DNA from: a virus
Reading direction: 5' to 3' (one strand)
Length of the DNA stretch: 64,000 bases
Virus record (IMG/VR): IMGVR_UViG_3300008117_000011
Coordinates: 1-64,000 of that record
Position numbers and translations under genes: made by a program. Shown here piece by piece: positions 1 to 64,000 of the stretch. Numbering within the stretch: the first letter of the stretch is position 1; every line of letters begins with the position of its first letter. Under the pieces are notes generated by a model. That model saw only the letters and a list, made by a program, of their open reading frames with translations. It made no database searches and had not been told where the DNA came from.

Positions 1-1671
1 AAGATTTATCCCTCTTTTTTTAGCTTCTTCCATTAACATCAACATAGAATTTGCGGCCTCATCAGCTAATTTCTTTTTTAGGGCTTCACCAAAAATACCA
101 TTCTCAACTAAATTCTTGGTGTCTTCATCTGATATTGTGAATTTTGGTGTTTTAATATTACCAGTTTCTCCATTTTTTCCAGATAAAAAGTATTTTGTCC
201 ATTCTGGTAATAATTTAATTTCCTCATCAATCTTTTTAATATTTTTTGCAATTTTTTCTTTTTGTTCTTTTGGTAATTGATTTAAATCAGTATTTTGTTT
301 TTTCTTTATTGATTCATAAACACCTAGTATGTTTTCAACTACTTTTATGTAAGTTAATGTTATACCAAAATCTTTTACAAGTGTTTTAAATAAACTTTCT
401 GTTGGCTTTTTAAGTAAAGCAACAATTTCTGCTTTATAAGCTAAATAATCCGCACCTTTATAAGATTTTTTGGCAATATTATCAACGGCTTTCATTATTT
501 TTGGAGATAGATTATTAGCTTCTTTAATAACTTGTGTGAATAATGCTTTTTCTTCCATTGTTAGTGTGTTCATAAAGGCTTTAATTTGTGCTTGAGTCAT
601 ATTTGTCTCAAGTTTATTTGCCATTATTTTTGTGGATATACCATAACAAGTCTGTAAACTAAAATCTGGTAATATATTAACAAGTGGTGTAAATCTTTGA
701 ACAACTGGTAATGCTATAAATGCTAATGATAACCATCCAGCGCTTTCATAACCTTCTCTATTGAAATAGTATATTGCAACTGGTGCGTTAACAATTGTCT
801 CAGATAATATTGAAGCAGCAAAAAGTCTAGATCTTATTGCATTTACAGAAGCAATTTCTTGAGCGGTTAATCGTGCTATAGCTAAATTTCTTGTAAGAAG
901 AGTTACACCAATTGCAAGACCAATTTGTGCTAAAATACCAACCCCGCTATCCATAAATTTATCAAACCCACCTCTGGTGTCCAAATCAAACGTTGAGTAA
1001 TCACCCGGAACAATAGGTGCTATTATGTTATATGGAATCTGCGTTTCTCCTTCTGTTCTATAGTAACCGGATCCACCATCATTACTTAACGCTGTTTTTG
1101 ATCCTGGGTAGCTTAAGGCCCAGCCACGACTTTTATTGTTTGGGTCTTCTAAATCAATAACAGATTTTGTTGGTTCAATTAGTTTTAAAATTAAATGAAA
1201 ATATTTTCCATCTGGTGTTTTAAATGAATAAGGAATTCCTTTTTTCTGAATAAATTTCCAATCTTCCCAATCATTTGTTGGGTAATACCTTCTTACCGGT
1301 TCTCCATAATTTTCAACGTCAATCTCATCATAGTAACCATATTTATCTTTTTTTGTTAATCCAAGAATTCTACCAGTATCTATATCTGTTAAACGATAAA
1401 ATTTGGTGCCAACAACATATGGTATTTTACTTAATCCACCAAAATCAAAATATTTTATTTTATCATCTTTTTTTTCTTTACCACTAATAGGTGTAAACTT
1501 ATTGAGTACTTCTTTTTGTTTTGCTGCTTTTGGGTCGTAGTTGAAGTTTACAGTACCATCTTGGTTATACTGATTTATATTATCAACAGATTGTTCAGAT
1601 AAAAAAATTGATTTATTAAAATAAATTAATTTATCAATTTCAGTTATTATATCATTTATTTTTTTATCCAT
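1..1671 (-). CDS. Large unknown phage protein, C-terminus cut by window edge
   Basis: The frame is open for 557 codons from the ATG at 1671 to the left edge, so the C-terminus lies outside the window. The first 30 residues end in a hydrophobic stretch closing with LSEQ, the same (L/I)xE-Q ending seen in the leaders of the next two genes. The middle has several hydrophobic alanine/isoleucine-rich segments (about residues 240-330) that could be membrane segments or buried helices. The end is lysine-rich and helical. It lies 41 bp downstream of the 501-residue gene in the same direction, so it is probably the last gene of that operon. I do not recognise a family. Confidence 0.85.
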   Translation of the reverse strand, partial: MDKKINDIITEIDKLIYFNKSIFLSEQSVDNINQYNQDGTVNFNYDPKAAKQKEVLNKFTPISGKEKKDDKIKYFDFGGLSKIPYVVGTKFYRLTDIDTGRILGLTKKDKYGYYDEIDVENYGEPVRRYYPTNDWEDWKFIQKKGIPYSFKTPDGKYFHLILKLIEPTKSVIDLEDPNNKSRGWALSYPGSKTALSNDGGSGYYRTEGETQIPYNIIAPIVPGDYSTFDLDTRGGFDKFMDSGVGILAQIGLAIGVTLLTRNLAIARLTAQEIASVNAIRSRLFAASILSETIVNAPVAIYYFNREGYESAGWLSLAFIALPVVQRFTPLVNILPDFSLQTCYGISTKIMANKLETNMTQAQIKAFMNTLTMEEKALFTQVIKEANNLSPKIMKAVDNIAKKSYKGADYLAYKAEIVALLKKPTESLFKTLVKDFGITLTYIKVVENILGVYESIKKKQNTDLNQLPKEQKEKIAKNIKKIDEEIKLLPEWTKYFLSGKNGETGNIKTPKFTISDEDTKNLVENGIFGEALKKKLADEAANSMLMLMEEAKKRGINL

Positions 1672-1712
1672 TTTAAATTTTTATAATCTTTTGTTTAATA
1701 AATGTTTTAATC

Positions 1713-3218
1713 TTATCTTGGGTCGGCTAAAGGTTTAATTGGGACTCTTTTTAAAAATTCAACAGTATAATTTGTTTGTGACTCCATCTCGCTAGGTTTC
1801 TTGCAGAACTGAACGTTGTCTTCTCTAACCCAACCATATTTATAACCTAAACCACCTTCGTGCATATCCTGTTGTAGGTTTAAAAATTCTACTTGATACC
1901 AAAGCATATTTTTGTATTTTTTTGGTAATTTTTTGTAAAGTTCATCTGTGTAGAAGTCAATTGCATTATTAATACCCATCCCAAGTATATAGTTTTTTTG
2001 TTTTTGATTTCCTGTTAATAGAACATCTTTTATTGTTTTTCCTTTAAACCCTGGTGCTGGTTCATTTGAAACCCCTTTAGTATCTAAATGAGATATTAAT
2101 TTATTTAGTTCTGTTTTTGATCCTATAATATTTTTAAAAAACTTTAAAAGTGTGTTATCATCACGTATTTGTCCGTTGTAAAAGGCCGAAACCGGTCTTT
2201 GTCTTTTTTGTGAGATATATTTTCCAACAACTTCATCACTTGACCAATTAATAAAATTATCAGTAGGGTCTAAAAGTCCTGTGTCATCATTTACCTCATT
2301 TGTTGTTCTTAAATTTACATAATTAACACCTTGTTTTAAACAGATATATTCACCACCAATAAATTCATTATTTTGTGAAACTGGTGATTGACTTATTAAC
2401 ATTTTTTCATCATTTGTTAGTGGTAAATGTGATGCCAAATCAAACCCACCAATTGCGGTTGAATCCATTGATAATTTTTTACTTTCAGTGTCCAAGTTTA
2501 AGTCTTCAATGTCAATTTTTTTAACTTTACCTTGATCAGTGTAACTGTAACTCATATCTGAACGAATAAGATATGGTGCTTGAGGTGTATAATTATTATC
2601 TGCTTGATATTTTTTATATTCCGTTAAAAACCAACTTGTATATGATAAATATATTTCATAAAAAGGATTTTGATTACCCGTATTCTCTAGAGCTTTTGAA
2701 AAGACCGAAAAACTCATAGTACACCCTTTTGGTTTGTTTTGGACGACAAGGTAAGAGTTATTCATACAATTGTAGACCAATTCTTCAAATGAGCTGTTTA
2801 TTTGGTCTTGAATTATTTTATCATTACTCAGTTTTGCGTAAATACCGGTTTTTTTTGATATTTGATCTTTGATTATTTGTACGTAATAATTACAAGCAGT
2901 TAATTCATTAGCTTTATTTTGTGCTAATAAATCTTGTTGCTGTTGAATGTATTCACTGGTTGATTTATTTTTATATGGAACAACACTAGCAAAATTTGGG
3001 GATACGTATTGTTTACCTGTTTTACAATCAATTATTGTTCTATCAGTTAGATTCTGATTACCTTCACTTGATGTTATTTTTGGTGATTGGTTTGATTGTT
3101 TTTTTGCGGTAATAGTTACTTCTGGTTGTGCACTAACCGGTTGTTCAGACAAAGTCTTTCTTGAGTCATATTTCATATTAAGAAGTATTCTTTTCAGTAT
3201 TTCATCAGAATTATTCAT
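1713..3218 (-). CDS. Unknown 501-aa virion-type protein with leader
   Basis: The N-terminus has a helical leader with RILLNMKYDSRKTLSEQ, giving a candidate cleavage after LSE at about residue 26. The next 30 residues are a low-complexity P/Q/S/K linker. The body is soluble-looking and rich in N, Y and K with no motif I can name. It overlaps the preceding 81-residue gene by 4 bp, indicating translational coupling. A structural or packaged role is inferred from the leader and the neighbours only. Confidence 0.85.
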   Translation of the reverse strand: MNNSDEILKRILLNMKYDSRKTLSEQPVSAQPEVTITAKKQSNQSPKITSSEGNQNLTDRTIIDCKTGKQYVSPNFASVVPYKNKSTSEYIQQQQDLLAQNKANELTACNYYVQIIKDQISKKTGIYAKLSNDKIIQDQINSSFEELVYNCMNNSYLVVQNKPKGCTMSFSVFSKALENTGNQNPFYEIYLSYTSWFLTEYKKYQADNNYTPQAPYLIRSDMSYSYTDQGKVKKIDIEDLNLDTESKKLSMDSTAIGGFDLASHLPLTNDEKMLISQSPVSQNNEFIGGEYICLKQGVNYVNLRTTNEVNDDTGLLDPTDNFINWSSDEVVGKYISQKRQRPVSAFYNGQIRDDNTLLKFFKNIIGSKTELNKLISHLDTKGVSNEPAPGFKGKTIKDVLLTGNQKQKNYILGMGINNAIDFYTDELYKKLPKKYKNMLWYQVEFLNLQQDMHEGGLGYKYGWVREDNVQFCKKPSEMESQTNYTVEFLKRVPIKPLADPR

Positions 3219-3460
3219 AATAAAGTATTTGCTTTACCTCGTGTAATTTTATTTAATGATTTCCAAGTTACCTTATCATCAATTGTATTCGCATTACTTC
3301 TAACAAGCCCTGTTTCCCATTTTGTAACAGCAGGATATGCACCTCCACCACCAGATGATGTTGCACCTCCTCCAGCGTCATCCTCCTCGCCCAATTCACC
3401 ATTGTTTGTTGGGTTAAATGTGTATTTCTCAAGAAGTCCTATTAATTGGTCTAACTCCAT
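3215..3460 (-). CDS. Small Gly-rich protein with TRGKAN motif
   Basis: This 81-residue protein starts with a short amphipathic helix, continues into an acidic then glycine/serine-rich linker (GGGATSSGGGGAY), and ends with a tryptophan segment and TRGKANTLL. A related half-motif, LVRSNANTI, occurs about 15 residues earlier, suggesting a repeated short unit. It is the first gene of a three-gene operon reading left. Function is unknown; a small virion linker or decoration protein is possible. Confidence 0.75.
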   Translation of the reverse strand: MELDQLIGLLEKYTFNPTNNGELGEEDDAGGGATSSGGGGAYPAVTKWETGLVRSNANTIDDKVTWKSLNKITRGKANTLL

Positions 3461-3475
3461 AAAAATTTTTCTTTT

Positions 3476-3483
3476 ATAAATAT
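3476..3483 (-). promoter_or_regulatory. RTATTTAT motif (putative late promoter)
   Basis: ATATTTAT on the minus strand, 15 bp before the ATG at 3460, heading the 3460-to-left-edge operon. It lies back to back with the TAnnTTTG promoter of the plus-strand lipoprotein gene. Confidence 0.5.
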
Positions 3484-3504
3484 TTGTAAATAGAAAAAAA
3501 ATAG

Positions 3505-3512
3505 TATCTTTG
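3505..3512 (+). promoter_or_regulatory. Bacteroidota -7 element TATCTTTG
   Basis: TATCTTTG matches TAnnTTTG and lies 29 bp upstream of the lipoprotein ATG at 3542. This is the known -7 consensus for the primary sigma factor of Bacteroidota. Confidence 0.65.
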
Positions 3513-3541
3513 TGATATAGATAATATTTAAATAATAAGAT

Positions 3542-4045
3542 ATGAAACGAATTTTTGTACTTTTCTTTTTGCTTGGACTTGTAACTTCTTGTACAAAATA
3601 TGCAGAACCTAGTCTTCTTAGTCTGAGTGGCGAGTATCGTGTAGATAAAATCACGTACGAACAGACTGATAATACAACTAACTCAAATAATATGGTATTT
3701 TACCCGGGTGATATGTATATTAACCCAAATGATTCACACCCATTTGATACGATTCCGGTTGGTTTTTACAAATTACATTTTGATTATTCTATTGTTAGTT
3801 TTTCACCAAATCAGAATATGGATGGGTCAACAACTTGGTCTGAACAATATTTCTATCACGTTCATAATCAAACAACACAATATGCTGGTGATTTAGAAAT
3901 TGAGATGAATGGTTCAAAAAGAATGTTCTCAATTATTGAAGATGGTCTTGAGCATATTGTAATTAGGTCAAAAGGGGCCTGGTTCTCAGGGTCGTCTGGA
4001 CCAAACGAATCTATTACATTATTTTTAACAAGAACTGGTCCGTGA
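3542..4045 (+). CDS. Phage-encoded lipoprotein
   Basis: The 167-residue protein begins with MKRI, a hydrophobic stretch and the lipobox LVTSC (cysteine 17), so it should be exported and lipidated by host signal peptidase II. The mature part looks beta-rich with many Y, F, T and N residues. It stands alone on the plus strand between leftward operons, with its own promoter at 3505 and a terminator overlapping its stop codon. A host-surface role such as superinfection exclusion is plausible but unproven. Confidence 0.85.
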   Translation: MKRIFVLFFLLGLVTSCTKYAEPSLLSLSGEYRVDKITYEQTDNTTNSNNMVFYPGDMYINPNDSHPFDTIPVGFYKLHFDYSIVSFSPNQNMDGSTTWSEQYFYHVHNQTTQYAGDLEIEMNGSKRMFSIIEDGLEHIVIRSKGAWFSGSSGPNESITLFLTRTGP

Positions 4046-4062
4046 TAAACGGGCCTTTTTTA
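4037..4062 (+). terminator. Intrinsic terminator
   Basis: GGTCCGT pairs with ACGGGCC (one G-U) around a 5-base loop and is followed by a T run. It overlaps the stop codon of the lipoprotein gene. Confidence 0.75.
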
Positions 4063-4365
4063 TTATAGGATTTCTGACTTTGGAAGTTTGTCTTGATTTA
4101 CAATGTAATATTCATTTAGAAAGGATATAAGCTGCTCTTCATCTATTGACTGGAACTCTTCATCATAATAGTCATCTTCTTCGTCCTCAAACCCAAAAAA
4201 ATCATTGGTATCATCAACTAAATCATACCCAAAATCTTTTGCCTCATTTAAATCAACAATATCATTTCTGATTTCATCATCCGAATCACTAGATAACCTG
4301 AAAGAAATTTCAATTCTTTTAGTATCCTCAAAAAGATAGTACGAAACTAACTCCTGTATTTCCAT
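4063..4365 (-). CDS. Small acidic protein
   Basis: This 100-residue, strongly acidic protein has clusters of D and E around residues 55-80 (EDEEDDYYDEEF). It follows the next gene by 2 bp. No domain is recognised. Acidic proteins in head-gene regions can act as scaffold or DNA mimics, but nothing here fixes a role. Confidence 0.75.
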   Translation of the reverse strand: MEIQELVSYYLFEDTKRIEISFRLSSDSDDEIRNDIVDLNEAKDFGYDLVDDTNDFFGFEDEEDDYYDEEFQSIDEEQLISFLNEYYIVNQDKLPKSEIL

Positions 4366-4367
4366 TT

Positions 4368-4937
4368 TTAATTGTAGTTTTTAAATCTCTTAAACATATC
4401 TAAAGATTTATTTACACTTTCCATTAGATTATTATCCTCATCAAATTCGTCTAATGGTTGTGAACTAAAATCATCAAGCTCATCAATATCATACTCATAA
4501 TAGTCCTCCATCATTTCTTCAGTATCAATATCAAAAACAATATCCAAATTGTCGTCATCACAATTTTTACACTCACCATCATCTTTCATTCCAAGAGACA
4601 TATAATCAATTTCATCCTCGTTTGGTGAAGGATATAAATCATGCATAAAATCTGGATTATCCAAATCAACAGTTCCATTTTCTAAATCATCCGAACCATC
4701 AGCAATTTGATCTCTTCTATCAATATCTTCGTTAATTTTTGTATTTGTATAATGTTTTACCTCACCTTTATTTGATACTGTAATTCCGTTCTTATCATTT
4801 GCCAGATCTTGCACATAAAGAGGTTGCATGTTGGACCCATTTGCGTATTCTGTTACATAACCATCATAAAGTGATTTATGTTTGTCTAGAATATCATTTT
4901 TCTCAGTTTGAGACATCTTAAAGAAATATTGTGCCAT
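4368..4937 (-). CDS. Acidic protein with class D leader
   Basis: The start region contains SQTEKNDILDKHKSLYDG, which matches the class D leader pattern (EKxxIL-[D/E]) of the genes at 7106 and 20113. The body is very acidic, with a Cys pair (CKNC) near residue 123. An alternative start is the internal Met at residue 8. It sits in a three-gene operon with an SH3-like zinc-ribbon protein upstream and an acidic protein downstream. Function unknown. Confidence 0.75.
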   Translation of the reverse strand: MAQYFFKMSQTEKNDILDKHKSLYDGYVTEYANGSNMQPLYVQDLANDKNGITVSNKGEVKHYTNTKINEDIDRRDQIADGSDDLENGTVDLDNPDFMHDLYPSPNEDEIDYMSLGMKDDGECKNCDDDNLDIVFDIDTEEMMEDYYEYDIDELDDFSSQPLDEFDEDNNLMESVNKSLDMFKRFKNYN

Positions 4938-4941
4938 ATTA

Positions 4942-5328
4942 TTATTTTTTACATTCTTTTATTATTTGTTTTTTTGTTTTAAAAAACAAAACGCTTTCAT
5001 TTATATCTTCAACATCATCAATTTCAACTACCTTTCTCCACTGATCAATAGGTTCTAATTCTGTACTTCCACAATTTTTACACTCTGGAAATTCAGAACC
5101 TTGTTCGTTTCCACATTGTTTACATATTCTACCGTCAATAAGTGCTAAACTAGAACCACTTTTCCAATTTACATAGTACTGATTTAATCCGAAGACGTTT
5201 GAAACTGACTTTACGACACCCGGTGTTCCTCCGGCAACACCAGAGAATTTATCAGACATATTAATACAAATTACTTTGTCACCAGGTTCTAATAGTACGT
5301 TTTTTTCATATTTAACTTTCTTTGCCAT
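4942..5328 (-). CDS. SH3-like plus zinc-ribbon protein
   Basis: Residues 13-65 look like a small beta-barrel (GDKVICINMSDKFSG, PGVVKSV, YYVNWKSG). They are followed by a four-cysteine zinc ribbon (CKQCGN then CKNCGS, residues 70-90). There is no leader; the start is MAKKVKYEKN, directly behind a TATATTTG element. It heads the 5328-4063 operon. Nucleic-acid binding is a reasonable inference from the fold pattern, not shown. Confidence 0.75.
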   Translation of the reverse strand: MAKKVKYEKNVLLEPGDKVICINMSDKFSGVAGGTPGVVKSVSNVFGLNQYYVNWKSGSSLALIDGRICKQCGNEQGSEFPECKNCGSTELEPIDQWRKVVEIDDVEDINESVLFFKTKKQIIKECKK

Positions 5329-5329
5329 A

Positions 5330-5337
5330 CAAATATA
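5330..5337 (-). promoter_or_regulatory. Bacteroidota -7 element TATATTTG
   Basis: TATATTTG on the minus strand ends 1 bp before the ATG at 5328. Transcription would begin at or inside the start codon, so either the mRNA is leaderless or a slightly later start is used. Confidence 0.5.
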
Positions 5338-5348
5338 AATATAGCGTA

Positions 5349-5356
5349 ATATTTAT
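5349..5356 (+). promoter_or_regulatory. RTATTTAT motif
   Basis: ATATTTAT lies 5 bp before the ATG at 5362, divergent from the TATATTTG element that serves 5328. Confidence 0.5.
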
Positions 5357-5361
5357 TTGTT

Positions 5362-5979
5362 ATGAAGATAATACTTACAGAATCACAATATAAAAATTTA
5401 ATACTTGAAAACTTAGGTAGGGAAACAATTAATAAATTAAAATCTCTTCAGGAATTCTTTGATAACGTATCTTCTGAAAGTAAAAAACAAATAGGATTAG
5501 ACTTAGGATTTCTTGCGACCTGGGGTGTTACAATTGCTGGTTTTGTCAGACCGATTAGTGAATTTATGAAAGGTGAATTTCCGGAACTAACATCAACGGA
5601 AATAATTCTTTTGTCAACTGGTGTAATTTTAACTTACTTTACAACAAACAAGGATAAACTAAGAAAAGTTCTTGATTTAATAAAAGAAAAGAATCTTATT
5701 TTTGAGTTTGACATAGTTCTTGAAAAGGCGGATAAGTTAAAAAACGTATTTTTTGCTTTTATTGATAGTCTTGCAATCCCTATAAGTAAGATATCAAATA
5801 TGCTTGCTTATACATTCATTATTCCGATAATTCCTGAACTATATGAAATGGCTCAAGGAAATGAATCAATGGATGTATCTGAAATGGTTGGTAGAGTTCT
5901 TGGTTTTGTTGGTATCACATATGGTGGAAATTTAACAAAAAGACTTCTTAATGAAATTGTAAGAAGATTTAAATCTTAA
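5362..5979 (+). CDS. Membrane protein with class B leader
   Basis: The 205-residue protein opens with MKIILTESQYKNLILEN, where LTE-S is the candidate cleavage point. Four hydrophobic segments follow at about residues 48-68, 80-98, 125-160 and 170-190, separated by charged helices. If packaged, it could insert into the host membrane at infection. It converges on the 5976 gene with a 4 bp overlap. The family is unknown. Confidence 0.85.
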   Translation: MKIILTESQYKNLILENLGRETINKLKSLQEFFDNVSSESKKQIGLDLGFLATWGVTIAGFVRPISEFMKGEFPELTSTEIILLSTGVILTYFTTNKDKLRKVLDLIKEKNLIFEFDIVLEKADKLKNVFFAFIDSLAIPISKISNMLAYTFIIPIIPELYEMAQGNESMDVSEMVGRVLGFVGITYGGNLTKRLLNEIVRRFKS

Positions 5980-6410
5980 TAATTTGAGTAATCACCATAA
6001 GCTTCTTCTGGATCCCAGAATAGACCTAAAGTAATTTCACTAAATTCTGAATAAGATAAATTAACTTCGTGTATTATTATACCCCTAAATGAATTTGTCT
6101 TTTTATTAAGTTTTAAGTCTCTTGATAAACCCACTTGACAAATCTCTTGAACTACATTAAAATACCATTTTAAATTATCACCAATTGCGTCAGGTTCAAA
6201 ATCACAATTATCACAATCTGCGTTTTTTATTGTTAAACCTAAACTAATTTCATAAACTCGTTTTTTACCTTCTTTCCAATCAAAATCAATGTTGTCTAAT
6301 TGAATTAAAATATCACCTCTATCAATTTGTGGATTTAAACCAAGATTTACTGTTACATAGTTTTTTAATGTTTCAATTCTTGTTTGTAATTCTTGTGGGA
6401 TTTGTTTCAT
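5976..6410 (-). CDS. Unknown 144-aa protein
   Basis: A soluble alpha/beta-looking protein with a Cys pair (CDNC, residues 57-60). The N-terminus is a plain helix (MKQIPQELQTRIETLKNYV) without a clear leader. It is joined end to end with the upstream peptidase-like gene by a 1 bp overlap, so the two are probably co-translated. Function unknown. Confidence 0.8.
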   Translation of the reverse strand: MKQIPQELQTRIETLKNYVTVNLGLNPQIDRGDILIQLDNIDFDWKEGKKRVYEISLGLTIKNADCDNCDFEPDAIGDNLKWYFNVVQEICQVGLSRDLKLNKKTNSFRGIIIHEVNLSYSEFSEITLGLFWDPEEAYGDYSNY

Positions 6411-7006
6411 TATCTATGATTTAATATTTTGTTTATCACATCTGGTATTTGCTCATCACTTAATCTGTGAACTTCTTTGTTTTTTTCAAACCAGTTCTTA
6501 ATTACAAAATCAAGAGGTTTTTGTGTTATTTTAGCAAGTCTTTTAAAACCGAATAATTGGGCATCAAGTTCTTTTGGTTGTGTGTAATACTCATAAGGGT
6601 CTTCCGGTTCATCCCCACCAAGTTCATAAGTTCCCTTTATGTTTTGATCTACGTGTCTTATTTCGTGAGCTATTAACTCATTTAGTTCACCAATTAAATC
6701 ATACATAATCTGCATTTTTACCTCTGGGTTATATTCAATACGGATAATAATTATATCATCCTCGTGTAAATATTCCCCATTGATTATAAATGATTGGATC
6801 TCATCATTTTTTACAAGTTGCATTTCAACCGATAGTGGTGTTGGGAGTTCTTTAAATTCATAAAAATCTTTTTCTTCATCAAAGTAATTTGGAAGGTAGA
6901 ATTCACCATCTTCTTCTATTTTAAAGACTTTTGTAATACCAGACACTATTTGTCTTATTACATTTCTTCTTCTGTTGTCTTCAAGTAAAATTTGTTCTTT
7001 GGTCAT
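6410..7006 (-). CDS. Zincin-like metallopeptidase with leader
   Basis: The motif AHEIRHVDQ (HExxH) lies at about residues 117-125, and PKELDAQLFGF about 25 residues later could supply the third zinc ligand. The start at 7006 (MTKEQILLEDNRRRN) is preferred over the upstream Met at 7057 because it gives a leader-like N-terminus with LLE-D. A packaged peptidase acting in the new host or during entry is an inference. It could also be a catalytically weak relative; substrate unknown. Confidence 0.75.
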   Translation of the reverse strand: MTKEQILLEDNRRRNVIRQIVSGITKVFKIEEDGEFYLPNYFDEEKDFYEFKELPTPLSVEMQLVKNDEIQSFIINGEYLHEDDIIIIRIEYNPEVKMQIMYDLIGELNELIAHEIRHVDQNIKGTYELGGDEPEDPYEYYTQPKELDAQLFGFKRLAKITQKPLDFVIKNWFEKNKEVHRLSDEQIPDVINKILNHR

Positions 7007-7041
7007 ACAAATAAATATGTAAAGGTTATTAATATAACTAT

Positions 7042-7080
7042 AAAAAAAATACACCAAAAATAAATTATGGTGTATTTTTT
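7042..7080. terminator. Bidirectional hairpin terminator
   Basis: ATACACCA pairs with TGGTGTAT, flanked by an A run on the left and a T run on the right. On the minus strand it ends transcription from the 7106 gene. Confidence 0.7.
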
Positions 7081-7105
7081 AATTTTTTATTAAAATAAAA
7101 TTATT

Positions 7106-7894
7106 TTAACCAAGAGTTTCAGTACATAACATTGTTATTTGTTCTGGCGTTAAAGATTCACCCATTTTCAATTGATTAAGAGCGTCTTGCGTTTTACAAC
7201 CCCAATAACCATCATCTTTAATACCAAGTGTTGGTAATTTTTTAGCTAAACATCTTTGTACTTCTTTTATTTTTTCACATTTATCACACTTGTGGTAATG
7301 TTGTGATTGTGAACAATCTTTGTATGCTGGACAAGCAGGAATTCCACTAGGGCATTTTTTAGTTGGGCTTACTTGTGATCCTTTACATTTATAACCATCC
7401 TCACCTAGTTTAGCCCAAGCTTTACTTCCAGGTCTATCGGTATCAGGCTTTAATTTTGTTCCACAACAAAACATTGATTTCATTTTTCCTATAAAATCAA
7501 CCGGGTCTGTATATATATACTCATATCTGTCAACCCAATTACCGCTATCGTCCTTCAATTTTCCAATTACTTTATTAGAATCACATTTTATTGTTAATAA
7601 CTCCCGATAAGCATAACCTCGTTGTAAATTATTCCAAAATGTTATCGCATTAAATCTTTCATCTCCCCAAACGACCGTTCCAAGTTTTAATTCAGCTGTT
7701 ACACCTTTACCACCTCCTTGTCCAATTTCTTGACCTCTAAAAGTAACATCGCCTTGAGTTATGTATTGACCTTTTTCGTTAAGAATATCCTTTTCTTTAC
7801 TATATTGCTCAAGAATTGGCTTTAAAGATAAGTTTTTGTGCATATCTAATATTCTTCTTTTTTCTTCTTCTGAAATTAAAATTCTTTTGTTCAT
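7106..7894 (-). CDS. Cys-rich protein with class D leader and C-terminal PG-binding-like end
   Basis: The leader is MNKRILISEEEKRRILDMHK (ISE-E). The middle has FCCGTK, and residues 165-205 are cysteine-rich (CPSGIPACPAYKDC, CDKCEK), probably metal-binding. The last 45 residues (IKDDGYWGCKTQDALNQL) resemble the DG-G-T-AL pattern of peptidoglycan-binding domains. The end (CTETLG) matches the ends of the genes at 13004 and 16888, so the three are related. A role in cell-wall contact is tentative. Confidence 0.8.
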   Translation of the reverse strand: MNKRILISEEEKRRILDMHKNLSLKPILEQYSKEKDILNEKGQYITQGDVTFRGQEIGQGGGKGVTAELKLGTVVWGDERFNAITFWNNLQRGYAYRELLTIKCDSNKVIGKLKDDSGNWVDRYEYIYTDPVDFIGKMKSMFCCGTKLKPDTDRPGSKAWAKLGEDGYKCKGSQVSPTKKCPSGIPACPAYKDCSQSQHYHKCDKCEKIKEVQRCLAKKLPTLGIKDDGYWGCKTQDALNQLKMGESLTPEQITMLCTETLG

Positions 7895-7909
7895 AATTTA
7901 ACTTTTATT

Positions 7910-7917
7910 ATAAATAT
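7910..7917 (-). promoter_or_regulatory. RTATTTAT motif
   Basis: ATATTTAT on the minus strand, 15 bp before the ATG at 7894. Confidence 0.45.
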
Positions 7918-7938
7918 ATTTGATTATAAAAAAATAAT

Positions 7939-8859
7939 TTAAGTTTGATTTTTACTAGAGCAAAAATCACCATTTTGTACATAATAAGACCCAATGTCTG
8001 CAAGATTAAAAACATATGAAGGTATTTTCATTAATTCTTGGTATTTAGGATTGTTAATTACCCATTCTGGAACATTTATACAACCGGATGATAAATTTGA
8101 TGATTTATTTATACTTTCATCATCTAAATCAAAAATTGTTCTATCTTTTGCCTTAATTAATGCGTCTTTTCTTTCTGGATCATTTAATACTTTATGAATT
8201 GCTTGTGACAATAACTTACCATCTAATGTTTTTAAATATGTGTAGGGAACACTTAAATTACTTGTTGTATATATACCAGGATTTAAAGAGGCTCCACCAC
8301 TAAATTCAAAAACCTCTTTATCGGAAACATCACTAACTTTTTTATTTTTATATTTTGCAATATAAGCCCTTCTTTCTTCAAAATTTAAAAGATTAAATTT
8401 TTTAAATTCGTCTGATGTTGCTTGTTTTTCTCTACCGGTAATAATTGGAATTGGGGATTTTTTTTGTAAATCTTCATATGGCGTCACATCGTTTAATTCT
8501 TTATCAAAAAAATAAATTGTATGTCGCATAGAGTTTATAATTATTATATTTTTATCTCTAAATCTTGGTCTTATTGCAATGAGTCCCATTTCGCAAGCCG
8601 TATAAGTTTCAACCCCATCTGAAATTAATTTTGTTGCAAATAACTGAATATCATTATTTATTCCTGAAAAAACAACATTTAAATCATCAGTATTTAACTT
8701 TGTTTTGTACTTTGCAATAATTTCATCGTAATCAACAACATTAGTTTTTGATGATTCGTCAAATTTAAGACAAGAGTTTTCGGTCTGTTCAGTTACAATA
8801 CCATATAAATTTTTTATGTGGTTTTTTTCACTTTCTGTTATGACAAATCTTTTACTCAT
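7939..8859 (-). CDS. L,D-transpeptidase-like (YkuD-type) protein with leader
   Basis: The leader MSKRFVITESEKNHIKNLYG contains ITE-S. The C-terminal half has PGIYTTS, an IHK histidine and SSGCINVPEW, resembling the H...SxGC[IV]R active site of L,D-transpeptidases, although the Arg after the Cys motif is replaced (INV). These enzymes cross-link peptidoglycan peptides in the periplasm. A packaged member could repair or rework the wall at the entry site. The fold assignment is from motifs only; it starts the operon continuing into 8860 with no gap. Confidence 0.6.
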   Translation of the reverse strand: MSKRFVITESEKNHIKNLYGIVTEQTENSCLKFDESSKTNVVDYDEIIAKYKTKLNTDDLNVVFSGINNDIQLFATKLISDGVETYTACEMGLIAIRPRFRDKNIIIINSMRHTIYFFDKELNDVTPYEDLQKKSPIPIITGREKQATSDEFKKFNLLNFEERRAYIAKYKNKKVSDVSDKEVFEFSGGASLNPGIYTTSNLSVPYTYLKTLDGKLLSQAIHKVLNDPERKDALIKAKDRTIFDLDDESINKSSNLSSGCINVPEWVINNPKYQELMKIPSYVFNLADIGSYYVQNGDFCSSKNQT

Positions 8860-10095
8860 TTAAAATTCTTTAATTTTTACAATTAGTTCACCATCACCTT
8901 TGATTACTCTGTGGTAAACACCTTTAGGGATAAATATTGTTTGCCCTTCCTTTAGTTGTTTTGGTATTTCATTATCCATTTGTAGTTTCCACCCATTTGA
9001 TTTGACAACTTTTACTTTTCTATCCCTTTCGTCAAAATGCCATTTTAGTTCGTGTTCATTTATACCACTTTTAAATGTTCTACGTTTAACACCACTTTCA
9101 TTTACCTCATCAAATGGTAAGTCATCTGTATTTTGTTGTTTTGGTCCTAACTTGGGGTCTAGTAAATATTTTTCATTTAACCAGTTTCTTAATTCGTTTT
9201 CAACAAAGTATTCCGGAACCTCTTCATCTTCTGGTTTCGTACTTGCGATATCAGCAATATACCTAGCAAATTGAATTTTGTCGTTTTCTCTAATCATAGC
9301 TAAAAGGCCGTCCGATATAAAAAATATTTTAGATAATGGATCCTCAACGTTTAGTTCACCCTCAAATACATCAAAAGCCTTAAGGGTCATCTTTCCCCAC
9401 CAGGTTCTATATTTTTCAGTATCCTCAAGTGCCGGTCTTACAATTTTATTTATAGCCCTTGTAATTGATGCGGCGGCTCCAGCTAATGCAATTTGTGGTA
9501 AAAACCAGGGTAATAATCTTAATGTCGCTTTATACCCACCAACACCAAGATGTGTAAAAATTCTTTTTCTTGTTGCAGATTCAAATATTGCTTCTAGTTG
9601 ACCAAAAGTTATTTTTCCTTGTGCCTTACAAAACTTTTCAGAATCACAAATATTTTTTATGGCTCTTCCAGATGGGTTAACCTTTTCCTGGATGTTATTC
9701 CCAGTGACATATGTAATTGGGTTGGGTGGTCTTTGATTAAATAAAAAATTCACCATAAAGGTGCCTCCCAATCCAAAGTAATTATCCAGATTAAACTCCA
9801 ATATCTTTGAACCTCTGTCAAACATTACTTCTAAAAAAAAATTTTGAGGTATATCGTTTGATGTGCTATCAATAAAAAAAGTAACCCCTAACTCATCTGA
9901 CTTGTAATCAGAAAAATCTTCACCTGGTATATAAGGTTCCTTTGGTTTTATGTCAATTCCATATAAACTAAAGTCAAATTTACCACTATAATTTTTTTTA
10001 TACCTTTCACTAAAAGCCGGCTCAACCACTTTTTTTAAAAAGTAGTTAAATTTTTTAATGTAATTTGGGTTTGTAAATTTATCAAATAAATTCAT
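8860..10095 (-). CDS. Unknown 411-aa protein with C-terminal cupin-like domain
   Basis: The last 70 residues read as a small cupin (LKWHFDERDRKVKVV, EGQTIFIPKGVYHRVIKGDGELIVKI). The middle has a hydrophobic Ala-rich helix (IALAGAAASITRAI, around residue 205) similar in style to one in the left-edge protein. There is no obvious leader. It abuts the 7939 gene and follows 10102 by 6 bp, so it is in one operon with them. A structural role is likely from context. Confidence 0.75.
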   Translation of the reverse strand: MNLFDKFTNPNYIKKFNYFLKKVVEPAFSERYKKNYSGKFDFSLYGIDIKPKEPYIPGEDFSDYKSDELGVTFFIDSTSNDIPQNFFLEVMFDRGSKILEFNLDNYFGLGGTFMVNFLFNQRPPNPITYVTGNNIQEKVNPSGRAIKNICDSEKFCKAQGKITFGQLEAIFESATRKRIFTHLGVGGYKATLRLLPWFLPQIALAGAAASITRAINKIVRPALEDTEKYRTWWGKMTLKAFDVFEGELNVEDPLSKIFFISDGLLAMIRENDKIQFARYIADIASTKPEDEEVPEYFVENELRNWLNEKYLLDPKLGPKQQNTDDLPFDEVNESGVKRRTFKSGINEHELKWHFDERDRKVKVVKSNGWKLQMDNEIPKQLKEGQTIFIPKGVYHRVIKGDGELIVKIKEF

Positions 10096-10101
10096 TTTGT
10101 A

Positions 10102-10713
10102 TTACCAACTTCTTGATGACTTTAAGCCAAGTTTTTTTCTATATCTTGAGACATTACAACTCCAGTATCCGGCAGTTGTTCTATCTTTCTTTTGGTCACA
10201 TTTATGTCTTGCTCTAAAAGACTTTGCTCTTGCTTTACTTGCGTTTCTTACTCTCAAATTAGGATCTCCAAAAGTAACTTTTTTTACATTACCACCCGGG
10301 GTTTTAACATATACCGCAAATTTCTTTGGTCCTCCTGGGGTTCTAAATGGACTATTTAATTTAACATTTTTTCCACGATGTTTTACTTCAGTTAAAGTTT
10401 CCTCAATTTCAAATGGAGCGTCAAGATAAACAACTCTCCCATCATCAAGAGTTATAGATTTACCCAAATCACTTTCAATAATCCATTTATCATCTTTATT
10501 TAATTCAATCAGACCAAATTCATAAAGATTTCTAACTTCATTAATTAAATCAAAAAAAGATTCGGAATAAACTCTAAAAACGTTTTCCGAAAGTGTAATT
10601 TTATTGTCTAAATGATATTTTAAATTATCTGATATTTCAACCGATTCTTTTAATACCATTTTAGAATCCAATTCCTCAGAAAGTATTTTCTTTATATTAT
10701 TTTCTAAATTCAT
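10102..10713 (-). CDS. Head-region protein with FGDPNLRVR/KSFRARH motif and class C leader
   Basis: The leader is MNLENNIKKILSEE (LSE-E). The C-terminal 90 residues contain PGGPKKFAVYVKTPGGNVKK, FGDPNLRVRN and KSFRARHKC...YWSC, a pattern I recall from head or prohead-associated proteins of diverse large phages. The two cysteines may bind metal. The likely role is in or near capsid assembly, at moderate confidence. It is the first gene of the leftward operon. Confidence 0.75.
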   Translation of the reverse strand: MNLENNIKKILSEELDSKMVLKESVEISDNLKYHLDNKITLSENVFRVYSESFFDLINEVRNLYEFGLIELNKDDKWIIESDLGKSITLDDGRVVYLDAPFEIEETLTEVKHRGKNVKLNSPFRTPGGPKKFAVYVKTPGGNVKKVTFGDPNLRVRNASKARAKSFRARHKCDQKKDRTTAGYWSCNVSRYRKKLGLKSSRSW

Positions 10714-10736
10714 ACCTTATTGTGATATTTATATCT

Positions 10737-10744
10737 ATAAATAC
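10737..10744 (-). promoter_or_regulatory. RTATTTAT motif
   Basis: GTATTTAT on the minus strand, 23 bp before the ATG at 10713. A second AT-rich near-match lies between it and the gene. Confidence 0.4.
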
Positions 10745-10767
10745 ATTGAAAAATATTTAAATAAAAG

Positions 10768-10775
10768 ATATTTAT
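10768..10775 (+). promoter_or_regulatory. RTATTTAT motif
   Basis: ATATTTAT lies 15 bp before the ATG at 10791, divergent from the copy serving 10713. Confidence 0.45.
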
Positions 10776-10790
10776 TATTAAAATCATTAT

Positions 10791-11327
10791 ATGAAAAGAA
10801 TTAGATTATCAGAAAATGATCTTGTCAAGGTGATAAAGAAGGTTCTTAGCGAAAACGAGCAGCCAGAATCAAATAAAGGTAAAAAAGAACCACCAAAACC
10901 TAGATGTATTCCGGAAAACATAATCCCACTTGATGAAATTGTTGGTCAAGCCGATGAATATGTTAAATATTCCCCTGGAATCACAAAAAGAAGAATGGGT
11001 GTTAACTCAATGGTTGATACGTTAGGAATCTTAAACAACATTAGATTATTTAAAGATGTAAAAGATGGTGGATCTCATCTTGCTTATGATATAATGCATA
11101 ACTTAAATCGTTTTAGAAATAAAAACTACTACGATGAAACAAGTGGTGAATGTCATAAAGCTATGGATAAAATCATTGAACTTTACAAAGAAAACGAACA
11201 CGGAACAGAACTTGTTAAAGATATTGAAAGGATTTTGAATCTACAGACTAAGGATGACGAATACACTCCATCCCCAAGAGCTAAAGAGTATTTAAAACAA
11301 TGCGTTAACCTAGTTAAAGGACAATAA
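10791..11327 (+). CDS. Unknown protein with class A leader
   Basis: The N-terminus MKRIRLSENDLVKVIKKVLSE carries the class A pattern, with LSE at positions 6-8 and again at 19-21. A charged P/K linker follows, then an all-helical body with two cysteines. No named domain. It is followed by a hairpin terminator. Confidence 0.8.
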   Translation: MKRIRLSENDLVKVIKKVLSENEQPESNKGKKEPPKPRCIPENIIPLDEIVGQADEYVKYSPGITKRRMGVNSMVDTLGILNNIRLFKDVKDGGSHLAYDIMHNLNRFRNKNYYDETSGECHKAMDKIIELYKENEHGTELVKDIERILNLQTKDDEYTPSPRAKEYLKQCVNLVKGQ

Positions 11328-11365
11328 GAGTTTATTTAGGACCGTTGTCGTTAAGGCAACGAACA

Positions 11366-11400
11366 AAAAGGGACAATTCGCTACTGTCCCTTTTCTTTTT
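11366..11400. terminator. Intrinsic terminator
   Basis: AAAAGGGACA pairs with TGTCCCTTTT, followed by a T run. It ends the 10791 gene. Confidence 0.75.
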
Positions 11401-11411
11401 TTAAAAAGTAA

Positions 11412-11419
11412 ATATTTAT
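11412..11419 (+). promoter_or_regulatory. RTATTTAT motif
   Basis: ATATTTAT lies 20 bp before the ATG of the holin-like gene at 11440. Confidence 0.4.
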
Positions 11420-11439
11420 TGATATAAAAAACAATAATT

Positions 11440-11676
11440 ATGAAAGGATTTTTTAGAGAAATGTTAACGGATGAACACGGAGTTGTATCAACAAAGAGAA
11501 TTTCTGGGTTGATTTGTACACTAGGACTTGTTTTAGCTCTAGTTATAAACACCTTTACTCACGGAGATATTAAACCGTCTGATGCTTTAGTTGACGCAGT
11601 TGCTTTACTTGCTTTTGGTTGTCTTGGATTGACCTCAATTGACAAGTTTACAAAGAACAAATTTAAAAAAGATTAA
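11440..11676 (+). CDS. Small two-TM protein, holin candidate
   Basis: This 78-residue protein has two hydrophobic segments (about 20-40 and 50-68), a short loop (THGDIKPSD), and charged ends with a lysine tail. The size and topology fit a class II-like holin, which would form inner-membrane lesions to release endolysin. It is not next to the GH19 endolysin at 60.4 kb, so pairing is unproven. It could equally be a small virion or membrane protein. Confidence 0.75.
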   Translation: MKGFFREMLTDEHGVVSTKRISGLICTLGLVLALVINTFTHGDIKPSDALVDAVALLAFGCLGLTSIDKFTKNKFKKD

Positions 11677-11700
11677 AAATTTACTGGAAAATTGTTTGCT

Positions 11701-11727
11701 AAACCCTCATTATGTGAGGGTTTTTTA
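11701..11727 (+). terminator. Intrinsic terminator
   Basis: AAACCCTCA pairs perfectly with TGAGGGTTT around a 5-base loop and is followed by TTT. It ends the 11440 gene. Confidence 0.8.
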
Positions 11728-11728
11728 T

Positions 11729-11736
11729 TATATTTG
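11729..11736 (+). promoter_or_regulatory. Bacteroidota -7 element TATATTTG
   Basis: TATATTTG lies 6 bp before an ATG at 11743, directly after a terminator. Confidence 0.6.
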
Positions 11737-11742
11737 TAAACT

Positions 11743-11898
11743 ATGAGTAAAAGTAAGTCAAATACCAAAGGAGAACAAAAGAAATACGAAAGAACTTTTG
11801 TTTATGATGATTGTATTATCATCTGGAAATACGATAATTACAAAGCAACCTCTGGACCATACGAAATTGAGGTTAAAAATACACCTAAAAAGGGGTAA
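11743..11898 (+). CDS. Small 51-aa hydrophilic protein
   Basis: The reading frame starts MSKSKSNTKGEQKK, continues with ERTFVYDDCIIIWKYDNYK and ends with KNTPKKG. A promoter element 6 bp upstream and a terminator just before it support a separate gene. It is basic at both ends with an aromatic beta-like middle. Function unknown. Confidence 0.6.
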   Translation: MSKSKSNTKGEQKKYERTFVYDDCIIIWKYDNYKATSGPYEIEVKNTPKKG

Positions 11899-11991
11899 TT
11901 TTATACCTAATATGGCCTAAAAACAAGGGTTTTATCGGTGTTTTTTAACAATAAAACCCATTATTTTAGGTTAAAAAAGAGTAAAAATGGG

Positions 11992-12240
11992 TTATTTTTT
12001 TGGTTTTTTACCCATAATATCCTGTAACATCTTGATTTGTTGCTTATATTCATCAATATTTGGCATTTTTTTACCAAAATTAGCCGAAAATGCGTCATTT
12101 TTACCAAAATTTACCATATTTCCCATATTTTTTATGGTTTTAAAGAGATCTCTACCATATTTTCTCCACCAAAGGTACATCATAAGGGTCATTGTACCCA
12201 AAATTAACGTAAAAACGATTAAAACGATTGTAAATAACAT
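11992..12240 (-). CDS. Small single-TM protein
   Basis: The N-terminal 25 residues are a membrane segment (MLFTIVLIVFTLILGTMTLMMYLWWRKYG), followed by a basic cytoplasmic tail with a C-terminal helix. The positive residues after the segment predict an inside C-terminus. It is convergent with 11743 and divergent from 12333. No family is known to me. Confidence 0.65.
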   Translation of the reverse strand: MLFTIVLIVFTLILGTMTLMMYLWWRKYGRDLFKTIKNMGNMVNFGKNDAFSANFGKKMPNIDEYKQQIKMLQDIMGKKPKK

Positions 12241-12332
12241 AATTTTCTTGTATTTTACCTAAAAATATGGTAATTTATAGGAAAAGTCAAACAAATACTG
12301 ACATTTTATATAAATTGTACTATATTTTAGGT

Positions 12333-12611
12333 ATGAAACAGAAAAAAACACTCCAAAAGTTTCTAAATACCCAGTTAAGGCCGACTATTGAGTCATATTT
12401 TGGTAAAAATAGTAAAATTAACATAAATAATGTGTTTTATGTGAGAAAATCAGATTCATATGCTATAGATGTTACCTTACATACCGATAATTTGGAAAAA
12501 TTGGAGGATTTATACCCAGATGGTGTTAATTTATGTGTTCAAACAGCCTGGAAAGTAGTAGGATTGGGTAATTCTATAATAATTAAGTCATCTTTTGATT
12601 TAAATGAGTAA
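12333..12611 (+). CDS. Unknown 92-aa protein
   Basis: The start at 12333 (MKQKKTLQKFLNTQLRP) is chosen over a codon 66 bp upstream because upstream residues are low-complexity intergenic sequence. The fold looks alpha/beta (VFYVRKSDSYAIDVTL, VNLCVQTAWKVVG). It lies 54 bp ahead of the FKBP-like gene in the same direction. Function unknown. Confidence 0.7.
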   Translation: MKQKKTLQKFLNTQLRPTIESYFGKNSKININNVFYVRKSDSYAIDVTLHTDNLEKLEDLYPDGVNLCVQTAWKVVGLGNSIIIKSSFDLNE

Positions 12612-12665
12612 AAACACATTTACAAATACATATAAAAGAATTAAAATTGATTAAAACATTAAATT

Positions 12666-12962
12666 ATGAGTAAAGTTAACGCAAACAGCACGGTGACTGT
12701 TCATTACACCGGGAGATTAGATGATGGTTCTATCTTTGATTCTTCTTTAAATGAGGGTAGAGAACCATTAAAAGCAACTTTAGGTCAAGGACAGCTGATT
12801 CCTGGGTTTGAGTCCGGTCTTATTGATATGACTATTGGTGATAAAAAAACAATTGAAATCCCACATACTGAAGCATATGGGGATGTTGTTGATGATTTGT
12901 TTATTACAGTCCCAAAAACACAAGTTCCTGAAGGGGTTCAAGTAGGTGCCCTACTAGAATAA
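12666..12962 (+). CDS. FKBP-type peptidyl-prolyl cis-trans isomerase
   Basis: The 98 residues read as an FKBP/SlyD-like domain: TVTVHYTGRLDDGSIFDSS, GQGQLIPGFESGLIDMTIGDKKTIEIP and EAYGDV. Such enzymes speed proline isomerisation during protein folding in the cytoplasm. It stops soon after the position where SlyD continues into its second half, so it is a short form lacking the C-terminal part. No leader is present, so it is probably not packaged and may help fold virion proteins. A terminator overlaps its stop. Confidence 0.9.
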   Translation: MSKVNANSTVTVHYTGRLDDGSIFDSSLNEGREPLKATLGQGQLIPGFESGLIDMTIGDKKTIEIPHTEAYGDVVDDLFITVPKTQVPEGVQVGALLE

Positions 12963-12994
12963 AAAAAAGGAGGTTTTAAACCTCCTTTTTTTTA
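12962..12994. terminator. Bidirectional hairpin terminator
   Basis: AAAGGAGGTTT faces AAACCTCCTTT with a T run on both strands, between the convergent genes ending at 12962 and 13004. Confidence 0.8.
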
Positions 12995-13003
12995 TTTATG
13001 TGT

Positions 13004-13723
13004 TTATCCTAATGTTTGCATACAAGGAGACCCATCTTTACGGGTAGCACCTAACTTTAATTTTTCAATAGCGCTAGCGTACTTTGTAGAGTCAAGTTTA
13101 ATCCATTTTATACCTTTATCTTTAGATGCGTACCAATTATTATTTTTAAAGGCGTAAGTCCATTCTTTATCACCACTTAGCGTACAATGTTGGTTAGCTG
13201 GTATGACAATTTGGTTATCAACCACTGGTCTTTTCTTTAATTTTGTTCCGTCGCAAAATAAAGTCAAAATTGTTTTAACAAATCCTTCTGGTGACCCAAG
13301 AGCTACTAGTTTTTTATTGTTATGATACATTATTGTTCCTTTACCACCACTTTGCATTCCTGTAACATCACCACAAGTCATTGAAAATTTTCCGTCTAAC
13401 TTTTGTGTTAAAGTTTCATTTCCGCGAGTATAATCAATATGACCATCAAACATTATATGTTTGTCATCTGCAGCTGGTGATAAAATAGTACCGGTTGGGA
13501 TTTTAATTTTAATACCTTTCATATCACCAGTTAATGTTACTGGTTTGCCTTCAATTGTTGCTTTTTGTGTGAAATCATCAGCATCAGTACCAGCCAAGCT
13601 TAATGTTTGTGTATTTTTTAAAGTGTAAGTTCCGTCGGAATTTAACTTATAAGTCTGTTCTTCTATAACTCTTCTTACAATTCTTGTAAGATCTGTTTCT
13701 GTAAGTGTAATTATTCTTTTCAT
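13004..13723 (-). CDS. Class A leader protein, GATRxDGSPC C-terminal family
   Basis: The leader ITLTETDLTRIVRRVIEEQ ends with IEE-Q. The body is beta-rich with an FCDGTK motif, and the last 34 residues (WIKLDSTKYASAIEKL, LGATRKDGSPC) are nearly the same as the end of the 16888 protein. The two share the FC-GT-K core with 7106. This suggests a duplicated packaged protein with a conserved C-terminal domain of unknown function, possibly disulfide-stabilised. Confidence 0.8.
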   Translation of the reverse strand: MKRIITLTETDLTRIVRRVIEEQTYKLNSDGTYTLKNTQTLSLAGTDADDFTQKATIEGKPVTLTGDMKGIKIKIPTGTILSPAADDKHIMFDGHIDYTRGNETLTQKLDGKFSMTCGDVTGMQSGGKGTIMYHNNKKLVALGSPEGFVKTILTLFCDGTKLKKRPVVDNQIVIPANQHCTLSGDKEWTYAFKNNNWYASKDKGIKWIKLDSTKYASAIEKLKLGATRKDGSPCMQTLG

Positions 13724-13735
13724 TGATTTTTATTT

Positions 13736-13743
13736 ATAAATAT
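13736..13743 (-). promoter_or_regulatory. RTATTTAT motif
   Basis: ATATTTAT on the minus strand, 12 bp before the ATG at 13723. Confidence 0.45.
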
Positions 13744-13761
13744 TGGGTTTATATTGAAAAT

Positions 13762-14319
13762 TTACATATTTTTAGTTAAGTTCTTTGTTTCTTCATATAT
13801 TATTTGAGGATATGTTTCTTTAACCCAAGTTGTAAGGTCCTGGAATGTTTTAAAATTCATTGGTGTATCAATATAACTTTTAAAATCTATATTATAGTTT
13901 TTAACATCTTCTGTTTTATTATTATGTACGTATTTATCGCTAATTTCAATTGGTAACATTTCATCTCCTTCAAGAAAAGGTGTTGCATAACCATAATACG
14001 AAATCATTTCTTTGTCAGTAAAAACGTTTATCTCAATAGTTACGTAATAATTTCTATCACTACCAAAAACAATTTCAACGTTATCAAACATAAAATTAAC
14101 TTCAGTTAATTTATAACGAATTAAAAGAATAATAATATCACTAATTTTATCTACATCTAAATCAAAAACCTCTAAATCAACATCTTTTAGAATTTTATTA
14201 ATTCCAGTTAAGTTTAGATTAAATTTTTTCATAGTCTTAATAACCCCAATTTGATTAACTGAACTTATTATCATTTTTTGTGTTCTATTTATTTGTGATT
14301 CAGATAATATAACTTTCAT
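13762..14319 (-). CDS. Class B leader protein, GYATPY family
   Basis: The leader MKVILSESQINRTQKMI has LSE-S. Next comes a helical segment (IGVIKTMKKFNLNLTGINKIL) like that of other family members, then a beta-rich body with YYGYATPFLEGDEMLPIE. The GYATP-x-(6)-LPIE motif recurs in 36537 (GYATPYWEGNCYLPID) and, more loosely, in 33613. The three are paralogs of unknown function. Confidence 0.8.
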   Translation of the reverse strand: MKVILSESQINRTQKMIISSVNQIGVIKTMKKFNLNLTGINKILKDVDLEVFDLDVDKISDIIILLIRYKLTEVNFMFDNVEIVFGSDRNYYVTIEINVFTDKEMISYYGYATPFLEGDEMLPIEISDKYVHNNKTEDVKNYNIDFKSYIDTPMNFKTFQDLTTWVKETYPQIIYEETKNLTKNM

Positions 14320-14325
14320 AAAAAA

Positions 14326-14868
14326 TTAATTGTCTTCCGGTCTAGCCTGTGGTCTAAATTTATCAATTCTATTTTTAAAAGTTGTATGTGTTTTTAATAA
14401 CTCTTGATAATAACTAAGAAAATCGTCAAATAAATCATTAACTAACTTGGTTACTTTATTTATAACTTGTTTTTTATTTAAGTCTTCATCCCCAAATCGT
14501 AAAAGCGGTCTTGTTCTGTTTGTAAAAGATTTTAATTTATCAATTAAAATTTCACCTTTTTCTATTGTTAGTTTTTCAGAAAAGTCATTTAAGACAATCT
14601 CCATAATTTTAACTATTTCACCAATAAGATCGTTTGCTGCGGTTATATTTTCTTTTAAATCAACACTAGAAATGTCACCATCATTTAACATAATACGCAT
14701 TCCTTGTAAAACTTTAAGTAAGTCCTTTCCAGTTTCGTGAAGTAGTATCATTGAATGTCCTCCATGCATAATCATTGTATCAATGTCGTCATACCCAGAT
14801 ACCGCTTCGGCAATTAATTTTGCTAGTCTTTCTAGCTGACTTTCAGAAATTATAATTTTTTTTCCCAT
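14326..14868 (-). CDS. Helical class B leader protein
   Basis: The leader MGKKIIISESQLERLAKLIAEA contains ISE-S and a second site IAE-A at about residue 20. The remaining 160 residues are predominantly helical and charged with no Cys. It is preceded by a tiny lysine-rich gene. Function unknown. Confidence 0.8.
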   Translation of the reverse strand: MGKKIIISESQLERLAKLIAEAVSGYDDIDTMIMHGGHSMILLHETGKDLLKVLQGMRIMLNDGDISSVDLKENITAANDLIGEIVKIMEIVLNDFSEKLTIEKGEILIDKLKSFTNRTRPLLRFGDEDLNKKQVINKVTKLVNDLFDDFLSYYQELLKTHTTFKNRIDKFRPQARPEDN

Positions 14869-14871
14869 AAT

Positions 14872-14985
14872 TTATTTTTTTAATTCTTTTGTATACTTGT
14901 TAAGTAACTCAACATTATTTTTAAGTCTTTTAAGAAATTTTTTTAAGTTTCTTTTGTTTCTTGGTTTTGATTCTTTTTTTTTCAT
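14872..14985 (-). CDS. Tiny lysine-rich protein
   Basis: A 37-residue frame begins MKKKESKPRNKRNLKKFLKR and ends with TKELKK. It has an RTATTTAT motif 4 bp before the ATG and its stop lies 3 bp before the next start. Its charge suggests nucleic-acid binding or condensation, but it is too short to classify. Confidence 0.55.
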   Translation of the reverse strand: MKKKESKPRNKRNLKKFLKRLKNNVELLNKYTKELKK

Positions 14986-14986
14986 A

Positions 14987-15505
14987 TTAATAAATACTTT
15001 CTACCATCTCATTAAGTTTATCAAAATCAACTTTTGGTTGCCAGTAAGAAATTTCCGTTTTAACTGGTTCTTTTTCGTTTTGCCATCTTTTTGCACCTTC
15101 TAAACTCATTGATACCGCTTTTTCTAATTGATCATCTGAATAACCTTCAAATATTGAATACCTCATATAATCTGGTAAGTGTGAGTAAAAACTATTCATA
15201 TGTTTTATAAATTCCGCATTATAATCTGACGAATAGTTTTCATCTGCTGATCCATCAACATATCTCATTAAATAATACCCCTCCTGCTCTAATATCTCCC
15301 ATAATGATTTATTTACAATATAATTTTTTGGGAATGGTGCTCCGGATTTATAAAATTTAACTAAGTCAAACTCAATATCAAAAGATAAAAAAGTTCCATA
15401 TCTTTCAAAAGCTTCAAAATTAGGTTTGAGTCCAGTTACAAATGGATACTTTTTTTTGATGTGGTTTAAAAGTAACTTGAAGCCGGCTTTTTTATATTTA
15501 TCCAT
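14987..15505 (-). CDS. Unknown 172-aa protein, FPxVxG family
   Basis: The N-terminus (FKLLLNHIKKKYPFVTGL) resembles residues 9-30 of the 20913 protein (GKYLKMRFPYVKGV), and more weakly 21964, so these may share a domain. There is no leader; the start MDKYKKAG follows 15508 by 2 bp. Its last codons (SIY-stop) coincide with the RTATTTAT motif of the next gene. Function unknown. Confidence 0.75.
   Translation of the reverse strand: MDKYKKAGFKLLLNHIKKKYPFVTGLKPNFEAFERYGTFLSFDIEFDLVKFYKSGAPFPKNYIVNKSLWEILEQEGYYLMRYVDGSADENYSSDYNAEFIKHMNSFYSHLPDYMRYSIFEGYSDDQLEKAVSMSLEGAKRWQNEKEPVKTEISYWQPKVDFDKLNEMVESIY
14990..14997 (-). promoter_or_regulatory. RTATTTAT motif inside a gene end
   Basis: GTATTTAT on the minus strand, 4 bp before the ATG at 14985. 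It is embedded in the codons for S-I-Y and the stop of the upstream gene. Confidence 0.45.
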
Positions 15506-15507
15506 AA

Positions 15508-15729
15508 TTAATCAATATCTATAATACCGATAATTTCTTGATCTTCCGGTAGGTTATCTTTAAATGATTCAAAATCAACTTCAGAGTCAAAAGTCATCAT
15601 TTTTGATTCATAAACTGGTTCTAAATTATCTTCGTGTGTGATTTTAAAGGCAATACCTTTTTTTATTTTATCCGAGTTCTCAGATAAAATATATTTAAGT
15701 TGACCTTCAGTGATAATATAATTTTTCAT
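15508..15729 (-). CDS. Small class B leader protein
   Basis: The leader MKNYIITEGQLKYILSE has ITE-G and LSE. The remaining 55 residues look alpha/beta (GIAFKITHEDNLEPVY, EIIGIIDID). It is 73 residues in total, in an operon with flanking genes 2-5 bp away. Function unknown. Confidence 0.75.
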   Translation of the reverse strand: MKNYIITEGQLKYILSENSDKIKKGIAFKITHEDNLEPVYESKMMTFDSEVDFESFKDNLPEDQEIIGIIDID

Positions 15730-15734
15730 ATAAA

Positions 15735-16025
15735 TTAAAAATCGTCTCCAGGTAGATTTTTATTTTTTGCCTTATCTAGATATTCATATGCTTTATCACC
15801 ATAGATTTCATATAGTCTGGCAAATATTTTTGCTGGACTTTTTCTCATATACCTTAAAACATCAATTGGAATGTAGGCACCATATTTTTGACCAAACACT
15901 TGTTTTACATCCTTTTCCCTTGATTGTGTTGGTATTTGTGGTTCAACAGAGTATTCGTTCTCCTTAACAATTTTTTCTATTAGGTTTATCAATTCAGATT
16001 CCGTTAGTCGTATTTGTTTTTTCAT
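15735..16025 (-). CDS. Small class A leader protein
   Basis: The leader MKKQIRLTESELINLIEKIV contains LTE-S at positions 7-10. The 70-residue remainder is helical and rich in Y and K (YIPIDVLRYMRKSPAKIFARLYEIYG). It heads the 16025-14872 operon. Function unknown. Confidence 0.8.
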   Translation of the reverse strand: MKKQIRLTESELINLIEKIVKENEYSVEPQIPTQSREKDVKQVFGQKYGAYIPIDVLRYMRKSPAKIFARLYEIYGDKAYEYLDKAKNKNLPGDDF

Positions 16026-16040
16026 TACTAGAGTTTTAAT

Positions 16041-16048
16041 ATAAATAT
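16041..16048 (-). promoter_or_regulatory. RTATTTAT motif
   Basis: ATATTTAT on the minus strand, 15 bp before the ATG at 16025. Confidence 0.45.
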
Positions 16049-16061
16049 CTAGTAAATAGAA

Positions 16062-16358
16062 TTACAAACCTTCAAATGTGATATAATCACTTAAATCCAT
16101 ATTGAATTTTGTTTCAACAACCCTAGTTGTTAGTCTATATAAAAGTTCTAACTCTATAAATCCAAATGTATTTGTAATTAAATCTAATAACATAGGACTT
16201 ATTCTATAGATTTTAACCCAACTATCAAATATAAATAATTGTCCTTCATTCCCAACTTTAATTATTTTAACATCTTTGATTATGTCAATGTCGGTAATTC
16301 TTGAATTTTTAAATATGTTATTAAGAAACTTCTGAATACTTTCTTCTTGATTAATCAT
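16062..16358 (-). CDS. Unknown 98-aa protein
   Basis: The N-terminus INQEESIQKFLNNIF is reminiscent of a class C leader but lacks the basic RRIL-(R/K)EE end. The body is alpha/beta (GQLFIFDSWVKIY). It overlaps the preceding gene by 4 bp (ATGA). Function unknown. Confidence 0.7.
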   Translation of the reverse strand: MINQEESIQKFLNNIFKNSRITDIDIIKDVKIIKVGNEGQLFIFDSWVKIYRISPMLLDLITNTFGFIELELLYRLTTRVVETKFNMDLSDYITFEGL

Positions 16359-16597
16359 AGATTAAATAATTTATTCATATCGTAAGTATAAAGAAAATAA
16401 TTCATTTTTCTATTCCTCTTAACCTCACAGTCATCATACCCATTAATATATGCTCTATTAACAATGTCTTCTTCCATTTTTTTTAGTGTCTCAACCTCGG
16501 ATCTTAATTTATTCACATACTCAAGAGTCTCTGGAGAAAGATTATCCTCTTTTGATTTATCTAAAATATTAAAAAGTTTTTTTGTAACTGTTCCCAT
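16355..16597 (-). CDS. Unknown 80-aa helical protein
   Basis: The start MGTVTKKLFNILDKSK lies 5 bp after the upstream stop; an ATG at 16621 that overlaps the upstream gene is the alternative. The protein is a charged helix with a tyrosine-rich tail. It is part of a three-gene operon with a membrane protein. Function unknown. Confidence 0.65.
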   Translation of the reverse strand: MGTVTKKLFNILDKSKEDNLSPETLEYVNKLRSEVETLKKMEEDIVNRAYINGYDDCEVKRNRKMNYFLYTYDMNKLFNL

Positions 16598-16602
16598 ATC
16601 AA

Positions 16603-16824
16603 TTAAAAAATTTTTAACCATTTATCTTCAAAGTTAGGGTAATACAAAACAAAGTTTCTATGTCTTGTTATTAACTCGTTTAGATCTGTTGCAACAACAA
16701 TTGATGATATAATTAAAAGTAAAATATCATTATTAATAAACGATAATATCATAACTGGGATAAAGATGTAAAGTAAGAATAAATCTAATAGAAATATTGC
16801 AAAATATTGATATAGTGTTTTCAT
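16603..16824 (-). CDS. Small membrane protein, two hydrophobic segments
   Basis: The 73-residue protein has hydrophobic stretches at about 8-30 and 32-48, then a charged C-terminal third (ELITRHRNFVLYYP). The topology resembles small phage membrane proteins. No family recognised. Confidence 0.7.
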   Translation of the reverse strand: MKTLYQYFAIFLLDLFLLYIFIPVMILSFINNDILLLIISSIVVATDLNELITRHRNFVLYYPNFEDKWLKIF

Positions 16825-16853
16825 AAAATCAATTATATGAAATATTTTTTAAA

Positions 16854-16886
16854 TAAAAAACCCCTCCGGTTAGAGGGGATTGTTTT
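16854..16886 (-). terminator. Shared-type terminator hairpin, copy 1
   Basis: CCCCTC pairs with GAGGGG (16861-16878), with an A run on the left giving a T run on the minus strand. The 26 bases from CCCCTCCGG onward are repeated exactly at 19681. Confidence 0.8.
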
Positions 16887-16887
16887 T

Positions 16888-17550
16888 TTAACCTAAAGTT
16901 GGTGTACAAGGTGATCCATCACTACGTGTCGCACCTAATTCTAATTTTTCAATAGCACTAGCGTACTTAATTGGGTCTAATTTAATCCAATTTATTAAAT
17001 CTCTTTTGGTTGCGTACCAATCACTTCCAACTCTACCGTAAAACCATTTACTATCACCACCTAACATACAATATTTATCTTTTGGTATTTTTACTTTATC
17101 ATCAGTAATTGTTTTGTCTGTCAAATCTTCCCAAGGTTTTATTGTTGTACCATTACAGAAAGTTTTTTTCAAAAATGACATTAAACCATTTGATCCTGGA
17201 GTTATATTTTCGTGATATTGCTTATCTTCAATATAAAATTCATCTTTATCACAATACATAATAGCTTCATTATATATTTTACGCTCACCTTTTTTTACTT
17301 CACTAAAGAATACACCATTTTCTGGGTTGTTATTTTTAAAGTCTCTGTAAACTTTACTTCCCTTTGGTAGTGTATACTGTTTAGGTTCGTAAAATTCGCC
17401 AGCTCTTCTATCAACAACGTGGTCTCTAGTTAAAGTGTAAGTACCTTTTGTTTTATCAAATTGTTCACTAACAACTTTATTTTGGGGATAATATTTTGAT
17501 AATATTTCCTGTTTTTCTTTTTCTTCAATTAAAATTCTTTTGTAGCTCAT
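16888..17550 (-). CDS. Leader protein, GATRxDGSPC C-terminal family
   Basis: The N-terminus YKRILIEEKEKQEILSKYY is a class D leader variant (IEE, LSK). The body has FCNGTTIKPW, and the C-terminus (WIKLDPIKYASAIEKL, LGATRSDGSPC, PTLG) is nearly identical to that of 13004. The N-terminal halves differ, so the conserved part is the C-terminal domain. A packaged protein of unknown function is inferred. Confidence 0.8.
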   Translation of the reverse strand: MSYKRILIEEKEKQEILSKYYPQNKVVSEQFDKTKGTYTLTRDHVVDRRAGEFYEPKQYTLPKGSKVYRDFKNNNPENGVFFSEVKKGERKIYNEAIMYCDKDEFYIEDKQYHENITPGSNGLMSFLKKTFCNGTTIKPWEDLTDKTITDDKVKIPKDKYCMLGGDSKWFYGRVGSDWYATKRDLINWIKLDPIKYASAIEKLELGATRSDGSPCTPTLG

Positions 17551-17557
17551 AACATTT

Positions 17558-17565
17558 ATAAATAT
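17558..17565 (-). promoter_or_regulatory. RTATTTAT motif
   Basis: ATATTTAT on the minus strand, 7 bp before the ATG at 17550. Confidence 0.5.
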
Positions 17566-17572
17566 TTAACTT

Positions 17573-18151
17573 TTATAAAAAATTCTTTTCAAGGTAATTC
17601 TTTAAATTAGCTTTCGCTTTAAATAGATTTGATTTAGACGTTCCGGTTGATATTCCAAGTTTTTTAGCAATTTCATCGTGTGTTAAATCATCAAAATAAT
17701 ATAACTCTAAAACTTTTTTATACATTGGTGATAGTGTGTCTATTGCATCTCTAATATCTTTTTCTGAATATTGACCCATAAATAAATCGTCATATTCTTC
17801 ATCCTTTGGATTGTATTTTGAAAAATCAAAATCTTTGACCTGTTTTTTATTTTTTTCTTTTCTTAATTCATCCAAAATATGATTTCTTATTACCATTGAT
17901 ACCCAACCGGCAACATTTTCACCTCTAAATTGATCAAATTTTTGATAAGCTTTAATAAACCCTGTTTGACAAAAATCTTGTGCTTTTTCATAATCACCAT
18001 CAGAATATTTTAAACAAACTGATTTTAACATTTTATCATAAAGTTCATTGTATATTTTATTAAAATTATGTTCTATTAAAATATTTTGTACTTTAGATTC
18101 TTTAATGTCAACAATTCTACTATATTGTGATTCGGTAATAATTATTTTCAT
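17573..18151 (-). CDS. ECF-like sigma factor carrying a class B leader
   Basis: Residues 1-12 are the leader MKIIITESQYSR (ITE-S). Residues 35-105 read as sigma-70 region 2: an acidic/aromatic helix, then AQDFCQTGFIKAYQKFDQF, then NVAGWVSMVIRNHILDELRK. Residues 135-190 are region 4 with a clear helix-turn-helix (LTHDEIAKKLGISTGTSKSNL). Sigma factors direct RNA polymerase to promoters in the cytoplasm. The leader suggests it is packaged and injected, so it could start phage transcription at once. A natural candidate target is the RTATTTAT motif. Domain call is confident; packaging is inference. Confidence 0.88.
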   Translation of the reverse strand: MKIIITESQYSRIVDIKESKVQNILIEHNFNKIYNELYDKMLKSVCLKYSDGDYEKAQDFCQTGFIKAYQKFDQFRGENVAGWVSMVIRNHILDELRKEKNKKQVKDFDFSKYNPKDEEYDDLFMGQYSEKDIRDAIDTLSPMYKKVLELYYFDDLTHDEIAKKLGISTGTSKSNLFKAKANLKNYLEKNFL

Positions 18152-18156
18152 ATTTT

Positions 18157-18164
18157 ATAAATAT
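18157..18164 (-). promoter_or_regulatory. RTATTTAT motif
   Basis: ATATTTAT on the minus strand, 5 bp before the ATG of the sigma factor gene at 18151. If the sigma factor uses this motif, the gene would be autoregulated. Confidence 0.5.
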
Positions 18165-18188
18165 CCAAAAATTGTAAAATGATTGTTT

Positions 18189-19295
18189 TTACAAATCAAA
18201 AAATTCATTCATTAATCTTTTTGTTTCCGTCCAGTCTGGGTAATCCGGGAAACGCACATCTATCTGTTCAAAAACACCATTATAAAATAATTCGTTCATC
18301 ATTTCGGTATAACTCCCAATATACTCTAAAGTGTGAATGTAATAACCTTCTTGATTCTCTAAAAAAACTTTAACATCATATTTAAAATCTTTAATTCTTA
18401 TATAGGGAATATATCTTACCTTATCATTAACTTTAAATGGTTTTTCGTCAATTTTTGAACTAAAAAATTCTTCAAGACCATCATACACAGTTCTATAAAT
18501 TTCATCTTCGTAAGCTGAGTTTTCAGCGTTCCAGTAAAGATGTACAAGTTCACTATTTAATTCATCCAATTCTCCATTTAATAATTCATTTAAAGCTTTC
18601 TCATTTATAAAAAGTTCCATAACATTTTCATTTGTAATTTCAAATGTATTTTCAGTTCCCTGCTTTTCTGAAAGTTCTTTAAAAAATGAAGATGTATAAT
18701 CAAACGTTGACAATTTAACATTTCCAATTTCTTTAACAATTCTTTGACCTAGACGCTCAAGATTTACTTTATTTAAATTACTTATTACATCATCAAATAC
18801 ATTTACATTACTATCAAAATACCAATCGTGACTTAAACCGTGTTCACCAAATATTTTTTCAGCAATATATCTTGGACTTACATCTCTTCCGCGACTTTCT
18901 AAAAAATATTTGGCAAGTTCATCTCTATCTGTAAGTTTAAGCCAGTACCCATCATCTCTTATTTCAACATCATTTAATAAATTATTTGCAATAAAATTAA
19001 GAGTCTCAGTTGGATTTTTATCTAACCCCCAAAGTAAGTAACTATTTTTTACCTCATCTTCTAGTGGGTCATAATTCATATTTTTTAAAAAACCATTCTC
19101 AGATAAAAAATCCCAAAGTTCCGGATCATCGTTAAGTGCTTCAACTCTTAAATGTTCAATATCTACTTCGTCCTGTAAGTTATATTTAATAACCACTTTT
19201 AGGAAATTACGCAGCTTTACAAAGACTTTAATTAATCTTTCGTAGTCATCGTTATCTCCCTGGAAATCTTCTATGTATTGTCTTATATTTGCCAT
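18189..19295 (-). CDS. Unknown 368-aa protein
   Basis: A long, charged protein without a leader (MANIRQYIEDFQGDNDD). It contains DGYWLKLTDRDELAKYFLESRGRDVSPRYI-type charged helices around residues 110-150 and no cysteine motifs. It follows 19302 by 6 bp. No family recognised; an internal virion or cytoplasmic role cannot be told apart. Confidence 0.8.
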   Translation of the reverse strand: MANIRQYIEDFQGDNDDYERLIKVFVKLRNFLKVVIKYNLQDEVDIEHLRVEALNDDPELWDFLSENGFLKNMNYDPLEDEVKNSYLLWGLDKNPTETLNFIANNLLNDVEIRDDGYWLKLTDRDELAKYFLESRGRDVSPRYIAEKIFGEHGLSHDWYFDSNVNVFDDVISNLNKVNLERLGQRIVKEIGNVKLSTFDYTSSFFKELSEKQGTENTFEITNENVMELFINEKALNELLNGELDELNSELVHLYWNAENSAYEDEIYRTVYDGLEEFFSSKIDEKPFKVNDKVRYIPYIRIKDFKYDVKVFLENQEGYYIHTLEYIGSYTEMMNELFYNGVFEQIDVRFPDYPDWTETKRLMNEFFDL

Positions 19296-19301
19296 TACTA
19301 A

Positions 19302-19652
19302 TTACTCAACATCCAATAAAAATTCTGATAAGTCATCATCGTAATTTTCGGTACACTCCTCTTCTTTAATTAATCTATAAAAGTTATCTCTAATATAATC
19401 TAAAAAATTATGACGAACCCATTTATGTATTAGACTTGTTGTGTTATTTATTTCATCAGCCGAATCCTCAACTTCAATTCCAAAATCCTCTCTATTGTCA
19501 GAGACAAGCCAGCATACTTCGGTTACAAATTCCGCTAATGTAAAATCGCAAATATGAGATTTAAGTTCCTCAAATGTTTCGTCAATTACGTTTTGAATTT
19601 GTGTAAACCTACGGATTAATTCCTTTTGTGATTCGGAGATAATAATTTTCAT
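19302..19652 (-). CDS. Class B leader protein, acidic C-terminus
   Basis: The start at 19652 (MKIIISESQKELIRRF) gives the class B leader with ISE-S; the Met at 19676 lies upstream of the RTATTTAT motif and is rejected. The body is helical and the last 20 residues are acidic (EECTENYDDDLSEFLLDVE). Function unknown. Confidence 0.8.
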   Translation of the reverse strand: MKIIISESQKELIRRFTQIQNVIDETFEELKSHICDFTLAEFVTEVCWLVSDNREDFGIEVEDSADEINNTTSLIHKWVRHNFLDYIRDNFYRLIKEEECTENYDDDLSEFLLDVE

Positions 19653-19656
19653 ATAG

Positions 19657-19664
19657 ATAAATAC
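19657..19664 (-). promoter_or_regulatory. RTATTTAT motif
   Basis: GTATTTAT on the minus strand, 4 bp before the ATG at 19652. It decides the start codon of that gene. Confidence 0.5.
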
Positions 19665-19673
19665 TTTATAAAA

Positions 19674-19705
19674 CAAAAAACCCCTCCGGTTAGAGGGGAT
19701 TGTTT
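19674..19705 (-). terminator. Shared-type terminator hairpin, copy 2
   Basis: CCCCTC/GAGGGG at 19681-19698 with the same CGGTTA loop as copy 1. It follows the stop of the LysM gene at 19706. Confidence 0.8.
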
Positions 19706-20068
19706 TTAAGATCCTGGTAGTAGACTCATCATTATTACATCACCAACCCTAAAGCCATTTTTACTTTTTAAATCACATTGTGGATTCATAGTTTTTAAAG
19801 CTTCCTTTTGATCTATCTTCTCATAGACGTGACTTAACGTATCGCCTTGTTTTATTCTATATAATTCAATGTTGTGGTTTCCAGTATTTTTAATTTCTTT
19901 TATTAAATCAGAGTCTGAAAAACAATATTTACCACCTTGACCTGGTTTTGTAATTGATTTTTTATTCATAGCCATACTTTTAGCTTTTGAATCTGTTGGC
20001 TGTTCACTTATAACTCTTTTAACAATACGAACAAGGTCCGATTCTGTAAGTCTTATTACTTTTTTCAT
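19706..20068 (-). CDS. LysM-like domain protein with class A leader
   Basis: The leader MKKVIRLTESDLVRIVKRV ends ISE-Q at residues 20-23. Residues 68-118 read as a LysM domain (ELYRIKQGDTLSHVYEKI, LKTMNPQC, GFRVGDVIMM). LysM binds peptidoglycan N-acetylglucosamine. Between them is a K/S/G-rich linker. With the transpeptidase-like protein it points to wall-directed cargo, or the domain may serve in virion assembly. Confidence 0.75.
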   Translation of the reverse strand: MKKVIRLTESDLVRIVKRVISEQPTDSKAKSMAMNKKSITKPGQGGKYCFSDSDLIKEIKNTGNHNIELYRIKQGDTLSHVYEKIDQKEALKTMNPQCDLKSKNGFRVGDVIMMSLLPGS

Positions 20069-20112
20069 AAATTTTTTAATTAAAAATTATCACCAAAAAG
20101 GTTTTCATTTCT

Positions 20113-20550
20113 TTATTTTTCTAGTATTTTAAATATTTCATACATATCCATACCTTCGTTTGCAAGTTTTTTTGCCATTTCAAAAAAAGACTTTGCTTCG
20201 TCTGGATTTTCAGATATTCTCAATACTTGGTCTGGTACATCCTCATCAACACCAAATTCTATTTGTGGGAAATATATTGTATAATCACCATAATATGGGT
20301 CAAACGCAACAGAAATTTCAATACCATTTACGATGTCCTTATCACGATAATTTTCTTTTTTTTCTTCAGAACCAAATTCCGGATTATTAACATCAAAATC
20401 AATATCTTCATTGATTAATGGTTTAACATTTCCAAGTTGTGATTCAAGGAGTCTTTTAAAATTTTTAACATCAATTGTCTTTTCACCATTATATTGTTCA
20501 AGGATTCTATTTTTTTCATCCGAACTTAAATCATTTAATATATGTTTCAT
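20113..20550 (-). CDS. Class D leader protein
   Basis: The N-terminus MKHILNDLSSDEKNRILEQYNG matches class D (EKxxIL-E). The middle is acidic with DINDDVNNPEF-like character, then a beta-rich part (GIEISVAFDPYYGDYTIYFP) and a helical end. Function unknown. Confidence 0.75.
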   Translation of the reverse strand: MKHILNDLSSDEKNRILEQYNGEKTIDVKNFKRLLESQLGNVKPLINEDIDFDVNNPEFGSEEKKENYRDKDIVNGIEISVAFDPYYGDYTIYFPQIEFGVDEDVPDQVLRISENPDEAKSFFEMAKKLANEGMDMYEIFKILEK

Positions 20551-20565
20551 AATAATATTTTACTA

Positions 20566-20573
20566 ATAAATAT
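20566..20573 (-). promoter_or_regulatory. RTATTTAT motif
   Basis: ATATTTAT on the minus strand, 15 bp before the ATG at 20550. Confidence 0.45.
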
Positions 20574-20581
20574 CTATAAGT

Positions 20582-20908
20582 TTAGTATTCTTCTTTATGA
20601 AGGGCGTAATAAAGTTTAAGATGTTTTTCATACACTTTTTTAATTACTGGAATAAGACCTTTCCATAAATCAATAGTTTTTTCTTCACCAATTGTATCAA
20701 TCTCATCATCTTTATATTCGTAAACAAATTCAACAATTGAATACTCAAGCACCAAATCAATATACTGGTCAGCATTTGGTGCGTTCCAGGTTTCGGCATT
20801 TTCACTTATAAACTTATGAAGATTTTTAAAATCTTCTTCATTTAATCTACGAAGTAAATCTCTTGGGATTTCATTAAAGTATGGTCTATATGCATCTATT
20901 CCTTTCAT
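20582..20908 (-). CDS. RRL/EFVxExKxDEI family protein without leader
   Basis: The start at 20908 (MKGIDAYRPYF) lies 4 bp after the upstream stop. The sequence LLRRLNEEDFKNLHKFI followed by VEFVYEYKDDEIDT and a long helical end aligns with the leader-bearing proteins at 23777 and 24255. It lacks a leader, so it may be a cytoplasmic paralog or partner. Function unknown. Confidence 0.75.
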   Translation of the reverse strand: MKGIDAYRPYFNEIPRDLLRRLNEEDFKNLHKFISENAETWNAPNADQYIDLVLEYSIVEFVYEYKDDEIDTIGEEKTIDLWKGLIPVIKKVYEKHLKLYYALHKEEY

Positions 20909-20912
20909 AATA

Positions 20913-21239
20913 TTAACGTACTGAATCAAGTCTTACTGTAAAAATAATAACTTCCCACTCTGTACCATATGAACCAAGGTTTAGTTTGAAAGTTTTATTT
21001 AACTCTTGTACTACTTCTTTTCCGAAATCCCCAACATATTCCCATCTCTTAGCAATGTTTCCTTCACCGACTTTGTAAGGATCTATAACAACCTCAAGAA
21101 CGTTTTTATCAATAATTTCACCATCAAATTTTTTAATTGGGTATGTACTATACCTAACACCTTTGACATATGGGAATCTCATCTTTAAGTACTTTCCTAT
21201 TGATCCGGCAAGTTTGCTTTCGGTTATTATATATTTCAT
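20913..21239 (-). CDS. Class B leader protein, FPxVxG family
   Basis: The start at 21239 gives MKYIITESKLAGSIGKYLK (ITE-S); a Met 63 bp upstream precedes the RTATTTAT motif and is rejected. The segment KMRFPYVKGVRYSTYP resembles the 14987 protein (KKYPFVTGLKPN). The rest is beta-rich. Function unknown. Confidence 0.8.
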   Translation of the reverse strand: MKYIITESKLAGSIGKYLKMRFPYVKGVRYSTYPIKKFDGEIIDKNVLEVVIDPYKVGEGNIAKRWEYVGDFGKEVVQELNKTFKLNLGSYGTEWEVIIFTVRLDSVR

Positions 21240-21244
21240 ATACG

Positions 21245-21252
21245 ATAAATAC
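21245..21252 (-). promoter_or_regulatory. RTATTTAT motif
   Basis: GTATTTAT on the minus strand, 5 bp before the ATG at 21239. Confidence 0.5.
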
Positions 21253-21318
21253 TTTAAATTGTTGATAATTTTGTTGGTTCTAATAGATAATTTGGTTTTC
21301 ATAATTTCTATTATTAAA

Positions 21319-21346
21319 TAAAAAACCCCTCCGGTTAGAGGGGGAT
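21319..21346 (-). terminator. Shared-type terminator hairpin, copy 3
   Basis: CCCCTCCGGTTAGAGGGG at 21326-21343 with the A run on the left. It lies downstream of the 21366 gene on the minus strand. Confidence 0.8.
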
Positions 21347-21365
21347 TAATATTATTAAGATTAAA

Positions 21366-21935
21366 TTACCTTTTTCTTTTTCCTTTATAAGTAATTGTAA
21401 CTGTTCTCATACAGCCTTTACCTGTCTTCTTCTTCTTTGGTATCCGGCTTGTTAGTTTAACAATTGCAACAATTAATATTGTAAGAACAATTACACCAAT
21501 TGCAACCCAAGCCCATAGTGGTGCTGTAATGCCGGCAATTGTTGTACCAACGGCCGCCGCAGCAATAGTTTCGGCCTGTTCATTTGTTTCACCACTTTGT
21601 CCTTCTGTTTTTTGTTTATATTCTGATAAAAATGATTTTAATCCTTCTCTATCACCAGAATTAAAAAGTTGTTTAATTTTTTCTCTTACTTTAGTTAAAA
21701 GTTCTTCCGCTTGTGGTTTTAAATTTAAACTTACACCAGCCCCAACCTCATCTAAAGAACAAGATTCTGCCTCATTTTGTAAATCAACATCAATTTCAGT
21801 TCCAAGTTCCTGACCTAATTTATCATATGAGTCTTCAGTGAAAATTGGGTCACCCTCAACTTCCATTAATAATCTTTTTTCAAGACGCATATTCACTTCC
21901 TGAATATGTCTTATTTTGCTATAACTTTTATTCAT
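21366..21935 (-). CDS. Single-TM protein with leader and basic tail
   Basis: The N-terminus IRHIQEVNMRLEKRLLMEVEGDP is a leader variant (LME-V). A helical region follows, then a TM segment at about residues 137-162 (APLWAWVAIGVIVLTILIVAIV), and the protein ends with a very basic tail (RIPKKKKTGKGC, YKGKRKR). A packaged protein that ends up in a membrane, basic side inside, is one reading. Function unknown. Confidence 0.8.
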   Translation of the reverse strand: MNKSYSKIRHIQEVNMRLEKRLLMEVEGDPIFTEDSYDKLGQELGTEIDVDLQNEAESCSLDEVGAGVSLNLKPQAEELLTKVREKIKQLFNSGDREGLKSFLSEYKQKTEGQSGETNEQAETIAAAAVGTTIAGITAPLWAWVAIGVIVLTILIVAIVKLTSRIPKKKKTGKGCMRTVTITYKGKRKR

Positions 21936-21949
21936 AATAATTTTTATTT

Positions 21950-21957
21950 ATAAATAT
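21950..21957 (-). promoter_or_regulatory. RTATTTAT motif
   Basis: ATATTTAT on the minus strand, 14 bp before the ATG at 21935. Confidence 0.45.
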
Positions 21958-21963
21958 AAATAC

Positions 21964-22377
21964 TTAGAAAGATACGTTTTCGGCTTCCATCCCAAACTCT
22001 TTATTAAACCATTCAATAACGTAAAGCATTTTATCATCACCAAAAACAGTTTCAAGTCTTTCAAAAACCAATCTAAAAAGTTCTAAAGTTCTTTCACCTT
22101 CATAATATCTACAATAAGAGACTCCGGTTTTCTTATCTTTATATTCAATGGATCTTACGTGACGAAGTTCATTACCATAAGAATCTCTACCTTCAAAATA
22201 GTGTTTTATCTTTTCGGTATTTTTTTTAGTAAACCCCGGAAAATTCATTTTCATAAATCTTCCAATCATACGAACATTTTTTTCAAGCTCAGCGTAAAAA
22301 TCATCCTCTTCTTCAGATAAAACCTTTTTTACAATTCTATTTATATCCGATTCAGAAAGGTTTATAATATTTTTCAT
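21964..22377 (-). CDS. Class A leader protein
   Basis: The leader is MKNIINLSESDINRIVKKVLSEEE (LSE-S and LSE-E). The body starts GRFMKMNFPGFTKKN, weakly like the FPxVxG family, and continues alpha/beta with Y/E-rich segments. Function unknown. Confidence 0.8.
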   Translation of the reverse strand: MKNIINLSESDINRIVKKVLSEEEDDFYAELEKNVRMIGRFMKMNFPGFTKKNTEKIKHYFEGRDSYGNELRHVRSIEYKDKKTGVSYCRYYEGERTLELFRLVFERLETVFGDDKMLYVIEWFNKEFGMEAENVSF

Positions 22378-22383
22378 ATATCA

Positions 22384-22391
22384 ATAAATAT
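22384..22391 (-). promoter_or_regulatory. RTATTTAT motif
   Basis: ATATTTAT on the minus strand, 6 bp before the ATG at 22377. Confidence 0.5.
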
Positions 22392-22399
22392 ATGACTAG

Positions 22400-23140
22400 T
22401 TAGAACTTACCAATTAAGTTAATATAGATATCTAGTTTGTCCTGATCTGTAATCTCTGGTGTTATAACATTGGAAATTTTAAAGTTAACTTCACCATTTA
22501 CAAGGTTTGATCTGTAGTACATACGAACAACGGTTCCATTTTTGTAATAAACATCAATTGTCCCATTACGACTATCAATAGCCTCGTGTCCCGGAAATCT
22601 TTTTTTAGCCACTTCAAGAGCCAAGTTAAGTTTATTTTGATGGTCCACAATTGAATTGTGTGCTCTATGAAGACTTTCAATCTCTTCATTAACTCTTTTA
22701 ATTAAACCTTTGGCTGATTTATAGTAAGTTGGCTTACCATAATTCATCTCAAGTTTAATTTTAAATCCGTGGTTTGTCGTACTAAAAGACCTTCTACCAT
22801 TATTTGTTTTATGCTCTTCAACACTAACATTAAAGTAAGCTCTTTGAGTTTCAGGAATTTTACCAACAAAACTAATTTGACAATGGTTCCACTCTTTTGA
22901 AACTTTGTCAACAACGGTTAATTTCCCATTTGGGTGTCTATAGTTAACATTCTGAGAATAAAACCTTTTTGTTTTAGTTAACGTAAAATCAGAAGACAAT
23001 TTTTGAATTTCAGAAAAGAACTTATCGTACTCCTTTTCAATAGTATTAAAAACATCAATATGAAAATCAACTTTTTTTGTAACACGATTTTTCTCTTCAA
23101 TTACGATGTCCCTTACTGATTTTGTTGTCTCTGTTGTCAT
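22400..23140 (-). CDS. Unknown 246-aa protein, non-leader
   Basis: The protein begins MTTETTKSVRDIVIEEKNR and has no cargo leader, and its promoter is of the host type (23157), unlike its neighbours. It has a helical N-terminal third and a beta-rich middle (FYSQNVNYRHPNGKLTVVDK, RAYFNVSVEE). It probably acts in the cytoplasm rather than in the virion. Function unknown. Confidence 0.8.
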   Translation of the reverse strand: MTTETTKSVRDIVIEEKNRVTKKVDFHIDVFNTIEKEYDKFFSEIQKLSSDFTLTKTKRFYSQNVNYRHPNGKLTVVDKVSKEWNHCQISFVGKIPETQRAYFNVSVEEHKTNNGRRSFSTTNHGFKIKLEMNYGKPTYYKSAKGLIKRVNEEIESLHRAHNSIVDHQNKLNLALEVAKKRFPGHEAIDSRNGTIDVYYKNGTVVRMYYRSNLVNGEVNFKISNVITPEITDQDKLDIYINLIGKF

Positions 23141-23156
23141 ATCCGTTTATTTTTAA

Positions 23157-23164
23157 CAAATATA
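23157..23164 (-). promoter_or_regulatory. Bacteroidota -7 element TATATTTG
   Basis: TATATTTG on the minus strand, 16 bp before the ATG at 23140. Confidence 0.6.
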
Positions 23165-23190
23165 CAAAATACATTTGACTTTCCAAAATA

Positions 23191-23227
23191 TTTTTAAAAA
23201 AGAAACCTCATCTTTTTGGGATGAGGT
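23191..23227 (-). terminator. Intrinsic terminator
   Basis: ACCTCATC pairs with GATGAGGT, with the minus-strand T run on the left. It ends the 23266 gene. Confidence 0.7.
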
Positions 23228-23265
23228 CGGTCCGGCAATACTATCACCAGAGTGGTTTTTATAAT

Positions 23266-23646
23266 TTATTTATATTGTGACCACCTATCTTCGTCACTAT
23301 TCCCTCTTGGTCTCATTGGTCTTGGTTCAGGATCTCTTGGGGTACATCTATTTCTTTTAAATCTTCTTATTTTTCCACCACAAAGACTAAATTCATCAGA
23401 TCTCTCAACTCCATCAACTCTTTGAGTACCAAGTGCCCTGTTTAATAAATCCCACTTTTCTTCCATAACATTAATTTCAGAACAACTTGCAGATTCAATC
23501 ATTGAAACTTCATCACATAAAGAGTCAATTTCATCCATAAATTCACCGCTATTCATTTTAGAATATTTATGATGTTCATTTTCTTTAATAACCCTTTTAA
23601 CAATACGGGTTAAATCTGATTCAGTTAGTCTAATTACTTTTTTCAT
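23266..23646 (-). CDS. Class A leader protein, Arg/Pro-rich tail
   Basis: The leader MKKVIRLTESDLTRIVKRV ends IKE-N. The middle is acidic/helical with four cysteines; the end is rich in R and P (RFKRNRCTPRDPEPRPMRPRG). Function unknown. Confidence 0.8.
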   Translation of the reverse strand: MKKVIRLTESDLTRIVKRVIKENEHHKYSKMNSGEFMDEIDSLCDEVSMIESASCSEINVMEEKWDLLNRALGTQRVDGVERSDEFSLCGGKIRRFKRNRCTPRDPEPRPMRPRGNSDEDRWSQYK

Positions 23647-23650
23647 AATA

Positions 23651-23658
23651 ATAAATAT
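23651..23658 (-). promoter_or_regulatory. RTATTTAT motif
   Basis: ATATTTAT on the minus strand, 4 bp before the ATG at 23646. Confidence 0.5.
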
Positions 23659-23668
23659 ATCGTAAAAT

Positions 23669-23691
23669 AAAAAACCCTCCGGCTGGAGGGT
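23669..23691 (-). terminator. Shared-type terminator hairpin variant
   Basis: CCCTCC pairs with GGAGGG around GGCT, preceded by AAAAAA. It lies downstream of the 23777 gene. The 85 bp between it and that gene contain only a further GATGAGGT/ACCTCATC inverted repeat. Confidence 0.75.
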
Positions 23692-23776
23692 CTATGATGA
23701 GGTTTTATTTTTTAAATTGTTTATTATACCTCATCAACTGAAATATAAAAAATGATTTAAATATGGAAATGAAAAA

Positions 23777-24151
23777 TTATTGAATATCATTAAATCCATC
23801 TAGAATTATTGAATGATATATCTTTTCAAGATGGGGAATTAGCTGCCAGTACATATCAAAAACTCTATCCCTACTGTCATCGTTATAGACCATCCCATAC
23901 TCCGGGTCCATCTCGGTCTCAATTTCATCATCCTTTCTTTCAACAACAAACTCGTGAAGGGTACCGGCAATTATATCATATGAATAACCCTCAAAATCTT
24001 TTTTATAAGTATAATTTTTACCACCACTAATATTTTTATGAATTCTTCTTTCAATCCACTCAAGATCCTCCGTTGTTAATCTTCTTTTAAGATACACCGG
24101 AATACCTGAAAATAAAAGTTTGCTCTGGGATTCGGTTATAATGATTTTCAT
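23777..24151 (-). CDS. Class B leader, RRL/EFVxExKxDEI family
   Basis: The start at 24151 (MKIIITESQSKLLFSG) follows the RTATTTAT motif by 5 bp, so the Met at 24175 is rejected. The body reads YLKRRLTTEDLEWIERRI, then HEFVVERKDDEIET and a DPEYG segment. It is paralogous with 24255 and 20582. Function unknown. Confidence 0.82.
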   Translation of the reverse strand: MKIIITESQSKLLFSGIPVYLKRRLTTEDLEWIERRIHKNISGGKNYTYKKDFEGYSYDIIAGTLHEFVVERKDDEIETEMDPEYGMVYNDDSRDRVFDMYWQLIPHLEKIYHSIILDGFNDIQ

Positions 24152-24156
24152 ATAAA

Positions 24157-24164
24157 ATAAATAT
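24157..24164 (-). promoter_or_regulatory. RTATTTAT motif
   Basis: ATATTTAT on the minus strand, 5 bp before the ATG at 24151. Confidence 0.5.
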
Positions 24165-24195
24165 ATTATAAACAATTAAAAAAAACGGCCCCCGC

Positions 24196-24218
24196 GAAAA
24201 AAAGACGGACGAAGTCCG
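24196..24218 (-). terminator. Intrinsic terminator in a GC-rich patch
   Basis: CGGAC-GAA-GTCCG followed on the minus strand by a T run. It sits in an unusually GC-rich stretch (24184-24227) and ends the 24255 gene. Confidence 0.65.
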
Positions 24219-24254
24219 GGTCCGGTTTATGTTAGGATTACAAAAGGAAGAAAA

Positions 24255-24620
24255 TTAGTTATATTGTTTCCAAATTTCATATAGTTTGTCACGATACATT
24301 TCAATTAGAAGCGGTGTCAAATCTTTATATAGTTCAACAACCTTATTAAAACTACTCTCATAAAACATTTCACCATAATCTGGATCAATAAAGGTTTCAA
24401 TTTCATCACCCTTTCTTTCCGTAACAAATTCGGTTATGGTATAACCAACAACATTATTAACAAAAGTCTCAAAACTAACATTTGCCGGTTCATAACGGGC
24501 CATACTGGGAATTTTATGTTCAATATAATCAAAATCATCAGCCGTTAATCGTCTCATTAGTGTGGGGGATAATTTACCTACTAGAGATTTGTGTTGTGAT
24601 TCTGTTATAATGATTTTCAT
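24255..24620 (-). CDS. Class B leader, RRL/EFVxExKxDEI family
   Basis: The leader is MKIIITESQHKSLVGK (ITE-S). The body aligns along its length with 23777: LMRRLTADDFDYIEHKI, TEFVTERKGDEIET, DPDYGEMF and a helical end. The two are tandem duplicates. Function unknown. Confidence 0.82.
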   Translation of the reverse strand: MKIIITESQHKSLVGKLSPTLMRRLTADDFDYIEHKIPSMARYEPANVSFETFVNNVVGYTITEFVTERKGDEIETFIDPDYGEMFYESSFNKVVELYKDLTPLLIEMYRDKLYEIWKQYN

Positions 24621-24639
24621 ATTACAAAAAAAATTTTAG

Positions 24640-24834
24640 TTAATTTAATAATCTAAACCTTAATAGTGGTTTTCCATTAATTGTAATATCCCCCTTGTCA
24701 TTTTTGCCAATGGTTTTAACAACAACCTTTTTGTTTTTAAATTTCCCACCCATAAGAGTGTCACCAACCTTAATATCAAGTTTAATCATTTCCAGGATGT
24801 TTTTATATTGTCTTTCAGTTAGGATGATTTTCAT
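24640..24834 (-). CDS. Small class B leader protein
   Basis: The leader MKIILTERQYKNILEMI is followed by about 45 residues of a small beta-barrel-like domain (VGDTLMGGKFKNKKVVVKTIGKNDKGDITING). A KOW/SH3-like fold is possible. Total 64 residues. Function unknown. Confidence 0.75.
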   Translation of the reverse strand: MKIILTERQYKNILEMIKLDIKVGDTLMGGKFKNKKVVVKTIGKNDKGDITINGKPLLRFRLLN

Positions 24835-24839
24835 ATAAG

Positions 24840-24847
24840 ATAAATAT
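24840..24847 (-). promoter_or_regulatory. RTATTTAT motif
   Basis: ATATTTAT on the minus strand, 5 bp before the ATG at 24834. Confidence 0.5.
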
Positions 24848-24856
24848 TAGATTAAA

Positions 24857-24886
24857 TAAAAAACCCCACTCTTTAGGGAATGGGGA
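24857..24886 (-). terminator. Intrinsic terminator
   Basis: CCCCA pairs with TGGGG within a longer imperfect hairpin, with the minus-strand T run on the left. It ends the DoxX-like gene. Confidence 0.7.
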
Positions 24887-24906
24887 TTTAAATTAATAGG
24901 TTAGGA

Positions 24907-25263
24907 TTACTTTGATGTGTGGGTTCTTAAACAATAAGCTCCCCACGCTCCCAGTCCCAAAATAAATGGAACAAGAACACCTTGTCCTCCCATCATAGAT
25001 AAGTGGATTGCCACAGCACCTGACAGATAAGAGGAAAGAAGTACCACACCATACTTAGCCGTTCTTGGAATAATGAGCAAAACAACCCCAAGTAGTTCCA
25101 CAACACCAAGCAATGCCAGGTAAGGTAGTAGATTCATAAATGTAAAGTTGTCAACCATTTCTTTGGTTCCAATAAGTTTGGACACCGCGGACATTCCCAG
25201 CATAAAGGAAACCAGAACGGTTAATAACCATCCCAAGTTTTTAAGTGTAAGATATTTTTTCAT
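24907..25263 (-). CDS. DoxX-like membrane protein
   Basis: A 118-residue protein with four hydrophobic segments. The first contains the DoxX-like pattern GMSAVSKLIGTKEMVDNF, followed by LPYLALLGVVELLGVVLLII and two more segments. DoxX-family proteins sit in the cytoplasmic membrane and are linked to quinone or redox functions in bacteria. In a phage this is an auxiliary, host-derived gene. Base composition is slightly richer in G+C than its neighbours. Confidence 0.75.
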   Translation of the reverse strand: MKKYLTLKNLGWLLTVLVSFMLGMSAVSKLIGTKEMVDNFTFMNLLPYLALLGVVELLGVVLLIIPRTAKYGVVLLSSYLSGAVAIHLSMMGGQGVLVPFILGLGAWGAYCLRTHTSK

Positions 25264-25369
25264 ATTAACAATTATATTAAATTTGTTTTGTTATGTAAAG
25301 ACCCATTTTCCAAAAATTTTTTTTTGAATAATAGGTTATTTTCTAGAAGGGGGGTCGTGTTTCTGGTAA

Positions 25370-25549
25370 TTACAAACGAGATGCTGTTTCCATAAGGAAT
25401 CTTAATTTGTTTTCTAGTTCCCTAATCTCATTTAATTGTTTTTGATTTAACTCAATTGATTCCCCCTTTATTGAAGAGATTTGATTCTGAGTTTTTGTAT
25501 ATTCATACATTAGTTGATTATACTGCCGTGCTTTTAGTTCGTTATCCAT
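25370..25549 (-). CDS. Small coiled-coil phage protein
   Basis: A 59-residue frame starts MDNELKARQYNQLMYEY and is a continuous helix with heptad-like spacing (GESIELNQKQLNEIRELENKL), ending with METASRL. I recall similar short helical proteins in Bacteroidota phages. Function unknown. Confidence 0.7.
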   Translation of the reverse strand: MDNELKARQYNQLMYEYTKTQNQISSIKGESIELNQKQLNEIRELENKLRFLMETASRL

Positions 25550-25584
25550 AATTTATATATAGTTTATAAAAATAAAAAGGAAAT

Positions 25585-25614
25585 AAAAAACCCCTCCGGT
25601 TATTGAAGGGGGGG
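25585..25614 (-). terminator. Degenerate copy of the shared terminator
   Basis: CCCCTCCGGTTA is followed by TTGAAGGGG, so the right arm differs from the perfect copies. It lies 14 bp beyond the stop of the HNH gene. Confidence 0.65.
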
Positions 25615-25627
25615 ATTAAAAGATAAA

Positions 25628-26374
25628 TTAAAAATCCAATGAGTTCTTTTTTATATCCCTATTTATGTGTGAACAAAGGGGTTGAAGGTTAGTATAATGG
25701 TTTAAACGAATAACATCTTCTTCTGTATTTGCAGAAGATACAGGTATTATATGATCAATGTCCCAACCATAACATTGTTGACCATTATATAATCCATGAT
25801 TATCCCAAGACATCCATGGATCAAACTTTGATTCAAGGTATAATTTGAAATCTTCGTAGGAACAACATAGTATTTCAATTGATTTAGAATTTTTCCTATG
25901 ATTTAATTTTTTTAATGATTTCAAAATTGTAACCCTACATTTATGTTTTAATTTAAAAATAATATCAGTATCGTATTTGTTTTTTACATAGATATTATTT
26001 TTAATTCTAAGTGATTCTTTGTTCTTTTCTTTATAAAGTTTAATTTGTTCTTTATTGTTTTTATTATAAAATTTAGTATATTCTTTTATTTTATCGTTAT
26101 TTAATTTTTTGTAGTTTTTTTTATAATCTTTTAATTTATTTCCATTATTTTTTAGGTACAACTTATTTTGTTCTTTGTAATAATTTAAATTATTGTAATA
26201 ATATTTTTTTCTTTTTTGTTTTATTGTTTCCTTATTTAGTTGGTAATTTTCTTTTTGCATGTTTTTATTGCATATTATACAATGTGCATACGTCCCCATT
26301 TTTCCTGTTTTTTTCTTGTAGTATTCCGACAACACCTTTTCCTCACCACATTTTGTACAAGTCTTCTTTTCCAT
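25628..26374 (-). CDS. HNH endonuclease, homing-type
   Basis: The N-terminus is a zinc-ribbon (CTKCGEEKVLSEY, then CIIC). A long K/N/Y-rich helical linker follows, then the HNH core near residues 200-245 (YGWDIDHIIPVS, LNHYTNLQPLC, SHINRDIKKN). Such enzymes nick or cut DNA and often move as free-standing homing genes in phages. It has its own TATATTTG promoter and terminator, consistent with independent insertion. No intron is visible. Confidence 0.9.
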   Translation of the reverse strand: MEKKTCTKCGEEKVLSEYYKKKTGKMGTYAHCIICNKNMQKENYQLNKETIKQKRKKYYYNNLNYYKEQNKLYLKNNGNKLKDYKKNYKKLNNDKIKEYTKFYNKNNKEQIKLYKEKNKESLRIKNNIYVKNKYDTDIIFKLKHKCRVTILKSLKKLNHRKNSKSIEILCCSYEDFKLYLESKFDPWMSWDNHGLYNGQQCYGWDIDHIIPVSSANTEEDVIRLNHYTNLQPLCSHINRDIKKNSLDF

Positions 26375-26379
26375 AAAAA

Positions 26380-26387
26380 CAAATATA
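26380..26387 (-). promoter_or_regulatory. Bacteroidota -7 element TATATTTG
   Basis: TATATTTG on the minus strand, 5 bp before the ATG of the HNH gene at 26374. Confidence 0.6.
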
Positions 26388-26706
26388 AGAAATTATGAAA
26401 AAATTTCCAAAAATTTTTATTTCACTTTTACCCCTTTTTTTATCTATGTAGATTTTATGGGAAAAAATAAACATAGATACATCATATGTTTATCAAATGA
26501 ACATTCCCAAATTTTCTGAAAAAATTTCCCAAAAATTTTTTGCGAATATTTCATTTAAGGGATTGAGCCCCCTTATTGGGTGTCAAAATGTCATATATGG
26601 GGGGGATACCGGAGGGGGGAGGGGGTCATTATGTCATAAGGGTATAGGGGGGAGGGGGTATAAGGACCCTATTGACAAATGTGAACTGATTGTTTACTAT
26701 TGTAAT
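26388..26706 (+). other. Noncoding spacer with G-rich tract
   Basis: No convincing gene is seen in this 319 bp. The left part repeats a CCAAAAATTTTT-like unit (26409, 26529). The right part (26597-26663) has several runs of five to seven G on the plus strand, with CATTATGTCATAAGG between them. Strand-asymmetric G runs of this kind can form quadruplexes. Confidence 0.6.
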
Positions 26707-26868
26707 ATGTTTACAATGTTATTCCTAGTTATTGGTTTGATCTCCCTAATGTTCTGGGGGATGGTCATTATGTCAGTTCTTATTTTAAAGTATGGGAAAA
26801 AGGATGGGTATCTTTACCGGTGGGTTAATAGAAATATTATAACTGATAAGGACCTGGAGCAATCTTAG
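26707..26868 (+). CDS. Small single-TM protein
   Basis: The start at 26707 gives a 53-residue protein with one long hydrophobic segment (MFTMLFLVIGLISLMFWGMVIM) and a basic tail (YGKKDGYLYRWVNRN). Upstream codons cross the G-rich tract and are rejected. It converges on 26865 with a 4 bp overlap. Confidence 0.6.
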   Translation: MFTMLFLVIGLISLMFWGMVIMSVLILKYGKKDGYLYRWVNRNIITDKDLEQS

Positions 26869-27332
26869 ATATCGTAGTCTGCTTCAGTAACCTCCGTATC
26901 ATATGGATCAACATTATATGGGTCTATATGCCAGGGACTTATGTATCCATCCCCTTCCAGGGTGTTAAGATAACTTCTTTCAACAATATCATTTGCAAGA
27001 TATGTGGGAAGTTTTATTTCCCTTGTTTCTACTTGGTGTACTACAATTGTTGCCACGTGATCTATTCTATCTACCGTAAACTCCGGTCTGTATACACCCT
27101 CTGAGAAATCATTTCCATTTAATACAAAACACATAAAGATATATTCCATATCAAGTCTTTCTAGTTCACCACCGAAAGGGCCGGCAATCTTTTTATAGTT
27201 TGGGGTCTCCTCAGTCATTTCAAAATAGAACTCTTCAATATTTGTTATTGAATCCTCATATACACTTAATACATAATTTAAGTATTTCTTAAGTTGGGAT
27301 TCCCCTAGTCTTTCAAGTCTTGATTTTTCCAT
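26865..27332 (-). CDS. Unknown acidic protein, paralog of 27335
   Basis: The order of features matches the next gene: a K-YL helix near the start (KKYLNYVLSVYEDS), a GPFG motif, a hydrophobic helix (EYIFMCFVLNG), a beta part (VATIVVHQVETREI), and an acidic Y/D-rich tail (DPYDTEVTEADYDI). No leader. Function unknown. Confidence 0.75.
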   Translation of the reverse strand: MEKSRLERLGESQLKKYLNYVLSVYEDSITNIEEFYFEMTEETPNYKKIAGPFGGELERLDMEYIFMCFVLNGNDFSEGVYRPEFTVDRIDHVATIVVHQVETREIKLPTYLANDIVERSYLNTLEGDGYISPWHIDPYNVDPYDTEVTEADYDI

Positions 27333-27334
27333 AG

Positions 27335-27832
27335 TTATATTTCGTATATATCATAAAATTCTGAATCAAAGTAACCAAGGTCATCATCATCAGTGTCTAC
27401 TATCTCCCCATCATATATTTTAAACCAGTCACTCATTTCAAGTAAGTTAACGTACTCACTATCTGCATCACCCGGGTCTAAAAAAGATACTATGTCTTGT
27501 GTATATGTATCAGTTATCCTTACTTGTCTTTTAACTTCGTGTGTAACAGAGTATGATCTTTTCTTGGGAATATATAAATCTTCTTCAGTTTCATTTCCGT
27601 GCGTTATGTTTTCAATTAGAAACGCCCAGATAAATTCTAACATTAACCTCATCTCAGTTTTTTCCCACTGAAGGTTTTGTTTTCCAAATGGGGTCAATAA
27701 GAATGTGGTGTCAGCCTCGTCAATAAATGAATTAAATGATGAATAGTCAGATGGAAAGTCAATCCCCTTTGATTTAAAATACTTTTCACATACCTCCAGG
27801 TATTTTAAAAGCATCCTTTTTGAGTAGTCCAT
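27335..27832 (-). CDS. Unknown acidic protein, paralog of 26865
   Basis: Shares with 26865 the K-YL helix (LLKYLEVCEKYF), TPFG, a hydrophobic helix (LMLEFIWAFLIEN), a beta part (SVTHEVKRQVRI) and an acidic end (DTDDDDLGYFDSEFYDIYEI). Separated from it by 2 bp, so probably a tandem duplication in one operon. The 185 bp upstream holds no gene that I can support. Confidence 0.75.
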   Translation of the reverse strand: MDYSKRMLLKYLEVCEKYFKSKGIDFPSDYSSFNSFIDEADTTFLLTPFGKQNLQWEKTEMRLMLEFIWAFLIENITHGNETEEDLYIPKKRSYSVTHEVKRQVRITDTYTQDIVSFLDPGDADSEYVNLLEMSDWFKIYDGEIVDTDDDDLGYFDSEFYDIYEI

Positions 27833-28005
27833 TTATTATATGATAGTAAAAAATTATCCCCACAACTTAGTGTAAGGTTTACATTTGTTAATTGTTTTTG
27901 AACCCATCTTAATCTTTACGTATCACCGGGACTCCTGATTAACTAATTCCCTACCGTGGGGAAAATAAGTTCTATTATAAATATACGAAACTCAAATAAA
28001 TTTTG

Positions 28006-28013
28006 TATCTTTG
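28006..28013 (+). promoter_or_regulatory. Bacteroidota -7 element TATCTTTG
   Basis: TATCTTTG lies 7 bp before the ATG at 28021. Confidence 0.65.
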
Positions 28014-28020
28014 TAGTATT

Positions 28021-28305
28021 ATGCCACATAGAAAAATAGAAGCCGTTTTATCTTCAGCTGAAAATGCCTGTCACCAGATTGTTAGAAAAGATTTAACCGG
28101 AAAGAAAATTCAGATAGTTGAACTTAATAACAAATTCACAGCAATTGTTAAATCAGTTGACTTTGTAAAAATTGATGGTCCAAGACATATTCTTCTTTAT
28201 CTTACCCTTGATTTTGATGGTGATATTTTAGTTACAAGACAGCACCTTAGCTGCATTAAAGTTCTTTCAGATAATCATCAAGAACCTTCCTTGAGTGTGT
28301 CTTAA
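28021..28305 (+). CDS. Unknown 94-aa protein
   Basis: Starts MPHRKIEAVLSSAENACHQIV directly after a promoter element. The body is beta-rich (KKIQIVELNNKFTAIVKSVDFVKI, ILLYLTLDFDGDI). The last 17 codons overlap the convergent gene at 28256. Function unknown. Confidence 0.7.
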   Translation: MPHRKIEAVLSSAENACHQIVRKDLTGKKIQIVELNNKFTAIVKSVDFVKIDGPRHILLYLTLDFDGDILVTRQHLSCIKVLSDNHQEPSLSVS

Positions 28306-28555
28306 TAATATAATTTATTTTCTGTAGATCCTCAGCTCCCGTTATATGACCAACCTGGTATAAACACTCAATGATATCCTCCATATCAGTTTTTACTAGA
28401 AGGTATATTTCCTTTTTAAATTTTTTAATGTTTCCGGATATGACACATCTCTCATACTCACAAGTCCCGGAATATCCCTGGTACACATAAACTATAGTTA
28501 TAATACCATTCTCTGACACAATGTCAGTTGAAAAAATGTTCATTATCTCCATCAT
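28256..28555 (-). CDS. Unknown 99-aa protein
   Basis: A frame with four Met near the start (MMEIMNIF), a beta-rich middle (GIITIVYVYQGYSGTCEYERCVI) and a helical end. It overlaps the 28021 gene by 50 bp tail to tail, so one of the two ends may be shorter in reality. Function unknown. Confidence 0.65.
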   Translation of the reverse strand: MMEIMNIFSTDIVSENGIITIVYVYQGYSGTCEYERCVISGNIKKFKKEIYLLVKTDMEDIIECLYQVGHITGAEDLQKINYIIKTHSRKVLDDYLKEL

Positions 28556-28565
28556 AAATTGGGGT

Positions 28566-29180
28566 TTTGTTAATAAATATTTGTTAATTTTCTTGATTTT
28601 GTCAAAATGTCAGTCTCGTGTTAAACACCACACAATCCCCTTCCCCACTTTATTACCACTTTCTACCACCATTACACTCCCACTTTTTACCACACAATCA
28701 TTGTTTTAAATAGCTAAAAGAAGGATTTATCCCCTCTGTGGGTATCTAAAACAACACTTTTTTAAGTATACACATTTCCCAGTAAAAAGTGTATAGTTAT
28801 ATCCCCAGTGGCGTGGATAGACATTTATGTTGTTTAAATAGCTATTTACTGATCTTCAACCGGCAAACTTTAGTTGGTCCATAAGACATTTTGTTGGTAT
28901 ATTTTAAAGCAATAATAAACATATAATACTTAGTGGTAAATTGTGGGACAAGTTAAAATCATTAATGATTTCCATAGTGTCCCCTCACTTATTTACTTAT
29001 ATGTTCCTTTCATTAATTCCTTAAATAATAACTGTGTTATATGTAAATGAATATACTTTAGAACAACTAATATGTTACTTATTTGCTTACCTTACTTATT
29101 ACACAAAATGCGTTACACAAAATGTAGAATGGGGGACTATGTAAAGATGGGGGAAAAAGATTATAACATATGAGTGAATG
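28566..29180. other. Noncoding region with G-free strand segment
   Basis: About 615 bp without a plausible gene. Positions about 28624-28701 contain no G on the plus strand and many CCAC/CCCC units. A GTTTAAATAGCTA unit occurs twice (28705 and 28833 areas), as does TTACACAAAATG (29099 and 29112 areas). The region lies between divergent-style gene blocks and could hold an origin, a regulatory region or an ncRNA. Confidence 0.5.
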
Positions 29181-29210
29181 AAAAAGGAGACCGGTTTGAG
29201 GTCTCCCTTT
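29181..29210. terminator. Intrinsic terminator
   Basis: GGAGACC pairs with GGTCTCC around TTTG-type loop bases, flanked by A and T runs. It ends the 29259 leftward operon. Confidence 0.7.
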
Positions 29211-29258
29211 GTAATGAGTGAGTGTGTTGTAATGTTTTTACCTAACAATTTCTTTTAT

Positions 29259-29729
29259 CTAATCTATTTCTTCATCCTCACCATTCACTATTTGTTCGGA
29301 ATCTAATACCACCGTTACACTTCTACCAGCAAATGCAGGTTCCCAGGATGCCATTGTTCTAAATGGAAAAAACTTATTCATTTCATCACGTAATGTACTT
29401 ACAAGCCAAGATTCCATATTACTGGTCGGATTATTTGTGTTAAAATGTATTTTAATTCTTACTTTATCTGGTCTATCTTTATTAATTTCTAAATGTAATA
29501 TATCAACATCTTCTATATCTGCATGATAAATAAAACTTTTAACCAACATCTCCTGGGTTTTTAAATCATTTAAATCAAGGTTTAATACCTTTGATAAATT
29601 ATCTATCCCACCAACCGCTTTTGATGTTCTAACAACTCCTAGTGTTTTAATCATATTAGTTAACCTATCTTGACCTTTTTGTGATGTCTCTTCCCTTAAT
29701 ATTCTTCTTATGGATTCATGTATATTCAT
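29259..29729 (-). CDS. Class C leader, NGI-NLxKxL family
   Basis: The leader MNIHESIRRILREETS is followed by a helical domain (MIKTLGVVRTSKAVGGIDNLSKVLNLD), like IKKDGIIPVAKKVNGINNLGKIL in 34142 and the second half of 39709. The C-terminal two-thirds are beta-rich. The helical part could be DNA-binding, but the HTH call is weak. Function unknown. Confidence 0.82.
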   Translation of the reverse strand: MNIHESIRRILREETSQKGQDRLTNMIKTLGVVRTSKAVGGIDNLSKVLNLDLNDLKTQEMLVKSFIYHADIEDVDILHLEINKDRPDKVRIKIHFNTNNPTSNMESWLVSTLRDEMNKFFPFRTMASWEPAFAGRSVTVVLDSEQIVNGEDEEID

Positions 29730-29730
29730 A

Positions 29731-30414
29731 TTACATTACTTTATTTAAAAATATTTTGATTGCGTCTATTATTTTTTGTTCGTTATGGTCAAAATCTTTT
29801 TTGTAAATATTAAAAGGGTCAATTACTTCAAATGTAATTAAAACATCAAAGATTATTGCTATTTGGTGTCTTTCATTGATCCCTTTTTCTATAGCCCATG
29901 TTTTTCCATTTTTTTCAAAAAAAAGGGTTTTAACAATTCTAGATGTTTTTTCATCTCTAACGGGTATTTTTTTAACTTCAAAACGTCTTTTTAAAAAATT
30001 TAGTATTTTTTTAGTTATATATTCAGTTTCTTCTCTTAATACTTTTCTTATTGATTCTTGTAGGTTCGTATATAGTTCTGATATTAATCTTTCATATCTA
30101 ACCTTGATTCTATCTTTATAATATTCTTCTAAACTTTTTTTAGCGTCAACATACCATTGGATATCTCCCGGTATTGTACTATATAATTCATAATGGATCC
30201 CATCAATTAAAATTGAAATTGTTACTTCTACAAATCTTTTTAAACTCATAGCGTCCCCACCATTTTTAATTAAATTAAAAAACATATTTGATGCCATATC
30301 TAATGACTCCTCAAACTCTCTTTCTAAATCCTCGTGTGGTACTCTACGTCGGATTGCTAACATAAAATTGGTTTCTTCCCTTAATATTCTTCTTATGGAT
30401 TCTTGTAGGTTCAT
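29731..30414 (-). CDS. Double-leader fusion protein
   Basis: Residues 1-14 are MNLQESIRRILREE and the next 100 residues are an RRRV family body (AIRRRVPHEDLEREFEESLDM). At about residues 116-129 a second leader appears without a Met (NLQESIRKVLREE), followed by a different 98-residue body rich in K and F. It reads as two cargo genes fused in frame. Cleavage at both sites would give two mature proteins. Functions unknown. Confidence 0.85.
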   Translation of the reverse strand: MNLQESIRRILREETNFMLAIRRRVPHEDLEREFEESLDMASNMFFNLIKNGGDAMSLKRFVEVTISILIDGIHYELYSTIPGDIQWYVDAKKSLEEYYKDRIKVRYERLISELYTNLQESIRKVLREETEYITKKILNFLKRRFEVKKIPVRDEKTSRIVKTLFFEKNGKTWAIEKGINERHQIAIIFDVLITFEVIDPFNIYKKDFDHNEQKIIDAIKIFLNKVM

Positions 30415-30418
30415 CTAT

Positions 30419-31522
30419 TTATGATTTAATTATTCTCATAATATTTTTAATCCTTTTAATATGTTCATTTAATCTTTGATTATTACCTAATTTTTGAAAA
30501 AACCAATTATACAATTTATTTTTTTTCATATTTTCAAGTGATTCATAATCTTCAAACTGAACATATCTGTCATGAACATCTTTTAATTTTTCAAAAGAAC
30601 AATCACATCTTTGACCTTCTTTATATATTTTATTTTCAAAATAATCAAGTTGTTCTTTGTATTCACTATTATTAGGATTATTATCTAATCTATTTTTCCA
30701 ATATTTTATATTATTAATATAAGTCTCATAATCACTATTAGTATTATCCACAACAGCCGTCATACTACGAGGATTTTGACAAATTGGGCAATAGTACCCC
30801 CATGACCAATCAGACATTTTTTCTGGTTTTTCTCCGTCAGGGTTACATTTTTTACAGACCTCAGATTTTTTTACCATTCCTTTTGGGTAATCGGCATCAG
30901 AACTCACCCATGGCATCATTGCGTCTGAACTACATTGATTACAAACATCTCTGTATTTACCTTCTTTTCTATTTTTGTAATATTCATCATTTTCTTTTCT
31001 TTTCTTATCTTGTTCTTTGTATGTTTTATAATGTCTACCACCAAACAAATAATCAAAATAAACTTTATTACCCATATAATTTACAACATCATCATTAGGT
31101 GTCCATATTGGAACATCTTCAACACTTTTAAAAATATTCATCTCTGAACCATCATAATCTGTGTAAGGTAAATATTCTCCCCTTTTTTTAAGCCATTCTT
31201 GATAAAACTTACCAGCGGCATCTTGATTTCCATTAAAAAATTTATCAACCAAAATATCTTGCATAATATACCTATCAAGTGGTCTATTATTTTTATCATC
31301 TTCTATTGCACTAATAGCCTTAAAATTATCTATTGCCCTCTGTCTAACATCATCAGTCCTACCAAAAGTATTGGGTCTTGTTGGACTAATTGGCTTTCCA
31401 TAACCTTTTTCTTTTAATACGGTTTCCAATTTATTTAAAAATTTTGATGGGTCACCTTTTACGTAGTTATCGTAAAAAACATTATCAATAATCTCATTCC
31501 AATTTATTTCTTTATCTTCCAT
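30419..31522 (-). CDS. Zinc-finger-like protein downstream of a detached leader
   Basis: A 367-residue protein with Cys pairs CNQC, CKKC, CPIC and CDC between about residues 195 and 310, forming one or two zinc sites. The N-terminus (MEDKEINWNEIIDNV) has no leader, but a complete class C leader ORF ending in a stop lies 10 bp upstream. The body has charged helices and a tail ending RIKNIMRIIKS. Zinc sites suggest nucleic-acid or protein binding; otherwise unknown. Confidence 0.8.
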   Translation of the reverse strand: MEDKEINWNEIIDNVFYDNYVKGDPSKFLNKLETVLKEKGYGKPISPTRPNTFGRTDDVRQRAIDNFKAISAIEDDKNNRPLDRYIMQDILVDKFFNGNQDAAGKFYQEWLKKRGEYLPYTDYDGSEMNIFKSVEDVPIWTPNDDVVNYMGNKVYFDYLFGGRHYKTYKEQDKKRKENDEYYKNRKEGKYRDVCNQCSSDAMMPWVSSDADYPKGMVKKSEVCKKCNPDGEKPEKMSDWSWGYYCPICQNPRSMTAVVDNTNSDYETYINNIKYWKNRLDNNPNNSEYKEQLDYFENKIYKEGQRCDCSFEKLKDVHDRYVQFEDYESLENMKKNKLYNWFFQKLGNNQRLNEHIKRIKNIMRIIKS

Positions 31523-31532
31523 ACTATATAAT

Positions 31533-31571
31533 TTATTTTAATATTCTTCTTATGTTTTCTTGTAGGTTCAT
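31533..31571 (-). CDS. Orphan class C leader mini-ORF
   Basis: ATG at 31571 encodes MNLQENIRRILK and then TAA, exactly where genes such as 34142 continue with EET. It overlaps the stop of 31568 by 4 bp (ATGA) as a real gene start would. It is either a decapitated leader of the 30419 gene, a stop that is read through, or a decoy peptide. Confidence 0.6.
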   Translation of the reverse strand: MNLQENIRRILK

Positions 31572-31951
31572 ATTACTATATTTCTAATTTGTTTACCTCT
31601 CATTCCTTCAGTGGTCTGGCCAGAATAAAATGATTCACCCATAATAAATATTCTTTTTCCTTTATGTTCCTCCAAGAATGATAAAATAAATTCCATTGCC
31701 GTTAACACAGTATCTACCATTTCGTATTGAAGGCCATCTTGGTCAATAAGTTCTTTTCTTATAGAATTAAATTTTGATGTCAACTGGTGTTCTATAATTC
31801 TAAATACCGTATTTGTTCTAGCAATAAACTGTTTACCATCAATTGTAATCAAAGGAGAATCAATTATTTCAAATTCATATGTTGTATCTCTTCTTATAAT
31901 TGTCTCAATTTGATACTCCAATATTTCGTTAAGTTCTTCTTGTAGGTTCAT
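31568..31951 (-). CDS. Class C-like leader protein
   Basis: The leader is a diverged form (MNLQEELNEILEYQ). The body is alpha/beta with FIARTNTVFRIIEHQ and a C-terminal MGESFYSGQTTEGMRGKQ. Function unknown. Confidence 0.78.
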   Translation of the reverse strand: MNLQEELNEILEYQIETIIRRDTTYEFEIIDSPLITIDGKQFIARTNTVFRIIEHQLTSKFNSIRKELIDQDGLQYEMVDTVLTAMEFILSFLEEHKGKRIFIMGESFYSGQTTEGMRGKQIRNIVI

Positions 31952-31956
31952 ATGTT

Positions 31957-31964
31957 ATAAATAT
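31957..31964 (-). promoter_or_regulatory. RTATTTAT motif
   Basis: ATATTTAT on the minus strand, 5 bp before the ATG at 31951. Confidence 0.5.
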
Positions 31965-31995
31965 ATCATACCTAGATTACCTAAGTATAATATAC

Positions 31996-32295
31996 CTATT
32001 TGTTGTATATCTTCCCCCTAATACTTTTACCATATTTATTTTTTATATATTCATATAACCCGGAATGAATTTTTTTCATCTCCTCTGTTTTTGAAAGCCA
32101 GACAATGAATGTATCCATATTAAGACTTTCGGTCATAATGTGATTTGAAATATCTGTTATTAGTCTATGTTCCCACACATCCGGTTTAAGTGTTTTAGAA
32201 AGCATCTTTGACCCATTACAATTTAAATATAAATTAAATACCTCATCAATTAATGGTACTCTTCTGGCAATTATGTGTTTTACGTCTGGACCCAT
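31996..32295 (-). CDS. RRV family protein without leader
   Basis: The N-terminus MGPDVKHIIARRVPLIDEVFNLYLN resembles the body start of the RRRV family (29731, 35177) but has no class C leader before it. The remainder is helical with a basic end. It may be a non-packaged relative. Function unknown. Confidence 0.65.
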   Translation of the reverse strand: MGPDVKHIIARRVPLIDEVFNLYLNCNGSKMLSKTLKPDVWEHRLITDISNHIMTESLNMDTFIVWLSKTEEMKKIHSGLYEYIKNKYGKSIRGKIYNK

Positions 32296-32324
32296 TTTTT
32301 AAAGATAATAAAACTACCCATAAT

Positions 32325-32354
32325 AAAAAAGGGGACCTATATCTGGTCCCCTTT
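32325..32354. terminator. Intrinsic terminator
   Basis: GGGGACC pairs with GGTCCCC, preceded by AAAAAA. It ends the 32374 gene on the minus strand. Confidence 0.75.
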
Positions 32355-32373
32355 GTAATGTGTGATAAATATA

Positions 32374-32709
32374 TTAATCACCACAATGAAGGTGATAGTA
32401 TTGTTTTACTTTATCTCCGAATATATCTTTGATATAATTTTCCATTGCTTTGTATGCCTGTTCCCACTCCGGTGTTGCATAACTAATATGCTCCTCAAAA
32501 TATGCGTAGTACATATCTTCTATTACACCGGCTGTAAGATGTATTAAAACCTCATCCCCATTTCTATAGCGACAAATCTTCTCAGGACGATATGTTGTTG
32601 ACATATGGTAATATATCAAGTCTTCTAAATTAACAATTCTTCTTCTTATGTAGTGCGGAAGATTTGTTTCTTCTTTTAGAACTCTTCTTATGTTTTCTTG
32701 TTGGTTCAT
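32374..32709 (-). CDS. Class C leader, RRR family
   Basis: The leader is MNQQENIRRVLKEETN. The body begins LPHYIRRRIVNLEDLIYYHM and continues helical, ending KQYYHLHCGD. It shares its layout with 34654, 35177 and 35666. It overlaps the next gene's end by 1 bp. Function unknown. Confidence 0.8.
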   Translation of the reverse strand: MNQQENIRRVLKEETNLPHYIRRRIVNLEDLIYYHMSTTYRPEKICRYRNGDEVLIHLTAGVIEDMYYAYFEEHISYATPEWEQAYKAMENYIKDIFGDKVKQYYHLHCGD

Positions 32710-33572
32710 TATTTATTGTGATATATATTATATAACTCTTTAATTTCGTCCTCAAATACATTGGAAACTTCTGTAACAAATTCTATTTCTTCTTCCGATG
32801 GTAAATCTTCCCACCCAAGTTCATATTTATTCCAAATAATTGCTTCCACAGCCCTTAAAGTTAATTCATATTTAAATTGTTCATAACTTTCCGTTTCGTA
32901 ATATACTTGATCGGCATTTATTGGGAGCAGGTATTTAACCTCATCTAAATCAATTCTCCTATGAAAGAATTTTGATTCATTTAATATTCTTCTTATGGAT
33001 TCTTTTAATCCTAATAAATCATCCATACTAATTGTTGCACTATCATTACCTAGTTTATTAAGCATATCCGCAAATACATTAGGTTCTTCAGGTGTTTTTG
33101 GTTCTTCATATTTAGTTTTGTTACTTGGGTATTTTCCTGTTTTTTGATAAACCTCCATATCATCATCTTTTTGTTCGTCAGAACTAATTAATTTAAGAGC
33201 CGAAGGTGGTATTGGGTCTAAAGTTACATAGTATTTAAAATCATTCCCATCATCTTTATGTATTGGGTCATGAAACCATTGGTTATTTATTTTAGATAAA
33301 TCTATTTCCCATTCATCCCCACCAAAAAAACTATATTCAGGGTCTGAAGCAAAGACCATTGGTAATGGGTCTGAATCAGGAAAATTATGAGACATATAAT
33401 TTGAGGTGTATTTACCAACTTTGGGTAATAACCCGTGTTTTTGGATACTTTCTCTATTTTTATACGTTGTTCTATGTCGTAACACCCCTTTTGGATGTGC
33501 GGGAACTAAAACATCTCTTAATTGTTTAACCTCTTCCCTTAATATTCTTCTTATGGATTCTTTTAAGTTCAT
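32709..33572 (-). CDS. ART-like protein fused to an RRI family module
   Basis: The start at 33572 gives MNLKESIRRILREE; the more distal Met lies beyond the RTATTTAT motif. Residues 20-150 resemble an ADP-ribosyltransferase-like or KptA-like fold (VLRHRTTYKNRESIQKHGLLP, VFASDPEYSFFGGDEW, YYVTLDPIPPSALKLI). About residue 190 a second leader without Met (GLKESIRRILNES) precedes an RRIDLDEV body. The enzyme call is tentative; packaged ARTs such as T4 Alt modify host RNA polymerase. Confidence 0.7.
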   Translation of the reverse strand: MNLKESIRRILREEVKQLRDVLVPAHPKGVLRHRTTYKNRESIQKHGLLPKVGKYTSNYMSHNFPDSDPLPMVFASDPEYSFFGGDEWEIDLSKINNQWFHDPIHKDDGNDFKYYVTLDPIPPSALKLISSDEQKDDDMEVYQKTGKYPSNKTKYEEPKTPEEPNVFADMLNKLGNDSATISMDDLLGLKESIRRILNESKFFHRRIDLDEVKYLLPINADQVYYETESYEQFKYELTLRAVEAIIWNKYELGWEDLPSEEEIEFVTEVSNVFEDEIKELYNIYHNK

Positions 33573-33577
33573 ATGTA

Positions 33578-33585
33578 ATAAATAT
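33578..33585 (-). promoter_or_regulatory. RTATTTAT motif
   Basis: ATATTTAT on the minus strand, 5 bp before the ATG at 33572, and 11 bp from the divergent TATATTTG element. Confidence 0.5.
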
Positions 33586-33596
33586 ATTATTATTCT

Positions 33597-33604
33597 TATA
33601 TTTG
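33597..33604 (+). promoter_or_regulatory. Bacteroidota -7 element TATATTTG
   Basis: TATATTTG lies 8 bp before the ATG at 33613. Confidence 0.6.
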
Positions 33605-33612
33605 TGGATATT

Positions 33613-34155
33613 ATGGATTGTATCGTCACCGAAAATAAAAAATCAAACACCATTAAACTTATTCATAGTAAAATAAGTGAGTGGGGAGTAATTGGTGCTA
33701 GTCAAAGACTTGGTCTTTCTATTGATAAGTTTGTTGAACTTGGTGTTTTTAACTATCGTTTTGACACATTTCTTAATTACACAGATCTTCTTTATTTATC
33801 ACTATATGTTGTTGAAAAGAGTGGTCTGGTAAGTAAAGTTGATGAGACTTATGATTTTATGTGGTGGGGTGGGAATTCTAGGATGTATTTTGATTGTGCT
33901 GACTTAATTAATAATAATACTATGGTCGGATATGGAACACCATATTATGATGATATTCCTTATCTGGAGATTGAATCTGAAGTTTTTAATAAGTATTCTA
34001 TTGATTTTCGTAGAACTTATAAGTTAAAGTCCATTTCAGAATTTAAATCATTTAATGAATTTGAATCTTATATCTTAAATGATGTGTCAAAACTTGTATC
34101 AGACACAATCTTTGATGTTATTGAAAGAGTTGAAAGGGAAATTAAGGAAGGGTAA
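33613..34155 (+). CDS. GYATPY-family protein with weak leader
   Basis: The start at 33613 (MDCIVTENKKSNTIK) is supported by the promoter; VTE-N is a possible leader remnant. A helix (IHSKISEWGVIGASQRLGL) aligns with DEWGLWKTIDRLNLN in 36537, and VGYGTPYYDDIPYLEIE with the GYATPY motif. It uses a host-type promoter, unlike its leader-bearing paralogs. Its end overlaps 34142 by 14 bp. Function unknown. Confidence 0.78.
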   Translation: MDCIVTENKKSNTIKLIHSKISEWGVIGASQRLGLSIDKFVELGVFNYRFDTFLNYTDLLYLSLYVVEKSGLVSKVDETYDFMWWGGNSRMYFDCADLINNNTMVGYGTPYYDDIPYLEIESEVFNKYSIDFRRTYKLKSISEFKSFNEFESYILNDVSKLVSDTIFDVIERVEREIKEG

Positions 34156-34657
34156 CTGATGGTTCAAAACTTATAATATAATCATCTTCGTCTAATTTAA
34201 GTTGTCTTGCCAAATCATATGTAAAATCCTCAAATAGATATTTTAACTCCCATTTCATTGCTTTAAGATTAAAACCATCTTCACCATCTTTCAGATCTGC
34301 CAAATCATATGTTTTTTCCTCCCCATTCCTTAATGTAACTGTTACTGTTCCTTCTAATATCTTATAATAAAAGGTCATAGTCCCATACATATCAAGTTCT
34401 ACGTGTCTTATCTGGAATTTAAAATCGTATCCTTCTGTGTAGTCAGATTTAAAGTCATTTGATGAAAATATTTGATTCTGGAGATGTCGTCCAAGAAGTA
34501 TTGTTGGTCTTTCATTTAAAATCTTTCCCAGATTATTAATTCCATTTACTTTTTTTGCAACCGGAATGATACCATCCTTCTTAATCATCTTAAGTAGCCT
34601 GGACTGGATGGATGTTTCTTCTTTTAATATTCTTCTTATGTTTTCTTGTAGGTTCAT
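34142..34657 (-). CDS. Class C leader, NGI-NLxKxL family
   Basis: MNLQENIRRILKEETS leads into LLKMIKKDGIIPVAKKVNGINNLGKIL and then a beta-rich C-terminal domain containing GTVTVTLRNGEEKTYDL, which resembles GTVELIMTNDDRTHNL in 39709. It overlaps 34654 by 4 bp. Function unknown. Confidence 0.82.
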   Translation of the reverse strand: MNLQENIRRILKEETSIQSRLLKMIKKDGIIPVAKKVNGINNLGKILNERPTILLGRHLQNQIFSSNDFKSDYTEGYDFKFQIRHVELDMYGTMTFYYKILEGTVTVTLRNGEEKTYDLADLKDGEDGFNLKAMKWELKYLFEDFTYDLARQLKLDEDDYIISFEPSVTLP

Positions 34658-34983
34658 TTTTTTTTCATATTTCTATAATACATAATAAGAACTGGATCAT
34701 AAACTGATATCATATGTTTTACAAATGTATCTATATCTTCTTTTGGTAATTCTTTCTCAATCTCAATATTGTATTTGTTAAAAATATAGTTCTCTAGCGT
34801 TGCCTCAACTAATTTGTATTTGAACTCTTCTAGTGAGTTTGAATCGTAATACATATATGGAATTCCCTTTCTCATCATTTTCTCAAATTTATGATGATCA
34901 ACCCTTCTAGTGAAAAAATAAGGTAGTTTATTGTTTTCGGTTTCTTCTTTTAATATTTTTCTTATGGTTTCCTGTAAATTCAT
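34654..34983 (-). CDS. Class C leader, RRV family
   Basis: MNLQETIRKILKEET leads into YFFTRRVDHHKFEKMMRKGIPYMYYDSNSLEEFKYKL. The last part aligns with YYETESYEQFKYEL in the second module of 32709, so those two are closest relatives. Function unknown. Confidence 0.82.
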   Translation of the reverse strand: MNLQETIRKILKEETENNKLPYFFTRRVDHHKFEKMMRKGIPYMYYDSNSLEEFKYKLVEATLENYIFNKYNIEIEKELPKEDIDTFVKHMISVYDPVLIMYYRNMKKK

Positions 34984-34989
34984 ATAACA

Positions 34990-34997
34990 ATAAATAT
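34990..34997 (-). promoter_or_regulatory. RTATTTAT motif
   Basis: ATATTTAT on the minus strand, 6 bp before the ATG at 34983. Confidence 0.5.
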
Positions 34998-35073
34998 ATA
35001 ACCGGGAGGTTTAATTAATACTTTTTTATTGTCATAAATGGGATATATACTCGGATTTTTTCCGATTATATAT

Positions 35074-35139
35074 TTAAAATTCGTCATTAAGTCCGGCAAC
35101 TGTTATAAGTATAATCCCAACAATTAAAATTAGTGTCAT
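35074..35139 (-). CDS. Tiny membrane peptide
   Basis: A 21-residue frame (MTLILIVGIILITVAGLNDEF) is one hydrophobic helix with a short acidic end. It is followed by a CGGA/TCCG hairpin near 35050-35065. Weak evidence, but similar tiny TM genes occur at 38713 and 56044. Confidence 0.4.
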   Translation of the reverse strand: MTLILIVGIILITVAGLNDEF

Positions 35140-35176
35140 ATTATTTTTTACTGAGATATAAGTAAAAAATAATTAA

Positions 35177-35515
35177 TTATCTATAAATGTGTGTATACTC
35201 TTTTTTGATTTTATCATCAAAGTATTCCGAAAGGGCTGAAAAGGTCTCCTCATGCCATTCTTCATTTTCATCAAATGATGTATATAACTGCCAGTGAAGT
35301 CCATCAATTGTCATTGATATTACAACAAATTTATATCTATCTAAATCTGGTTTTGTTCCAGTTCTTGAGTATTCTCTTTGGAACATTTCTTTTGCTGAGT
35401 CTAATGACGATTCAAATTCTTCTTCAATATCCTCTTGTGAAACCCTACGTCTTATAAATGCCGGAAGTTTTGTTTCCTCTTTTAATATTCTTTTTATGGA
35501 TTCTTTTAAATTCAT
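35177..35515 (-). CDS. Class C leader, RRRV family
   Basis: The start at 35515 (MNLKESIKRILKEE) is fixed by the motif at 35522. The body AFIRRRVSQEDIEEEFESSLDSAKEMF aligns with RRRVPHEDLEREFEESLDMASNMF in 29731, and both continue with a VISMTIDGLHWQLY-type stretch. Close paralogs of unknown function. Confidence 0.83.
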   Translation of the reverse strand: MNLKESIKRILKEETKLPAFIRRRVSQEDIEEEFESSLDSAKEMFQREYSRTGTKPDLDRYKFVVISMTIDGLHWQLYTSFDENEEWHEETFSALSEYFDDKIKKEYTHIYR

Positions 35516-35521
35516 ATAATC

Positions 35522-35529
35522 ATAAATAC
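35522..35529 (-). promoter_or_regulatory. RTATTTAT motif
   Basis: GTATTTAT on the minus strand, 6 bp before the ATG at 35515. Confidence 0.5.
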
Positions 35530-35539
35530 TATTAGAAAT

Positions 35540-35568
35540 AAAAAACCCCATCTTTATCAGATGAGGTG
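35540..35568 (-). terminator. Probable terminator
   Basis: CCCCATC faces GATGAGG with one mismatch, and AAAAA on the left gives the minus-strand T run. It lies 98 bp beyond the stop of 35666. Confidence 0.55.
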
Positions 35569-35665
35569 ATAAATTATTTCATCGTTTAGATTGAGGTAAT
35601 AAACCCACACCGTCACACCCGGTATTTGGCGGTCAGATTATTTATTAGGAGTTCTGACATCCTTT

Positions 35666-36040
35666 TTACATATCAAAGTATTTATACATACTACAATCAG
35701 CATTATTGTAATATTCTTTTATTTCTTTATCAAACATTCTTTTAATATTATAAAGTAACTCACCATAAACTGCATATTCCTCGTCCTCATCTTTTCTATA
35801 GTACTCCGGAAATATCTCAAGTGTTCTTTCAGCAACTGCTCTTACAACAACACTCCAGTAAAGTTGTAAACCATACTCAGGATCCTTATCTTTATACTTA
35901 TCTTTCCAGTAACAAGGTTCCTGGTCCTCAAGTTCTTGTTTTAATATTTTATCTACACTATCAAATCTTCTAATTATGAACATTTCATAATCATTTCTTT
36001 CTTCTCTTAGAACTTTTCTTATGGATTCTCTTAAATTCAC
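35666..36040 (-). CDS. Class C leader, RRF family, GTG start
   Basis: The start codon is GTG within a GTGA overlap with the upstream stop, giving (M)NLRESIRKVLREER. The body MFIIRRFDSVDKILKQEL is a diverged RR family member with YGLQLYWSVVVRAVAERTLE. Function unknown. Confidence 0.8.
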   Translation of the reverse strand: MNLRESIRKVLREERNDYEMFIIRRFDSVDKILKQELEDQEPCYWKDKYKDKDPEYGLQLYWSVVVRAVAERTLEIFPEYYRKDEDEEYAVYGELLYNIKRMFDKEIKEYYNNADCSMYKYFDM

Positions 36041-36498
36041 TTATATGTTGTTTCAGGTATTTTATTAATATCTACATCATCTATTAGTAGCTGGACCACA
36101 TACTTTCTTCTAATAATTACTTCTATGTCCTCAATCAAATCTGAATAATATGAATGTATTCTTTTATCTGTTGATACAATTTTTGCACTTACACTAAATG
36201 TTGGCATTTTTTTACTAGTATAGTATTCTGCTTCACCTGTAACATTTTTAATTGATGTTATTTTAAATTCTTTAATTGTATCTATAATATCACAAGTAGT
36301 TGGTGACAACCATTCATTATTAATTGCAAAGTCAGCAAAGTCCATATATTGATCCTGGGTTTTACAAAGTTTGTTAGTTGAGGTGATTACCTCATCAATT
36401 ATCTTTTGAAATCTCTTAACTAGTTTATCGTCACTTTCATTAAGTTCAGATACATTCATTAAACCCTTTATTCTTGACAGCTCTTCATTTAATTTCAT
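36037..36498 (-). CDS. Leader protein, CD-motif alpha/beta body
   Basis: The leader MKLNEELSRIKGLMNVSELNE differs from class C but also contains LNE-E and LNE-S. The body (CDIIDTIKEFKITSIKNV, MPTFSVSAKIV, IEVIIRRKY) parallels that of 44659. Function unknown. Confidence 0.78.
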   Translation of the reverse strand: MKLNEELSRIKGLMNVSELNESDDKLVKRFQKIIDEVITSTNKLCKTQDQYMDFADFAINNEWLSPTTCDIIDTIKEFKITSIKNVTGEAEYYTSKKMPTFSVSAKIVSTDKRIHSYYSDLIEDIEVIIRRKYVVQLLIDDVDINKIPETTYK

Positions 36499-36502
36499 AT
36501 AT

Positions 36503-36514
36503 ATAAATATTTAT
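36503..36514. promoter_or_regulatory. Palindromic RTATTTAT pair
   Basis: ATAAATATTTAT reads ATATTTAT on both strands. It sits 4 bp from the ATG of 36037 on the minus strand and 22 bp from the ATG of 36537 on the plus strand, serving both divergent genes. Confidence 0.5.
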
Positions 36515-36536
36515 ATGTAACCTATTTTGTAAATAA

Positions 36537-37115
36537 ATGAAATATATAATCACAGAAAGTCAATTAAGTAGAACCAAAAACTTTGTTTTTAATAAGATAG
36601 ATGAGTGGGGTCTTTGGAAAACAATTGACAGACTTAATTTAAATATTGATACTCTTGATAGAATTTTTGATGGTGGTATGCCAGATTGGTTTAATTGTGG
36701 TGTACTTAATGATTTAATCAAGTTTTACTATAGTAAAGGAGAAATAAAACTAAATAAAACTAAAGAAATAGATGGTGTTTTATATGGTTTAAAATGTGAT
36801 TGGGATGACTTTGGTAATGCAAACTATTTTAAATTAACTAACTTTGAAACTAAAGAGGGTATTAGCGGTTATGCCACACCATACTGGGAAGGTAATTGTT
36901 ATTTACCAATTGATGCCGAATATTATACATACGATGCTGAAGAAGATTTTAACGAATTTAATTTTCACGAATACGAAACTTTTAATTTAAAAAGTAAATT
37001 TTCTTCTTTTAGGGAATTCAAAGAATACGCCGATAATGAAATCCCTGATATAATAATAAATTACATAGTAAGAATATTACCTAAGACAAGAGAAGAGTCC
37101 GGGAGTTGGGATTAA
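36537..37115 (+). CDS. Class B leader, GYATPY family
   Basis: The leader MKYIITESQLSRTKNFV has ITE-S and is strikingly like MKVILSESQINRTQKMI of 13762. A helix DEWGLWKTIDRLNLNIDTLDRIF and the motif GYATPYWEGNCYLPID follow. Function unknown. Confidence 0.83.
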   Translation: MKYIITESQLSRTKNFVFNKIDEWGLWKTIDRLNLNIDTLDRIFDGGMPDWFNCGVLNDLIKFYYSKGEIKLNKTKEIDGVLYGLKCDWDDFGNANYFKLTNFETKEGISGYATPYWEGNCYLPIDAEYYTYDAEEDFNEFNFHEYETFNLKSKFSSFREFKEYADNEIPDIIINYIVRILPKTREESGSWD

Positions 37116-37116
37116 A

Positions 37117-37455
37117 TTATAAACTAATTGTAACCCCAACAAACATAACTAAAGCTCCGGTAACAATTGGGTAAAATCTTGGTTGAGAATAAAATGGTTT
37201 CTTTTCAGTTGTAGATCCTCCAACATAAACCGGTGGTGTTAGAACTCCGGCTAATATAAATGCTGCCCCACCCATTAACATTCCACCGCCAACCGAAATT
37301 CTAGATTGTGGTGAAGAATCATATGGAGGAAGATTAAGTTGCACCTTAGTTGTTTGTATTTCTTTTACTGGTGTAAAATCAAACGATTGGTACGAATCTT
37401 GAGAAAAACAAGTAAACGTAAATAAACTTAAAAGGATAACCAATATATTTTTCAT
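37117..37455 (-). CDS. Exported protein with two hydrophobic segments
   Basis: An N-terminal signal peptide (MKNILVILLSLFTFTCFSQ) is followed by a short soluble part and two hydrophobic segments (GGGMLMGGAAFILAGVLTP and PIVTGALVMFVGVTISL). The signal end FTCFSQ could be a lipobox-like site or a signal peptidase I site. Last gene of a small host-interaction operon. Confidence 0.75.
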   Translation of the reverse strand: MKNILVILLSLFTFTCFSQDSYQSFDFTPVKEIQTTKVQLNLPPYDSSPQSRISVGGGMLMGGAAFILAGVLTPPVYVGGSTTEKKPFYSQPRFYPIVTGALVMFVGVTISL

Positions 37456-37586
37456 AGTTTTTGATAAATTTTAACGACAGTTGTTGTATCTGTTTTTTGT
37501 TTATGATTTCCGTAAGCATCACAATCAATTTTTTTTGATGATTTACAGGCAAATAGTAGTGGTAAAATAATTAATAGTTTTTTCAT
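37452..37586 (-). CDS. Small lipoprotein
   Basis: A 44-residue frame starts MKKLLIILPLLFAC and continues KSSKKIDCDAYGNHKQK, a typical short lipoprotein with the lipid-bearing cysteine at residue 14. It overlaps both neighbours by the 3-4 bp ATGA arrangement. Confidence 0.7.
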   Translation of the reverse strand: MKKLLIILPLLFACKSSKKIDCDAYGNHKQKTDTTTVVKIYQKL

Positions 37587-37744
37587 CCTTGAGGTTGTTT
37601 TTGAGTTTTCTTTTTATTTATAAATTTCCTAATCTCAACACCAAGGTCCTGATCATTAGCATATTGTTTAACTAGTTTTTCAATTATCTCCAGTTTTAAG
37701 TTCTCCTGGATATAACAAATTTTATTCAGACTATTGTTTTCCAT
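37583..37744 (-). CDS. Small helical protein
   Basis: A 53-residue frame (MENNSLNKICYIQENLKLEI...) is helical with a basic tail (FINKKKTQKQPQG). It is chained by overlaps into 37452. Function unknown. Confidence 0.6.
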   Translation of the reverse strand: MENNSLNKICYIQENLKLEIIEKLVKQYANDQDLGVEIRKFINKKKTQKQPQG

Positions 37745-37778
37745 CTTTCCAATCATTAAATGTCATATCAAATCCCAT
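37731..37778 (-). CDS. Possible 15-aa leader peptide
   Basis: ATG at 37778 encodes MGFDMTFNDWKDGKQ and overlaps the start of the next frame. It is the first ATG after the TATCTTTG element, so it may couple translation of the downstream gene. Weak. Confidence 0.3.
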   Translation of the reverse strand: MGFDMTFNDWKDGKQ

Positions 37779-37798
37779 ATCTTATCTTGTTTGTCTTA

Positions 37799-37806
37799 CA
37801 AAGATA
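37799..37806 (-). promoter_or_regulatory. Bacteroidota -7 element TATCTTTG
   Basis: TATCTTTG on the minus strand, 20 bp before the ATG at 37778, serving the 37778-37117 operon. Confidence 0.6.
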
Positions 37807-37833
37807 AGAATATTATTTTATATTTCCAAATTT

Positions 37834-38322
37834 TTATTTAACAATTTCCCAACAAGTTTTATCAGCAACCCCCAAATCGTATGGACATCGTGTTTTAACC
37901 CCCTCTCTCAATCCAACAACACTATATTTATCACCACCTTTAATTATACTTGTTTTACCATTGGTATCTTGATACATACTACGAACATGAACAATACATT
38001 CTCCCCCAACAACTGAACAAAATACATCACCTCTGTTTGTTCCACTACTCGGTAATCTTAAAATTGTTCCCTTTGGTATGTCAATTGTTTCGGGTGTGTT
38101 ATATGAATTTGAAGTTCCTTTCAAATCTTTCTTTGCTCGGATAAGTATATCACCCTTTAATTCAAAATTGGGTTTCCTTTCCTCAAGAATATCCAAACTA
38201 TCTTTTGTTAATCGGCTTAACACTTGTTTGTCATCCAACTCATTTACCAATATCTCATTTAGAGTATCAGTATTACCACTCGCAAGTTCATCAGCAATTT
38301 GCTTAATCAATAAATCTCTCAT
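37834..38322 (-). CDS. Unknown 162-aa protein
   Basis: The start at 38322 (MRDLLIKQIADELASGNTDTL) is preferred over an upstream Met that precedes the promoter element. The N-terminal half is helical; the C-terminal half is beta-rich with paired cysteines (VVGGECIVHV, TRCPYDLG). Function unknown. Confidence 0.7.
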   Translation of the reverse strand: MRDLLIKQIADELASGNTDTLNEILVNELDDKQVLSRLTKDSLDILEERKPNFELKGDILIRAKKDLKGTSNSYNTPETIDIPKGTILRLPSSGTNRGDVFCSVVGGECIVHVRSMYQDTNGKTSIIKGGDKYSVVGLREGVKTRCPYDLGVADKTCWEIVK

Positions 38323-38346
38323 AACGTTTGTTTTAATTAGAAAATA

Positions 38347-38354
38347 CAAAGATA
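38347..38354 (-). promoter_or_regulatory. Bacteroidota -7 element TATCTTTG
   Basis: TATCTTTG on the minus strand, 24 bp before the ATG at 38322; it decides that start. Confidence 0.6.
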
Positions 38355-38380
38355 AGAAAAATGTTTTGATTTGCAAAGGA

Positions 38381-38707
38381 TTATTTTTGTTTGTTATACC
38401 AATTAATGAACTTCACAACACCATCATACGCAATATTAATTTCACAAGAAAAAACAGTTTCTTCAAGATCCCTAAGTATGTAAATATCATTTGCATCTTT
38501 TGGATTACTCAATAGGTTCTTACACGTTTTAACTACTGGCATCAACCATTCCCAAGACTTATTATATTTCATTTCATTAGGCTCTAAGAAAGGAAAATCC
38601 AAATCATAAAAATAGTATCTATCATCATTTATACCTTCGTGATATCTAAGTGTTTTAATACCCATAAAGTCCGCGATCATTACATTCTTTTCTTCAATTG
38701 TTACCAT
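38381..38707 (-). CDS. Conserved phage protein of unknown function
   Basis: Contains IADFMG near the start, WEWLMPVVKTCKNL in the middle and INIAYDGVVKFINWYN at the end, a pattern I recall from small proteins shared by Bacteroidota phages. Likely cytoplasmic, early-type. No function known. Confidence 0.75.
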   Translation of the reverse strand: MVTIEEKNVMIADFMGIKTLRYHEGINDDRYYFYDLDFPFLEPNEMKYNKSWEWLMPVVKTCKNLLSNPKDANDIYILRDLEETVFSCEINIAYDGVVKFINWYNKQK

Positions 38708-38712
38708 ATCTC

Positions 38713-38793
38713 TTAGTCTTTTCTATTTATATTAATACCTATGATAATTCCCGTGATTATCCCAATCGCTAACATTAATGTTTCTATATTCAT
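38713..38793 (-). CDS. Tiny membrane peptide
   Basis: A 26-residue frame (MNIETLMLAIGIITGIIIGI...NRKD) is a single TM helix with a charged end. It shares the upstream AAGAGATATG-type leader with the genes on both sides, which supports it being translated. Confidence 0.5.
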   Translation of the reverse strand: MNIETLMLAIGIITGIIIGININRKD

Positions 38794-38808
38794 ATCTCTT
38801 ATTGTTTA

Positions 38809-39030
38809 TTACTCATTAACTGAACCGTAGGTTTTACCCCAAAGACCAGTAACGATTACTTGTGTCTCTTTAAGCGGTAATGGTTCATTAATTTTGGTTT
38901 TACCTAACACCAATAACATACCTTCAATCGCACCCAATCGTCTTAGAATATCTTTACTATTGTGTTTTTGATCGTGCATGTTAATAATGATAATTGAAAT
39001 GTCTTTTTTGATTTCTTCTCTGGTCTTCAT
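38809..39030 (-). CDS. Unknown 73-aa protein
   Basis: The start at 39030 (MKTREEIKKDISIIIINMHDQ) follows the promoter at 39048. The helical N-terminal half continues into LRRLGAIEGMLLVLGKT. Function unknown. Confidence 0.65.
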   Translation of the reverse strand: MKTREEIKKDISIIIINMHDQKHNSKDILRRLGAIEGMLLVLGKTKINEPLPLKETQVIVTGLWGKTYGSVNE

Positions 39031-39047
39031 ATCTCTTATTGTTTCTA

Positions 39048-39055
39048 CAAAGATA
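39048..39055 (-). promoter_or_regulatory. Bacteroidota -7 element TATCTTTG
   Basis: TATCTTTG on the minus strand, 17 bp before the ATG at 39030. Confidence 0.6.
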
Positions 39056-39063
39056 CAACGCAA

Positions 39064-39099
39064 ATAAAAAACCCACAACCTGTTAAAGTGTGGGTTTTG
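39064..39099 (-). terminator. Intrinsic terminator
   Basis: ACCCACA pairs with TGTGGGT, with AAAAA on the left giving the minus-strand T run. It separates the leader-type operon ending at 39122 from the TAnnTTTG gene. Confidence 0.8.
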
Positions 39100-39121
39100 A
39101 TCTATTTTAATAGACAAAAAA

Positions 39122-39712
39122 TTACATAAGATTTTTAATTCTTTGGATTTCTTCTTTTACGATTTCGTGACCTCCACCATCTAACTTATCTGTAAAACCC
39201 ATAAGTTTGTCAAATGCCGGATGAGACTGAATTGGTTCTTTCTTTTTATCTTTCATTTGATTCCAGGTAGATGGTTTTACCTTCATATGGTTTTTAACAA
39301 GATATTTGATTTCATCAACATCTGTTCCTTCAAACGAACTAATCCACTCTTTGAATTGGTCAACATAGTCTGCTGACTTATCTTCGTGTCCATATGCTGT
39401 TGGTTGTCCGGTCTTTGGATTAATTGCATAAACATCCATCTTTCCAAGGTCGTGAAACAATGCTGCCATAATCATATTGGGGTCATCTGGGTAATGATGA
39501 TAAGCTCTTTTTAAAACAATAATGATATGTTTTAATGTGTTTCCTTCCGGATGCCATTCAGGGTTTTGTTTTGCACTCCATTGTTTAAATAATAATTCTT
39601 TTAATTCTGGTGTTAGATTTTTAATTAACTCTTGTGGTGTTGCGTGAAGTTTCTCTTCAGATATAATATTCATCATATTTTTAATTGTTTCTATATTTTC
39701 TCTTAAATTCAT
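39122..39712 (-). CDS. HD-domain hydrolase with leader
   Basis: The leader MNLRENIETIKNMMNIISEE ends ISE-E. The body has an HD-type phosphohydrolase pattern: HPEGNTLKHIIIVLKRA, AALFHDLGKMD (the HD pair), YGHEDKSADYV and LVKNHMKV. HD enzymes are metal-dependent and cleave phosphate bonds of nucleotides. The substrate cannot be told. If packaged, it would act immediately after DNA entry. It overlaps 39709 by 4 bp. Confidence 0.82.
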   Translation of the reverse strand: MNLRENIETIKNMMNIISEEKLHATPQELIKNLTPELKELLFKQWSAKQNPEWHPEGNTLKHIIIVLKRAYHHYPDDPNMIMAALFHDLGKMDVYAINPKTGQPTAYGHEDKSADYVDQFKEWISSFEGTDVDEIKYLVKNHMKVKPSTWNQMKDKKKEPIQSHPAFDKLMGFTDKLDGGGHEIVKEEIQRIKNLM

Positions 39713-40647
39713 TTTTTAAATATAACTCTAAATTTAACAAATCCTAAATCACTATCAAGTCTTAATTGTCTAAATAATTCACGATAATTATCATTTAATA
39801 TATCTTGTATTTCATATGTAACTTCCCAGAAATAATCAGCCTCTTGAAATTCCGGATCTAATAAATTGTGAGTTCTATCATCATTAGTCATTATTAATTC
39901 AACAGTTCCTTCCTGGACCTCAAAAATAAAATCAAATCTTCTAACACCAACATCACTATAATCATTATCTTGAATGTCTATAATTTTACCAACAAAGTCA
40001 TAACCACCAGTATCATTTAACTCGTAGGTTGATATTTCTTTTCCTAAAGCAAATTGTTTTAATAGTTCTAATACCGATGTGTCTAATACTTTTGCTAAAT
40101 TAAAAATTCCATTAACTTTTCTTGCGGTTCGGATAAGACCTTCCTTATCAATTAAATCTTTTAATTTTTTTTTTAATGAAGTTTCTTCTTTAAGTATTTT
40201 TGAGATGTGTTCTTTTAAACTATAACTTTCTTTAATGTCTTTACCTAAAAGTACGGCCCAAACACGAAAAAGATCTTCGGAATCCTTTTGTAAAGTTCTA
40301 TTAAAGTTGGCCATATATTTTCTATCAAACTCATCATAATCATCGGTTTCTTCATCGCCGGTATTTTCATTGGCCTTTGATATTTTCATTTGGACTCCAA
40401 CTTTCATAAGTCTTTCCATATTATCGGCCATATCTAGTAACTCTTCAAAATTTTCCTTATCTGGAATATGTTTATACTTAAATTCGTGTTCCAGTCTTTC
40501 TCTTCCGATATAAAGAAATGATGGTGCCTGCCACATATTAATAATCCCAGAATCTCTTAATACTTTAAAAAATTGTGATACCTTTTTAAAATTATAAAAT
40601 TTATTTAAGGTTGTCATTTTTTTTCTTGCCTCTGTTTTTGCATCCAT
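39709..40647 (-). CDS. Two-module cargo protein with internal leader
   Basis: The N-terminal module (residues 1-145) lacks a leader but has IGRERLEHEF and FEELLDMADNMERLM, like the RRRV family. About residues 146-161 is a leader without Met (YSLKEHISKILKEET), followed by KDLIDKEGLIRTARKVNGIFNLAKVL, the NGI-NLxKxL family. It therefore fuses the two major cargo families in one frame. Function unknown. Confidence 0.8.
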   Translation of the reverse strand: MDAKTEARKKMTTLNKFYNFKKVSQFFKVLRDSGIINMWQAPSFLYIGRERLEHEFKYKHIPDKENFEELLDMADNMERLMKVGVQMKISKANENTGDEETDDYDEFDRKYMANFNRTLQKDSEDLFRVWAVLLGKDIKESYSLKEHISKILKEETSLKKKLKDLIDKEGLIRTARKVNGIFNLAKVLDTSVLELLKQFALGKEISTYELNDTGGYDFVGKIIDIQDNDYSDVGVRRFDFIFEVQEGTVELIMTNDDRTHNLLDPEFQEADYFWEVTYEIQDILNDNYRELFRQLRLDSDLGFVKFRVIFKK

Positions 40648-40652
40648 ACTAA

Positions 40653-40660
40653 ATAAATAT
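40653..40660 (-). promoter_or_regulatory. RTATTTAT motif
   Basis: ATATTTAT on the minus strand, 5 bp before the ATG at 40647. Confidence 0.5.
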
Positions 40661-40708
40661 CAATTACAACGTAAATTATCATTTTGACAATAAGGATTAA
40701 TATTCCTA

Positions 40709-40716
40709 TAATTTTG
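40709..40716 (+). promoter_or_regulatory. Bacteroidota -7-like element TAATTTTG
   Basis: TAATTTTG fits TAnnTTTG and ends 2 bp before the ATG at 40719; a later in-frame ATG at 40746 would leave a short leader. Confidence 0.45.
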
Positions 40717-40718
40717 TT

Positions 40719-41048
40719 ATGTCAAATTTAATAAATAATACGATTATGGAAGAAGAAAAGAAATCAGTTGTTGAAAAACTGAAGGTTATTGGGAAAAAAG
40801 TTGGTATAATTACCACACTTTGTGTTACTGTGTTAGGAGCCTTTTCTCTTGGGTATATCTATAGTAGAAGTACAACAAAAATAAAACCAATTGTTGTAAA
40901 TCATATTGATAATTCAGATGTCAATTTAGCTTTAGATCAAAATAATCATCTTATGGTTATTGATAAAAAAACTGGGAATTACACAATATATGATGATTCT
41001 GTTGGTGTTACAATTTTTAATATTTACGCAAGAAATCTAAGTCATTAA
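40719..41048 (+). CDS. Single-TM protein upstream of a transglycosylase
   Basis: One TM segment (about residues 30-50, VGIITTLCVTVLGAFSLGYIY) is followed by a soluble domain on the far side of the membrane. It is 2 bp ahead of the SLT gene, so the pair probably works together in lysis or wall remodelling. A spanin-like or adaptor role is possible. Start could be 40746. Confidence 0.7.
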   Translation: MSNLINNTIMEEEKKSVVEKLKVIGKKVGIITTLCVTVLGAFSLGYIYSRSTTKIKPIVVNHIDNSDVNLALDQNNHLMVIDKKTGNYTIYDDSVGVTIFNIYARNLSH

Positions 41049-41050
41049 TT

Positions 41051-41599
41051 ATGAAACCTAAATTTTATATATTGTTTTGTTATTTTACTATTGTGTTTGG
41101 TTTAGGTCTGTACGCATTTACTTTAAGTAAACAAGAAAGAGTACGTAAAATAGAATTGTCATATTGTTCAATGTATGATACAAGAACGCCAACATCTCTT
41201 AAAATGTACGCCTTAATTGAAAAGTACTCTTCAGAATATAATATACCAAAATATGTTGCTTATAACGTTGCGTACCGGGAAACAAGGTATATGGGTCCGT
41301 TCCATTGGAGATATAATCCCTATCAAACGTCTTGTGCCGGCGCTGAAGGGCCAATGCAGATTATGATTAAAACTTGTAATGGGTTAAATAAGTCAAGATA
41401 TTCAAAGAAGGAACTTAGAAGAAACCTTGAGTTAAATGTACGTACAAGTATGAAACTTCTTAATCGTTTACATAAAAAATATAAAAACTGGTCGGTTGTA
41501 TGTGGTTGGTACAATACCGGTAGACCTATTGTGAATGAGTATGGTAAGTACTGTGGTACAAATCTAAATTATAAAACCAAGTGGATTCAATTAGATTGA
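41051..41599 (+). CDS. Lytic transglycosylase (SLT domain)
   Basis: An N-terminal membrane anchor or signal (residues 6-25) is followed by an SLT fold: YIKVAY-type helix with the catalytic Glu in AYRETRY, GAEGPMQIM, ELNVRTSMKLLNRL and CGWYNTG. These enzymes cleave the glycan strands of peptidoglycan in the periplasm. Paired with 40719 under a host-type promoter. The end overlaps the convergent 41587 gene by 13 bp. Confidence 0.88.
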   Translation: MKPKFYILFCYFTIVFGLGLYAFTLSKQERVRKIELSYCSMYDTRTPTSLKMYALIEKYSSEYNIPKYVAYNVAYRETRYMGPFHWRYNPYQTSCAGAEGPMQIMIKTCNGLNKSRYSKKELRRNLELNVRTSMKLLNRLHKKYKNWSVVCGWYNTGRPIVNEYGKYCGTNLNYKTKWIQLD

Positions 41600-44094
41600 T
41601 TCCCTCTATATATAACAATGTTGGCCCTAGTAATTCTTTTATTGGGTCCGACATTGTATCCTTTTTCTTTAAACTCCTCATTAAAGAATTCTCTAAAAGC
41701 TTCCTTAAATATATCCCCAATCCATCCTCTTGTTCTAATTTTACTCTCAGCTAAATCCATTATTTTAAAATCATAAGCCAGAGAGTTATTTTTAACATCA
41801 TAATATCCTAAACAATTCTCACCCTTATTATCCCCAAAAATAAAAAGTTTTGTCTTTGAGTCATTATAAGAATAAGATTTAAGTTCTTTTTTTAAAATCT
41901 TCTTAATTGCATTTTTTAATATTCTTTCACTTTTTTCTTCATTCTCATTAAGACCTCTTTTCTTTCTTCCCTGACAATGCGCTCTTTGTGAAAACCCTTG
42001 TGGATTATTACAATCAATACTTCTTTTATATTTTTCAGACCACTTTTCATTAACCTCTTTTTGGTTTGCAATTTTTCTGATACTTACAATTTTAACACCC
42101 TCACCTTTATTTTTAAGTGTGACCTCGTTTTCATTTGGGTAAAGTAAATTGTTATATATTGTTTGGTCAATATCCACCAATTCTTTTGGCGCAAGAACTG
42201 TGATCATAAATGAATTATCTCCAATACCATCAGCAAATGAGTGACTATCTAACAAATCTTTTTTGTTTTTTGCATAGTGATCTCCGGGTTTATCCGTATC
42301 AATATCTTTTCTATCGTCCGCTTTTATTATTCTAAATAATTTAATTTCTTCAGGTAGATTCTTAATTGATTTAATAATATATTCAATTTCTTCTTTTGAT
42401 TCTTCTTCAGAATAGCCCATATGTTTTTTACCTTGGTCTATTAAACTTTTCAATTGTTTTTTTGATAAGTTGAGTGGATCTTTTACTTCGGAAATAACTT
42501 TTTTTTTTCTTAACGATTCTGTAATCGTATTTTGTTTTTCAATTTCATCATTTAATACTCTTACAAATTCTCTTTGTATAGCTTTTGTTAGTTCAACATA
42601 AGTTCTAATTTCAGGTTCCTTTTCTTCACCCTCGGATCCAATTGATTGATTTTCTTTTTCAATAATTTTCATCGCAGCTTCAATTTGTTTATCTGACAAC
42701 GAACCAAATTTATTGTATTTGTATTGTAAATCATTTACAAATTTATTTGTCCCTAAATAATTTAAAATTGGTTTTACCTCATCTGGGGTATTCATTTCAA
42801 ATTTTACTGGGTTATTACGATACAAATATGAAAGACCTGAAATGTTTGTAATACATTTGTGACCACCGGAGTTTGCTTGAACTATATCCCAACCATTAAT
42901 AGATATTTTATTTAAAAGTTCTTTTTGTTTATCAGATAATGTTCTATATAGTTTTGTTGAGATGTTCTCAATAATTCTTAAAATATTTTCGTTCACACCT
43001 TTAGTACTAAAAGATTCTCTATTTCCATAAAGGGCCACAAAATCTTTATAGGTAAAACCAACAGAAGAATAATCTGTTTTAAATTCTGACAATTTTTTAA
43101 TCTCACCAAATGTAATCTTCATATCTTTAAGTAAAGTTTCAAATTTACTTAATACAACATCTTTCATTTTACCTAAATCAACCCCTTTAAGTGCTCTATC
43201 TTCTTTGAATGGGTTACAAGAAGCTTGGACTAGACCTAGTGGCCAAGCAATAACAATAAAGTCAGCATCTGGATTATTTTTAAATGGTGTGTATCTATCA
43301 TATGACCCAGGTTCTCTCATATTACCACCACCATATTGCACGATGATATTACCAAGCCTTTTTACTTCACCACTTTGTTTTTGTTTTTCAATATATGCTT
43401 CTTGGTTTTTTGTAAGTTCATCAGTATTAGCATAACCCTTATCTTTAATTTGTTTTTTAATATTATTTAAAATACTTAAAAGTGATGGTTGTGCATTCAT
43501 TACAATGTAATCTAGAAACCCCGGTTTGTTTTTAAATGCTAAAAGCAATTTATTTGCAACAAGACCCATCTTAATTTTATTTGCTCTTGACGTATCACTT
43601 GGGTCAAACTTGAATAGGTAGTTCATAACCATTTCTGGTGTAATCTTATTTACAGCAAAGTTTGCTGAGTCAACAATTGATATTAACTGAACATCTTCAT
43701 CCGGAAATATTAATGATGGTGATACAACTTGTGAAATAGTTTCAACGTTTGATCTTGATGGTCTAAAGTTTGTTGATGTTCCAGCTTCAACACCGGCTTG
43801 TGTGTCGTGATGATCTGTATGGATTTCAAACATTGGTTTTCCGTGGGCAAAGTCAACAAGTACTGGCATAACTTCTCCGTGAGCATCCGCTTTCTTAATT
43901 GACCATTCTTTATCACCATATTGGATTAATTCTGCGTCAACAACTTTGATTCCGTATTTTTCTAAATAGTTTTTCATTGCTAGGGCTGTAGTAACCCCAT
44001 CAAGATCCATATGATAATATATCTTAGCTTTCTTATATCTTTGTGCTAATTTATTTATATTTCTGATTCCAGATTCTTTTAAAATAGATTTCAT
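41587..44094 (-). CDS. DHH-like phosphoesterase fused to ART-like domain, multi-leader
   Basis: The start MKSILKESGIR is leader-like (LKE-S). Residues 20-290 look like a DHH phosphoesterase: DLDG at 30-33, VDFA at 80-83, HTDHHD at 92-97. Residues 524-538 hold an internal leader (ITESLRKKKVISE). Residues 540-675 resemble an ADP-ribosyltransferase: LFRII, a SHSF segment and PNENEVTL with an ExE. Then SIDCNNPQGFSQRAHC, a Cys/His motif I recall from large-phage proteins, another basic helix, and a 100-residue C-terminal domain. Processing would release separate enzymes. T4 packages its ART Alt in a similar way. Confidence 0.75.
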   Translation of the reverse strand: MKSILKESGIRNINKLAQRYKKAKIYYHMDLDGVTTALAMKNYLEKYGIKVVDAELIQYGDKEWSIKKADAHGEVMPVLVDFAHGKPMFEIHTDHHDTQAGVEAGTSTNFRPSRSNVETISQVVSPSLIFPDEDVQLISIVDSANFAVNKITPEMVMNYLFKFDPSDTSRANKIKMGLVANKLLLAFKNKPGFLDYIVMNAQPSLLSILNNIKKQIKDKGYANTDELTKNQEAYIEKQKQSGEVKRLGNIIVQYGGGNMREPGSYDRYTPFKNNPDADFIVIAWPLGLVQASCNPFKEDRALKGVDLGKMKDVVLSKFETLLKDMKITFGEIKKLSEFKTDYSSVGFTYKDFVALYGNRESFSTKGVNENILRIIENISTKLYRTLSDKQKELLNKISINGWDIVQANSGGHKCITNISGLSYLYRNNPVKFEMNTPDEVKPILNYLGTNKFVNDLQYKYNKFGSLSDKQIEAAMKIIEKENQSIGSEGEEKEPEIRTYVELTKAIQREFVRVLNDEIEKQNTITESLRKKKVISEVKDPLNLSKKQLKSLIDQGKKHMGYSEEESKEEIEYIIKSIKNLPEEIKLFRIIKADDRKDIDTDKPGDHYAKNKKDLLDSHSFADGIGDNSFMITVLAPKELVDIDQTIYNNLLYPNENEVTLKNKGEGVKIVSIRKIANQKEVNEKWSEKYKRSIDCNNPQGFSQRAHCQGRKKRGLNENEEKSERILKNAIKKILKKELKSYSYNDSKTKLFIFGDNKGENCLGYYDVKNNSLAYDFKIMDLAESKIRTRGWIGDIFKEAFREFFNEEFKEKGYNVGPNKRITRANIVIYRGNQSN

Positions 44095-44098
44095 AATA

Positions 44099-44106
44099 AT
44101 AAATAG
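44099..44106 (-). promoter_or_regulatory. CTATTTAT, RTATTTAT-like motif
   Basis: CTATTTAT on the minus strand, 4 bp before the ATG at 44094; the first base deviates from consensus. Confidence 0.4.
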
Positions 44107-44129
44107 TTGTAAATAAAATAAAAATGAAG

Positions 44130-44137
44130 TATATTTG
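44130..44137 (+). promoter_or_regulatory. Bacteroidota -7 element TATATTTG
   Basis: TATATTTG ends 3 bp before the ATG at 44141, predicting a leaderless transcript. Confidence 0.55.
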
Positions 44138-44140
44138 GGT

Positions 44141-44464
44141 ATGATTGATTATAAAACGGAAAAACTACTTTTAAAATTTTTAAATCATAGTAGTGGTGGA
44201 AATATTGTGAGTATTCTTGGTTACACCCAAAAGCTTGAGTCTAGTGTATTAAACCTAGATGTATTTGAATTCCAAACAGCAAAAACATTTGTACCAAAAG
44301 TTGATAAAGTATTACAAATTAGATGTAATTGTAGGGATAATTTACATTTTAATGGAATGAATAATCTTTCACAAAGAACCTATCTAACTTTTAAAGATGT
44401 CTTAAAGGATTTTAGTAAAATAGAAATAGAATATAACTACTCTATGTATTGTTGTCGTGATTAA
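44141..44464 (+). CDS. Unknown 107-aa protein
   Basis: Starts MIDYKTEKLLLKFLNHSSGG; a TTG two codons earlier lies in the promoter. It has Cys residues CNC and CC and a beta-rich look. It converges on 44461 with a 4 bp overlap. Function unknown. Confidence 0.65.
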   Translation: MIDYKTEKLLLKFLNHSSGGNIVSILGYTQKLESSVLNLDVFEFQTAKTFVPKVDKVLQIRCNCRDNLHFNGMNNLSQRTYLTFKDVLKDFSKIEIEYNYSMYCCRD

Positions 44465-44658
44465 GCTTTAAGATACTCCTTCCAGAACTTTAATAGTTCT
44501 TTATCGTTATATCTTTGTTCATCACTATCCCAACCACACATATGACAAAGGTTTGGGTGTTTGTCATCCTTTTCTTTTTTCCAGGAATGACCACACTTAC
44601 AACTTATTTTTTCTTCAAATAGTAATCTACTTTGTCTTTCTGTTATTATTATTTTCAT
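44461..44658 (-). CDS. Class B leader plus zinc ribbon
   Basis: The leader MKIIITERQSRLLFEE is joined to a zinc ribbon (CKCGHSWKKEKDDKHPNLCHMCGWD) and a short helix. At 65 residues it is one of the smallest cargo candidates. The same ribbon style recurs in large-phage proteins as far as I recall. Role unknown. Confidence 0.8.
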   Translation of the reverse strand: MKIIITERQSRLLFEEKISCKCGHSWKKEKDDKHPNLCHMCGWDSDEQRYNDKELLKFWKEYLKA

Positions 44659-45048
44659 TTACCAATTTCTATTTGTATTTGTATTCCATTCCTCGTGTGA
44701 GTTAATTATTAAATCCATTTTGTACTTTTGAAATACTCTGTAATTTATAACGTGTCTTAAACTTTCATAGTCTCTACTTTCAAAAATACTATAATAGTAT
44801 ATGTCAACCCAGACTCTAAACCTTGGGTAATTTTTACCTTGAAGGTTTGGTGTTGTTTCAACCTTTTCAATTTCAACTACTTTAATTTTTTCTAGACTCT
44901 CAACAAGGTCGCAATCATACCAGCTAAACCAATCACCATCCCCACCATCATTAAGTTTTTCACATTCGTTTTTCAATTCCTTTATGGTTTCCTGAATTGC
45001 ACGATTGATAAAATTATCTTGCTGTGATTCTGTTATTATAAATTTCAT
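44659..45048 (-). CDS. Class B leader protein, CD-motif body
   Basis: MKFIITESQQDNFINRA is followed by an alpha/beta body (WYDCDLVESLEKIKVVEIEKV, YPRFRVWVDIYYY) laid out like that of 36037. It overlaps 45045 by 4 bp. Function unknown. Confidence 0.8.
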   Translation of the reverse strand: MKFIITESQQDNFINRAIQETIKELKNECEKLNDGGDGDWFSWYDCDLVESLEKIKVVEIEKVETTPNLQGKNYPRFRVWVDIYYYSIFESRDYESLRHVINYRVFQKYKMDLIINSHEEWNTNTNRNW

Positions 45049-45917
45049 TTAAACTTAATTTCTTCTGGTTTAATTGGCCCTGACTTAAATATAACTTTAT
45101 CATATGTAAATCCTTTTTTTGATTTGATTCCGGTTGTTATTTTCAAATCAGAATCATTTTCAAATATGTAATAAATACCTTTTGTTTTGTTTACAAAAAT
45201 TAAATAATCAACATCGTCTAAATTATATCCAGAAGCTGGATACTTTTGTGTTAAAACATCAAAAGATGTCTTGTTACCATTTAAAAACAAAAGTTGTTTA
45301 ACCTGAAATGTTGCTTTTGTATCTCCTTTTGTTAATATAAAATCAACACCTTGTTTTGCATCACTTTTAGATCCTGGACAAAAATTAATATTACCGGGTA
45401 ATTTAAGTGCGTTGATTAAAGTATCAAATACCGATTTTTCTGATTCAAAACCAAATCTGATTTTTTTTAAATTTTCAATTGCAAGGTTTTCAATCTTATC
45501 TGTATGTAGATTGTTCTTTATGTATTCTTTTACGTATTCAATAAAATTATCAACTGTTTCATCAACTGTTGTTTCAGCTCTAAATGATTTTAAAAGAGAA
45601 TCAAGTACTACACCACTTGTTATAAAGAAATTTATAACAGACCAGTTTGAGTTTGGGACATTCATTTTTTGACTATAATCAGTAAATGTATGTACACCAA
45701 TAACTCCATTAAGTGTATAACAATCAATTGCCGGATTATCAGCGGTTCCCCAATTTCCAAGTGGTATAAAAATTTCCTTAAGTACTCCTAAGAACTTGGA
45801 TTTAAAATCTTTGTTATTTTTTAATGAATCTGAAGTTAATACATTTCTAATTAACTCTTCTTCTTTTATAATTCCCATCAATTTTTTTATTCTACTATTT
45901 TCAACTATACTAGTCAT
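45045..45917 (-). CDS. PD-(D/E)XK-like nuclease with leader
   Basis: The start at 45917 (MTSIVENSRIKKLMGIIKEEE) gives a leader with IKE-E. Residues 150-210 carry a restriction-endonuclease-like pattern: GFESEKSVFDTLI, then PGSKSDAKQGVDFILT and ATFQVKQLLFL, that is E ... D ... QxK. Packaged nucleases can attack host DNA. The fold call is by motif and could be a non-catalytic relative. Confidence 0.65.
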   Translation of the reverse strand: MTSIVENSRIKKLMGIIKEEELIRNVLTSDSLKNNKDFKSKFLGVLKEIFIPLGNWGTADNPAIDCYTLNGVIGVHTFTDYSQKMNVPNSNWSVINFFITSGVVLDSLLKSFRAETTVDETVDNFIEYVKEYIKNNLHTDKIENLAIENLKKIRFGFESEKSVFDTLINALKLPGNINFCPGSKSDAKQGVDFILTKGDTKATFQVKQLLFLNGNKTSFDVLTQKYPASGYNLDDVDYLIFVNKTKGIYYIFENDSDLKITTGIKSKKGFTYDKVIFKSGPIKPEEIKFK

Positions 45918-46611
45918 ATTTTTCCATATATTTACTATCAATTATGATTGTCTTTGCTTTTTTAGTTACAAGATTTATTTGATCAAGAACAATTCTGTTG
46001 TTACCATCTCTATTTAAAACTAAAGTCCCAGAACCACCCGGTTCGTTATGAATATTTAAATCAATAACTTCCTTTGCCACATTTAATACCCAATTATGAA
46101 ATGATGTTTCACCAAAAAACATTTCATAATATGATCTAACATTCATAATAGATTTGTTTGTTGATGTACTAACCTCATCTACTATAAAATCACCATACCC
46201 ATAAGTAAAATCAATAAGTAATGTATCATAACTTTTTATATAATTAAATAATCGTTCAGATGTGTTATCCGTGTATTGAAATTCTGTTGTCTTTTCTTTA
46301 TTTTCTCGTGCGTCATATTTTGCAACTAAAATTATTTGTCTTTTTTGTGGGTCTATTGTCACATCACACCACCAGGTATTATCCCAATATTCTACTTCCT
46401 CGGTAAACATTTCACTTCCGTGATCTTCTACTAATTTTATTATAAAATCTTCAAAGTAATCTAAAATAGGAACTTTAAATCCTTTTTCAGACCAAAATGC
46501 TGATGGAACATATTCAATTCTTTCAGAATACATATCAATATTAACCCCAATAGGTCCAATTGGATTAAGATATGCCATAAGTGCTTTAAATGTATTTTTA
46601 TAATTCATCAT
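45910..46611 (-). CDS. Tandem paralog array, member 1
   Basis: The N-terminus NTFKALMAYLNPIG is a variant of the shared KxLKxxxAYFRGF start. The body has a WWCDVTIDPQKRQI strand, a DFTYGYGDF motif, and ends with a strand-rich tail. Last of six genes chained by 1-14 bp overlaps. Function unknown. Confidence 0.8.
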   Translation of the reverse strand: MMNYKNTFKALMAYLNPIGPIGVNIDMYSERIEYVPSAFWSEKGFKVPILDYFEDFIIKLVEDHGSEMFTEEVEYWDNTWWCDVTIDPQKRQIILVAKYDARENKEKTTEFQYTDNTSERLFNYIKSYDTLLIDFTYGYGDFIVDEVSTSTNKSIMNVRSYYEMFFGETSFHNWVLNVAKEVIDLNIHNEPGGSGTLVLNRDGNNRIVLDQINLVTKKAKTIIIDSKYMEKYD

Positions 46612-47308
46612 TAAAATTATCTAGTGTTATTTGAATATTCATATCTGTAGGTTGATATTCTTCTTCAAATTCATATCCATCAATTAATACTTTACCATTT
46701 GCGTAAACAATAATTCTACCTTTAAAACCATTTTCACCATTCCAATAAAGATTTACATTACGTTTCATAATATCGTTTACAATGACCCAGTATCTATCTT
46801 CATCTTCACTATCAATTCTTGCGTCTATATCGTTTACATAAGCTTCAAATACTTCACCGTCATCCCATCTTCCATAAAAATGTAATTCAAGTTTTTTAAT
46901 AATATCATCTTCAAATATGTCATAAATAATTTCTTTTGTTCTTGTAGTAATATCATCAAGATTTACCATTTCCTTTTTTTTAATTGATATTTCTTGCTTA
47001 CACTCACTTGTAAAAACAATTCTATTTTCAAAAGGATATATTAAAGCGTATAAATACCAAAGTTCACTATATTCATAATCGTTATATTTTCTAAATTCTG
47101 GTGTAATTTTATTTAGTATTTCACTAAAAATTGAGATAATTGTGTCCGGAGGAGTTACAAGTGATTTTTGTCCGTCACTTTTTCTAAAGTAAAAATGCTT
47201 GTTCCAGTCTGGTTCAATTGTGTTTACATCAAATGGAATATCTGTGTCTACAGTTTTTACTTTTAGACCTTTAAAATACGAAAAAAACATTTTTAATTTA
47301 TTCTTCAT
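46598..47308 (-). CDS. Tandem paralog array, member 2
   Basis: MKNKLKMFFSYFKGLK start; then NDYEYSELWYLYALIYPFENRIVFTSECK, which matches NDYNEDDWWSLEVSIYPFENEIHFTSECK in member 5; then a KLELHFYGRWDDGEVFE strand. Function unknown. Confidence 0.83.
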   Translation of the reverse strand: MKNKLKMFFSYFKGLKVKTVDTDIPFDVNTIEPDWNKHFYFRKSDGQKSLVTPPDTIISIFSEILNKITPEFRKYNDYEYSELWYLYALIYPFENRIVFTSECKQEISIKKKEMVNLDDITTRTKEIIYDIFEDDIIKKLELHFYGRWDDGEVFEAYVNDIDARIDSEDEDRYWVIVNDIMKRNVNLYWNGENGFKGRIIVYANGKVLIDGYEFEEEYQPTDMNIQITLDNFNDEL

Positions 47309-47993
47309 CTTCTTGTTTTAAATTATCTAGTGTAACTACAATGTCTAAACTTTCGGTAACATCATCATTTGTATTCCATTCGTGCATAACTTCAATATGG
47401 TTTCTTGTAACTTCAATTGTTCCTTGGGATCCTTCATTTATCTCCCAACCACCAAAATCTTCAAGTAACTGATAACAAATATTTTCAATTTCTCTAGTTA
47501 TTGTTCCAGATTTTTTTCTTGAAGAATAACTATCGTGAACTTGTCCACTATCGCCACCACCATCGTAAGTTATTTCAAGTGAATCAATTCCTTCTTTATC
47601 TAAAAATTTATCAAATTCTTCAAAATACTGAGAAACACTTTCACCATCTTCATCCCTATCATAATATATTCCAGAATCTTCTGTTCCATACTGAGTAAAA
47701 TCTGTACTTTCAAAAACTAATCTATCTGGATATATTGTCCCATCAACAGTAAAGTAATCACTTCCATCACCATAACTTCCAAGCCCACCATCATATAAAT
47801 CTTCAGCGTACAATTCAGCGATATCATAAAATATTTGCTCCATATTTGATGACATCTGAAATCCTGGGTTTTTTGCACAAGTAAAATCTATATAATCAAT
47901 TGAATCTCCATCATTATAAAATTGTATTGTAAAATCAATGTTACAATTTAGACCTCTAACATACCCTAAAAGGGCTTTAAATTTTTTATTCAT
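47298..47993 (-). CDS. Tandem paralog array, member 3
   Basis: MNKKFKALLGYVRGLN start; SLEITYDGGGDSGQVHD and FGGWEINEGSQGTIEV match member 6 (QFSGYGDSGEIHE, FGGWEIDDGSRGEFEI). Acidic overall. Function unknown. Confidence 0.83.
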   Translation of the reverse strand: MNKKFKALLGYVRGLNCNIDFTIQFYNDGDSIDYIDFTCAKNPGFQMSSNMEQIFYDIAELYAEDLYDGGLGSYGDGSDYFTVDGTIYPDRLVFESTDFTQYGTEDSGIYYDRDEDGESVSQYFEEFDKFLDKEGIDSLEITYDGGGDSGQVHDSYSSRKKSGTITREIENICYQLLEDFGGWEINEGSQGTIEVTRNHIEVMHEWNTNDDVTESLDIVVTLDNLKQEDEE

Positions 47994-48681
47994 AATCTTC
48001 TATATTATTTGGTGTTAATTCTATTCTCATATTACTCGGAAGTAATCTTTCTTGATGGTGTTTGTAGCTTACTTCTATTTTATTCTTTTCTATTCTCACG
48101 CTACCACTAACTCCGTCAATTCCCCATTCAATAGATTGATCTACAACATCCATAATGTTTTGAGCTATATCATAATATTTCTCTTCAATATTTGAGTCTA
48201 ATTCATAAATGTTTTTTTCATCACCATTTATATTCAAATTTGTAACTTCACCTTCATCTACACCCATCCAAAAATCAATTTCAATAAAATTATTATCGTC
48301 TTTTATATGTTTTTCTAATTCAACAATAGCCCAATCCTGCAATCTTTTTAAATATGTTTTTTTTTCTTTTTTTTCTGTAAATTTTTGATAGTCTTTGGCG
48401 GTAACAATTATTTGATTATCAAATGGTCTAATAGTAATACTTAAAATCCAATAATCAGAATACTCCCTTGAAACATTGTCTAAAATTTCTCTTTTTAATT
48501 TTCTACTAAAAAGTGATTTTATTGCATTGTTAATTGTTAAATTCGTATTCGTTTCTTTACCATCAATCATACAAAGTCCGTCATCATTAAATTCCCAATC
48601 AACCATATCAAATTCTATATCGGCTCGTGGTTTATTAAAACCCCTAAAATAGGCTAATATCATTTTTAATTTATTTTTCAT
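47986..48681 (-). CDS. Tandem paralog array, member 4
   Basis: The start MKNKLKMILAYFRGF at 48681 is preferred over two upstream Met codons that lie in the tail of member 5. The body contains YWILSITIRPFDNQIIVTAK and EIDFWMGVDEGEVTNL. Function unknown. Confidence 0.82.
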   Translation of the reverse strand: MKNKLKMILAYFRGFNKPRADIEFDMVDWEFNDDGLCMIDGKETNTNLTINNAIKSLFSRKLKREILDNVSREYSDYWILSITIRPFDNQIIVTAKDYQKFTEKKEKKTYLKRLQDWAIVELEKHIKDDNNFIEIDFWMGVDEGEVTNLNINGDEKNIYELDSNIEEKYYDIAQNIMDVVDQSIEWGIDGVSGSVRIEKNKIEVSYKHHQERLLPSNMRIELTPNNIEDYE

Positions 48682-49366
48682 CCGTATCATCAAAAAAATC
48701 TGGCGTTATTGTAATGTCCATATCTGTATTGCCCCATTCAACAAGTCTGTTCTCAAGGTCAAGGAAAATATCATCACCCCATATTGTGATATCTCCAGTA
48801 AAACCACCATCATCGGTCCAGTATTTTCCATAATTTTTTGACATTAACTCGTATGTTACATCGTGAAATAACATATCAAGTTCATTTGTTGTTTTAATAA
48901 ACTTGTCATCAAAAAGAATATTAAAAATTTCAACATCCCAAATACCTCTAAAATCAAACTGAATTTTTGTTAAATTATTTTCTTCTTCAATTTCGGTTAT
49001 CTTATCCTGGAATTCTTCAGATAAATCAGAAAACTCCATTTGTAGTTGTTCTGGAACTGAATTTGCGTATTTGCACTCACTTGTAAAATGTATCTCATTT
49101 TCAAATGGATAAATACTAACTTCTAATGACCACCAATCATCTTCGTTATAATCATTATAATGATGAAATGTTGGCATAAGTTTTTTAATAACCTCTTCTA
49201 TAATATCACGAATTGGTTTTGCCGGTTCTATAAACTTTCTAGTACCACCTAAAGATATATCACTAAACTCTTCAATTGTGTTATAACCAAAAGTTACGTT
49301 GAAAAACAACTCCTCTTGTTTAAACCCTCTAAAATATGCAAAAAGTGCTTTTAATTTATTTTTCAT
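48671..49366 (-). CDS. Tandem paralog array, member 5
   Basis: MKNKLKALFAYFRGFK start; WWSLEVSIYPFENEIHFTSECK; FDFRGIWDVEIFNI; ending DITITPDFFDDTDEK. The C-terminal IT(L/P)DNxxD pattern is shared across the array. Function unknown. Confidence 0.83.
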   Translation of the reverse strand: MKNKLKALFAYFRGFKQEELFFNVTFGYNTIEEFSDISLGGTRKFIEPAKPIRDIIEEVIKKLMPTFHHYNDYNEDDWWSLEVSIYPFENEIHFTSECKYANSVPEQLQMEFSDLSEEFQDKITEIEEENNLTKIQFDFRGIWDVEIFNILFDDKFIKTTNELDMLFHDVTYELMSKNYGKYWTDDGGFTGDITIWGDDIFLDLENRLVEWGNTDMDITITPDFFDDTDEK

Positions 49367-50031
49367 TCGTTTAACATATCTTCGGTTATTTCAATTGGGT
49401 CCTGACAATCGTTCCAGACTCTCTGCTGCCAAGTTTGTTCTATTGTAATCATTTTTGTTGTTCCATAATACTCAGCAATTTCAAACTCACCTCTGGATCC
49501 GTCATCTATTTCCCATCCTCCAAATGCGGCTTCTAATCTGTCATAAAGATAATTTAATAGTTTTTCATATTCACCACCCCATCTTACAATTTCGGTTTGA
49601 CCATTAATTTCAATATCCTCGTGTATTTCACCGGAATCACCATAACCACTAAATTGTCCTTTTACAGATTCAATACCTTTTTCTTTAAGAAATTCTAAAA
49701 CTTCTTCATCTCTTATGTCATCAGAATATGTGTCAGGTTGTTCGTCAAAATTTTCACATCTAACACTATAAAACATTTTATTTTCAGATGGTTTTAAATC
49801 TAAAGTAATACTTTTATATTCTGTTTCACTATAAAGTTGTTCTATATCATATTCTTCAGCTAAAAATATTGCAATACCAGTTATTATATCTCTAATATTT
49901 CCTGGTACTGACATATTACTACTAAAGCTGTACCAGTCAACTTCTCCATCATAATATGCAAAAGAAAATGATATATTATCTTTCTTTAATGACTTAAAAA
50001 AAGACATTAGAACTTTAAATTTTTTTTTCAT
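49363..50031 (-). CDS. Tandem paralog array, member 6 (first in operon)
   Basis: MKKKFKVLMSFFKSLK start behind an RTATTTAT motif; body with QFSGYGDSGEIHE and FGGWEIDDGSRGEFEI. It lacks the ExS-type leader, but the conserved basic amphipathic N-terminus could act as a different targeting tag. Function unknown. Confidence 0.83.
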   Translation of the reverse strand: MKKKFKVLMSFFKSLKKDNISFSFAYYDGEVDWYSFSSNMSVPGNIRDIITGIAIFLAEEYDIEQLYSETEYKSITLDLKPSENKMFYSVRCENFDEQPDTYSDDIRDEEVLEFLKEKGIESVKGQFSGYGDSGEIHEDIEINGQTEIVRWGGEYEKLLNYLYDRLEAAFGGWEIDDGSRGEFEIAEYYGTTKMITIEQTWQQRVWNDCQDPIEITEDMLNE

Positions 50032-50036
50032 ATTAA

Positions 50037-50044
50037 ATAAATAT
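50037..50044 (-). promoter_or_regulatory. RTATTTAT motif
   Basis: ATATTTAT on the minus strand, 5 bp before the ATG at 50031, heading the six-paralog operon. Confidence 0.5.
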
Positions 50045-50045
50045 C

Positions 50046-50399
50046 CTAGTCATCAAATTTAAGCTCTAAAGTTCTCATCATCCAGATAGGTTTCTCCTTG
50101 GATTCAATTGCTTTTATCCATTCTTTTGCTGATGGTACATAGTTGTAACAATCTTCCTTTACGTGATCTTCCCCAACGTATCTTGTATACACAGTTTTTC
50201 CATCACTATTAATAAAGGACTCTCCAAATATCTTTTCACATTCAAATATACCTTCTGAATGATGTCGGAACATTCTATGATATGAATGTCCAAACCAGGC
50301 CTTTGTCTGATCAAACCAATTGTGAATATGGATGTAGTCTTCTACTTTTCCTCCATATTTCTTAACTGAGCTTTTTGCGTGAATTAAAGGATGTGCCAT
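50046..50399 (-). CDS. DUF6915-like conserved protein
   Basis: The pattern HAKSSVKKYGGKVEDYIHIHNWFDQTK, followed by RMFRHHSEGIFECEKIFG, RYVGEDHVKEDC and PSAKEWI, matches what I recall of DUF6915, a short His-rich family found in bacteria and phages with no known function. The conserved histidines suggest metal binding. No leader. Confidence 0.75.
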   Translation of the reverse strand: MAHPLIHAKSSVKKYGGKVEDYIHIHNWFDQTKAWFGHSYHRMFRHHSEGIFECEKIFGESFINSDGKTVYTRYVGEDHVKEDCYNYVPSAKEWIKAIESKEKPIWMMRTLELKFDD

Positions 50400-50445
50400 A
50401 ATGTGTCTTTTTGATAAGTATAACTTTAATAATCATATTTTTGAA

Positions 50446-50453
50446 GTATTTAT
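50446..50453 (+). promoter_or_regulatory. RTATTTAT motif
   Basis: GTATTTAT lies 5 bp before the ATG at 50459 and fixes that start. Confidence 0.5.
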
Positions 50454-50458
50454 TAGGT

Positions 50459-51079
50459 ATGAAAGATTTGATTCGTCAGGTTTTAAGGGAAACTATACAA
50501 AGTAAGTACAGAAGATTAAGTCCAGAACTTAATACTGTAATTATGAAAAAAATTACTTCTTTATTTAAAAATTTCAAAGTTGACTATAAAGACCCAAAAA
50601 AAACTTATGGAAATATTGATGTAGAATTTTGTTTAAATGGTAAAAAGGTTGTCAATTTTATTGGTGGTGATGAACCAGGGTGGGATGATTATGATACACC
50701 AGAAGGAACAAAAATTGACCCATATGGTCGTGTTACGTTTGATAAAAAGATTGTAAATCAATTAACTTCAACATTTAATATCAGAAAATCATTGGCCTTA
50801 CATCTTTTAACAGAATTTTTTGAGGATAATTATCTAAATACAATATCACAAAAATATGGAATTCAATTTAACGATTTAGATGATGGTCAAGAGTACGATT
50901 ATAAAAATGGTTTATGTCAATCTGAAATGGTAAAAAGTGTTCCAAATTATAATAGAGAACAAATGCTTGACTATATAGAATCAAGTGGAAGAGGAAGGAG
51001 ATATTGGGAAGAAATGGATGATGAGGAATTACAGAATTCTTTTGAGCAAATCTGGGTTATAATAAATTTTCGTGAGTAA
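50459..51079 (+). CDS. Class C-like leader protein
   Basis: The start at 50459 gives MKDLIRQVLRETIQSK, a leader of the LIRxxLRE form. The body is beta-rich then helical (VEFCLNGKKVVNFIGGDEPGWDDYD). It is chained to the next two genes by 1 bp overlaps. Function unknown. Confidence 0.8.
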   Translation: MKDLIRQVLRETIQSKYRRLSPELNTVIMKKITSLFKNFKVDYKDPKKTYGNIDVEFCLNGKKVVNFIGGDEPGWDDYDTPEGTKIDPYGRVTFDKKIVNQLTSTFNIRKSLALHLLTEFFEDNYLNTISQKYGIQFNDLDDGQEYDYKNGLCQSEMVKSVPNYNREQMLDYIESSGRGRRYWEEMDDEELQNSFEQIWVIINFRE

Positions 51080-52062
51080 TGAAAAAATTAATTAGACATA
51101 TATTACAAGAGGAAACCTCAATGTTTTTACCAGATAGATTTATTTACAATTCTATGATGGAAAGTAATGACGATATCATTAAGGCTTACCCTAAAAAGAA
51201 AAAACTAGCAATAAAATTTTTAGAGTCTTTTAAACTTGAGCACTGGGAAAATAAAAGATATCAAATGGAATACCTTGCGACACCAAAAGGTACTATTATT
51301 TTTATGTTAACGGATGCTGAGTTGTCTATTCAATCTGAAATTTATGATGTTTTAACACGGATTATGGATAATCCGGAATCTCTAACCTATTTCATAAATG
51401 ATTATGTTAGAAATAGAGGACTTTCTTTAGATTATATCTATGTAACTAGATCCGGTGGTATTGGTGAAATTGAGGATGATGATGACCGGGTAATTCAAAA
51501 CATTCAAGAATCAACTAGTAAAAACCCACTCAAACAATATTTTTTTAAAATCTGGGACAAAGAAAAAAAAGAAGGTAAAATTCCAATGATTGGTAATTTA
51601 GAAAGACTTGGTCTTATTGAAAAGCAAAATGAGATTATTCAATACTTTGCTGAGTATATGGGTTGGGACACAAACAGTAAATTGGAAGCAATTAAAATGT
51701 ATCTTTTAAACCAAACATTCACAGAAGATTATATTACTGGTATGAAAGATATCCCAGAAGGAAAAATAACAATTAAATTTACAGATATTCAAGTTGGTGA
51801 AAAGCCTAGTACAGATACGTATTTTGATGAAAGTTACATTGCTGGCGAATTTGTTGTTTTAGATGGTTCATTTTTAGAACCTGAAGTTGGTGAAACATTA
51901 CACTTTTCAAGTGGTGATATACCAATGTCTGATTTTCTTGAATACCACGATTTTAAAGATGCTGTTAGTGAGATTGTAGAAGGTTTTGTTGATAATATTT
52001 TAAAAACATTTGGTTATAAAAAGGGTGCCGTTAGTTATCCTTACGTTGATTTTAACTGGTAA
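51079..52062 (+). CDS. Two-module leader protein
   Basis: The leader is MKKLIRHILQEETS. Residues 1-145 form one module; around residue 150 VIQNIQESTSK looks like a second, diverged leader. The second half (YFFKIWDKEKKEGKIPMIG ... VLDGSFLEPEVG) aligns with the whole of 52062. Function unknown. Confidence 0.8.
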   Translation: MKKLIRHILQEETSMFLPDRFIYNSMMESNDDIIKAYPKKKKLAIKFLESFKLEHWENKRYQMEYLATPKGTIIFMLTDAELSIQSEIYDVLTRIMDNPESLTYFINDYVRNRGLSLDYIYVTRSGGIGEIEDDDDRVIQNIQESTSKNPLKQYFFKIWDKEKKEGKIPMIGNLERLGLIEKQNEIIQYFAEYMGWDTNSKLEAIKMYLLNQTFTEDYITGMKDIPEGKITIKFTDIQVGEKPSTDTYFDESYIAGEFVVLDGSFLEPEVGETLHFSSGDIPMSDFLEYHDFKDAVSEIVEGFVDNILKTFGYKKGAVSYPYVDFNW

Positions 52063-52619
52063 TGAAAGAGTTAATTAGAAATATATTAAGAGAAGATAAC
52101 AAAACTGAAATGGTGTTAAACTATTTTAGGAAGTTGTGGCAAAAGGATGTTGACTCTGGTAATGTTCCTACAATACCACATATTGATATTAAAAGAAAAA
52201 AATTAGATTCGTTCTATGATGATATAAAAGTTGCATATTTTGATTTTGTTGGTGGAAAAGAAAAAGCTTTTGAGTACTTTGAAAAATCAATTGAAAATAA
52301 AGTATTAACTGATAGGGACTTATCTAAGGTGCTTGATTTTCGTGGTCCGGATACTTTTACTTTTGAACTTTATGGTGTAACATCTGTTGATTACAAAGAT
52401 GGTGAAGTTGATGAAATTGAGTTTGTTTTTGATGTGTTAGATGGTAACTTTGAAACTGATGGTGGCGTTTTTGTTACCTGGTCTGAATTAATGCCTGAAG
52501 AAATGGATGATTTATACCACGATGTGTCAAATTGGATTAGGGGATTAATTGAGGACTACGTTGACACAATGGCGGAAAGTTATGGTTTTAAATTTGCATC
52601 ATATGGTTCCTGGGGATAA
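52062..52619 (+). CDS. Class C-like leader protein, paralog of 51079 C-half
   Basis: MKELIRNILREDNK leads into YFRKLWQKDVDSGNVPTIP and, near the end, FDVLDGNFETDGGVFVTWSELMP. The arrangement suggests that 51079 arose by fusion with a copy of this gene. Function unknown. Confidence 0.8.
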   Translation: MKELIRNILREDNKTEMVLNYFRKLWQKDVDSGNVPTIPHIDIKRKKLDSFYDDIKVAYFDFVGGKEKAFEYFEKSIENKVLTDRDLSKVLDFRGPDTFTFELYGVTSVDYKDGEVDEIEFVFDVLDGNFETDGGVFVTWSELMPEEMDDLYHDVSNWIRGLIEDYVDTMAESYGFKFASYGSWG

Positions 52620-52623
52620 AAAC

Positions 52624-52654
52624 AGAAAAGTCGGATTTCTCCGACTTTCTTTTA
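52624..52654. terminator. Intrinsic terminator
   Basis: AAAGTCGGA pairs perfectly with TCCGACTTT around TTTC, followed by a T run, between convergent genes. Confidence 0.8.
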
Positions 52655-52903
52655 TTTAATCCCGTATACTGTGGCTTTTTCCCCCAAAAGGAATTTTGCC
52701 ATATCAACTGCCTGATCTTTTGTCTTATAACCTTTCTCAACCAATTTTTTTGAGTGGTAGATGTTATAAACAGTTGATGCTACGTCCGGTTTAGCATACT
52801 TAAACTTACTTTCTTTTTTAGGTTTAAAACTGTCTTTAGCATAGACATCGTAAAAACCAACTTTGCAAATGTACCTTCCTCTTACTCCAGATTTTGTTGC
52901 CAT
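52652..52903 (-). CDS. Unknown 83-aa basic protein
   Basis: MATKSGVRGRYICKVGFYDVYAK start, then K/Y-rich segments and KTKDQAVDMAKFLLGEKATVYGIK. It has a host-type promoter and no leader. Function unknown. Confidence 0.7.
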   Translation of the reverse strand: MATKSGVRGRYICKVGFYDVYAKDSFKPKKESKFKYAKPDVASTVYNIYHSKKLVEKGYKTKDQAVDMAKFLLGEKATVYGIK

Positions 52904-52936
52904 CTTTTTTTTAGATATTTAATGATTAATAATAAA

Positions 52937-52944
52937 CAAATGTA
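52937..52944 (-). promoter_or_regulatory. Bacteroidota -7-like element TACATTTG
   Basis: TACATTTG on the minus strand, 33 bp before the ATG at 52903. Confidence 0.5.
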
Positions 52945-52955
52945 ATTCTTTTTTT

Positions 52956-53321
52956 TTAATTTTTCAAAACATTATTAAGAAATTTTCTAATTGTTTTGAT
53001 TATTTTCTGTTTTTTTGGGTGTTGATCCGGTAATTCAAAAAAATCATCACCAATCAAATCTGTTTCTTCAACAAGTAATGATAAAATATTATTCATCATT
53101 TCTTTTTTAGTTCTATAACTATTAAAACCATAACCTGGAAAACCTTCAAATGTATATTCAATTACCTTTAAAGGTTCTTCTTCCGTTTCAAAGTTAGACC
53201 AATTAAGTTTTTTTTCTTCAACTTTAATTCTTCTCATTAAAAAAAGTAAAATGTCAGAATCAAACTCCTCGTGTTTTGAGGAAATTTGATTCTTTTCATT
53301 TTCATTAATTATGATTTTCAT
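52956..53321 (-). CDS. Leader protein, RRI-type helix
   Basis: The N-terminus MKIIINENEKNQISSKHEEF is a class B/D hybrid (INE-N). It continues ILLFLMRRIKVEEKK, echoing the RR families, and ends in a basic helix. It overlaps 53318 by 4 bp. Function unknown. Confidence 0.75.
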   Translation of the reverse strand: MKIIINENEKNQISSKHEEFDSDILLFLMRRIKVEEKKLNWSNFETEEEPLKVIEYTFEGFPGYGFNSYRTKKEMMNNILSLLVEETDLIGDDFFELPDQHPKKQKIIKTIRKFLNNVLKN

Positions 53322-53845
53322 TTAAGAAATTTCAATTTATAAAGTGTTGAATTAACTAGTTCTTGAACTGTGTCAATCTGGTTTTGGATAAAACTATCGT
53401 CTACTGAATCTCTATTTTCTTCAATTATATCAAGTAGTCTTTCAAAATAAGAAATTGTCTTTTTACCATTCTTGTATTGCTCAATTTTGAATGACTTAAA
53501 GTTTTTCATTATACCATACTTTCCTTGGTAAGATTCAACTATCGCATCAAACAAAGGAACAACGGCATCATAATAACCATTAAGAGCAATATGTTCGGCG
53601 TATGATTTTGTTTGTAGGTGAAATACGTGAGCCTGATTTCTTGAGTGTAGTATATTACACATCATATCACAAAAGTCATCGTTTGAATCTGAATCATCTT
53701 CTACCTCATCAGTGTCGTCATCATCATCTTCGTCCTCTTCCTCGTCTTCCATTTCATCCTCAAGTTCGTCTTCATCTTCATCTTCCTCAAAGATATTTCT
53801 TTTTTTTAATTCTTCAAAAAGTTTATCACTTAGATTTTTTTCCAT
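53318..53845 (-). CDS. Protein with long poly-acidic segment
   Basis: Residues 18-55 are almost all D and E, followed by a helical, histidine-containing body (MMCNILHSRNQAHVFHLQTK, HIALNGYYDAVVPLFDAIVESY). The acidic part could mimic DNA or act as a scaffold-like region. No leader is visible. Function unknown. Confidence 0.75.
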   Translation of the reverse strand: MEKNLSDKLFEELKKRNIFEEDEDEDELEDEMEDEEEDEDDDDDTDEVEDDSDSNDDFCDMMCNILHSRNQAHVFHLQTKSYAEHIALNGYYDAVVPLFDAIVESYQGKYGIMKNFKSFKIEQYKNGKKTISYFERLLDIIEENRDSVDDSFIQNQIDTVQELVNSTLYKLKFLK

Positions 53846-53867
53846 AATATTTAGTTTTTACTAATAT

Positions 53868-53875
53868 ATAAATAT
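53868..53875 (-). promoter_or_regulatory. RTATTTAT motif
   Basis: ATATTTAT on the minus strand, 22 bp before the ATG at 53845. Confidence 0.4.
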
Positions 53876-53882
53876 CATAAAA

Positions 53883-54587
53883 TTAGATAAATTCAAGAAT
53901 ATTTGTCACCTGATCCCACTCAAAAGTAACCGGTTTGTTGCGAAATTCATATCTTCCATTAAGAACCGCAGCATTGATGAAATGTGTTTGACCATCAAAT
54001 ACATAACCAAACCCTTCGTGAATATGGCCAAAAATATTGATTTTGGGTCTAATCTCCTCAATTCTTTTAAGAAGTTCTTCGCAACCAACATTCATATTGC
54101 CATAACCAACATAATCAAGTTTACCATAAGGAGGTCCGTGAGTAATAAGAATGTCAGTTCCGGCCGGAATCATATCCCACTTCTCTTTAAGTTTTTCACC
54201 ACGAGGAAGATTAAATGCCCAGTTATGAAATTCTGGCTGCCAAGGAGTTCCCCATATTTTAAGCATGTCATCATACTCAACTTCACCTTCACCAAGAAAC
54301 ATAAAATCATCTTGTAGGTAATCAATATTTTTGTAACCGGTAAGAATACCTTTCACCTTCAATAAATCATCCTGGAAGCCAAAATCGTGGTTTCCGGCAA
54401 TAAAAATCTTATGGTCGTAATTATCAATTTTATCATACCAAGTTGCAAAATTTTCAATTTCGGTAAGATATCCTCTACTAGTAATATCACCAGCACAAAT
54501 AAGAATATCACCACCGGGTAAAAAACCATCTAGTTTATTATGTTTAGTGTGAGTATCACTAATACAAGTTATTTTCCATTTTTTCAT
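53883..54587 (-). CDS. Calcineurin-like metallophosphoesterase
   Basis: A complete set of motifs: SDTHTKH, GGDILICAGDIT, FIAGNHDFGF, ITHGPPYG and FGHIHEGFG. The family uses two metal ions to cleave phosphoester bonds in nucleotides or proteins. At 234 residues it is a single-domain enzyme of usual size. It has a host-type promoter and no leader, so it acts in the infected cell. Substrate unknown. Confidence 0.92.
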   Translation of the reverse strand: MKKWKITCISDTHTKHNKLDGFLPGGDILICAGDITSRGYLTEIENFATWYDKIDNYDHKIFIAGNHDFGFQDDLLKVKGILTGYKNIDYLQDDFMFLGEGEVEYDDMLKIWGTPWQPEFHNWAFNLPRGEKLKEKWDMIPAGTDILITHGPPYGKLDYVGYGNMNVGCEELLKRIEEIRPKINIFGHIHEGFGYVFDGQTHFINAAVLNGRYEFRNKPVTFEWDQVTNILEFI

Positions 54588-54591
54588 AATA

Positions 54592-54599
54592 CAAATATA
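54592..54599 (-). promoter_or_regulatory. Bacteroidota -7 element TATATTTG
   Basis: TATATTTG on the minus strand, 4 bp before the ATG at 54587. Confidence 0.6.
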
Positions 54600-54609
54600 A
54601 TAAAAAAAA

Positions 54610-54708
54610 TTAGATTGGTAATTTAATTTTAGATAATAATTGATTTGAGACGTGGGTGTATATCTCAGTTGTTTTTACATTACTATGACCGGCTATTTTT
54701 TGTATTGG
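54610..54708 (-). pseudogene. C-terminal remnant of a tyrosine recombinase
   Basis: Thirty-two codons between two stops read IQKIAGHSNVKTTEIYTH and then VSNQLLSKIKLPI. This is the end of a tyrosine recombinase with the GHxxxxTTxxYTHV box, including the His/Trp-position histidine and the catalytic Tyr. The style matches Bacteroidota mobile-element integrases. No start or earlier catalytic residues remain. It lies at the edge of the attC-like cluster. Confidence 0.7.
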
Positions 54709-54787
54709 TCAAAAAACCAATATTTTCCCATTTTGTGATTAATTCATTTGAGTTTTGTTCTTTTAATGTTTTTAATAATTCTCCCAT
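54683..54787 (-). CDS. Short 34-aa ORF running into the integrase remnant
   Basis: MGELLKTLKEQNSNELITKW continues ENIGFLTNTKNSRS and stops inside the recombinase fragment in another frame. The first 25 residues look like a genuine helical start, so this is probably a gene truncated at a recombination junction near 54710. Confidence 0.45.
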   Translation of the reverse strand: MGELLKTLKEQNSNELITKWENIGFLTNTKNSRS

Positions 54788-54798
54788 AATTTTTTTTA

Positions 54799-55005
54799 TT
54801 AATTAATTTTTTCATATTTAGTTTCCACAGCTCTTAGAATATCGTCACTGACAAAACAATTATTTTTTATTGACCATATTGATTCCATTTTTAAGAAGGG
54901 TTCATAACCACTAATTAAAACAATGTATTCTTCCATTTTTAAACCTTTTGTAGTTTTTTTAGTTGTTGTTAATCTATAACAACCAGCGTTAAATAGTGTT
55001 TTCAT
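54799..55005 (-). CDS. Unknown 68-aa protein
   Basis: MKTLFNAGCYRLTTTKKTTK start, alpha/beta body with LISGYEPFLKMESIWSIKNN. Overlaps the upstream stop by 4 bp, in the same cassette-like unit as 55002. Function unknown. Confidence 0.65.
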   Translation of the reverse strand: MKTLFNAGCYRLTTTKKTTKGLKMEEYIVLISGYEPFLKMESIWSIKNNCFVSDDILRAVETKYEKIN

Positions 55006-55295
55006 TTTTTATTTATTTTTAAAATTTCATTAAACATTTCTTTAGTAGTTTTACCAACAAAATTATCATATTTACCTTCTTTAATTTCCTTACTTGTTTG
55101 ATGTTGGTCAATACATAATAAAGCTAATGAATCTATAGACATAGGATATATTCCACCAATTAAATTTAATGTGTTATTTATTGGTAAGTTTTTAATAAAA
55201 CCATCTTTAAATAATACAAAATCTTCATCGGTTACCCAACAATCACAACCAAAGTCTATTATTCTATTTTTAATTAATTCTATCTTATCACTCAT
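55002..55295 (-). CDS. Unknown 97-aa protein in cassette-like unit
   Basis: The start MSDKIELIKNRIIDFGCDCW at 55295 lies 17 bp after a TATATTTG element; a GTG at 55313 overlaps the element. The body has WVTDEDFVLFKDGFI and a helical basic end. First gene after the attC-like site at 55364. Function unknown. Confidence 0.65.
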   Translation of the reverse strand: MSDKIELIKNRIIDFGCDCWVTDEDFVLFKDGFIKNLPINNTLNLIGGIYPMSIDSLALLCIDQHQTSKEIKEGKYDNFVGKTTKEMFNEILKINKK

Positions 55296-55312
55296 ATAAC
55301 CAGTTTTATTCA

Positions 55313-55320
55313 CAAATATA
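55313..55320 (-). promoter_or_regulatory. Bacteroidota -7 element TATATTTG
   Basis: TATATTTG on the minus strand, 17 bp before the ATG at 55295; a promoter inside a cassette-like unit. Confidence 0.55.
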
Positions 55321-55363
55321 CTAATTTATTTTGATAATATCAACCCAATGCACAAAATACTAT

Positions 55364-55417
55364 GTATAACAAATGATAAACAACATTAAAACGATTGTTT
55401 ATCATCGGACGTTAGCA
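55364..55417. repeat. attC-like palindrome 1
   Basis: TAAC at 55367 and GTTA at 55411 are the outer boxes. ATGATAAACAA pairs with TTGTTTATCAT inside, with extra unpaired bases (CGGAC) only on the right arm. This matches the imperfect-palindrome layout of integron attC sites. Confidence 0.6.
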
Positions 55418-55693
55418 AACATTAGACTGTGCTATAATTTTCAACCGAAGTTCTTTTATAATACCATCCCATTTATTAGCCATATCAAAGCAATATTGTT
55501 TTTCTTTACTTGATACAGTTCTTCTATATCCATCACCAGTATCATAAATATATCTAATTGAATAGTGTTGGAAATTATCTCTTGCATATTGCCATTGTTC
55601 AAACAACGTCATTTCATCCCAACTCTTAACACAACGTTTGCTAACAAAGTATAAACGTAATGTTTTCAGTCTTCCAATCAATCTTTTTATCAT
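55412..55693 (-). CDS. Unknown 93-aa protein, start inside attC-like repeat
   Basis: The first 16 residues (MIKRLIGRLKTLRLYFV) are encoded by the loop and arm of repeat 2 and recur almost unchanged at the start of 55754. The body then diverges (WDEMTLFEQWQYARDNF). The stop TAA overlaps the outer box of repeat 1, as is common for integron cassette genes. Function unknown. Confidence 0.65.
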   Translation of the reverse strand: MIKRLIGRLKTLRLYFVSKRCVKSWDEMTLFEQWQYARDNFQHYSIRYIYDTGDGYRRTVSSKEKQYCFDMANKWDGIIKELRLKIIAQSNVC

Positions 55694-55759
55694 AATTTTT
55701 TAGTTTTGTATTTCAAATTAAGTTCAGTTAAACACTACGTTTATACTCAACCGTTATGT
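55640..55759. repeat. attC-like palindrome 2 (long loop)
   Basis: Outer boxes TAAC (55642) and GTTA (55753). AGTATAAACGTA pairs perfectly with TACGTTTATACT, with the extra CAAC/C bases on the right arm and a loop of about 75 bases. Nearly identical to repeat 3 over its whole length. Confidence 0.65.
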
Positions 55760-55966
55760 GTAATAAGTTTTGTCTGTTTCATCTGAAAATCCTTTACTAA
55801 CATTTATACAATCATTTTTATCACACCACTTCATCCCACACCAGTTTTTACAACGAACATTATTATCGCTCAATCCATCTAATACTTTTTCTATATCAGA
55901 CTTATTACCACACATAACAAAGTATAAACGTAATGTTTTCAGTTTTTCAATCAATCTTTTTATCAT
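55754..55966 (-). CDS. Unknown Cys-rich protein, start inside attC-like repeat
   Basis: Starts MIKRLIEKLKTLRLYFV from repeat 3; an internal Met (MCGNKSDIEKVLDG) right at the repeat end may be the true start. The body has CKNWCGMKWCDKNDC, suggesting zinc binding. The stop overlaps the GTTA box of repeat 2. Function unknown. Confidence 0.6.
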   Translation of the reverse strand: MIKRLIEKLKTLRLYFVMCGNKSDIEKVLDGLSDNNVRCKNWCGMKWCDKNDCINVSKGFSDETDKTYYT

Positions 55967-56031
55967 AATTTCAAGTTTTGTATTTCAATTTAAGTTCAGT
56001 TAAGCACTACGTTTATACTCAACCGTTATAC
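55912..56031. repeat. attC-like palindrome 3 (long loop)
   Basis: Outer boxes TAAC (55915) and GTTA (56025), with the same AGTATAAACGTA stem and loop as repeat 2. It differs by a few substitutions and a short deletion in the loop. Confidence 0.65.
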
Positions 56032-56043
56032 TCAATAAAAAAA

Positions 56044-56139
56044 TTATTTTAAGTTTTTAAGAGCCATAAACCCACAATATATTGCACCTAAACCACATAA
56101 AACCATTACAGCCAATAATATAATTTTAACTACTATCAT
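56044..56139 (-). CDS. Tiny single-TM protein
   Basis: A 31-residue frame (MIVVKIILLAVMVLCGLGAI...) forms one membrane helix with a basic end (ALKNLK). It lies between repeats 3 and 4 as a candidate cassette gene. Confidence 0.5.
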   Translation of the reverse strand: MIVVKIILLAVMVLCGLGAIYCGFMALKNLK

Positions 56140-56180
56140 TTTTTTTAATTTTTTAATTTGTAAATAATTTTTTAACTAAG

Positions 56181-56233
56181 TATAACAAAGAATATGTGTC
56201 ATTAAAACGAACACATATTCTCAACCGTTATAT
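56181..56233. repeat. attC-like palindrome 4
   Basis: Outer boxes TAAC (56183) and GTTA (56227). AGAATATGTGT pairs with ACACATATTCT, with CAAC/C extra on the right arm. Short loop (CATTAAAACGA) shared with repeat 1. Confidence 0.6.
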
Positions 56234-56285
56234 ATACCTTACCGGTTGTTAATATTTTTTTAAATCCCATAATGTAAATATAGTA

Positions 56286-56293
56286 GTATTTAT
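56286..56293 (+). promoter_or_regulatory. RTATTTAT motif
   Basis: GTATTTAT lies 4 bp before the ATG at 56298; an unusual case of this motif before an exported, non-leader protein. Confidence 0.45.
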
Positions 56294-56297
56294 TGAT

Positions 56298-56891
56298 ATG
56301 AAAAAGTTTATATTATTTTTATTTTTAGTTTTTCCTTTTGTTTCTTTATCACAAAAAAAATTAAGAGATAGTGTCATTGTAAATGCTGACATATTCAAAA
56401 TCATTTATTCAGAAAAACTACAACAACCTCTTTCTGTAAAATATAATGTTCAATGTCCTTCTGGATCTGCGTCAAGAAAAGGTCTTGATTTTTTTACTTG
56501 TGATTCAATATTAACTTCAGATGGTAAGGATTATGATAACAATGTTTGGGATAAAGGTCATATGGCACCTGCCGCGGATTTTAATTGTACAAGAGATCTA
56601 ATGAAAAAAACTTTCACTTATTTAAATTGTACTTTACAACATCAAGATCTTAATAGAACCACTTGGAGGCTTTTAGAAACATATGAAAGATCGTTAGCTT
56701 TAAAATATAAAGTAGTTTCGGTTGAGGTTATTTGTGAATTTACTAAATCCTCTAAAGTGTTACCTTCAGGTGCAACTATACCCGATGGTTATTATAAAAT
56801 AATTAAATATAATAACACAACCGAAACCTATTATTTCAAAAACGAAAAACCTTCTTCAACTGATTATAAAAAATATCAAGTTAAAGGTTGA
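56298..56891 (+). CDS. Secreted DNA/RNA non-specific endonuclease
   Basis: A signal peptide (residues 1-19, ending SLSQ) is followed by a beta-beta-alpha-metal nuclease: DKGHMAPAADF (the DRGH-type motif with its catalytic His) and NCTLQHQDLNRTTWRLLE. Such enzymes degrade DNA or RNA outside the cytoplasm. It could destroy competing DNA or recycle nucleotides. It converges on 56881 with an 11 bp overlap. Confidence 0.88.
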   Translation: MKKFILFLFLVFPFVSLSQKKLRDSVIVNADIFKIIYSEKLQQPLSVKYNVQCPSGSASRKGLDFFTCDSILTSDGKDYDNNVWDKGHMAPAADFNCTRDLMKKTFTYLNCTLQHQDLNRTTWRLLETYERSLALKYKVVSVEVICEFTKSSKVLPSGATIPDGYYKIIKYNNTTETYYFKNEKPSSTDYKKYQVKG

Positions 56892-57270
56892 TCTCAAACC
56901 GGGATTTCATCGTTTGAATCTTATCTTCCGGAACTCCGTGCTTATTCACACCTCCGTGTCTATTTTCAACAATTACTGAAAATACGGTGTATCCATATTC
57001 TTTGGCCATATTTACATAAGGCTCCATCTCCCACTCTTGTGTGAAAGTGTTTGACACAACAATTTTTGGGTATTCCAAAATCATATCCCCTTTAACCATT
57101 CCCTGACACCACTGGTGAGCATCTTTAATCTTTGTTGGGTCAAAATTGTAATTACCGGATTCACCAATAAAATACATATCAGCCTCATAGTGATTGCCAC
57201 CCAGTGTTTTTGCAAATGTTGATTTTCCGGATCCCGGAATTCCTCTTACGATATAAAGTACTTTTTCCAT
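56881..57270 (-). CDS. P-loop kinase/ATPase (AAA_33-like)
   Basis: The start at 57270 (MEKVLYIVRGIPGSGKSTFAK) places the Walker A at residues 9-17. EADMYF and NTFTQEWEMEPYVNMAKEYGYTVFSVIVEN follow, as in phage polynucleotide-kinase-like proteins. The Met at 57312 lies in a repeated intergenic element and is rejected. It probably phosphorylates a nucleotide or nucleic-acid end; substrate unknown. Confidence 0.85.
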   Translation of the reverse strand: MEKVLYIVRGIPGSGKSTFAKTLGGNHYEADMYFIGESGNYNFDPTKIKDAHQWCQGMVKGDMILEYPKIVVSNTFTQEWEMEPYVNMAKEYGYTVFSVIVENRHGGVNKHGVPEDKIQTMKSRFEINL

Positions 57271-57271
57271 C

Positions 57272-57481
57272 TTATTCTGATTTAAAGGTTTCGTTGTAGT
57301 ATTGTTCAACATTCCTATCCGCTTCCATTATAGCATCAACCCCTCCTTGCACATAGAAATTATATAAATGCTCCTTCTCCATTTCTTTGGCTTTTTCAAA
57401 TGCCTTTCCCATTTCTAATAAGTTGCCAGAATGTTTTATGTATTGCTCTTTTAACCATTCTACTGCTGTCTGTTTTTTCAT
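57272..57481 (-). CDS. Small helical protein, AVEWL...FKSE type
   Basis: MKKQTAVEWLKEQYIKHSGN, a helical middle (FEKAKEMEKEHLYNF) and the end YYNETFKSE. I recall this short family from Bacteroidota phages. Parts of its start and end are repeated in the neighbouring tiny genes. Function unknown. Confidence 0.75.
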   Translation of the reverse strand: MKKQTAVEWLKEQYIKHSGNLLEMGKAFEKAKEMEKEHLYNFYVQGGVDAIMEADRNVEQYYNETFKSE

Positions 57482-57493
57482 ATCATACACGTT

Positions 57494-57706
57494 TTAAAGG
57501 GTATCTCCTATTTGCCATTTACCACAATCAGCATAAAATCTAGTATAGTCCCATTTACCTATAAATACATATTCACACCTACCATTTCTATATTGTGTAA
57601 TCTCAGCACATATAGAAATTCCTTCTTTTATCTCCTTTCCATTATAATGATTGTCACAACTTACTAATATCATCATAATAAAAACTCCAATTAAGTATTT
57701 TCTCAT
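57494..57706 (-). CDS. Small lipoprotein
   Basis: MRKYLIGVFIMMILVSC gives a signal with lipobox (Cys 17), followed by a 53-residue soluble part containing two more cysteines. Overlaps 57703 by 4 bp. Function unknown. Confidence 0.7.
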   Translation of the reverse strand: MRKYLIGVFIMMILVSCDNHYNGKEIKEGISICAEITQYRNGRCEYVFIGKWDYTRFYADCGKWQIGDTL

Positions 57707-57825
57707 ATCACACACGTTTTATAAATTAGACATAAAAAAGCTGTAATTATACAACTCCCACATATAAACAAAAATCTTTTGTTGGGGGATAAATCTTCCC
57801 ATAACCATTTGTTAAATCTTTCCAT
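57703..57825 (-). CDS. Tiny membrane protein
   Basis: A 40-residue frame starts MERFNKWLWEDLSPNKR and continues into one TM segment (FLFICGSCIITAFLCLIY). It ends in the repeated AAAACGTGTGTGATATG element that also precedes the next gene. Confidence 0.55.
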   Translation of the reverse strand: MERFNKWLWEDLSPNKRFLFICGSCIITAFLCLIYKTCVI

Positions 57826-57843
57826 ATCACACACGTTTTAAAA

Positions 57844-57906
57844 TTAAGGTCTATCACCCCAAGTAAACACTTGTTCTTCTAACCATTCTACTGCTGTCTT
57901 TTTCAT
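57844..57906 (-). CDS. Truncated AVEWL peptide
   Basis: MKKTAVEWLEEQVFTWGDRP is a 20-residue copy of the start of the 57272 gene. It is followed by another repeated element. Either a decayed duplicate or a very small gene. Confidence 0.4.
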   Translation of the reverse strand: MKKTAVEWLEEQVFTWGDRP

Positions 57907-57921
57907 CTTATTCTGATTTAA

Positions 57922-57999
57922 TTATCTTTTCATTATGTTGTAACACATTGCGATTCCAGTAATCATTCCCATTAAAAAAAATATAATCTCTAGGTGCAT
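57922..57999 (-). CDS. Tiny TM peptide
   Basis: A 25-residue frame (MHLEIIFFLMGMITGIAMCY...) with one membrane helix and a basic end (NIMKR). Preceded by the repeated TCAGAATAAGATG element. Confidence 0.4.
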   Translation of the reverse strand: MHLEIIFFLMGMITGIAMCYNIMKR

Positions 58000-58010
58000 C
58001 TTATTCTGAT

Positions 58011-58073
58011 TTAAAGGTTAATAAATTTAATTACTACTAATGGTTGTTCTTCATTTTCTGATTTTATTCTCAT
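58011..58073 (-). CDS. Tiny peptide
   Basis: MRIKSENEEQPLVVIKFINL, 20 residues, between two copies of the repeated element. Weak coding evidence; listed because of its position in the chain. Confidence 0.3.
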   Translation of the reverse strand: MRIKSENEEQPLVVIKFINL

Positions 58074-58074
58074 C

Positions 58075-58221
58075 TTATTCTGATTTAAAGGTTAAAGGGT
58101 TTTCTGTCCAAATTGTGCCATCATCTTCTCTCATTGCTTCAATCATTGTCCAAGCAAACCAATAGGGTAAACTTACTGGAAGAAATATAATTGATAATAT
58201 TACTATTTGATATCTTTTCAT
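58075..58221 (-). CDS. Small TM protein with FKSE end
   Basis: A 48-residue frame: MKRYQIVILSIIFLPVSLPY, a TM helix, then WTMIEAMREDDGTIWTENPLTFKSE. The FKSE end is the same as in 57272. First gene of the tiny-gene operon behind the promoter at 58226. Confidence 0.55.
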   Translation of the reverse strand: MKRYQIVILSIIFLPVSLPYWFAWTMIEAMREDDGTIWTENPLTFKSE

Positions 58222-58225
58222 ATCA

Positions 58226-58233
58226 CAAATATA
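58226..58233 (-). promoter_or_regulatory. Bacteroidota -7 element TATATTTG
   Basis: TATATTTG on the minus strand, 4 bp before the ATG at 58221, heading the 58221-56881 gene chain. Confidence 0.6.
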
Positions 58234-58238
58234 ATAAA

Positions 58239-58652
58239 TTATTCTGATGTTTCTAATCTTTCAAGCATTTCTTTTATTCTCTTTACAGATTTTTCTTTTA
58301 ACGGTAATGGATTTCCATCTTCATCAATATATACAAATTTGGTATGTGTCTTTAGAACAACAGCTTGTCTACCGGTCCTTACATTGTGAGCTCTTGCTTC
58401 AATATATAATGTAACTGATGTATTTCCAATAGACGCCGGATATCCAAATATTTTAAGTAGTTGTCCTTCTTTACTTGGTTTTTCAAATACACATTTGTCA
58501 ATTGACACTGTGACCATTCTTGGTGTGTCACATAGTTGCATCGCATAAGCAACAGCGGCTGCGTCAAGCCATGCCAATAATTTTCCACCAAAAAGATTTC
58601 CGTGAAATCCAAGATCTGATTTTTTAATTGGGTGTGTTGTTATTAATTCCAT
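58239..58652 (-). CDS. Acyl-CoA thioesterase (hotdog fold, YciA/BFIT-like)
   Basis: The sequence LGFHGNLFGGKLLAWLDAAAVAYA, then VTVSIDKCVFEKPSKEGQLLKIFG and TSVTLYIEARAHN, matches hotdog acyl-CoA thioesterases (HGNxFGGxxLxWxDxAA). These cut acyl-CoA to fatty acid and CoA in the cytoplasm. Length (137) is normal. In a phage this is an auxiliary metabolic gene that could shift host lipid or CoA pools. Confidence 0.88.
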   Translation of the reverse strand: MELITTHPIKKSDLGFHGNLFGGKLLAWLDAAAVAYAMQLCDTPRMVTVSIDKCVFEKPSKEGQLLKIFGYPASIGNTSVTLYIEARAHNVRTGRQAVVLKTHTKFVYIDEDGNPLPLKEKSVKRIKEMLERLETSE

Positions 58653-58654
58653 TA

Positions 58655-59026
58655 TTATATCTTATCCCATTTATTATCGTGATTATATGAAAAAGAACCA
58701 ATATGTTCTTTATTCCATTGATTTGGTTCAATTAGTGATAAGAATATATCACCATTGTTAGAGTAATACAAATGATAAATTTGTCCAATTACCGGCTCAA
58801 AATTAAACTTTGCTTTATATACCAGTTCATTCCATTTGTATTCCTCAATTAGTTTTTCGTACTCCTTTTTCAAATTGTTAAATCTATCTTCAAATTGTTT
58901 ATTTACATTTTTAATTCTTGGTTCCTTCCAGGCTTGTATATTTTCTGTTCTAATAGCCGGAGCTCCAATATTTGACCCATATGGTAAAATACCCGGGTTG
59001 TCTGCAACGTTATCTGGTTTTTCCAT
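58655..59026 (-). CDS. Unknown 123-aa protein
   Basis: A proline-rich start (DNPGILPYGSNIGAPAIRTEN), a charged helix, then a beta part (GQIYHLYYSNNGDIFLSLIEP). Overlaps 59026 by 1 bp. Function unknown, likely cytoplasmic. Confidence 0.75.
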   Translation of the reverse strand: MEKPDNVADNPGILPYGSNIGAPAIRTENIQAWKEPRIKNVNKQFEDRFNNLKKEYEKLIEEYKWNELVYKAKFNFEPVIGQIYHLYYSNNGDIFLSLIEPNQWNKEHIGSFSYNHDNKWDKI

Positions 59027-59349
59027 TAATATGTGTCAATTTGTTTTTTTATTCTTTCAAGGATGTCCTCGTTCATAATATTCTCATTTATTATAATTTG
59101 TTCTAGAAGATCTTTGATGTCTCTTTTACTTCTTTCTTTTGACTTATATCTTGTTTTTAATTCAACTTGATATAAATGAAATGCAACCTCATCTACTTTT
59201 CTTAATTTTTGTAAGTATTTTTCAACTCTCTGGTCCAATTTTCTTTTTCTATTTAAATCAGAAATTGTTGGGAGCGCTTTAAATAGTTCATCTAGTCTTC
59301 CTTTAAGGTATTGAATTTCCCCGTATTTTAATATTTCCTGGTCCGTCAT
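59026..59349 (-). CDS. Unknown helical protein
   Basis: 107 residues, entirely charged helix (MTDQEILKYGEIQYLKGRLDEL, RKVDEVAFHLYQVELKTRYKSK). No domain recognised. Confidence 0.75.
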   Translation of the reverse strand: MTDQEILKYGEIQYLKGRLDELFKALPTISDLNRKRKLDQRVEKYLQKLRKVDEVAFHLYQVELKTRYKSKERSKRDIKDLLEQIIINENIMNEDILERIKKQIDTY

Positions 59350-59407
59350 AAAATATAATTTTTATAAAAAAAGTATAATGATTATTTATTATAAAATCAC
59401 CTGTTTT

Positions 59408-59602
59408 ATGAAATTTTTAAGATATCTTTTAATTGAGTTAACAAATAAATACGGATCCTTTGTTTGGTTTGGGACTCACGTATCAATGACACAAACAGAT
59501 TGGCACTGGATTTTAGAAAGTTTTTTATGTCTTTTTGTTAATATTATAATTATTTTTTCTTTATATTTGCAGTATAAAGACCTTGAGGATGGAAAAAGAT
59601 AA
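59408..59602 (+). CDS. Small TM protein
   Basis: The start at 59408 (MKFLRYLLIELTNKYGSF) gives 64 residues with a C-terminal TM segment (WILESFLCLFVNIIIIFSLYLQY). Its end contains the promoter for 59589. Function unknown. Confidence 0.6.
   Translation: MKFLRYLLIELTNKYGSFVWFGTHVSMTQTDWHWILESFLCLFVNIIIIFSLYLQYKDLEDGKR
59562..59569 (+). promoter_or_regulatory. Bacteroidota -7 element TATATTTG
   Basis: TATATTTG lies 19 bp before the ATG at 59589, inside the end of the preceding gene. Confidence 0.6.
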
Positions 59603-60179
59603 GATAAATGTACTTGAAAAAATATCTCTTTGGTGGAGATTTGAGGGTAGATATTACCACAAGGATTTTTATCGTGGAGTTAAAAATCTTATAAGATGGT
59701 TTCCTACTATTTGGAAAGATAGAGATTGGGATGATACCTTTATCTTTGAAATACTCCGTGTTAAATTGGAACATCAAGCAAAATACATTGGTGATAGGGG
59801 TATTCATATTAGTGCCAAAAGAGATTCTGAAAAGATGAGACTTGTTGCAAAACTTATCAAATTACAACAAGATGATTTCTACGGAATGGAGTATATGGAT
59901 TATCACGACACTAAATACGATTTTATTCCAACCGATGAAACAAAAAAATGGTTCAGAATGGAGGACTCTTTGATTTCTGAAAACTTTGATGATTACTTTA
60001 AAAAGTATCCTCGTCAGTACAAAAAAGTATTGTCAGGAGAAATTAATAGATTTGGTAAAGAAGTTGATGAAACTGACAAACAAAGAATTGCAATGGAAAT
60101 TGCCCACGAAAACCAAGACCGTTGTAGAAAACTTATTTTTAAAATTATGGAATCTGAAATTTCAAGATGGTGGGATTAA
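59589..60179 (+). CDS. Conserved phage protein of unknown function
   Basis: Starts MEKDKINVLEKISLWWRFEG; contains RDWDDTFIFEILRVKLEHQAKYI and ends with IAHENQDRCRKLIFKIMES and SRWWD. I recall this aromatic-rich layout from other phages. Probably cytoplasmic. It converges on 60176 with a 4 bp overlap. Confidence 0.8.
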   Translation: MEKDKINVLEKISLWWRFEGRYYHKDFYRGVKNLIRWFPTIWKDRDWDDTFIFEILRVKLEHQAKYIGDRGIHISAKRDSEKMRLVAKLIKLQQDDFYGMEYMDYHDTKYDFIPTDETKKWFRMEDSLISENFDDYFKKYPRQYKKVLSGEINRFGKEVDETDKQRIAMEIAHENQDRCRKLIFKIMESEISRWWD

Positions 60180-60412
60180 CGAATTATGTTAATCTCACTA
60201 TCAGTTTCAATAACTACTCTAGCACCACAACTTAAAATTGGTTTTTGGTCACCACTTCCACAATACTTTATAACACTAGGTCCAAGGATTTCAACCTCAT
60301 TACAATACGTATTTTTTCTCCCTTCCTTTATTGTTATAACCGGAAGGTCAGTATCTTTAGTTTTATTGGACCTAATGTGATGTTGATTAACGTGAATTCG
60401 TTTCTTTGCCAT
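60176..60412 (-). CDS. Conserved small phage/bacterial protein
   Basis: The start at 60412 (MAKKRIHVNQHHIRSNKK-like) is chosen because upstream codons look like intergenic sequence. The pattern PVITIKEGRKNTYCNEVEILGPS and SCGARVVIETDSE recurs in many phages and bacteria as far as I recall. Function unknown. Confidence 0.8.
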   Translation of the reverse strand: MAKKRIHVNQHHIRSNKTKDTDLPVITIKEGRKNTYCNEVEILGPSVIKYCGSGDQKPILSCGARVVIETDSEINIIR

Positions 60413-60434
60413 TAAAAATATGATAAAAAATAAA

Positions 60435-61253
60435 CTACTTAAGTAAATTATAAAACTCTTTAAAGTGTTTAATACGGTCTGAAAGTCCATTGGTACCACC
60501 ATTTACTCGTTTTGTTACGGCTGCAACGTCTGTGTCTGTAGTTCCTTTATCACATAGTGACCACAATTTATTTACGTCAAAGAAAAATGCGGCCGATGCC
60601 AATGGATATTTTGTTGCAACAAGATCTGGATTTGCAACACAATCTTCACCAATAAACTGTGTAAACTTTGAATAGTTTCCTTTACCTGTTAGTTGGATGT
60701 ATCCTCTTCCTCTAAATTTCCATCCTTCACCAGACGCTTCATTTCCATTTCCCATTCTATCGGCATATACTCTTGCAGCAATTTTTTCTGGTTGTCTAGC
60801 GTATTGTTCGGCAAGTGTTGATGGAAAGTATTTTCCAAATGTTCCTCTGAGTCCTTGAGCGGAATAATTAAGATTTTCGTTAACAGCTTTAAAGTTTCCG
60901 GATTCGTGAGCACATTGTGATAAGAAGTGTGCAAGTCTTAAATTATTTGTAATATTAAATTTCTTTGCGGTTTCTGGTATTTGTGTTAACACAGAATCTG
61001 GAATATGACCTTTAAGTTTATCAATGTTTAATCCTTCAACTTTTGCTATTACAACATCTTCTTTGATAACACCACCAAACATCTTTGACCAGGTTCCATC
61101 ACCAACAACACCATCGGCTTTTAATCCATTTTTATTTTGCCAGTCTTTAACAGCCGTTTCAGTTTTTGGTCCAAAGGAACCATCAGCTGTTAATCCTAAT
61201 TTTGATTGTAATTTTTTTACATCTTCACCGGTTGATCCTACTTTAAGTAACAT
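60435..61253 (-). CDS. Endolysin: PG-binding domain plus GH19 glycosidase
   Basis: Residues 1-60 are a peptidoglycan-binding domain (GEDVKKLQSKLGLTADGSFGPKTETAVKDW). Residues 75-270 are GH19: LAHFLSQCAHESGNF with the catalytic Glu, EGWKFRGRGYIQLTGKGNY and VTKRVNGG. The enzyme cuts peptidoglycan glycan strands for lysis. It is the last gene of an operon with a receiver and a histidine kinase. Confidence 0.93.
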   Translation of the reverse strand: MLLKVGSTGEDVKKLQSKLGLTADGSFGPKTETAVKDWQNKNGLKADGVVGDGTWSKMFGGVIKEDVVIAKVEGLNIDKLKGHIPDSVLTQIPETAKKFNITNNLRLAHFLSQCAHESGNFKAVNENLNYSAQGLRGTFGKYFPSTLAEQYARQPEKIAARVYADRMGNGNEASGEGWKFRGRGYIQLTGKGNYSKFTQFIGEDCVANPDLVATKYPLASAAFFFDVNKLWSLCDKGTTDTDVAAVTKRVNGGTNGLSDRIKHFKEFYNLLK

Positions 61254-61264
61254 AATTTATAGTT

Positions 61265-61942
61265 TTAATTTTTATTTTCTGTTGCATATTTTATACCCAT
61301 AATTGTTCCTACAATTGAGAAAGCATTTGTTAATAAAATTCCAAATATATTAGACCAGGCCGCACTTATTACTTGTGTGTCTTTACCCATTATCATTGTA
61401 AACACATAAACCCCAGTTGTGACAATTCCGACCCCAACTATAATGTACAAAGCAACTCTTACAATTGTTGATATTAATTCAGTTTGATTTCTTTTTTGTA
61501 AAAGGTCAAGATCATTCTCAGCATTTTGTTTTGCTGTCTCGGCAGTAACTTTTGCTTGTTCGGCTTTTACCATTTCAATTTTTAATTCTTCGGTAAGTCT
61601 TAAATTATCTTGTTTCCATTCGTTAAGTTCCCGGTTTTGAACCTCAAAAGTTAGTCTTGATTCTTCAACTTCTTTTAATGTTTCCTGGAGTTCAGATAGA
61701 ATCCTTTCATTTTCTTGATTTGCAACAACCAACTCATCATTTTGTTTTTGAATTTGTTTTGTCATTTCAAGACGTTTTTTTCTTTTTTCTGTGTCATTTG
61801 TTAGACAATCTTCAAGGTACTTTTTGAACTCCGGGTCATTTTCATTATCAATAATTTTGGTAATATTTCCTTCAAGGCCTATTTTTTTCTTATTATATAG
61901 GTCAATAAGGGTACGTTTTGTATTACCATCAATTTTAATCAT
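61265..61942 (-). CDS. Coiled-coil protein with C-terminal TM hairpin
   Basis: Residues 55-155 form a long charged coiled coil (ELQETLKEVEESRLTFEVQN). Two TM segments follow (about 160-185 and 193-217), ending with a short basic tail. It sits between the receiver and the endolysin, overlapping the receiver gene by 4 bp. It could be a membrane output protein of the signalling pair or a lysis-control protein. No family known. Confidence 0.8.
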   Translation of the reverse strand: MIKIDGNTKRTLIDLYNKKKIGLEGNITKIIDNENDPEFKKYLEDCLTNDTEKRKKRLEMTKQIQKQNDELVVANQENERILSELQETLKEVEESRLTFEVQNRELNEWKQDNLRLTEELKIEMVKAEQAKVTAETAKQNAENDLDLLQKRNQTELISTIVRVALYIIVGVGIVTTGVYVFTMIMGKDTQVISAAWSNIFGILLTNAFSIVGTIMGIKYATENKN

Positions 61943-62376
61943 CTGTAAATTTTAAATGGTGCTGTTCTATTTTTATAACCCTCAAAATCTTTTTTGAACT
62001 CTTCCAATCTTGGTTCTATTTCGTCCGATTTTATAATCCAAAACTGTGCTCCAGCCTGTAAAGCCTTTGCTTGTTCTTCCGGTTCATTTGAAGATGAAAT
62101 TATCCCAATAACTACGTGATTTCCGTATTGGAAGTTTATTCTTCTAATAAGTTCAATTCCATCAAACGAACTTCCAATTATGTTTAAATCAACAAACACA
62201 CATTCAGGTTTATCCTCTGTGTTGTTTTCTTCAAACCATTTTTTAAATCTTCTTTCCGCCTCGTCGGCGCTTGTTATAGAATTTAAAGAAAGACTTATGT
62301 CTAGTAGAGAACAGCTATCTTCAAATACCAAGTGGAAAAGATCCTCATCATCAACTAATAAAATAGATTCAATCAT
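61939..62376 (-). CDS. Response-regulator receiver domain (CheY-like)
   Basis: The protein is a lone receiver with all key residues: D9 and D10 (LLVDDED), phosphoacceptor D63 (VFVDLN), S94-S96 (IISSSNEP) and K116 (WIIKSD). It has no DNA-binding output domain, so it should act by protein contact. It is joined to the kinase gene by a 4 bp overlap, which makes the kinase its partner. Confidence 0.9.
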   Translation of the reverse strand: MIESILLVDDEDLFHLVFEDSCSLLDISLSLNSITSADEAERRFKKWFEENNTEDKPECVFVDLNIIGSSFDGIELIRRINFQYGNHVVIGIISSSNEPEEQAKALQAGAQFWIIKSDEIEPRLEEFKKDFEGYKNRTAPFKIYR

Positions 62377-64000
62377 TTTTTTAATTTTATTTTCATTTTG
62401 GTCCCAATGTCATTCTTTTCACAAGAAACACTAAAACCGTGTTCATTTAATATCGCCAGACATATGTTTAAACCAAGTCCGGTTCCCGATTCCTTTTGTC
62501 CTTCTTTTCTAACATATGGTTTTGATAACAAGTTAAATTCTTCTTGTGTTAATCCTCTACCGTTATCCTGAACTACAAGGTCATTATTTTCTAAATAAAT
62601 ATGTACATATTTTGTATCGTTATCATTATATTTTAATCCGTTTCTAATAAGGTTGTCAACCGCAGTACAAAATAGTGGTTCGTTAACATCAATATTTAAT
62701 AATTCATCAATTTTAACTTGTGATTTATATGATGTTGTTGCAAGGTAATTTTCAAGTATTACTTTTAAATCACATTCTGTTTTATTTAAAACAACATCTT
62801 TTTTAACTAGATTTGTAAACTCAAACACACCTTTATACACTTTTTGTGTGTGTAACAATCCTTCTTTTAACATTTTTAATGGTGCTTCAAGTTTCAAATT
62901 AGAAATCACATCATCTGTTAATCTTCTTTCAAGGGATGAGATACCTCTTGGTATATATGTGTTAATTCCAGAATGCATATCGTGTCTTAATATTTTTGCG
63001 GCATGTTCTAGATATGTATTTTGTTTTTGTATTTGATTTGAGTTTTCAACTATTTCAGTAATATCCCTAGCAATTTTTAAAACTCTATATGGTTTGCCTT
63101 CATCATTTATAATTGGGTTATAAGTTGCACTTAAATGAATTGGTGACCCATCTTTTTTCTTTCTAATTATTTCCCCACTATAATACTTCCCTTCTTTTAA
63201 TTTTTTCCAAAAGTTTTTATATTCTTTTGAATTTATATCTTCATCATATAAGAATATACTGTGGTGTTTACCTTTTATTTCCTCATTTGTATATCCCATT
63301 GCGTCTAAAAAAGAATTATTTGCATAGCAAATTTCACCATCAATAGTGAATTCAATAACAGGACTTGATCTATTGATAGCATCCATTCTATTTGTTAATT
63401 CTGCTTCTTTTTGAATAACTTTTTTTGTTAAGGTGTCTCCTTCTTTTACCGAAAAAGCAAATGAATAAAGTGATGCTAGCATTTGAGCAAAATTTACTTC
63501 ATATTCTTTCCATTCCCTACTGGTCAAACTTTCAATACATATAACACCAAGAACATCTCCTTTATGAATGATTGGGACATCAAGCATTGATTTGATTCCA
63601 AGCGGTTTCAAATAACTTTCTGTAAAACAAGATGTCGCATGGTGCGTTTCGGCATTATTTGCAACTATTATTGGATTAATTAATAGTGCCAAAAAATACT
63701 CCTGGAAATCTTTTTTAAATAGTTCAATATCTTGATACCACTTATGCTCCGCTTTTATATATAACTGATGACAAATAATTGAAGTTCTATCGTTATTATA
63801 TAACCAAATAGAACACCTATCAGTATTAATTGTTTGTGTAACATCTTGAGTTAATGCCTTTGCTCCTTCATTTACATTTCCTTCATAAAATAAAGAATTG
63901 TGAGATTGTGAGATAATAACATCATTTAGTTCTTTTTGGTACAAACTAATAAATTTTGTTTTTTTACTTTTTTTGATGTACTCAAAAATGTTTACAATAA
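62373..64000 (-). CDS. Sensor histidine kinase (GAF-PAS-HisKA-like-HATPase), 5-prime partial
   Basis: The frame stays open to the right edge, where upstream codons read IVNIFEYIKKSKKTKFIS, so the true start is probably just outside; a TTG at 63944 is the only in-window alternative. Counted from that TTG: a GAF domain at about 20-165; a PAS at 183-298 (AMGYTNEEIKGKHHSIF, KDGSPIHLSATYNPI); H321 in ILRHDMHSG; N-box DNLIRNGLKYN; G1 DNGRGL; G2 GTGLGL. No TM segment, so a cytoplasmic sensor. Confidence 0.9.
   Translation of the reverse strand, partial: IVNIFEYIKKSKKTKFISLYQKELNDVIISQSHNSLFYEGNVNEGAKALTQDVTQTINTDRCSIWLYNNDRTSIICHQLYIKAEHKWYQDIELFKKDFQEYFLALLINPIIVANNAETHHATSCFTESYLKPLGIKSMLDVPIIHKGDVLGVICIESLTSREWKEYEVNFAQMLASLYSFAFSVKEGDTLTKKVIQKEAELTNRMDAINRSSPVIEFTIDGEICYANNSFLDAMGYTNEEIKGKHHSIFLYDEDINSKEYKNFWKKLKEGKYYSGEIIRKKKDGSPIHLSATYNPIINDEGKPYRVLKIARDITEIVENSNQIQKQNTYLEHAAKILRHDMHSGINTYIPRGISSLERRLTDDVISNLKLEAPLKMLKEGLLHTQKVYKGVFEFTNLVKKDVVLNKTECDLKVILENYLATTSYKSQVKIDELLNIDVNEPLFCTAVDNLIRNGLKYNDNDTKYVHIYLENNDLVVQDNGRGLTQEEFNLLSKPYVRKEGQKESGTGLGLNICLAILNEHGFSVSCEKNDIGTKMKIKLKK

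Follow-up and report, generated by a model that had tools for sequence, protein, structure and literature searches.

A cargo ORF with an internal, Met-less leader in a T4-like jumbo phage, probably encoding a two-cargo polyprotein

We analyzed a stretch of viral DNA of 64,000 nucleotides (the window; positions 1 to 64,000 of IMG/VR record IMGVR_UViG_3300008117_000011) and identified an ORF in which a second copy of the N-terminal leader, lacking its methionine, lies between two unrelated bodies. This fused ORF probably encodes a two-cargo polyprotein whose leaders function in capsid targeting and cleavage as in phage T4, with leader DNA that would also serve as a recombination site. The source is a T4-like jumbo phage of ~305 kb. 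Coordinates are given in Table 1.

The fused ORF and the origin of its joint

ORF 29731-30414(-) consists of 227 codons without a stop, and both halves have the GC1>GC2>GC3 pattern in its frame. Residues 2-14 (NLQESIRRILREE) form a leader of the class referred to here as C. Using a position matrix trained on N-terminal copies of this leader, we recovered the Met-less class C copy that had been reported in the middle of the protein (NLQESIRKVLREE, aa 117-129). It scores 41.5 bits; in 200 shuffles of the whole phage proteome the maximum averaged 11.3 and the highest value was 21.9. Over 42 nt (leader plus next codon), the N-terminal and internal copies differ at five bases; three changes are silent, and two give conservative replacements (K for R, V for I). 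The residue that precedes the internal leader is threonine (codon ACG).

The joint can be compared base by base with that of relatives, which read ...CTATAA-T-ATGAACCTACAA, i.e., a stop, one base and the next leader gene. The window reads ...CTATATACGAACCTACAA, with one base fewer and ACG in place of ATG. For example, the joint DNA of locus L049 is TCAGAACTATAA T ATGAACCTACAAGAA and that of the window is TCAGAACTATATACGAACCTACAAGAA; L075 has TAATATG, as in L049, and TATACGAACCTACAA stands in the window where both of these loci have TAA-T-ATGAACCTACAA. The missing base brings the two genes into one frame and abolishes the stop. Gene fusion through loss of both the stop and the start, as proposed, is thus shown at the base level. 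Leader genes in general are so tightly packed (118 of 173 begin -4 to +5 bases from the preceding stop) that fusion is a short step. The stop of the fused ORF itself is followed after 1 nt by the ATG of leader gene 29259-29729.

As the shift in frame relative to relatives amounts to a single base, a sequencing or assembly error could have removed the stop and start, an outcome that the original prediction had regarded as fatal. We consider such an error extremely improbable. The window is part of a viral record of 223,671 bp, and a second contig, IMGVR_UViG_3300031951_000024, overlaps this record at both ends, giving a joint circle of ~305 kb. The two are 100% identical across the 12,681 bp surrounding the fused ORF, and elsewhere differ by substitutions and small indels; thus, they are not one assembly copied twice. 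In addition, the ATG is altered as well as the stop, and Met-less fusions recur across many samples, with 28 other Met-less internal leaders (see below).

Table 1. Features of the fused ORF and of related leader proteins in the window.
Feature	Position	Strand	Score or remark
Two-body cargo ORF, fused, 227 aa	29731-30414	-	identical in second assembly
N-terminal leader MNLQESIRRILREE, aa 1-14, predicted cut after L-R-E (aa 13)	30373-30414	-	leader matrix; T4 gp21 [LI]xE rule
Body 1, aa 15-115, helical; homologues in other phages and a paralogue here	30070-30372	-	
ACG codon; stand-alone leader genes have ATG here	30067-30069	-	
Met-less internal leader NLQESIRKVLREE, aa 117-129, predicted cut after L-R-E (aa 128)	30028-30066	-	
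Body 2, aa 130-227, mixed alpha/beta model, low confidence	29734-30027	-	
Next leader gene downstream of the fused ORF; weaker paralogue of the third fusion's last body	29259-29729	-	
Second fusion: leader, modelled KptA/Tpt1-like ADP-ribosyltransferase-fold body, internal leader, body related to 34654-34983	32709-33572 (ORF 32709-33653)	-	
Internal leader GLKESIRRILNES of second fusion	32973-33011	-	24.8 vs shuffle maximum 21.9
Stand-alone leader protein, paralogue of third fusion's last body	34142-34657	-	E 5.8e-15
Stand-alone leader protein, paralogue of second fusion's last body	34654-34983	-	E 6.6e-10
Stand-alone body 1 paralogue with own leader and stop	35177-35515 (or to 35551)	-	E 3.5e-20
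Third fusion: leaderless first body, internal leader, body related to 34142-34657	39709-40647	-	
Internal leader SLKEHISKILKEE of third fusion	40183-40221	-	21.3, upper edge of shuffle range

The two bodies have no relationship to each other, and the leader was found to lie exactly between them, as had been claimed. Body 1 homologues in other contigs share 60-68% identity, and several are single-body proteins of 118-127 aa; in alignment, the stand-alone forms terminate 2 or 3 residues short of the leader position (...KRLMSEL and a stop in L049 vs ...ERLISELYT-NLQES in the window). Body 2 homologues (30-35% identity) occur nearly all in single-body frames of 110-145 aa, and the aligned ones begin with a leader of another class that is directly followed by the body. 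Separated homologues of both halves are therefore present in related phages as stand-alone leader proteins. The leader of body 2 is of class C here and of a KELIRNILKEE type in relatives. Values of dN/dS for body 1 vs its homologues are 0.42-0.74, so strong purifying selection cannot be claimed.

Searches of Pfam and PHROGs assigned no function to body 1 or body 2, and a PDB sequence search returned nothing credible. When the whole fusion or body 2 was used as a protein query against viral contigs, only the same phage was found, and an alignment-based scan of viral contigs, which identified 69 loci, was needed. A tblastn search against named phages yielded no convincing match, and bacterial genomes yielded no relative. 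AlphaFold predicts body 1 to be helical (high confidence) and body 2 to be mixed (low confidence). The model of the fusion has no significant match among PDB structures; one viral match, A0A6J5L9M1, is an uncharacterised phage protein.

Internal leaders and exchange of bodies in relatives

We searched the relatives for internal leaders using the first nine leader positions only, withholding the later ones, where [LI]xE, the motif after which T4 head proteins are cut, is expected. This identified 33 non-redundant internal leaders at 20 loci, 28 of them without a start codon, where shuffled sequences would give 0.35 matches. The motif is present at the withheld positions in 27 of the 28 Met-less copies, compared with 1.5% per position in bodies. 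The sequences thus show that fusion at an internal Met-less leader recurs among relatives, and ORFs at L052 and L053 have as many as three leaders each. Counting these 33 copies and the window's three, 34 of 36 joints have at least one flanking body that is also found elsewhere and has its terminus at the joint position; in 15 this applies to both bodies. Weaker internal matches that were in fact leaders of a different class, N-terminal and read in a shifted register, were dropped in a stricter search.

N-terminal copies are more numerous (192 non-redundant), short, conserved and common to unrelated bodies. The motif occurs at the withheld position in 135 of the 192, as it does in both leaders of the fused ORF; an N-terminal subclass with NIxRIKxMMG departs from it. 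About a quarter of class C N-terminal leaders in relatives belong to this second subclass (MNLQENIxRIKxMMG...), which was not observed internally. Per-position conservation in N-terminal leaders does not correlate significantly with that in internal leaders (Spearman), a comparison blurred by the second subclass. Depletion of [LI]xE in the cargo bodies is also not significant (p 0.09); thus, the motif alone does not single out a leader, a point against the polyprotein reading.

These counts bear on two other explanations of the internal copy. The first is that it is a neutral or bifunctional scar, the protein remaining uncut and the leader of the former second gene now being a helical linker. 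AlphaFold places the internal leader within one long, continuous helix (aa 86-144) that joins the two domains and could equally be a stable linker. The exact pairing of bodies is private to one phage, as body 1 and body 2 were found together in no other phage searched. Both observations were counted against the polyprotein reading. However, internal leaders across the clade retain the peptide while the -1 residues and flanks vary, with [LI]xE kept in 27 of 28 copies, and they occur between many unrelated bodies. On balance we consider a scar rather unlikely. The second explanation is internal translation initiation, by which body 2 would also be made with the second leader as a second N terminus. 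ACG is a rare, weak start, and ATG or TTG is kept before 5 of the 33 internal leaders, but other codons (e.g., GAT, AAA, AAT, GAG, CCA) precede the remaining 28, making this highly improbable.

The DNA of the leaders also looks like a recombination joint. In several pairs of fusions, identity is 62-100% across the leader and the 50 aa preceding it, yet the bodies that follow are unrelated: among others, identities of the upstream part, leader and downstream part are 100%, 100% and 25% for L088/L091, 100%, 92% and 12% for L045/L095, 94%, 85% and 18% for L052/L109, and 80%, 85% and 19% for L062/L053. In these four pairs DNA identity stops at the final leader codon. Leaders also keep the unusual codons AAC, CTA, TCC, ATA and AGG, although the bodies that follow are unrelated or very diverged. 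For example, CTA stands at 73% in N-terminal and 55% in internal leaders (vs 9%), TCC at 80% and 68% (vs 8%), and AGG at 86% and 81% (vs 16%). Body swaps at the leader end, together with the kept rare codons, suggest recombination between leader copies. Alternatively, the codons may be kept by selection on the nucleotide sequence itself. Under the recombination reading, the 39-nt leader DNA, near-identical before many unrelated bodies, would be a site of homologous recombination at which bodies are exchanged and joined in tandem.

Two further fusions were identified in the window (Table 1). The second body of the third fusion has stand-alone paralogues at E 5.8e-15 and 2.6e-4. For the second fusion, the model of the first body resembles KptA/Tpt1, in the ADP-ribosyltransferase superfamily (Foldseek E 5e-4 and probability 1.00 for several Tpt1 entries, with TM-scores of only 0.3-0.4). 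T4 packages an ADP-ribosyltransferase, Alt, and injects internal proteins (IPs) that inhibit restriction enzymes (PMC5512222, PMC12373910). By this analogy, host-directed cargo is a reasonable guess, and no more.

Several other ORFs are also of note. ORF 41587-44094(-), of 835 aa, has a DHH-like N-terminal part (Pfam DHH, E 0.001), one region related to bodies found singly in other contigs, and the leader-like strings NTITESLRKKKVISE and ILKNAIKKILKKEL; it is perhaps a three-body chain. A leader-like string in this ORF scores 16.1 as an internal leader, within the shuffle range, and was left out of the count. By eye, 13762-14319, 36537-37115 and 34142-34657 have similar bodies and different leader classes (MKYIITESQ, MNLQENIRRILKEE), as though one leader class could replace another. 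At 46598-50031(-) lies a tandem array of five proteins (222-236 aa) that resemble one another at the N terminus (MKNKLKxxxxYFRGF and similar). Beyond the window, at G000 106210-108820, are three adjoining cytosine-methyltransferase-like ORFs with near-identical N termini (NVLSLFDGxSCGQIALN).

Head genes and predicted processing

Genes for a T4-type head, including terminase, were identified in the part of the circle that the second contig alone covers. That part encodes matches to the portal protein (Portal_T4, gp20; E 7.2e-75) and to capsid protein Gp23 (E 4.7e-73). The gp21-type prohead protease (L034, 14669-15427) matches Peptidase_S77 (E 1.9e-22) and a PHROG for head maturation protease (1.6e-43). 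A PF03420 search of the window's own record was negative because the head genes sit in the private part of the second contig. The capsid protein has LINE/ATSEG (the slash marks the cut) at the position corresponding to the cut in T4 gp23, and LINE/A[TS]S is kept in all 41 relatives examined. The protease gene was found in 12 of 16 large leader-bearing contigs, and the same 12 carry gp23. The 268-kb contig G048 (L237) has S77 protease and gp23 matches at two distant places, and may be chimeric or have two head modules.

In T4, cleavage follows L/I-X-E, and the first ten residues of IPIII are enough for incorporation into the head (PMC9026906). By analogy, the short amphipathic leader would act like the capsid-targeting sequence (CTS) of T4 internal proteins and carry the protein into the prohead core, where a gp21-type protease would cut after [LI]-x-E. 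The N-terminal leader would target the whole fused chain; the cut at the internal leader would free body 2, with perhaps some additional targeting by this copy. Cleavage after L-R-E in both leaders would yield two mature proteins. Since [LI]xE stands at both ends of the leader (LQE in front and LRE at the end, each kept in 27 of 28 internal copies), the leader may be cut out altogether: if the front LQE site is also used, the octapeptide SIRKVLRE would be released. A point against the polyprotein reading is that body 1 would still carry the leader at its end if only one cut were made. We infer packaging, cleavage and injection of this cargo from these likenesses.

Because the Met-less copies keep [LI]xE and the phage has its own S77 prohead protease, the sequences strongly suggest that putative cleavage, rather than translation start, sets the mature ends. 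If so, an internal copy needs no start codon, and ATG could turn into ACG.

The leader could instead be a conserved helix of another kind, such as a peptide that docks with a host or phage protein, with the internal copies as further docking sites. The link between leader and head is putative, and the leader has features beyond [LI]xE (e.g., an invariant Ile at position 6). Against this, [LI]xE lies close to the N terminus in several leader classes of this phage that otherwise differ, the matching protease and the conserved capsid site are both encoded, and T4 and SPN3US have similar leaders (PMC9026906, PMC5694885). We therefore regard docking as quite improbable and favor targeting and cleavage. 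More broadly, CTS leaders may have two further roles, as internal cut sites and as recombination joints: through homologous recombination at the 39-nt cassette, the clade would build combinatorial cargo polyproteins that are split in the head by the prohead protease; for this wider proposal the arguments for and against are evenly balanced.

Relation to known systems and significance

The nearest known systems are the T4 CTS, the propeptides of phiKZ and SPN3US, and polyvalent proteins. T4 IPI-IPIII and Alt, the CTS of which is cut by gp21, likewise have a short conserved N-terminal leader on unrelated proteins with an [LI]-x-E end, and gp20/gp21/gp23 head genes are common to both phages. The phage described here differs in having several leader classes, numerous leader proteins, and leaders also between two or three bodies, with targeting and cutting that are putative. 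phiKZ and SPN3US (propeptides cut by gp175/gp245) are similarly jumbo phages in which many head proteins are processed, paralogues within a family can be near-identical at their N termini, and a propeptide has several cut sites. Their propeptides are mostly long and N-terminal with the motif A/S-x-E, and in the descriptions consulted a repeated leader between two cargo bodies does not appear.

Polyvalent proteins of phages and conjugative elements (e.g., P1 DdrB and N4 virion RNAP) have several effector domains per chain, are delivered with DNA, and have already been compared with viral polyproteins. The fused ORF has two unrelated bodies in one chain that may be delivered. Polyvalent proteins are thought to be cut by a metallopeptidase domain of their own (PMC5512222), whereas no peptidase match to the fused ORF was found in Pfam or PHROG. 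Here, cutting would probably fall to the prohead protease, a separate protein, with the targeting leader itself marking the boundary. Polymorphism of T-even internal-protein genes, as described in papers that cite Repoila et al. (1994), involves many alternative genes with one conserved signal sequence; here, unrelated bodies appear to be exchanged at the leader inside ORFs to give fused chains. A full-text literature search, with thin coverage of subscription papers and bioRxiv, returned no account in which capsid-targeting leaders lie within proteins and act as joints of a polyprotein. Reuse of leaders as internal joints is thus possibly new, although this is not proof of novelty.

If the polyprotein reading is correct, this clade delivers host-directed proteins as polyproteins, with the capsid protease taking the place of a built-in peptidase, and has a simple way to shuffle its arsenal of delivered proteins. 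An internal Met-less leader with [LI]xE would then be a sequence rule by which uncultured jumbo phages could be searched for injected proteins and for the mature ends of these proteins, useful where most such proteins have no database match. The diversification of injected anti-defence proteins in such phages would become directly testable.

What the first reader, a model, noticed from the sequence alone, without database searches (positions are those of the whole stretch)
41587..44094. Multi-enzyme cargo polyprotein: DHH phosphoesterase plus ART-like domain with internal leaders
One 835-residue frame has DLDG/VDFA/HTDHHD motifs of a DHH enzyme, an internal leader-like ITESLRKKKVISE before an R...S...ExE ART-like region, and a Cys/His motif (SIDCNNPQGFSQRAHC) before another domain. 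Cleavage at leader sites would release separate enzymes. ART and nucleotide or ssDNA phosphoesterase activities together would suit early host takeover.
Basis: partly seen in the sequence, partly recalled or inferred. Interest (0 to 1): 0.78.

Follow-up and report, generated by a model that had tools for sequence, protein, structure and literature searches.

The report
Swappable multi-enzyme cargo precursor of phage
A large T4-related phage makes one long protein that joins a nucleotide-cutting enzyme, a likely protein-modifying enzyme and two small domains, with a cut site for the phage's capsid-maturation protease predicted between them; relatives plug other enzymes into the same slot, as if a ready-made injection kit were cut into separate tools inside the virus head.

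Summary
Residues 8-526 are a DHH-DHHA1 phosphoesterase with all catalytic residues invariant in 31 relatives. Residues 537-683 are an ADP-ribosyltransferase-like domain: invariant R588, H606, E655 and E657, a good AF2 model, and PDB neighbours that are mostly ARTs, though with weak scores. Then come a 34-aa basic Cys/His mini-domain shared with cyanophages and a 118-aa C-terminal domain.

Main result: the core is a conserved socket with exchangeable tails (none, SET, GNAT, an unnamed "DNRG" domain, mini-domain, or ART+mini+C; at least 11 changes on the core tree). In 26 of 26 tail-bearing relatives the join carries [I/L]-x-E followed by S, N or E (background 13%). That is the cleavage rule of the T4 prohead protease. 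The same modules occur elsewhere as single genes, mostly with N-terminal leaders ending [I/L]xE. In the cleanest pair a fusion keeps only the cleavage tripeptide and loses the rest of the leader. A relative with the core encodes gp21-type protease and a gp23 with the same kind of site.

Cleavage, packaging and activities are inferred, not shown.

The parts
41587..44094 (-). Complete precursor ORF, 835 aa
44074..44094 (-). N-terminal leader MKSILKE| (res 1-7), capsid-targeting-like, predicted cut LKE7|SGIR
   Evidence: E7, S8, G9 invariant in 31 cores although the leaders before them differ (MRKLIKE, MKYIIKE, MKIIITETQYKRLINE, MKNLIRKFLKEHTLILE, MERIIKKILNEVILLNE); huge-phage relatives use MISKYNQFINE| and MLRKYGQFINE|
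42517..44073 (-). DHH-DHHA1 phosphoesterase module (res 8-526)
   Evidence: PF01368 matches all 31 members (best E 1.8e-5; window protein 7e-4, below the gathering score); invariant D30, D32, D81, D94, H95, H96, D142, G410, G411, H412; structural matches PggH Z 12.7, PAP phosphatase 10.8, NrN 10.1, RecJ 9.4
43996..44007 (-). DHH motif I, DLDG
43804..43821 (-). DHH motif III, HTDHHD
42856..42873 (-). DHHA1-type glycine-His motif, NSGGHK
42487..42525 (-). Internal leader / protease-site linker ITE526|SLRKKKVISE536|V
   Evidence: [I/L]xE at this join in 26/26 tail-bearing relatives; tail-less relatives stop just before it; stand-alone ART relative L114 starts MREIIKKVLKE|F
42046..42486 (-). ADP-ribosyltransferase-like module (res 537-683), invariant R588, H606, E655, E657
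   Evidence: 42-sequence alignment; AF2 pLDDT 84, pTM 0.74; PDB neighbours mostly ARTs, best Z 6.4, Foldseek E 0.24
41944..42045 (-). 34-aa basic Cys/His mini-domain KWSEKYKRSIDCNNPQGFSQRAHCQGRKKRGLNE (res 684-717, pI 10), flanked by VNE683| and LNE717|
41590..41943 (-). C-terminal module of unknown fold (res 718-835), pI 9.4
   Evidence: one relative found, in L019 (40% identity, also after the mini-domain)

Best explanation
The ORF encodes a capsid-cargo precursor of a T4-superfamily phage. Its N-terminal leader (MKSILKE|) targets the chain to the prohead core, as T4's capsid targeting sequence does for Alt and the internal proteins. During head maturation the phage's gp21-type protease, which cuts after L/I-x-E, removes the leader and also cuts between modules (ITE526|, ISE536|, VNE683|, LNE717|). 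This frees a ~59-kDa DHH-DHHA1 phosphoesterase, a ~17-kDa ADP-ribosyltransferase-like enzyme, a 34-aa basic mini-domain and a ~14-kDa domain, each present from one targeting event in equal copy number. The pieces are packed with the DNA and ejected into the host: the DHH enzyme most likely hydrolyses small (signalling) nucleotides, the ART modifies a host protein as Alt does, and the basic mini-domain binds DNA in the head. Lineages exchange the tail after the DHH core at the protease site. Shown here: the modules, their conservation, the [I/L]xE rule at the joins, the exchange, and the protease in a relative. Inferred: cleavage, packaging, ejection, substrates.
For: (1) 26/26 tail-bearing relatives, 19 distinct join strings, carry [I/L]xE|[S/N/E] at the join; background 12.6%. 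Tail-less relatives end just before it. (2) At least 11 tail-type changes on the core tree, including near-identical cores with different tails: L011 none/L013 SET; L033 unnamed 'DNRG' domain/L035 SET. SET PF00856 E 9e-8, GNAT PF00583 2e-13. (3) The same modules occur as separate genes with their own leaders: DNRG domain MKQLIRKILKE|E (L031), GNAT MNLYENILRINQLIKE|N (L042); ART MREIIKKVLKE|F (L114), MKLLQLLTE|K and others. (4) L180 alone: MKELIRKILKE|ESYIRLSEDNTD; L184 fused...SLDE|SYIRLSEDNTD: the leader is gone, the site is kept. (5) Polyprotein L187 repeats the rule at four joins: ILTE|S, SLNE|S, GLNE|S, IITE|Q. (6) Relative G001 (322 kb), which carries the core, has Peptidase_S77 (8e-25), gp23 (1e-64), portal and terminase, and its gp23 has SFLINE|A at the expected propeptide end. 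T4 gp21 rule L/I-X-E: PMC9026906. (7) At least 20 further leader-bearing ORFs in the window.
Against: No proteomics, so neither cleavage nor virion presence is shown. G000 itself lacks protease, gp23, portal and terminase, so it looks like a fragment. Joins of this kind could be relics of fusing leader-bearing genes. The core interior is not depleted of [I/L]xE (0.91 of expectation). Some stand-alone relatives lack a clear leader (ART L132, L160, L176, L182; DNRG domain L040). The mini-domain join uses V at P3 in the window, and T in some relatives. ART fold scores are weak and no ART family HMM matches.
Confidence: 0.68

Rival explanations
1. The fused chain is packaged and injected intact, as a T4-superfamily polyvalent protein; only the N-terminal leader is cut, and the [I/L]xE tripeptides at the joins are relics of fusing leader-bearing genes or exposed linkers.
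For: Modules exist as neighbouring leader-bearing genes, e.g. GNAT overlapping the core gene in L042 but fused in L030, so each fusion would import an [I/L]xE passively. Known polyvalent proteins may act intact (PMC5512222).
Against: In fused copies the rest of the leader is lost while the tripeptide stays (L180 vs L184); P3 and P1 are constant while P2 and most flanks vary over 19 joins (partly by construction, since sites were aligned on the tripeptide); no tailed copy lacks it.
Confidence: 0.22
2. It is not virion cargo: the protein is an early-expressed cytoplasmic multidomain enzyme, and the N-terminal MKxLIKE is an ordinary start.
For: No virion proteomics; G000 lacks its head genes; T4 ModA and ModB are non-ejected ARTs, and a few ART relatives here are leaderless.
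Against: The cut-site residues E7, S8, G9 are invariant although leaders of different length and type precede them, including double leaders and the unrelated FINE| leaders of huge phages. Leader-bearing genes are many in this window.
Confidence: 0.07
3. The precursor is cut, but the tail pieces are scaffold-like or DNA-condensing filler rather than enzymes; the ART-like domain is a catalytically dead ART fold.
For: The mini-domain is short and basic (pI 10); T4 core proteins are cut to fragments (PMC9026906); ART similarity is weak.
Against: R588, H606 and ExE are invariant in 42 diverse relatives, and other tails are recognisable enzymes (SET, GNAT).
Confidence: 0.1

Closest known systems
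T4 Alt and internal proteins with a capsid targeting sequence, processed by gp21
   Same: Short N-terminal leader ending L/I-x-E; an ART as cargo; T4-type head genes in a relative
   Different: Several unrelated modules in one chain with predicted internal cuts between them; the ART has no detected sequence family and H606 in place of the conserved S; a DHH enzyme leads the chain
Polyvalent proteins of phages and conjugative elements (PMC5512222)
   Same: Disparate enzymatic domains (ART and GNAT among them) in one polypeptide, predicted to be injected
   Different: No peptidase domain of its own: release is predicted to use the prohead protease. [quoted passage not shown]
PhiKZ / SPN3US ejection proteins cut by their prohead protease (PMC10052503)
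   Same: Large-phage ejection proteins processed after x-x-E
   Different: There cuts remove propeptides; no release of several functional enzymes from one precursor is reported in the passages read
DHH-DHHA1 phosphodiesterases PggH, PAP phosphatase, NrN, RecJ
   Same: Motifs I-IV, DHHA1 motif and fold
   Different: Phage-only in these scans, with a helical insert and a C-terminal extension; no relative in 84,980 genomes by pattern scan
Cyanophage gp114-like proteins (S-CAM9)
   Same: The KWSEKYK...GFSQ..HC mini-domain amid other basic Cys modules
   Different: No DHH or ART there; function unknown

Membership tests
DHH-DHHA1 phosphoesterase | Motifs DxD, D, DHH, D plus DHHA1 glycine-His motif | tested here: met
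   invariant in 31 sequences; PF01368 in 31/31 but below the gathering score for the window protein
DHH-DHHA1 phosphoesterase | Fold | tested here: met
   Foldseek matches at E<=0.001 are RecJ/Cdc45/PDE-type or unnamed proteins; VIA Z 12.7 to PggH. The model is modest (pLDDT 69) and poor at 83-123, which holds the DHH motif
RecJ 5'-3' ssDNA exonuclease | RecJ-specific OB and other domains, ssDNA activity | not tested
   only the shared DHH-DHHA1 part was compared
ADP-ribosyltransferase superfamily | Catalytic Arg on first strand and (E/Q)xE | tested here: met
   R588, E655, E657 invariant in 42; alignment end-points put R588 level with CTA R7 and E655/E657 with E110/E112 (range arithmetic, not a residue-level alignment)
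ADP-ribosyltransferase superfamily | ART fold | tested here: inconclusive
   top PDB rows mostly ARTs, but Foldseek E >=0.24 and Z <=6.4; no Pfam or PHROG ART match
R-S-E class ARTs (cholera-toxin type) | Conserved S in motif 2 (STS) | tested here: not met
   S not conserved; H606 invariant instead
T4-type capsid-targeted cargo | Short N-terminal propeptide ending L/I-x-E | tested here: met
   LKE7|S, invariant E7; rule from PMC9026906
T4-type capsid-targeted cargo | gp21-family protease in the same phage | tested here: inconclusive
   absent from fragment G000, present in relative G001
T4-type capsid-targeted cargo | Found cleaved in virions | not testable with these tools
   needs proteomics
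Polyvalent proteins | Two or more disparate enzymatic domains in one chain | tested here: met
   DHH plus ART-like; DHH plus SET or GNAT in relatives
Polyvalent proteins | Injected with the DNA | not testable with these tools
   needs virion proteomics and an injection assay
Polyvalent proteins (subset) | Own peptidase domain | tested here: not met
   no peptidase match in Pfam or PHROGs

The most novel reading that the evidence does not exclude
Large T4-superfamily phages use the prohead protease as a general polyprotein processor: several unrelated host-takeover enzymes are made as one chain with one targeting leader, cut apart inside the prohead and injected as separate proteins in fixed ratio, and lineages exchange cargo modules at the L/I-x-E sites much as polymorphic toxins exchange C-termini.
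Probability: 0.6. Interest if true: 0.86.

Novelty: new variant of a known kind. Interest (0 to 1): 0.74.

Why it matters
Capsid cargo is the first thing a phage uses against its host, and in T4 it includes an ART and an anti-restriction inhibitor. A prohead protease that releases several enzymes from one precursor would extend that protease's role beyond head maturation. It gives a simple sequence rule (module, then L/I-x-E, then module) for reading unknown proteins of big phages as sets of separate cargo, and it supplies a large, unnamed, mostly leader-bearing ART-like family (89 or more loci) and a phage-only DHH family to test for counter-defence. It also gives a directly testable way to co-package enzymes.

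Tried and rejected
RecJ-like ssDNA nuclease as first choice: matches exist, but smaller PDE/PAP/NrN enzymes score higher. The UDG-inhibitor P56 match in the ART region (E 0.01): below cut-off, one member, wrong part. The cyanophage hit to residues 640-722 is the mini-domain only, not the ART: ART alone finds nothing in the phage collection. Depletion of [I/L]xE inside the core as a protease footprint: not seen. Single-sequence scans for ART and C-terminal relatives found only the window's own contig; a handle search plus a 3-sequence alignment opened the ART family; the C-terminal module stayed at one relative. Cellular relatives of the core: 73 pattern matches, none a relative. gp21 or gp23 in G000: absent. 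No paper found in the held library describing these leaders or such cargo polyproteins; most subscription-journal papers and all bioRxiv preprints are outside that library. PDB profile searches with core or ART: nothing significant.

Full report
WHAT IS THERE. The ORF at 41587-44094 on the minus strand (835 aa) is real. The window is the first 64 kb of a 223,671-bp virus record with T4-type tail sheath, tube and baseplate genes. The record lacks portal, terminase, gp23 and prohead protease by family search, while a 322-kb relative carrying the same core has all four. So G000 is most likely a fragment that lacks its head block.

CORE. Residues 1-526 recur in 54 IMG/VR loci. In 31 aligned cores, D30, D32, D81, D94-H95-H96, D142 and N408-S-G-G-H412 are invariant, which is the full DHH plus DHHA1 set. 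PF01368 matches all 31 members (best 1.8e-5), below the gathering score for the window protein. The AF2 model is modest (pLDDT 69, weak at 83-123). Structural neighbours are DHH enzymes: PggH Z 12.7, PAP phosphatase 10.8, NrN 10.1, RecJ 9.4. A pattern scan of 84,980 cellular genomes found no relative. Jumbo-phage DHH enzymes have been proposed to counter nucleotide signalling (PMC7824862), and NrN degrades the CRISPR messenger SAM-AMP (PMC10600005). I therefore favour small-nucleotide hydrolysis over ssDNA exonuclease; the substrate is inferred.

EXCHANGEABLE TAILS. After the core, relatives carry nothing (8 of 34 non-redundant), a SET domain (PF00856 9e-8), a GNAT (PF00583 2e-13), an unnamed domain I call DNRG (after DNRGQWDHP), the Cys/His mini-domain, or the mini-domain plus a C-terminal module. 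The window's ART+mini+C tail is unique in the set. On the core tree tail type changes at least 11 times; near-identical cores differ in tail (L011 none / L013 SET; L033 DNRG / L035 SET).

THE RULE AT THE JOIN. All 26 tail-bearing relatives (19 distinct strings) have [I/L]xE within a few residues of the core's end; a window of that size elsewhere in the same proteins has one 12.6% of the time. P3 is I or L, P1 is E, P1' is S, N or E, and P2 is free (P3 and P1 are fixed partly by how sites were aligned). T4 gp21 cuts after L/I-X-E (PMC9026906). In G001, gp23 has SFLINE|A at its expected propeptide end. The rows are related, so 26/26 is not 26 independent trials; the 11 tail changes are the better count. 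The N-terminal site behaves the same way: E7-S8-G9 is invariant although the leaders in front differ in type and length, some being double, and 635- and 642-kb phages use MISKYNQFINE| and MLRKYGQFINE|.

MODULES AS SEPARATE GENES. DNRG is a separate gene in L031 with leader MKQLIRKILKE|E, and GNAT is a separate, overlapping gene in L042/L045 with leader MNLYENILRINQLIKE|N but fused in L030. The ART-like module, first found in two other phages, proved widespread: 89 loci encode a relative, 80 kept. Most are ~142-aa single proteins that begin like MKLLQLLTE|K or MKILPVLSE|I. The cleanest comparison is L180 (MKELIRKILKE|ESYIRLSEDNTD...) against L184 (...SLDE|SYIRLSEDNTD...): the fused copy has lost the leader but kept the cleavage tripeptide. 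L187, a 762-aa chain, shows ILTE|S, SLNE|S, GLNE|S and IITE|Q at successive joins. Exceptions: L040's DNRG domain and ART relatives L132, L160, L176 and L182 have no clear leader.

ART-LIKE DOMAIN. Invariant R588, H606, E655, E657 across 42 sequences. The AF2 model is good (pLDDT 84, pTM 0.74). PDB neighbours are mostly ARTs (TreX/TreTu, enterotoxin and cholera A chains, PltA, Tpt1, ParT, PARPs), but scores are weak (Foldseek E >=0.24; Z <=6.4). End-points of the alignment put R588 level with R7 and E655/E657 level with E110/E112 of cholera A1; this is range arithmetic, not a residue alignment. Pfam and PHROGs have no ART match. I read it as a new, divergent ART-like family without the STS serine.

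MINI-DOMAIN AND C-TERMINAL MODULE. The 34-aa KWSEKYKRSIDCNNPxGFSQxAHCQGRKK unit (pI 10) occurs in cyanophages and many viral contigs, usually right after [I/V/L/M]NE, either at the N-terminus (MRAKEFVNE|KWSEKY) or the C-terminus. This favours a cleaved-off basic cargo peptide; DNA binding is inferred from charge. The C-terminal module has one found relative.

MECHANISM. Most likely a T4-style cargo precursor: leader-targeted, cut by the gp21-type protease at LKE7, ITE526 (and ISE536), VNE683 and LNE717, packed and ejected as separate proteins. Shown: modules, site rule, exchange, protease in a relative. Inferred: cutting, packaging, ejection, substrates. The main rival is an intact polyvalent protein whose tripeptides are fusion relics; the L180/L184 comparison and the constancy of the site over 19 joins speak against it, but only mass spectrometry decides. 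A footprint test (depletion of the tripeptide inside the core) was negative.

COMPARISON WITH KNOWN SYSTEMS. It works like T4 Alt/IP cargo and like polyvalent proteins at once. Polyvalent proteins (PMC5512222) rely on peptidase domains of their own where processing is proposed, contain no DHH in that paper, and T4-type ARTs are said there not to occur in genuine ones. SPN3US cuts remove propeptides (PMC10052503). I found no description of enzymes released from one cargo chain by the prohead protease in the held library.

Noticed in passing
window, e.g. 29259-36040, 13004-24834, 50411-52619: At least 20 ORFs with strict leader motifs (MNLQESIRRILRE, MKIIITESQ, LTESDLxRIVKRVIxE, MKELIRNILRE); these strict motifs were not found in the other 160 kb of the record, so the window looks like a cargo-gene region. 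The patterns were drawn from the window, which biases the comparison.
   Followed up: partly
44461-44658 (-): 65-aa Cys4 zinc-ribbon-like mini-protein with leader MKIIITE; in L086, L087, L088 and L090 the same mini-protein is fused to the KWSEKYK mini-domain through MNE|, VNE| or INE|.
   Followed up: partly
8860-10095 (-): 411-aa protein whose relatives in L179, L181, L184, L191, L192 and L195 are fused to the ART-like module.
   Followed up: partly
45910-50031 (-): Six tandem genes of ~230 aa with similar starts (MKNKLKALFAYFRGF or alike), probably paralogs, function unknown.
   Followed up: no
41051-41599 (+): SLT lytic transglycosylase (PF01464, 3.8e-13), convergent with and overlapping the precursor gene by 13 bases.
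   Followed up: no
39122-39712 (-): HD-domain protein (PF01966, 4e-7) with leader-like start MNLRENIETIKNMMNIISEE.
   Followed up: no
L200 959-2455: Neighbour of a DHH gene in a 735-kb phage: ~490-aa protein with several repeats ending RWYKKGKLNE|S..., another possible protease-site polyprotein.
   Followed up: no
L105 3959-6058 (S-CAM9 gp114): Cyanophage protein built of several small basic Cys modules in a row, one of them the KWSEKYK unit.
   Followed up: no
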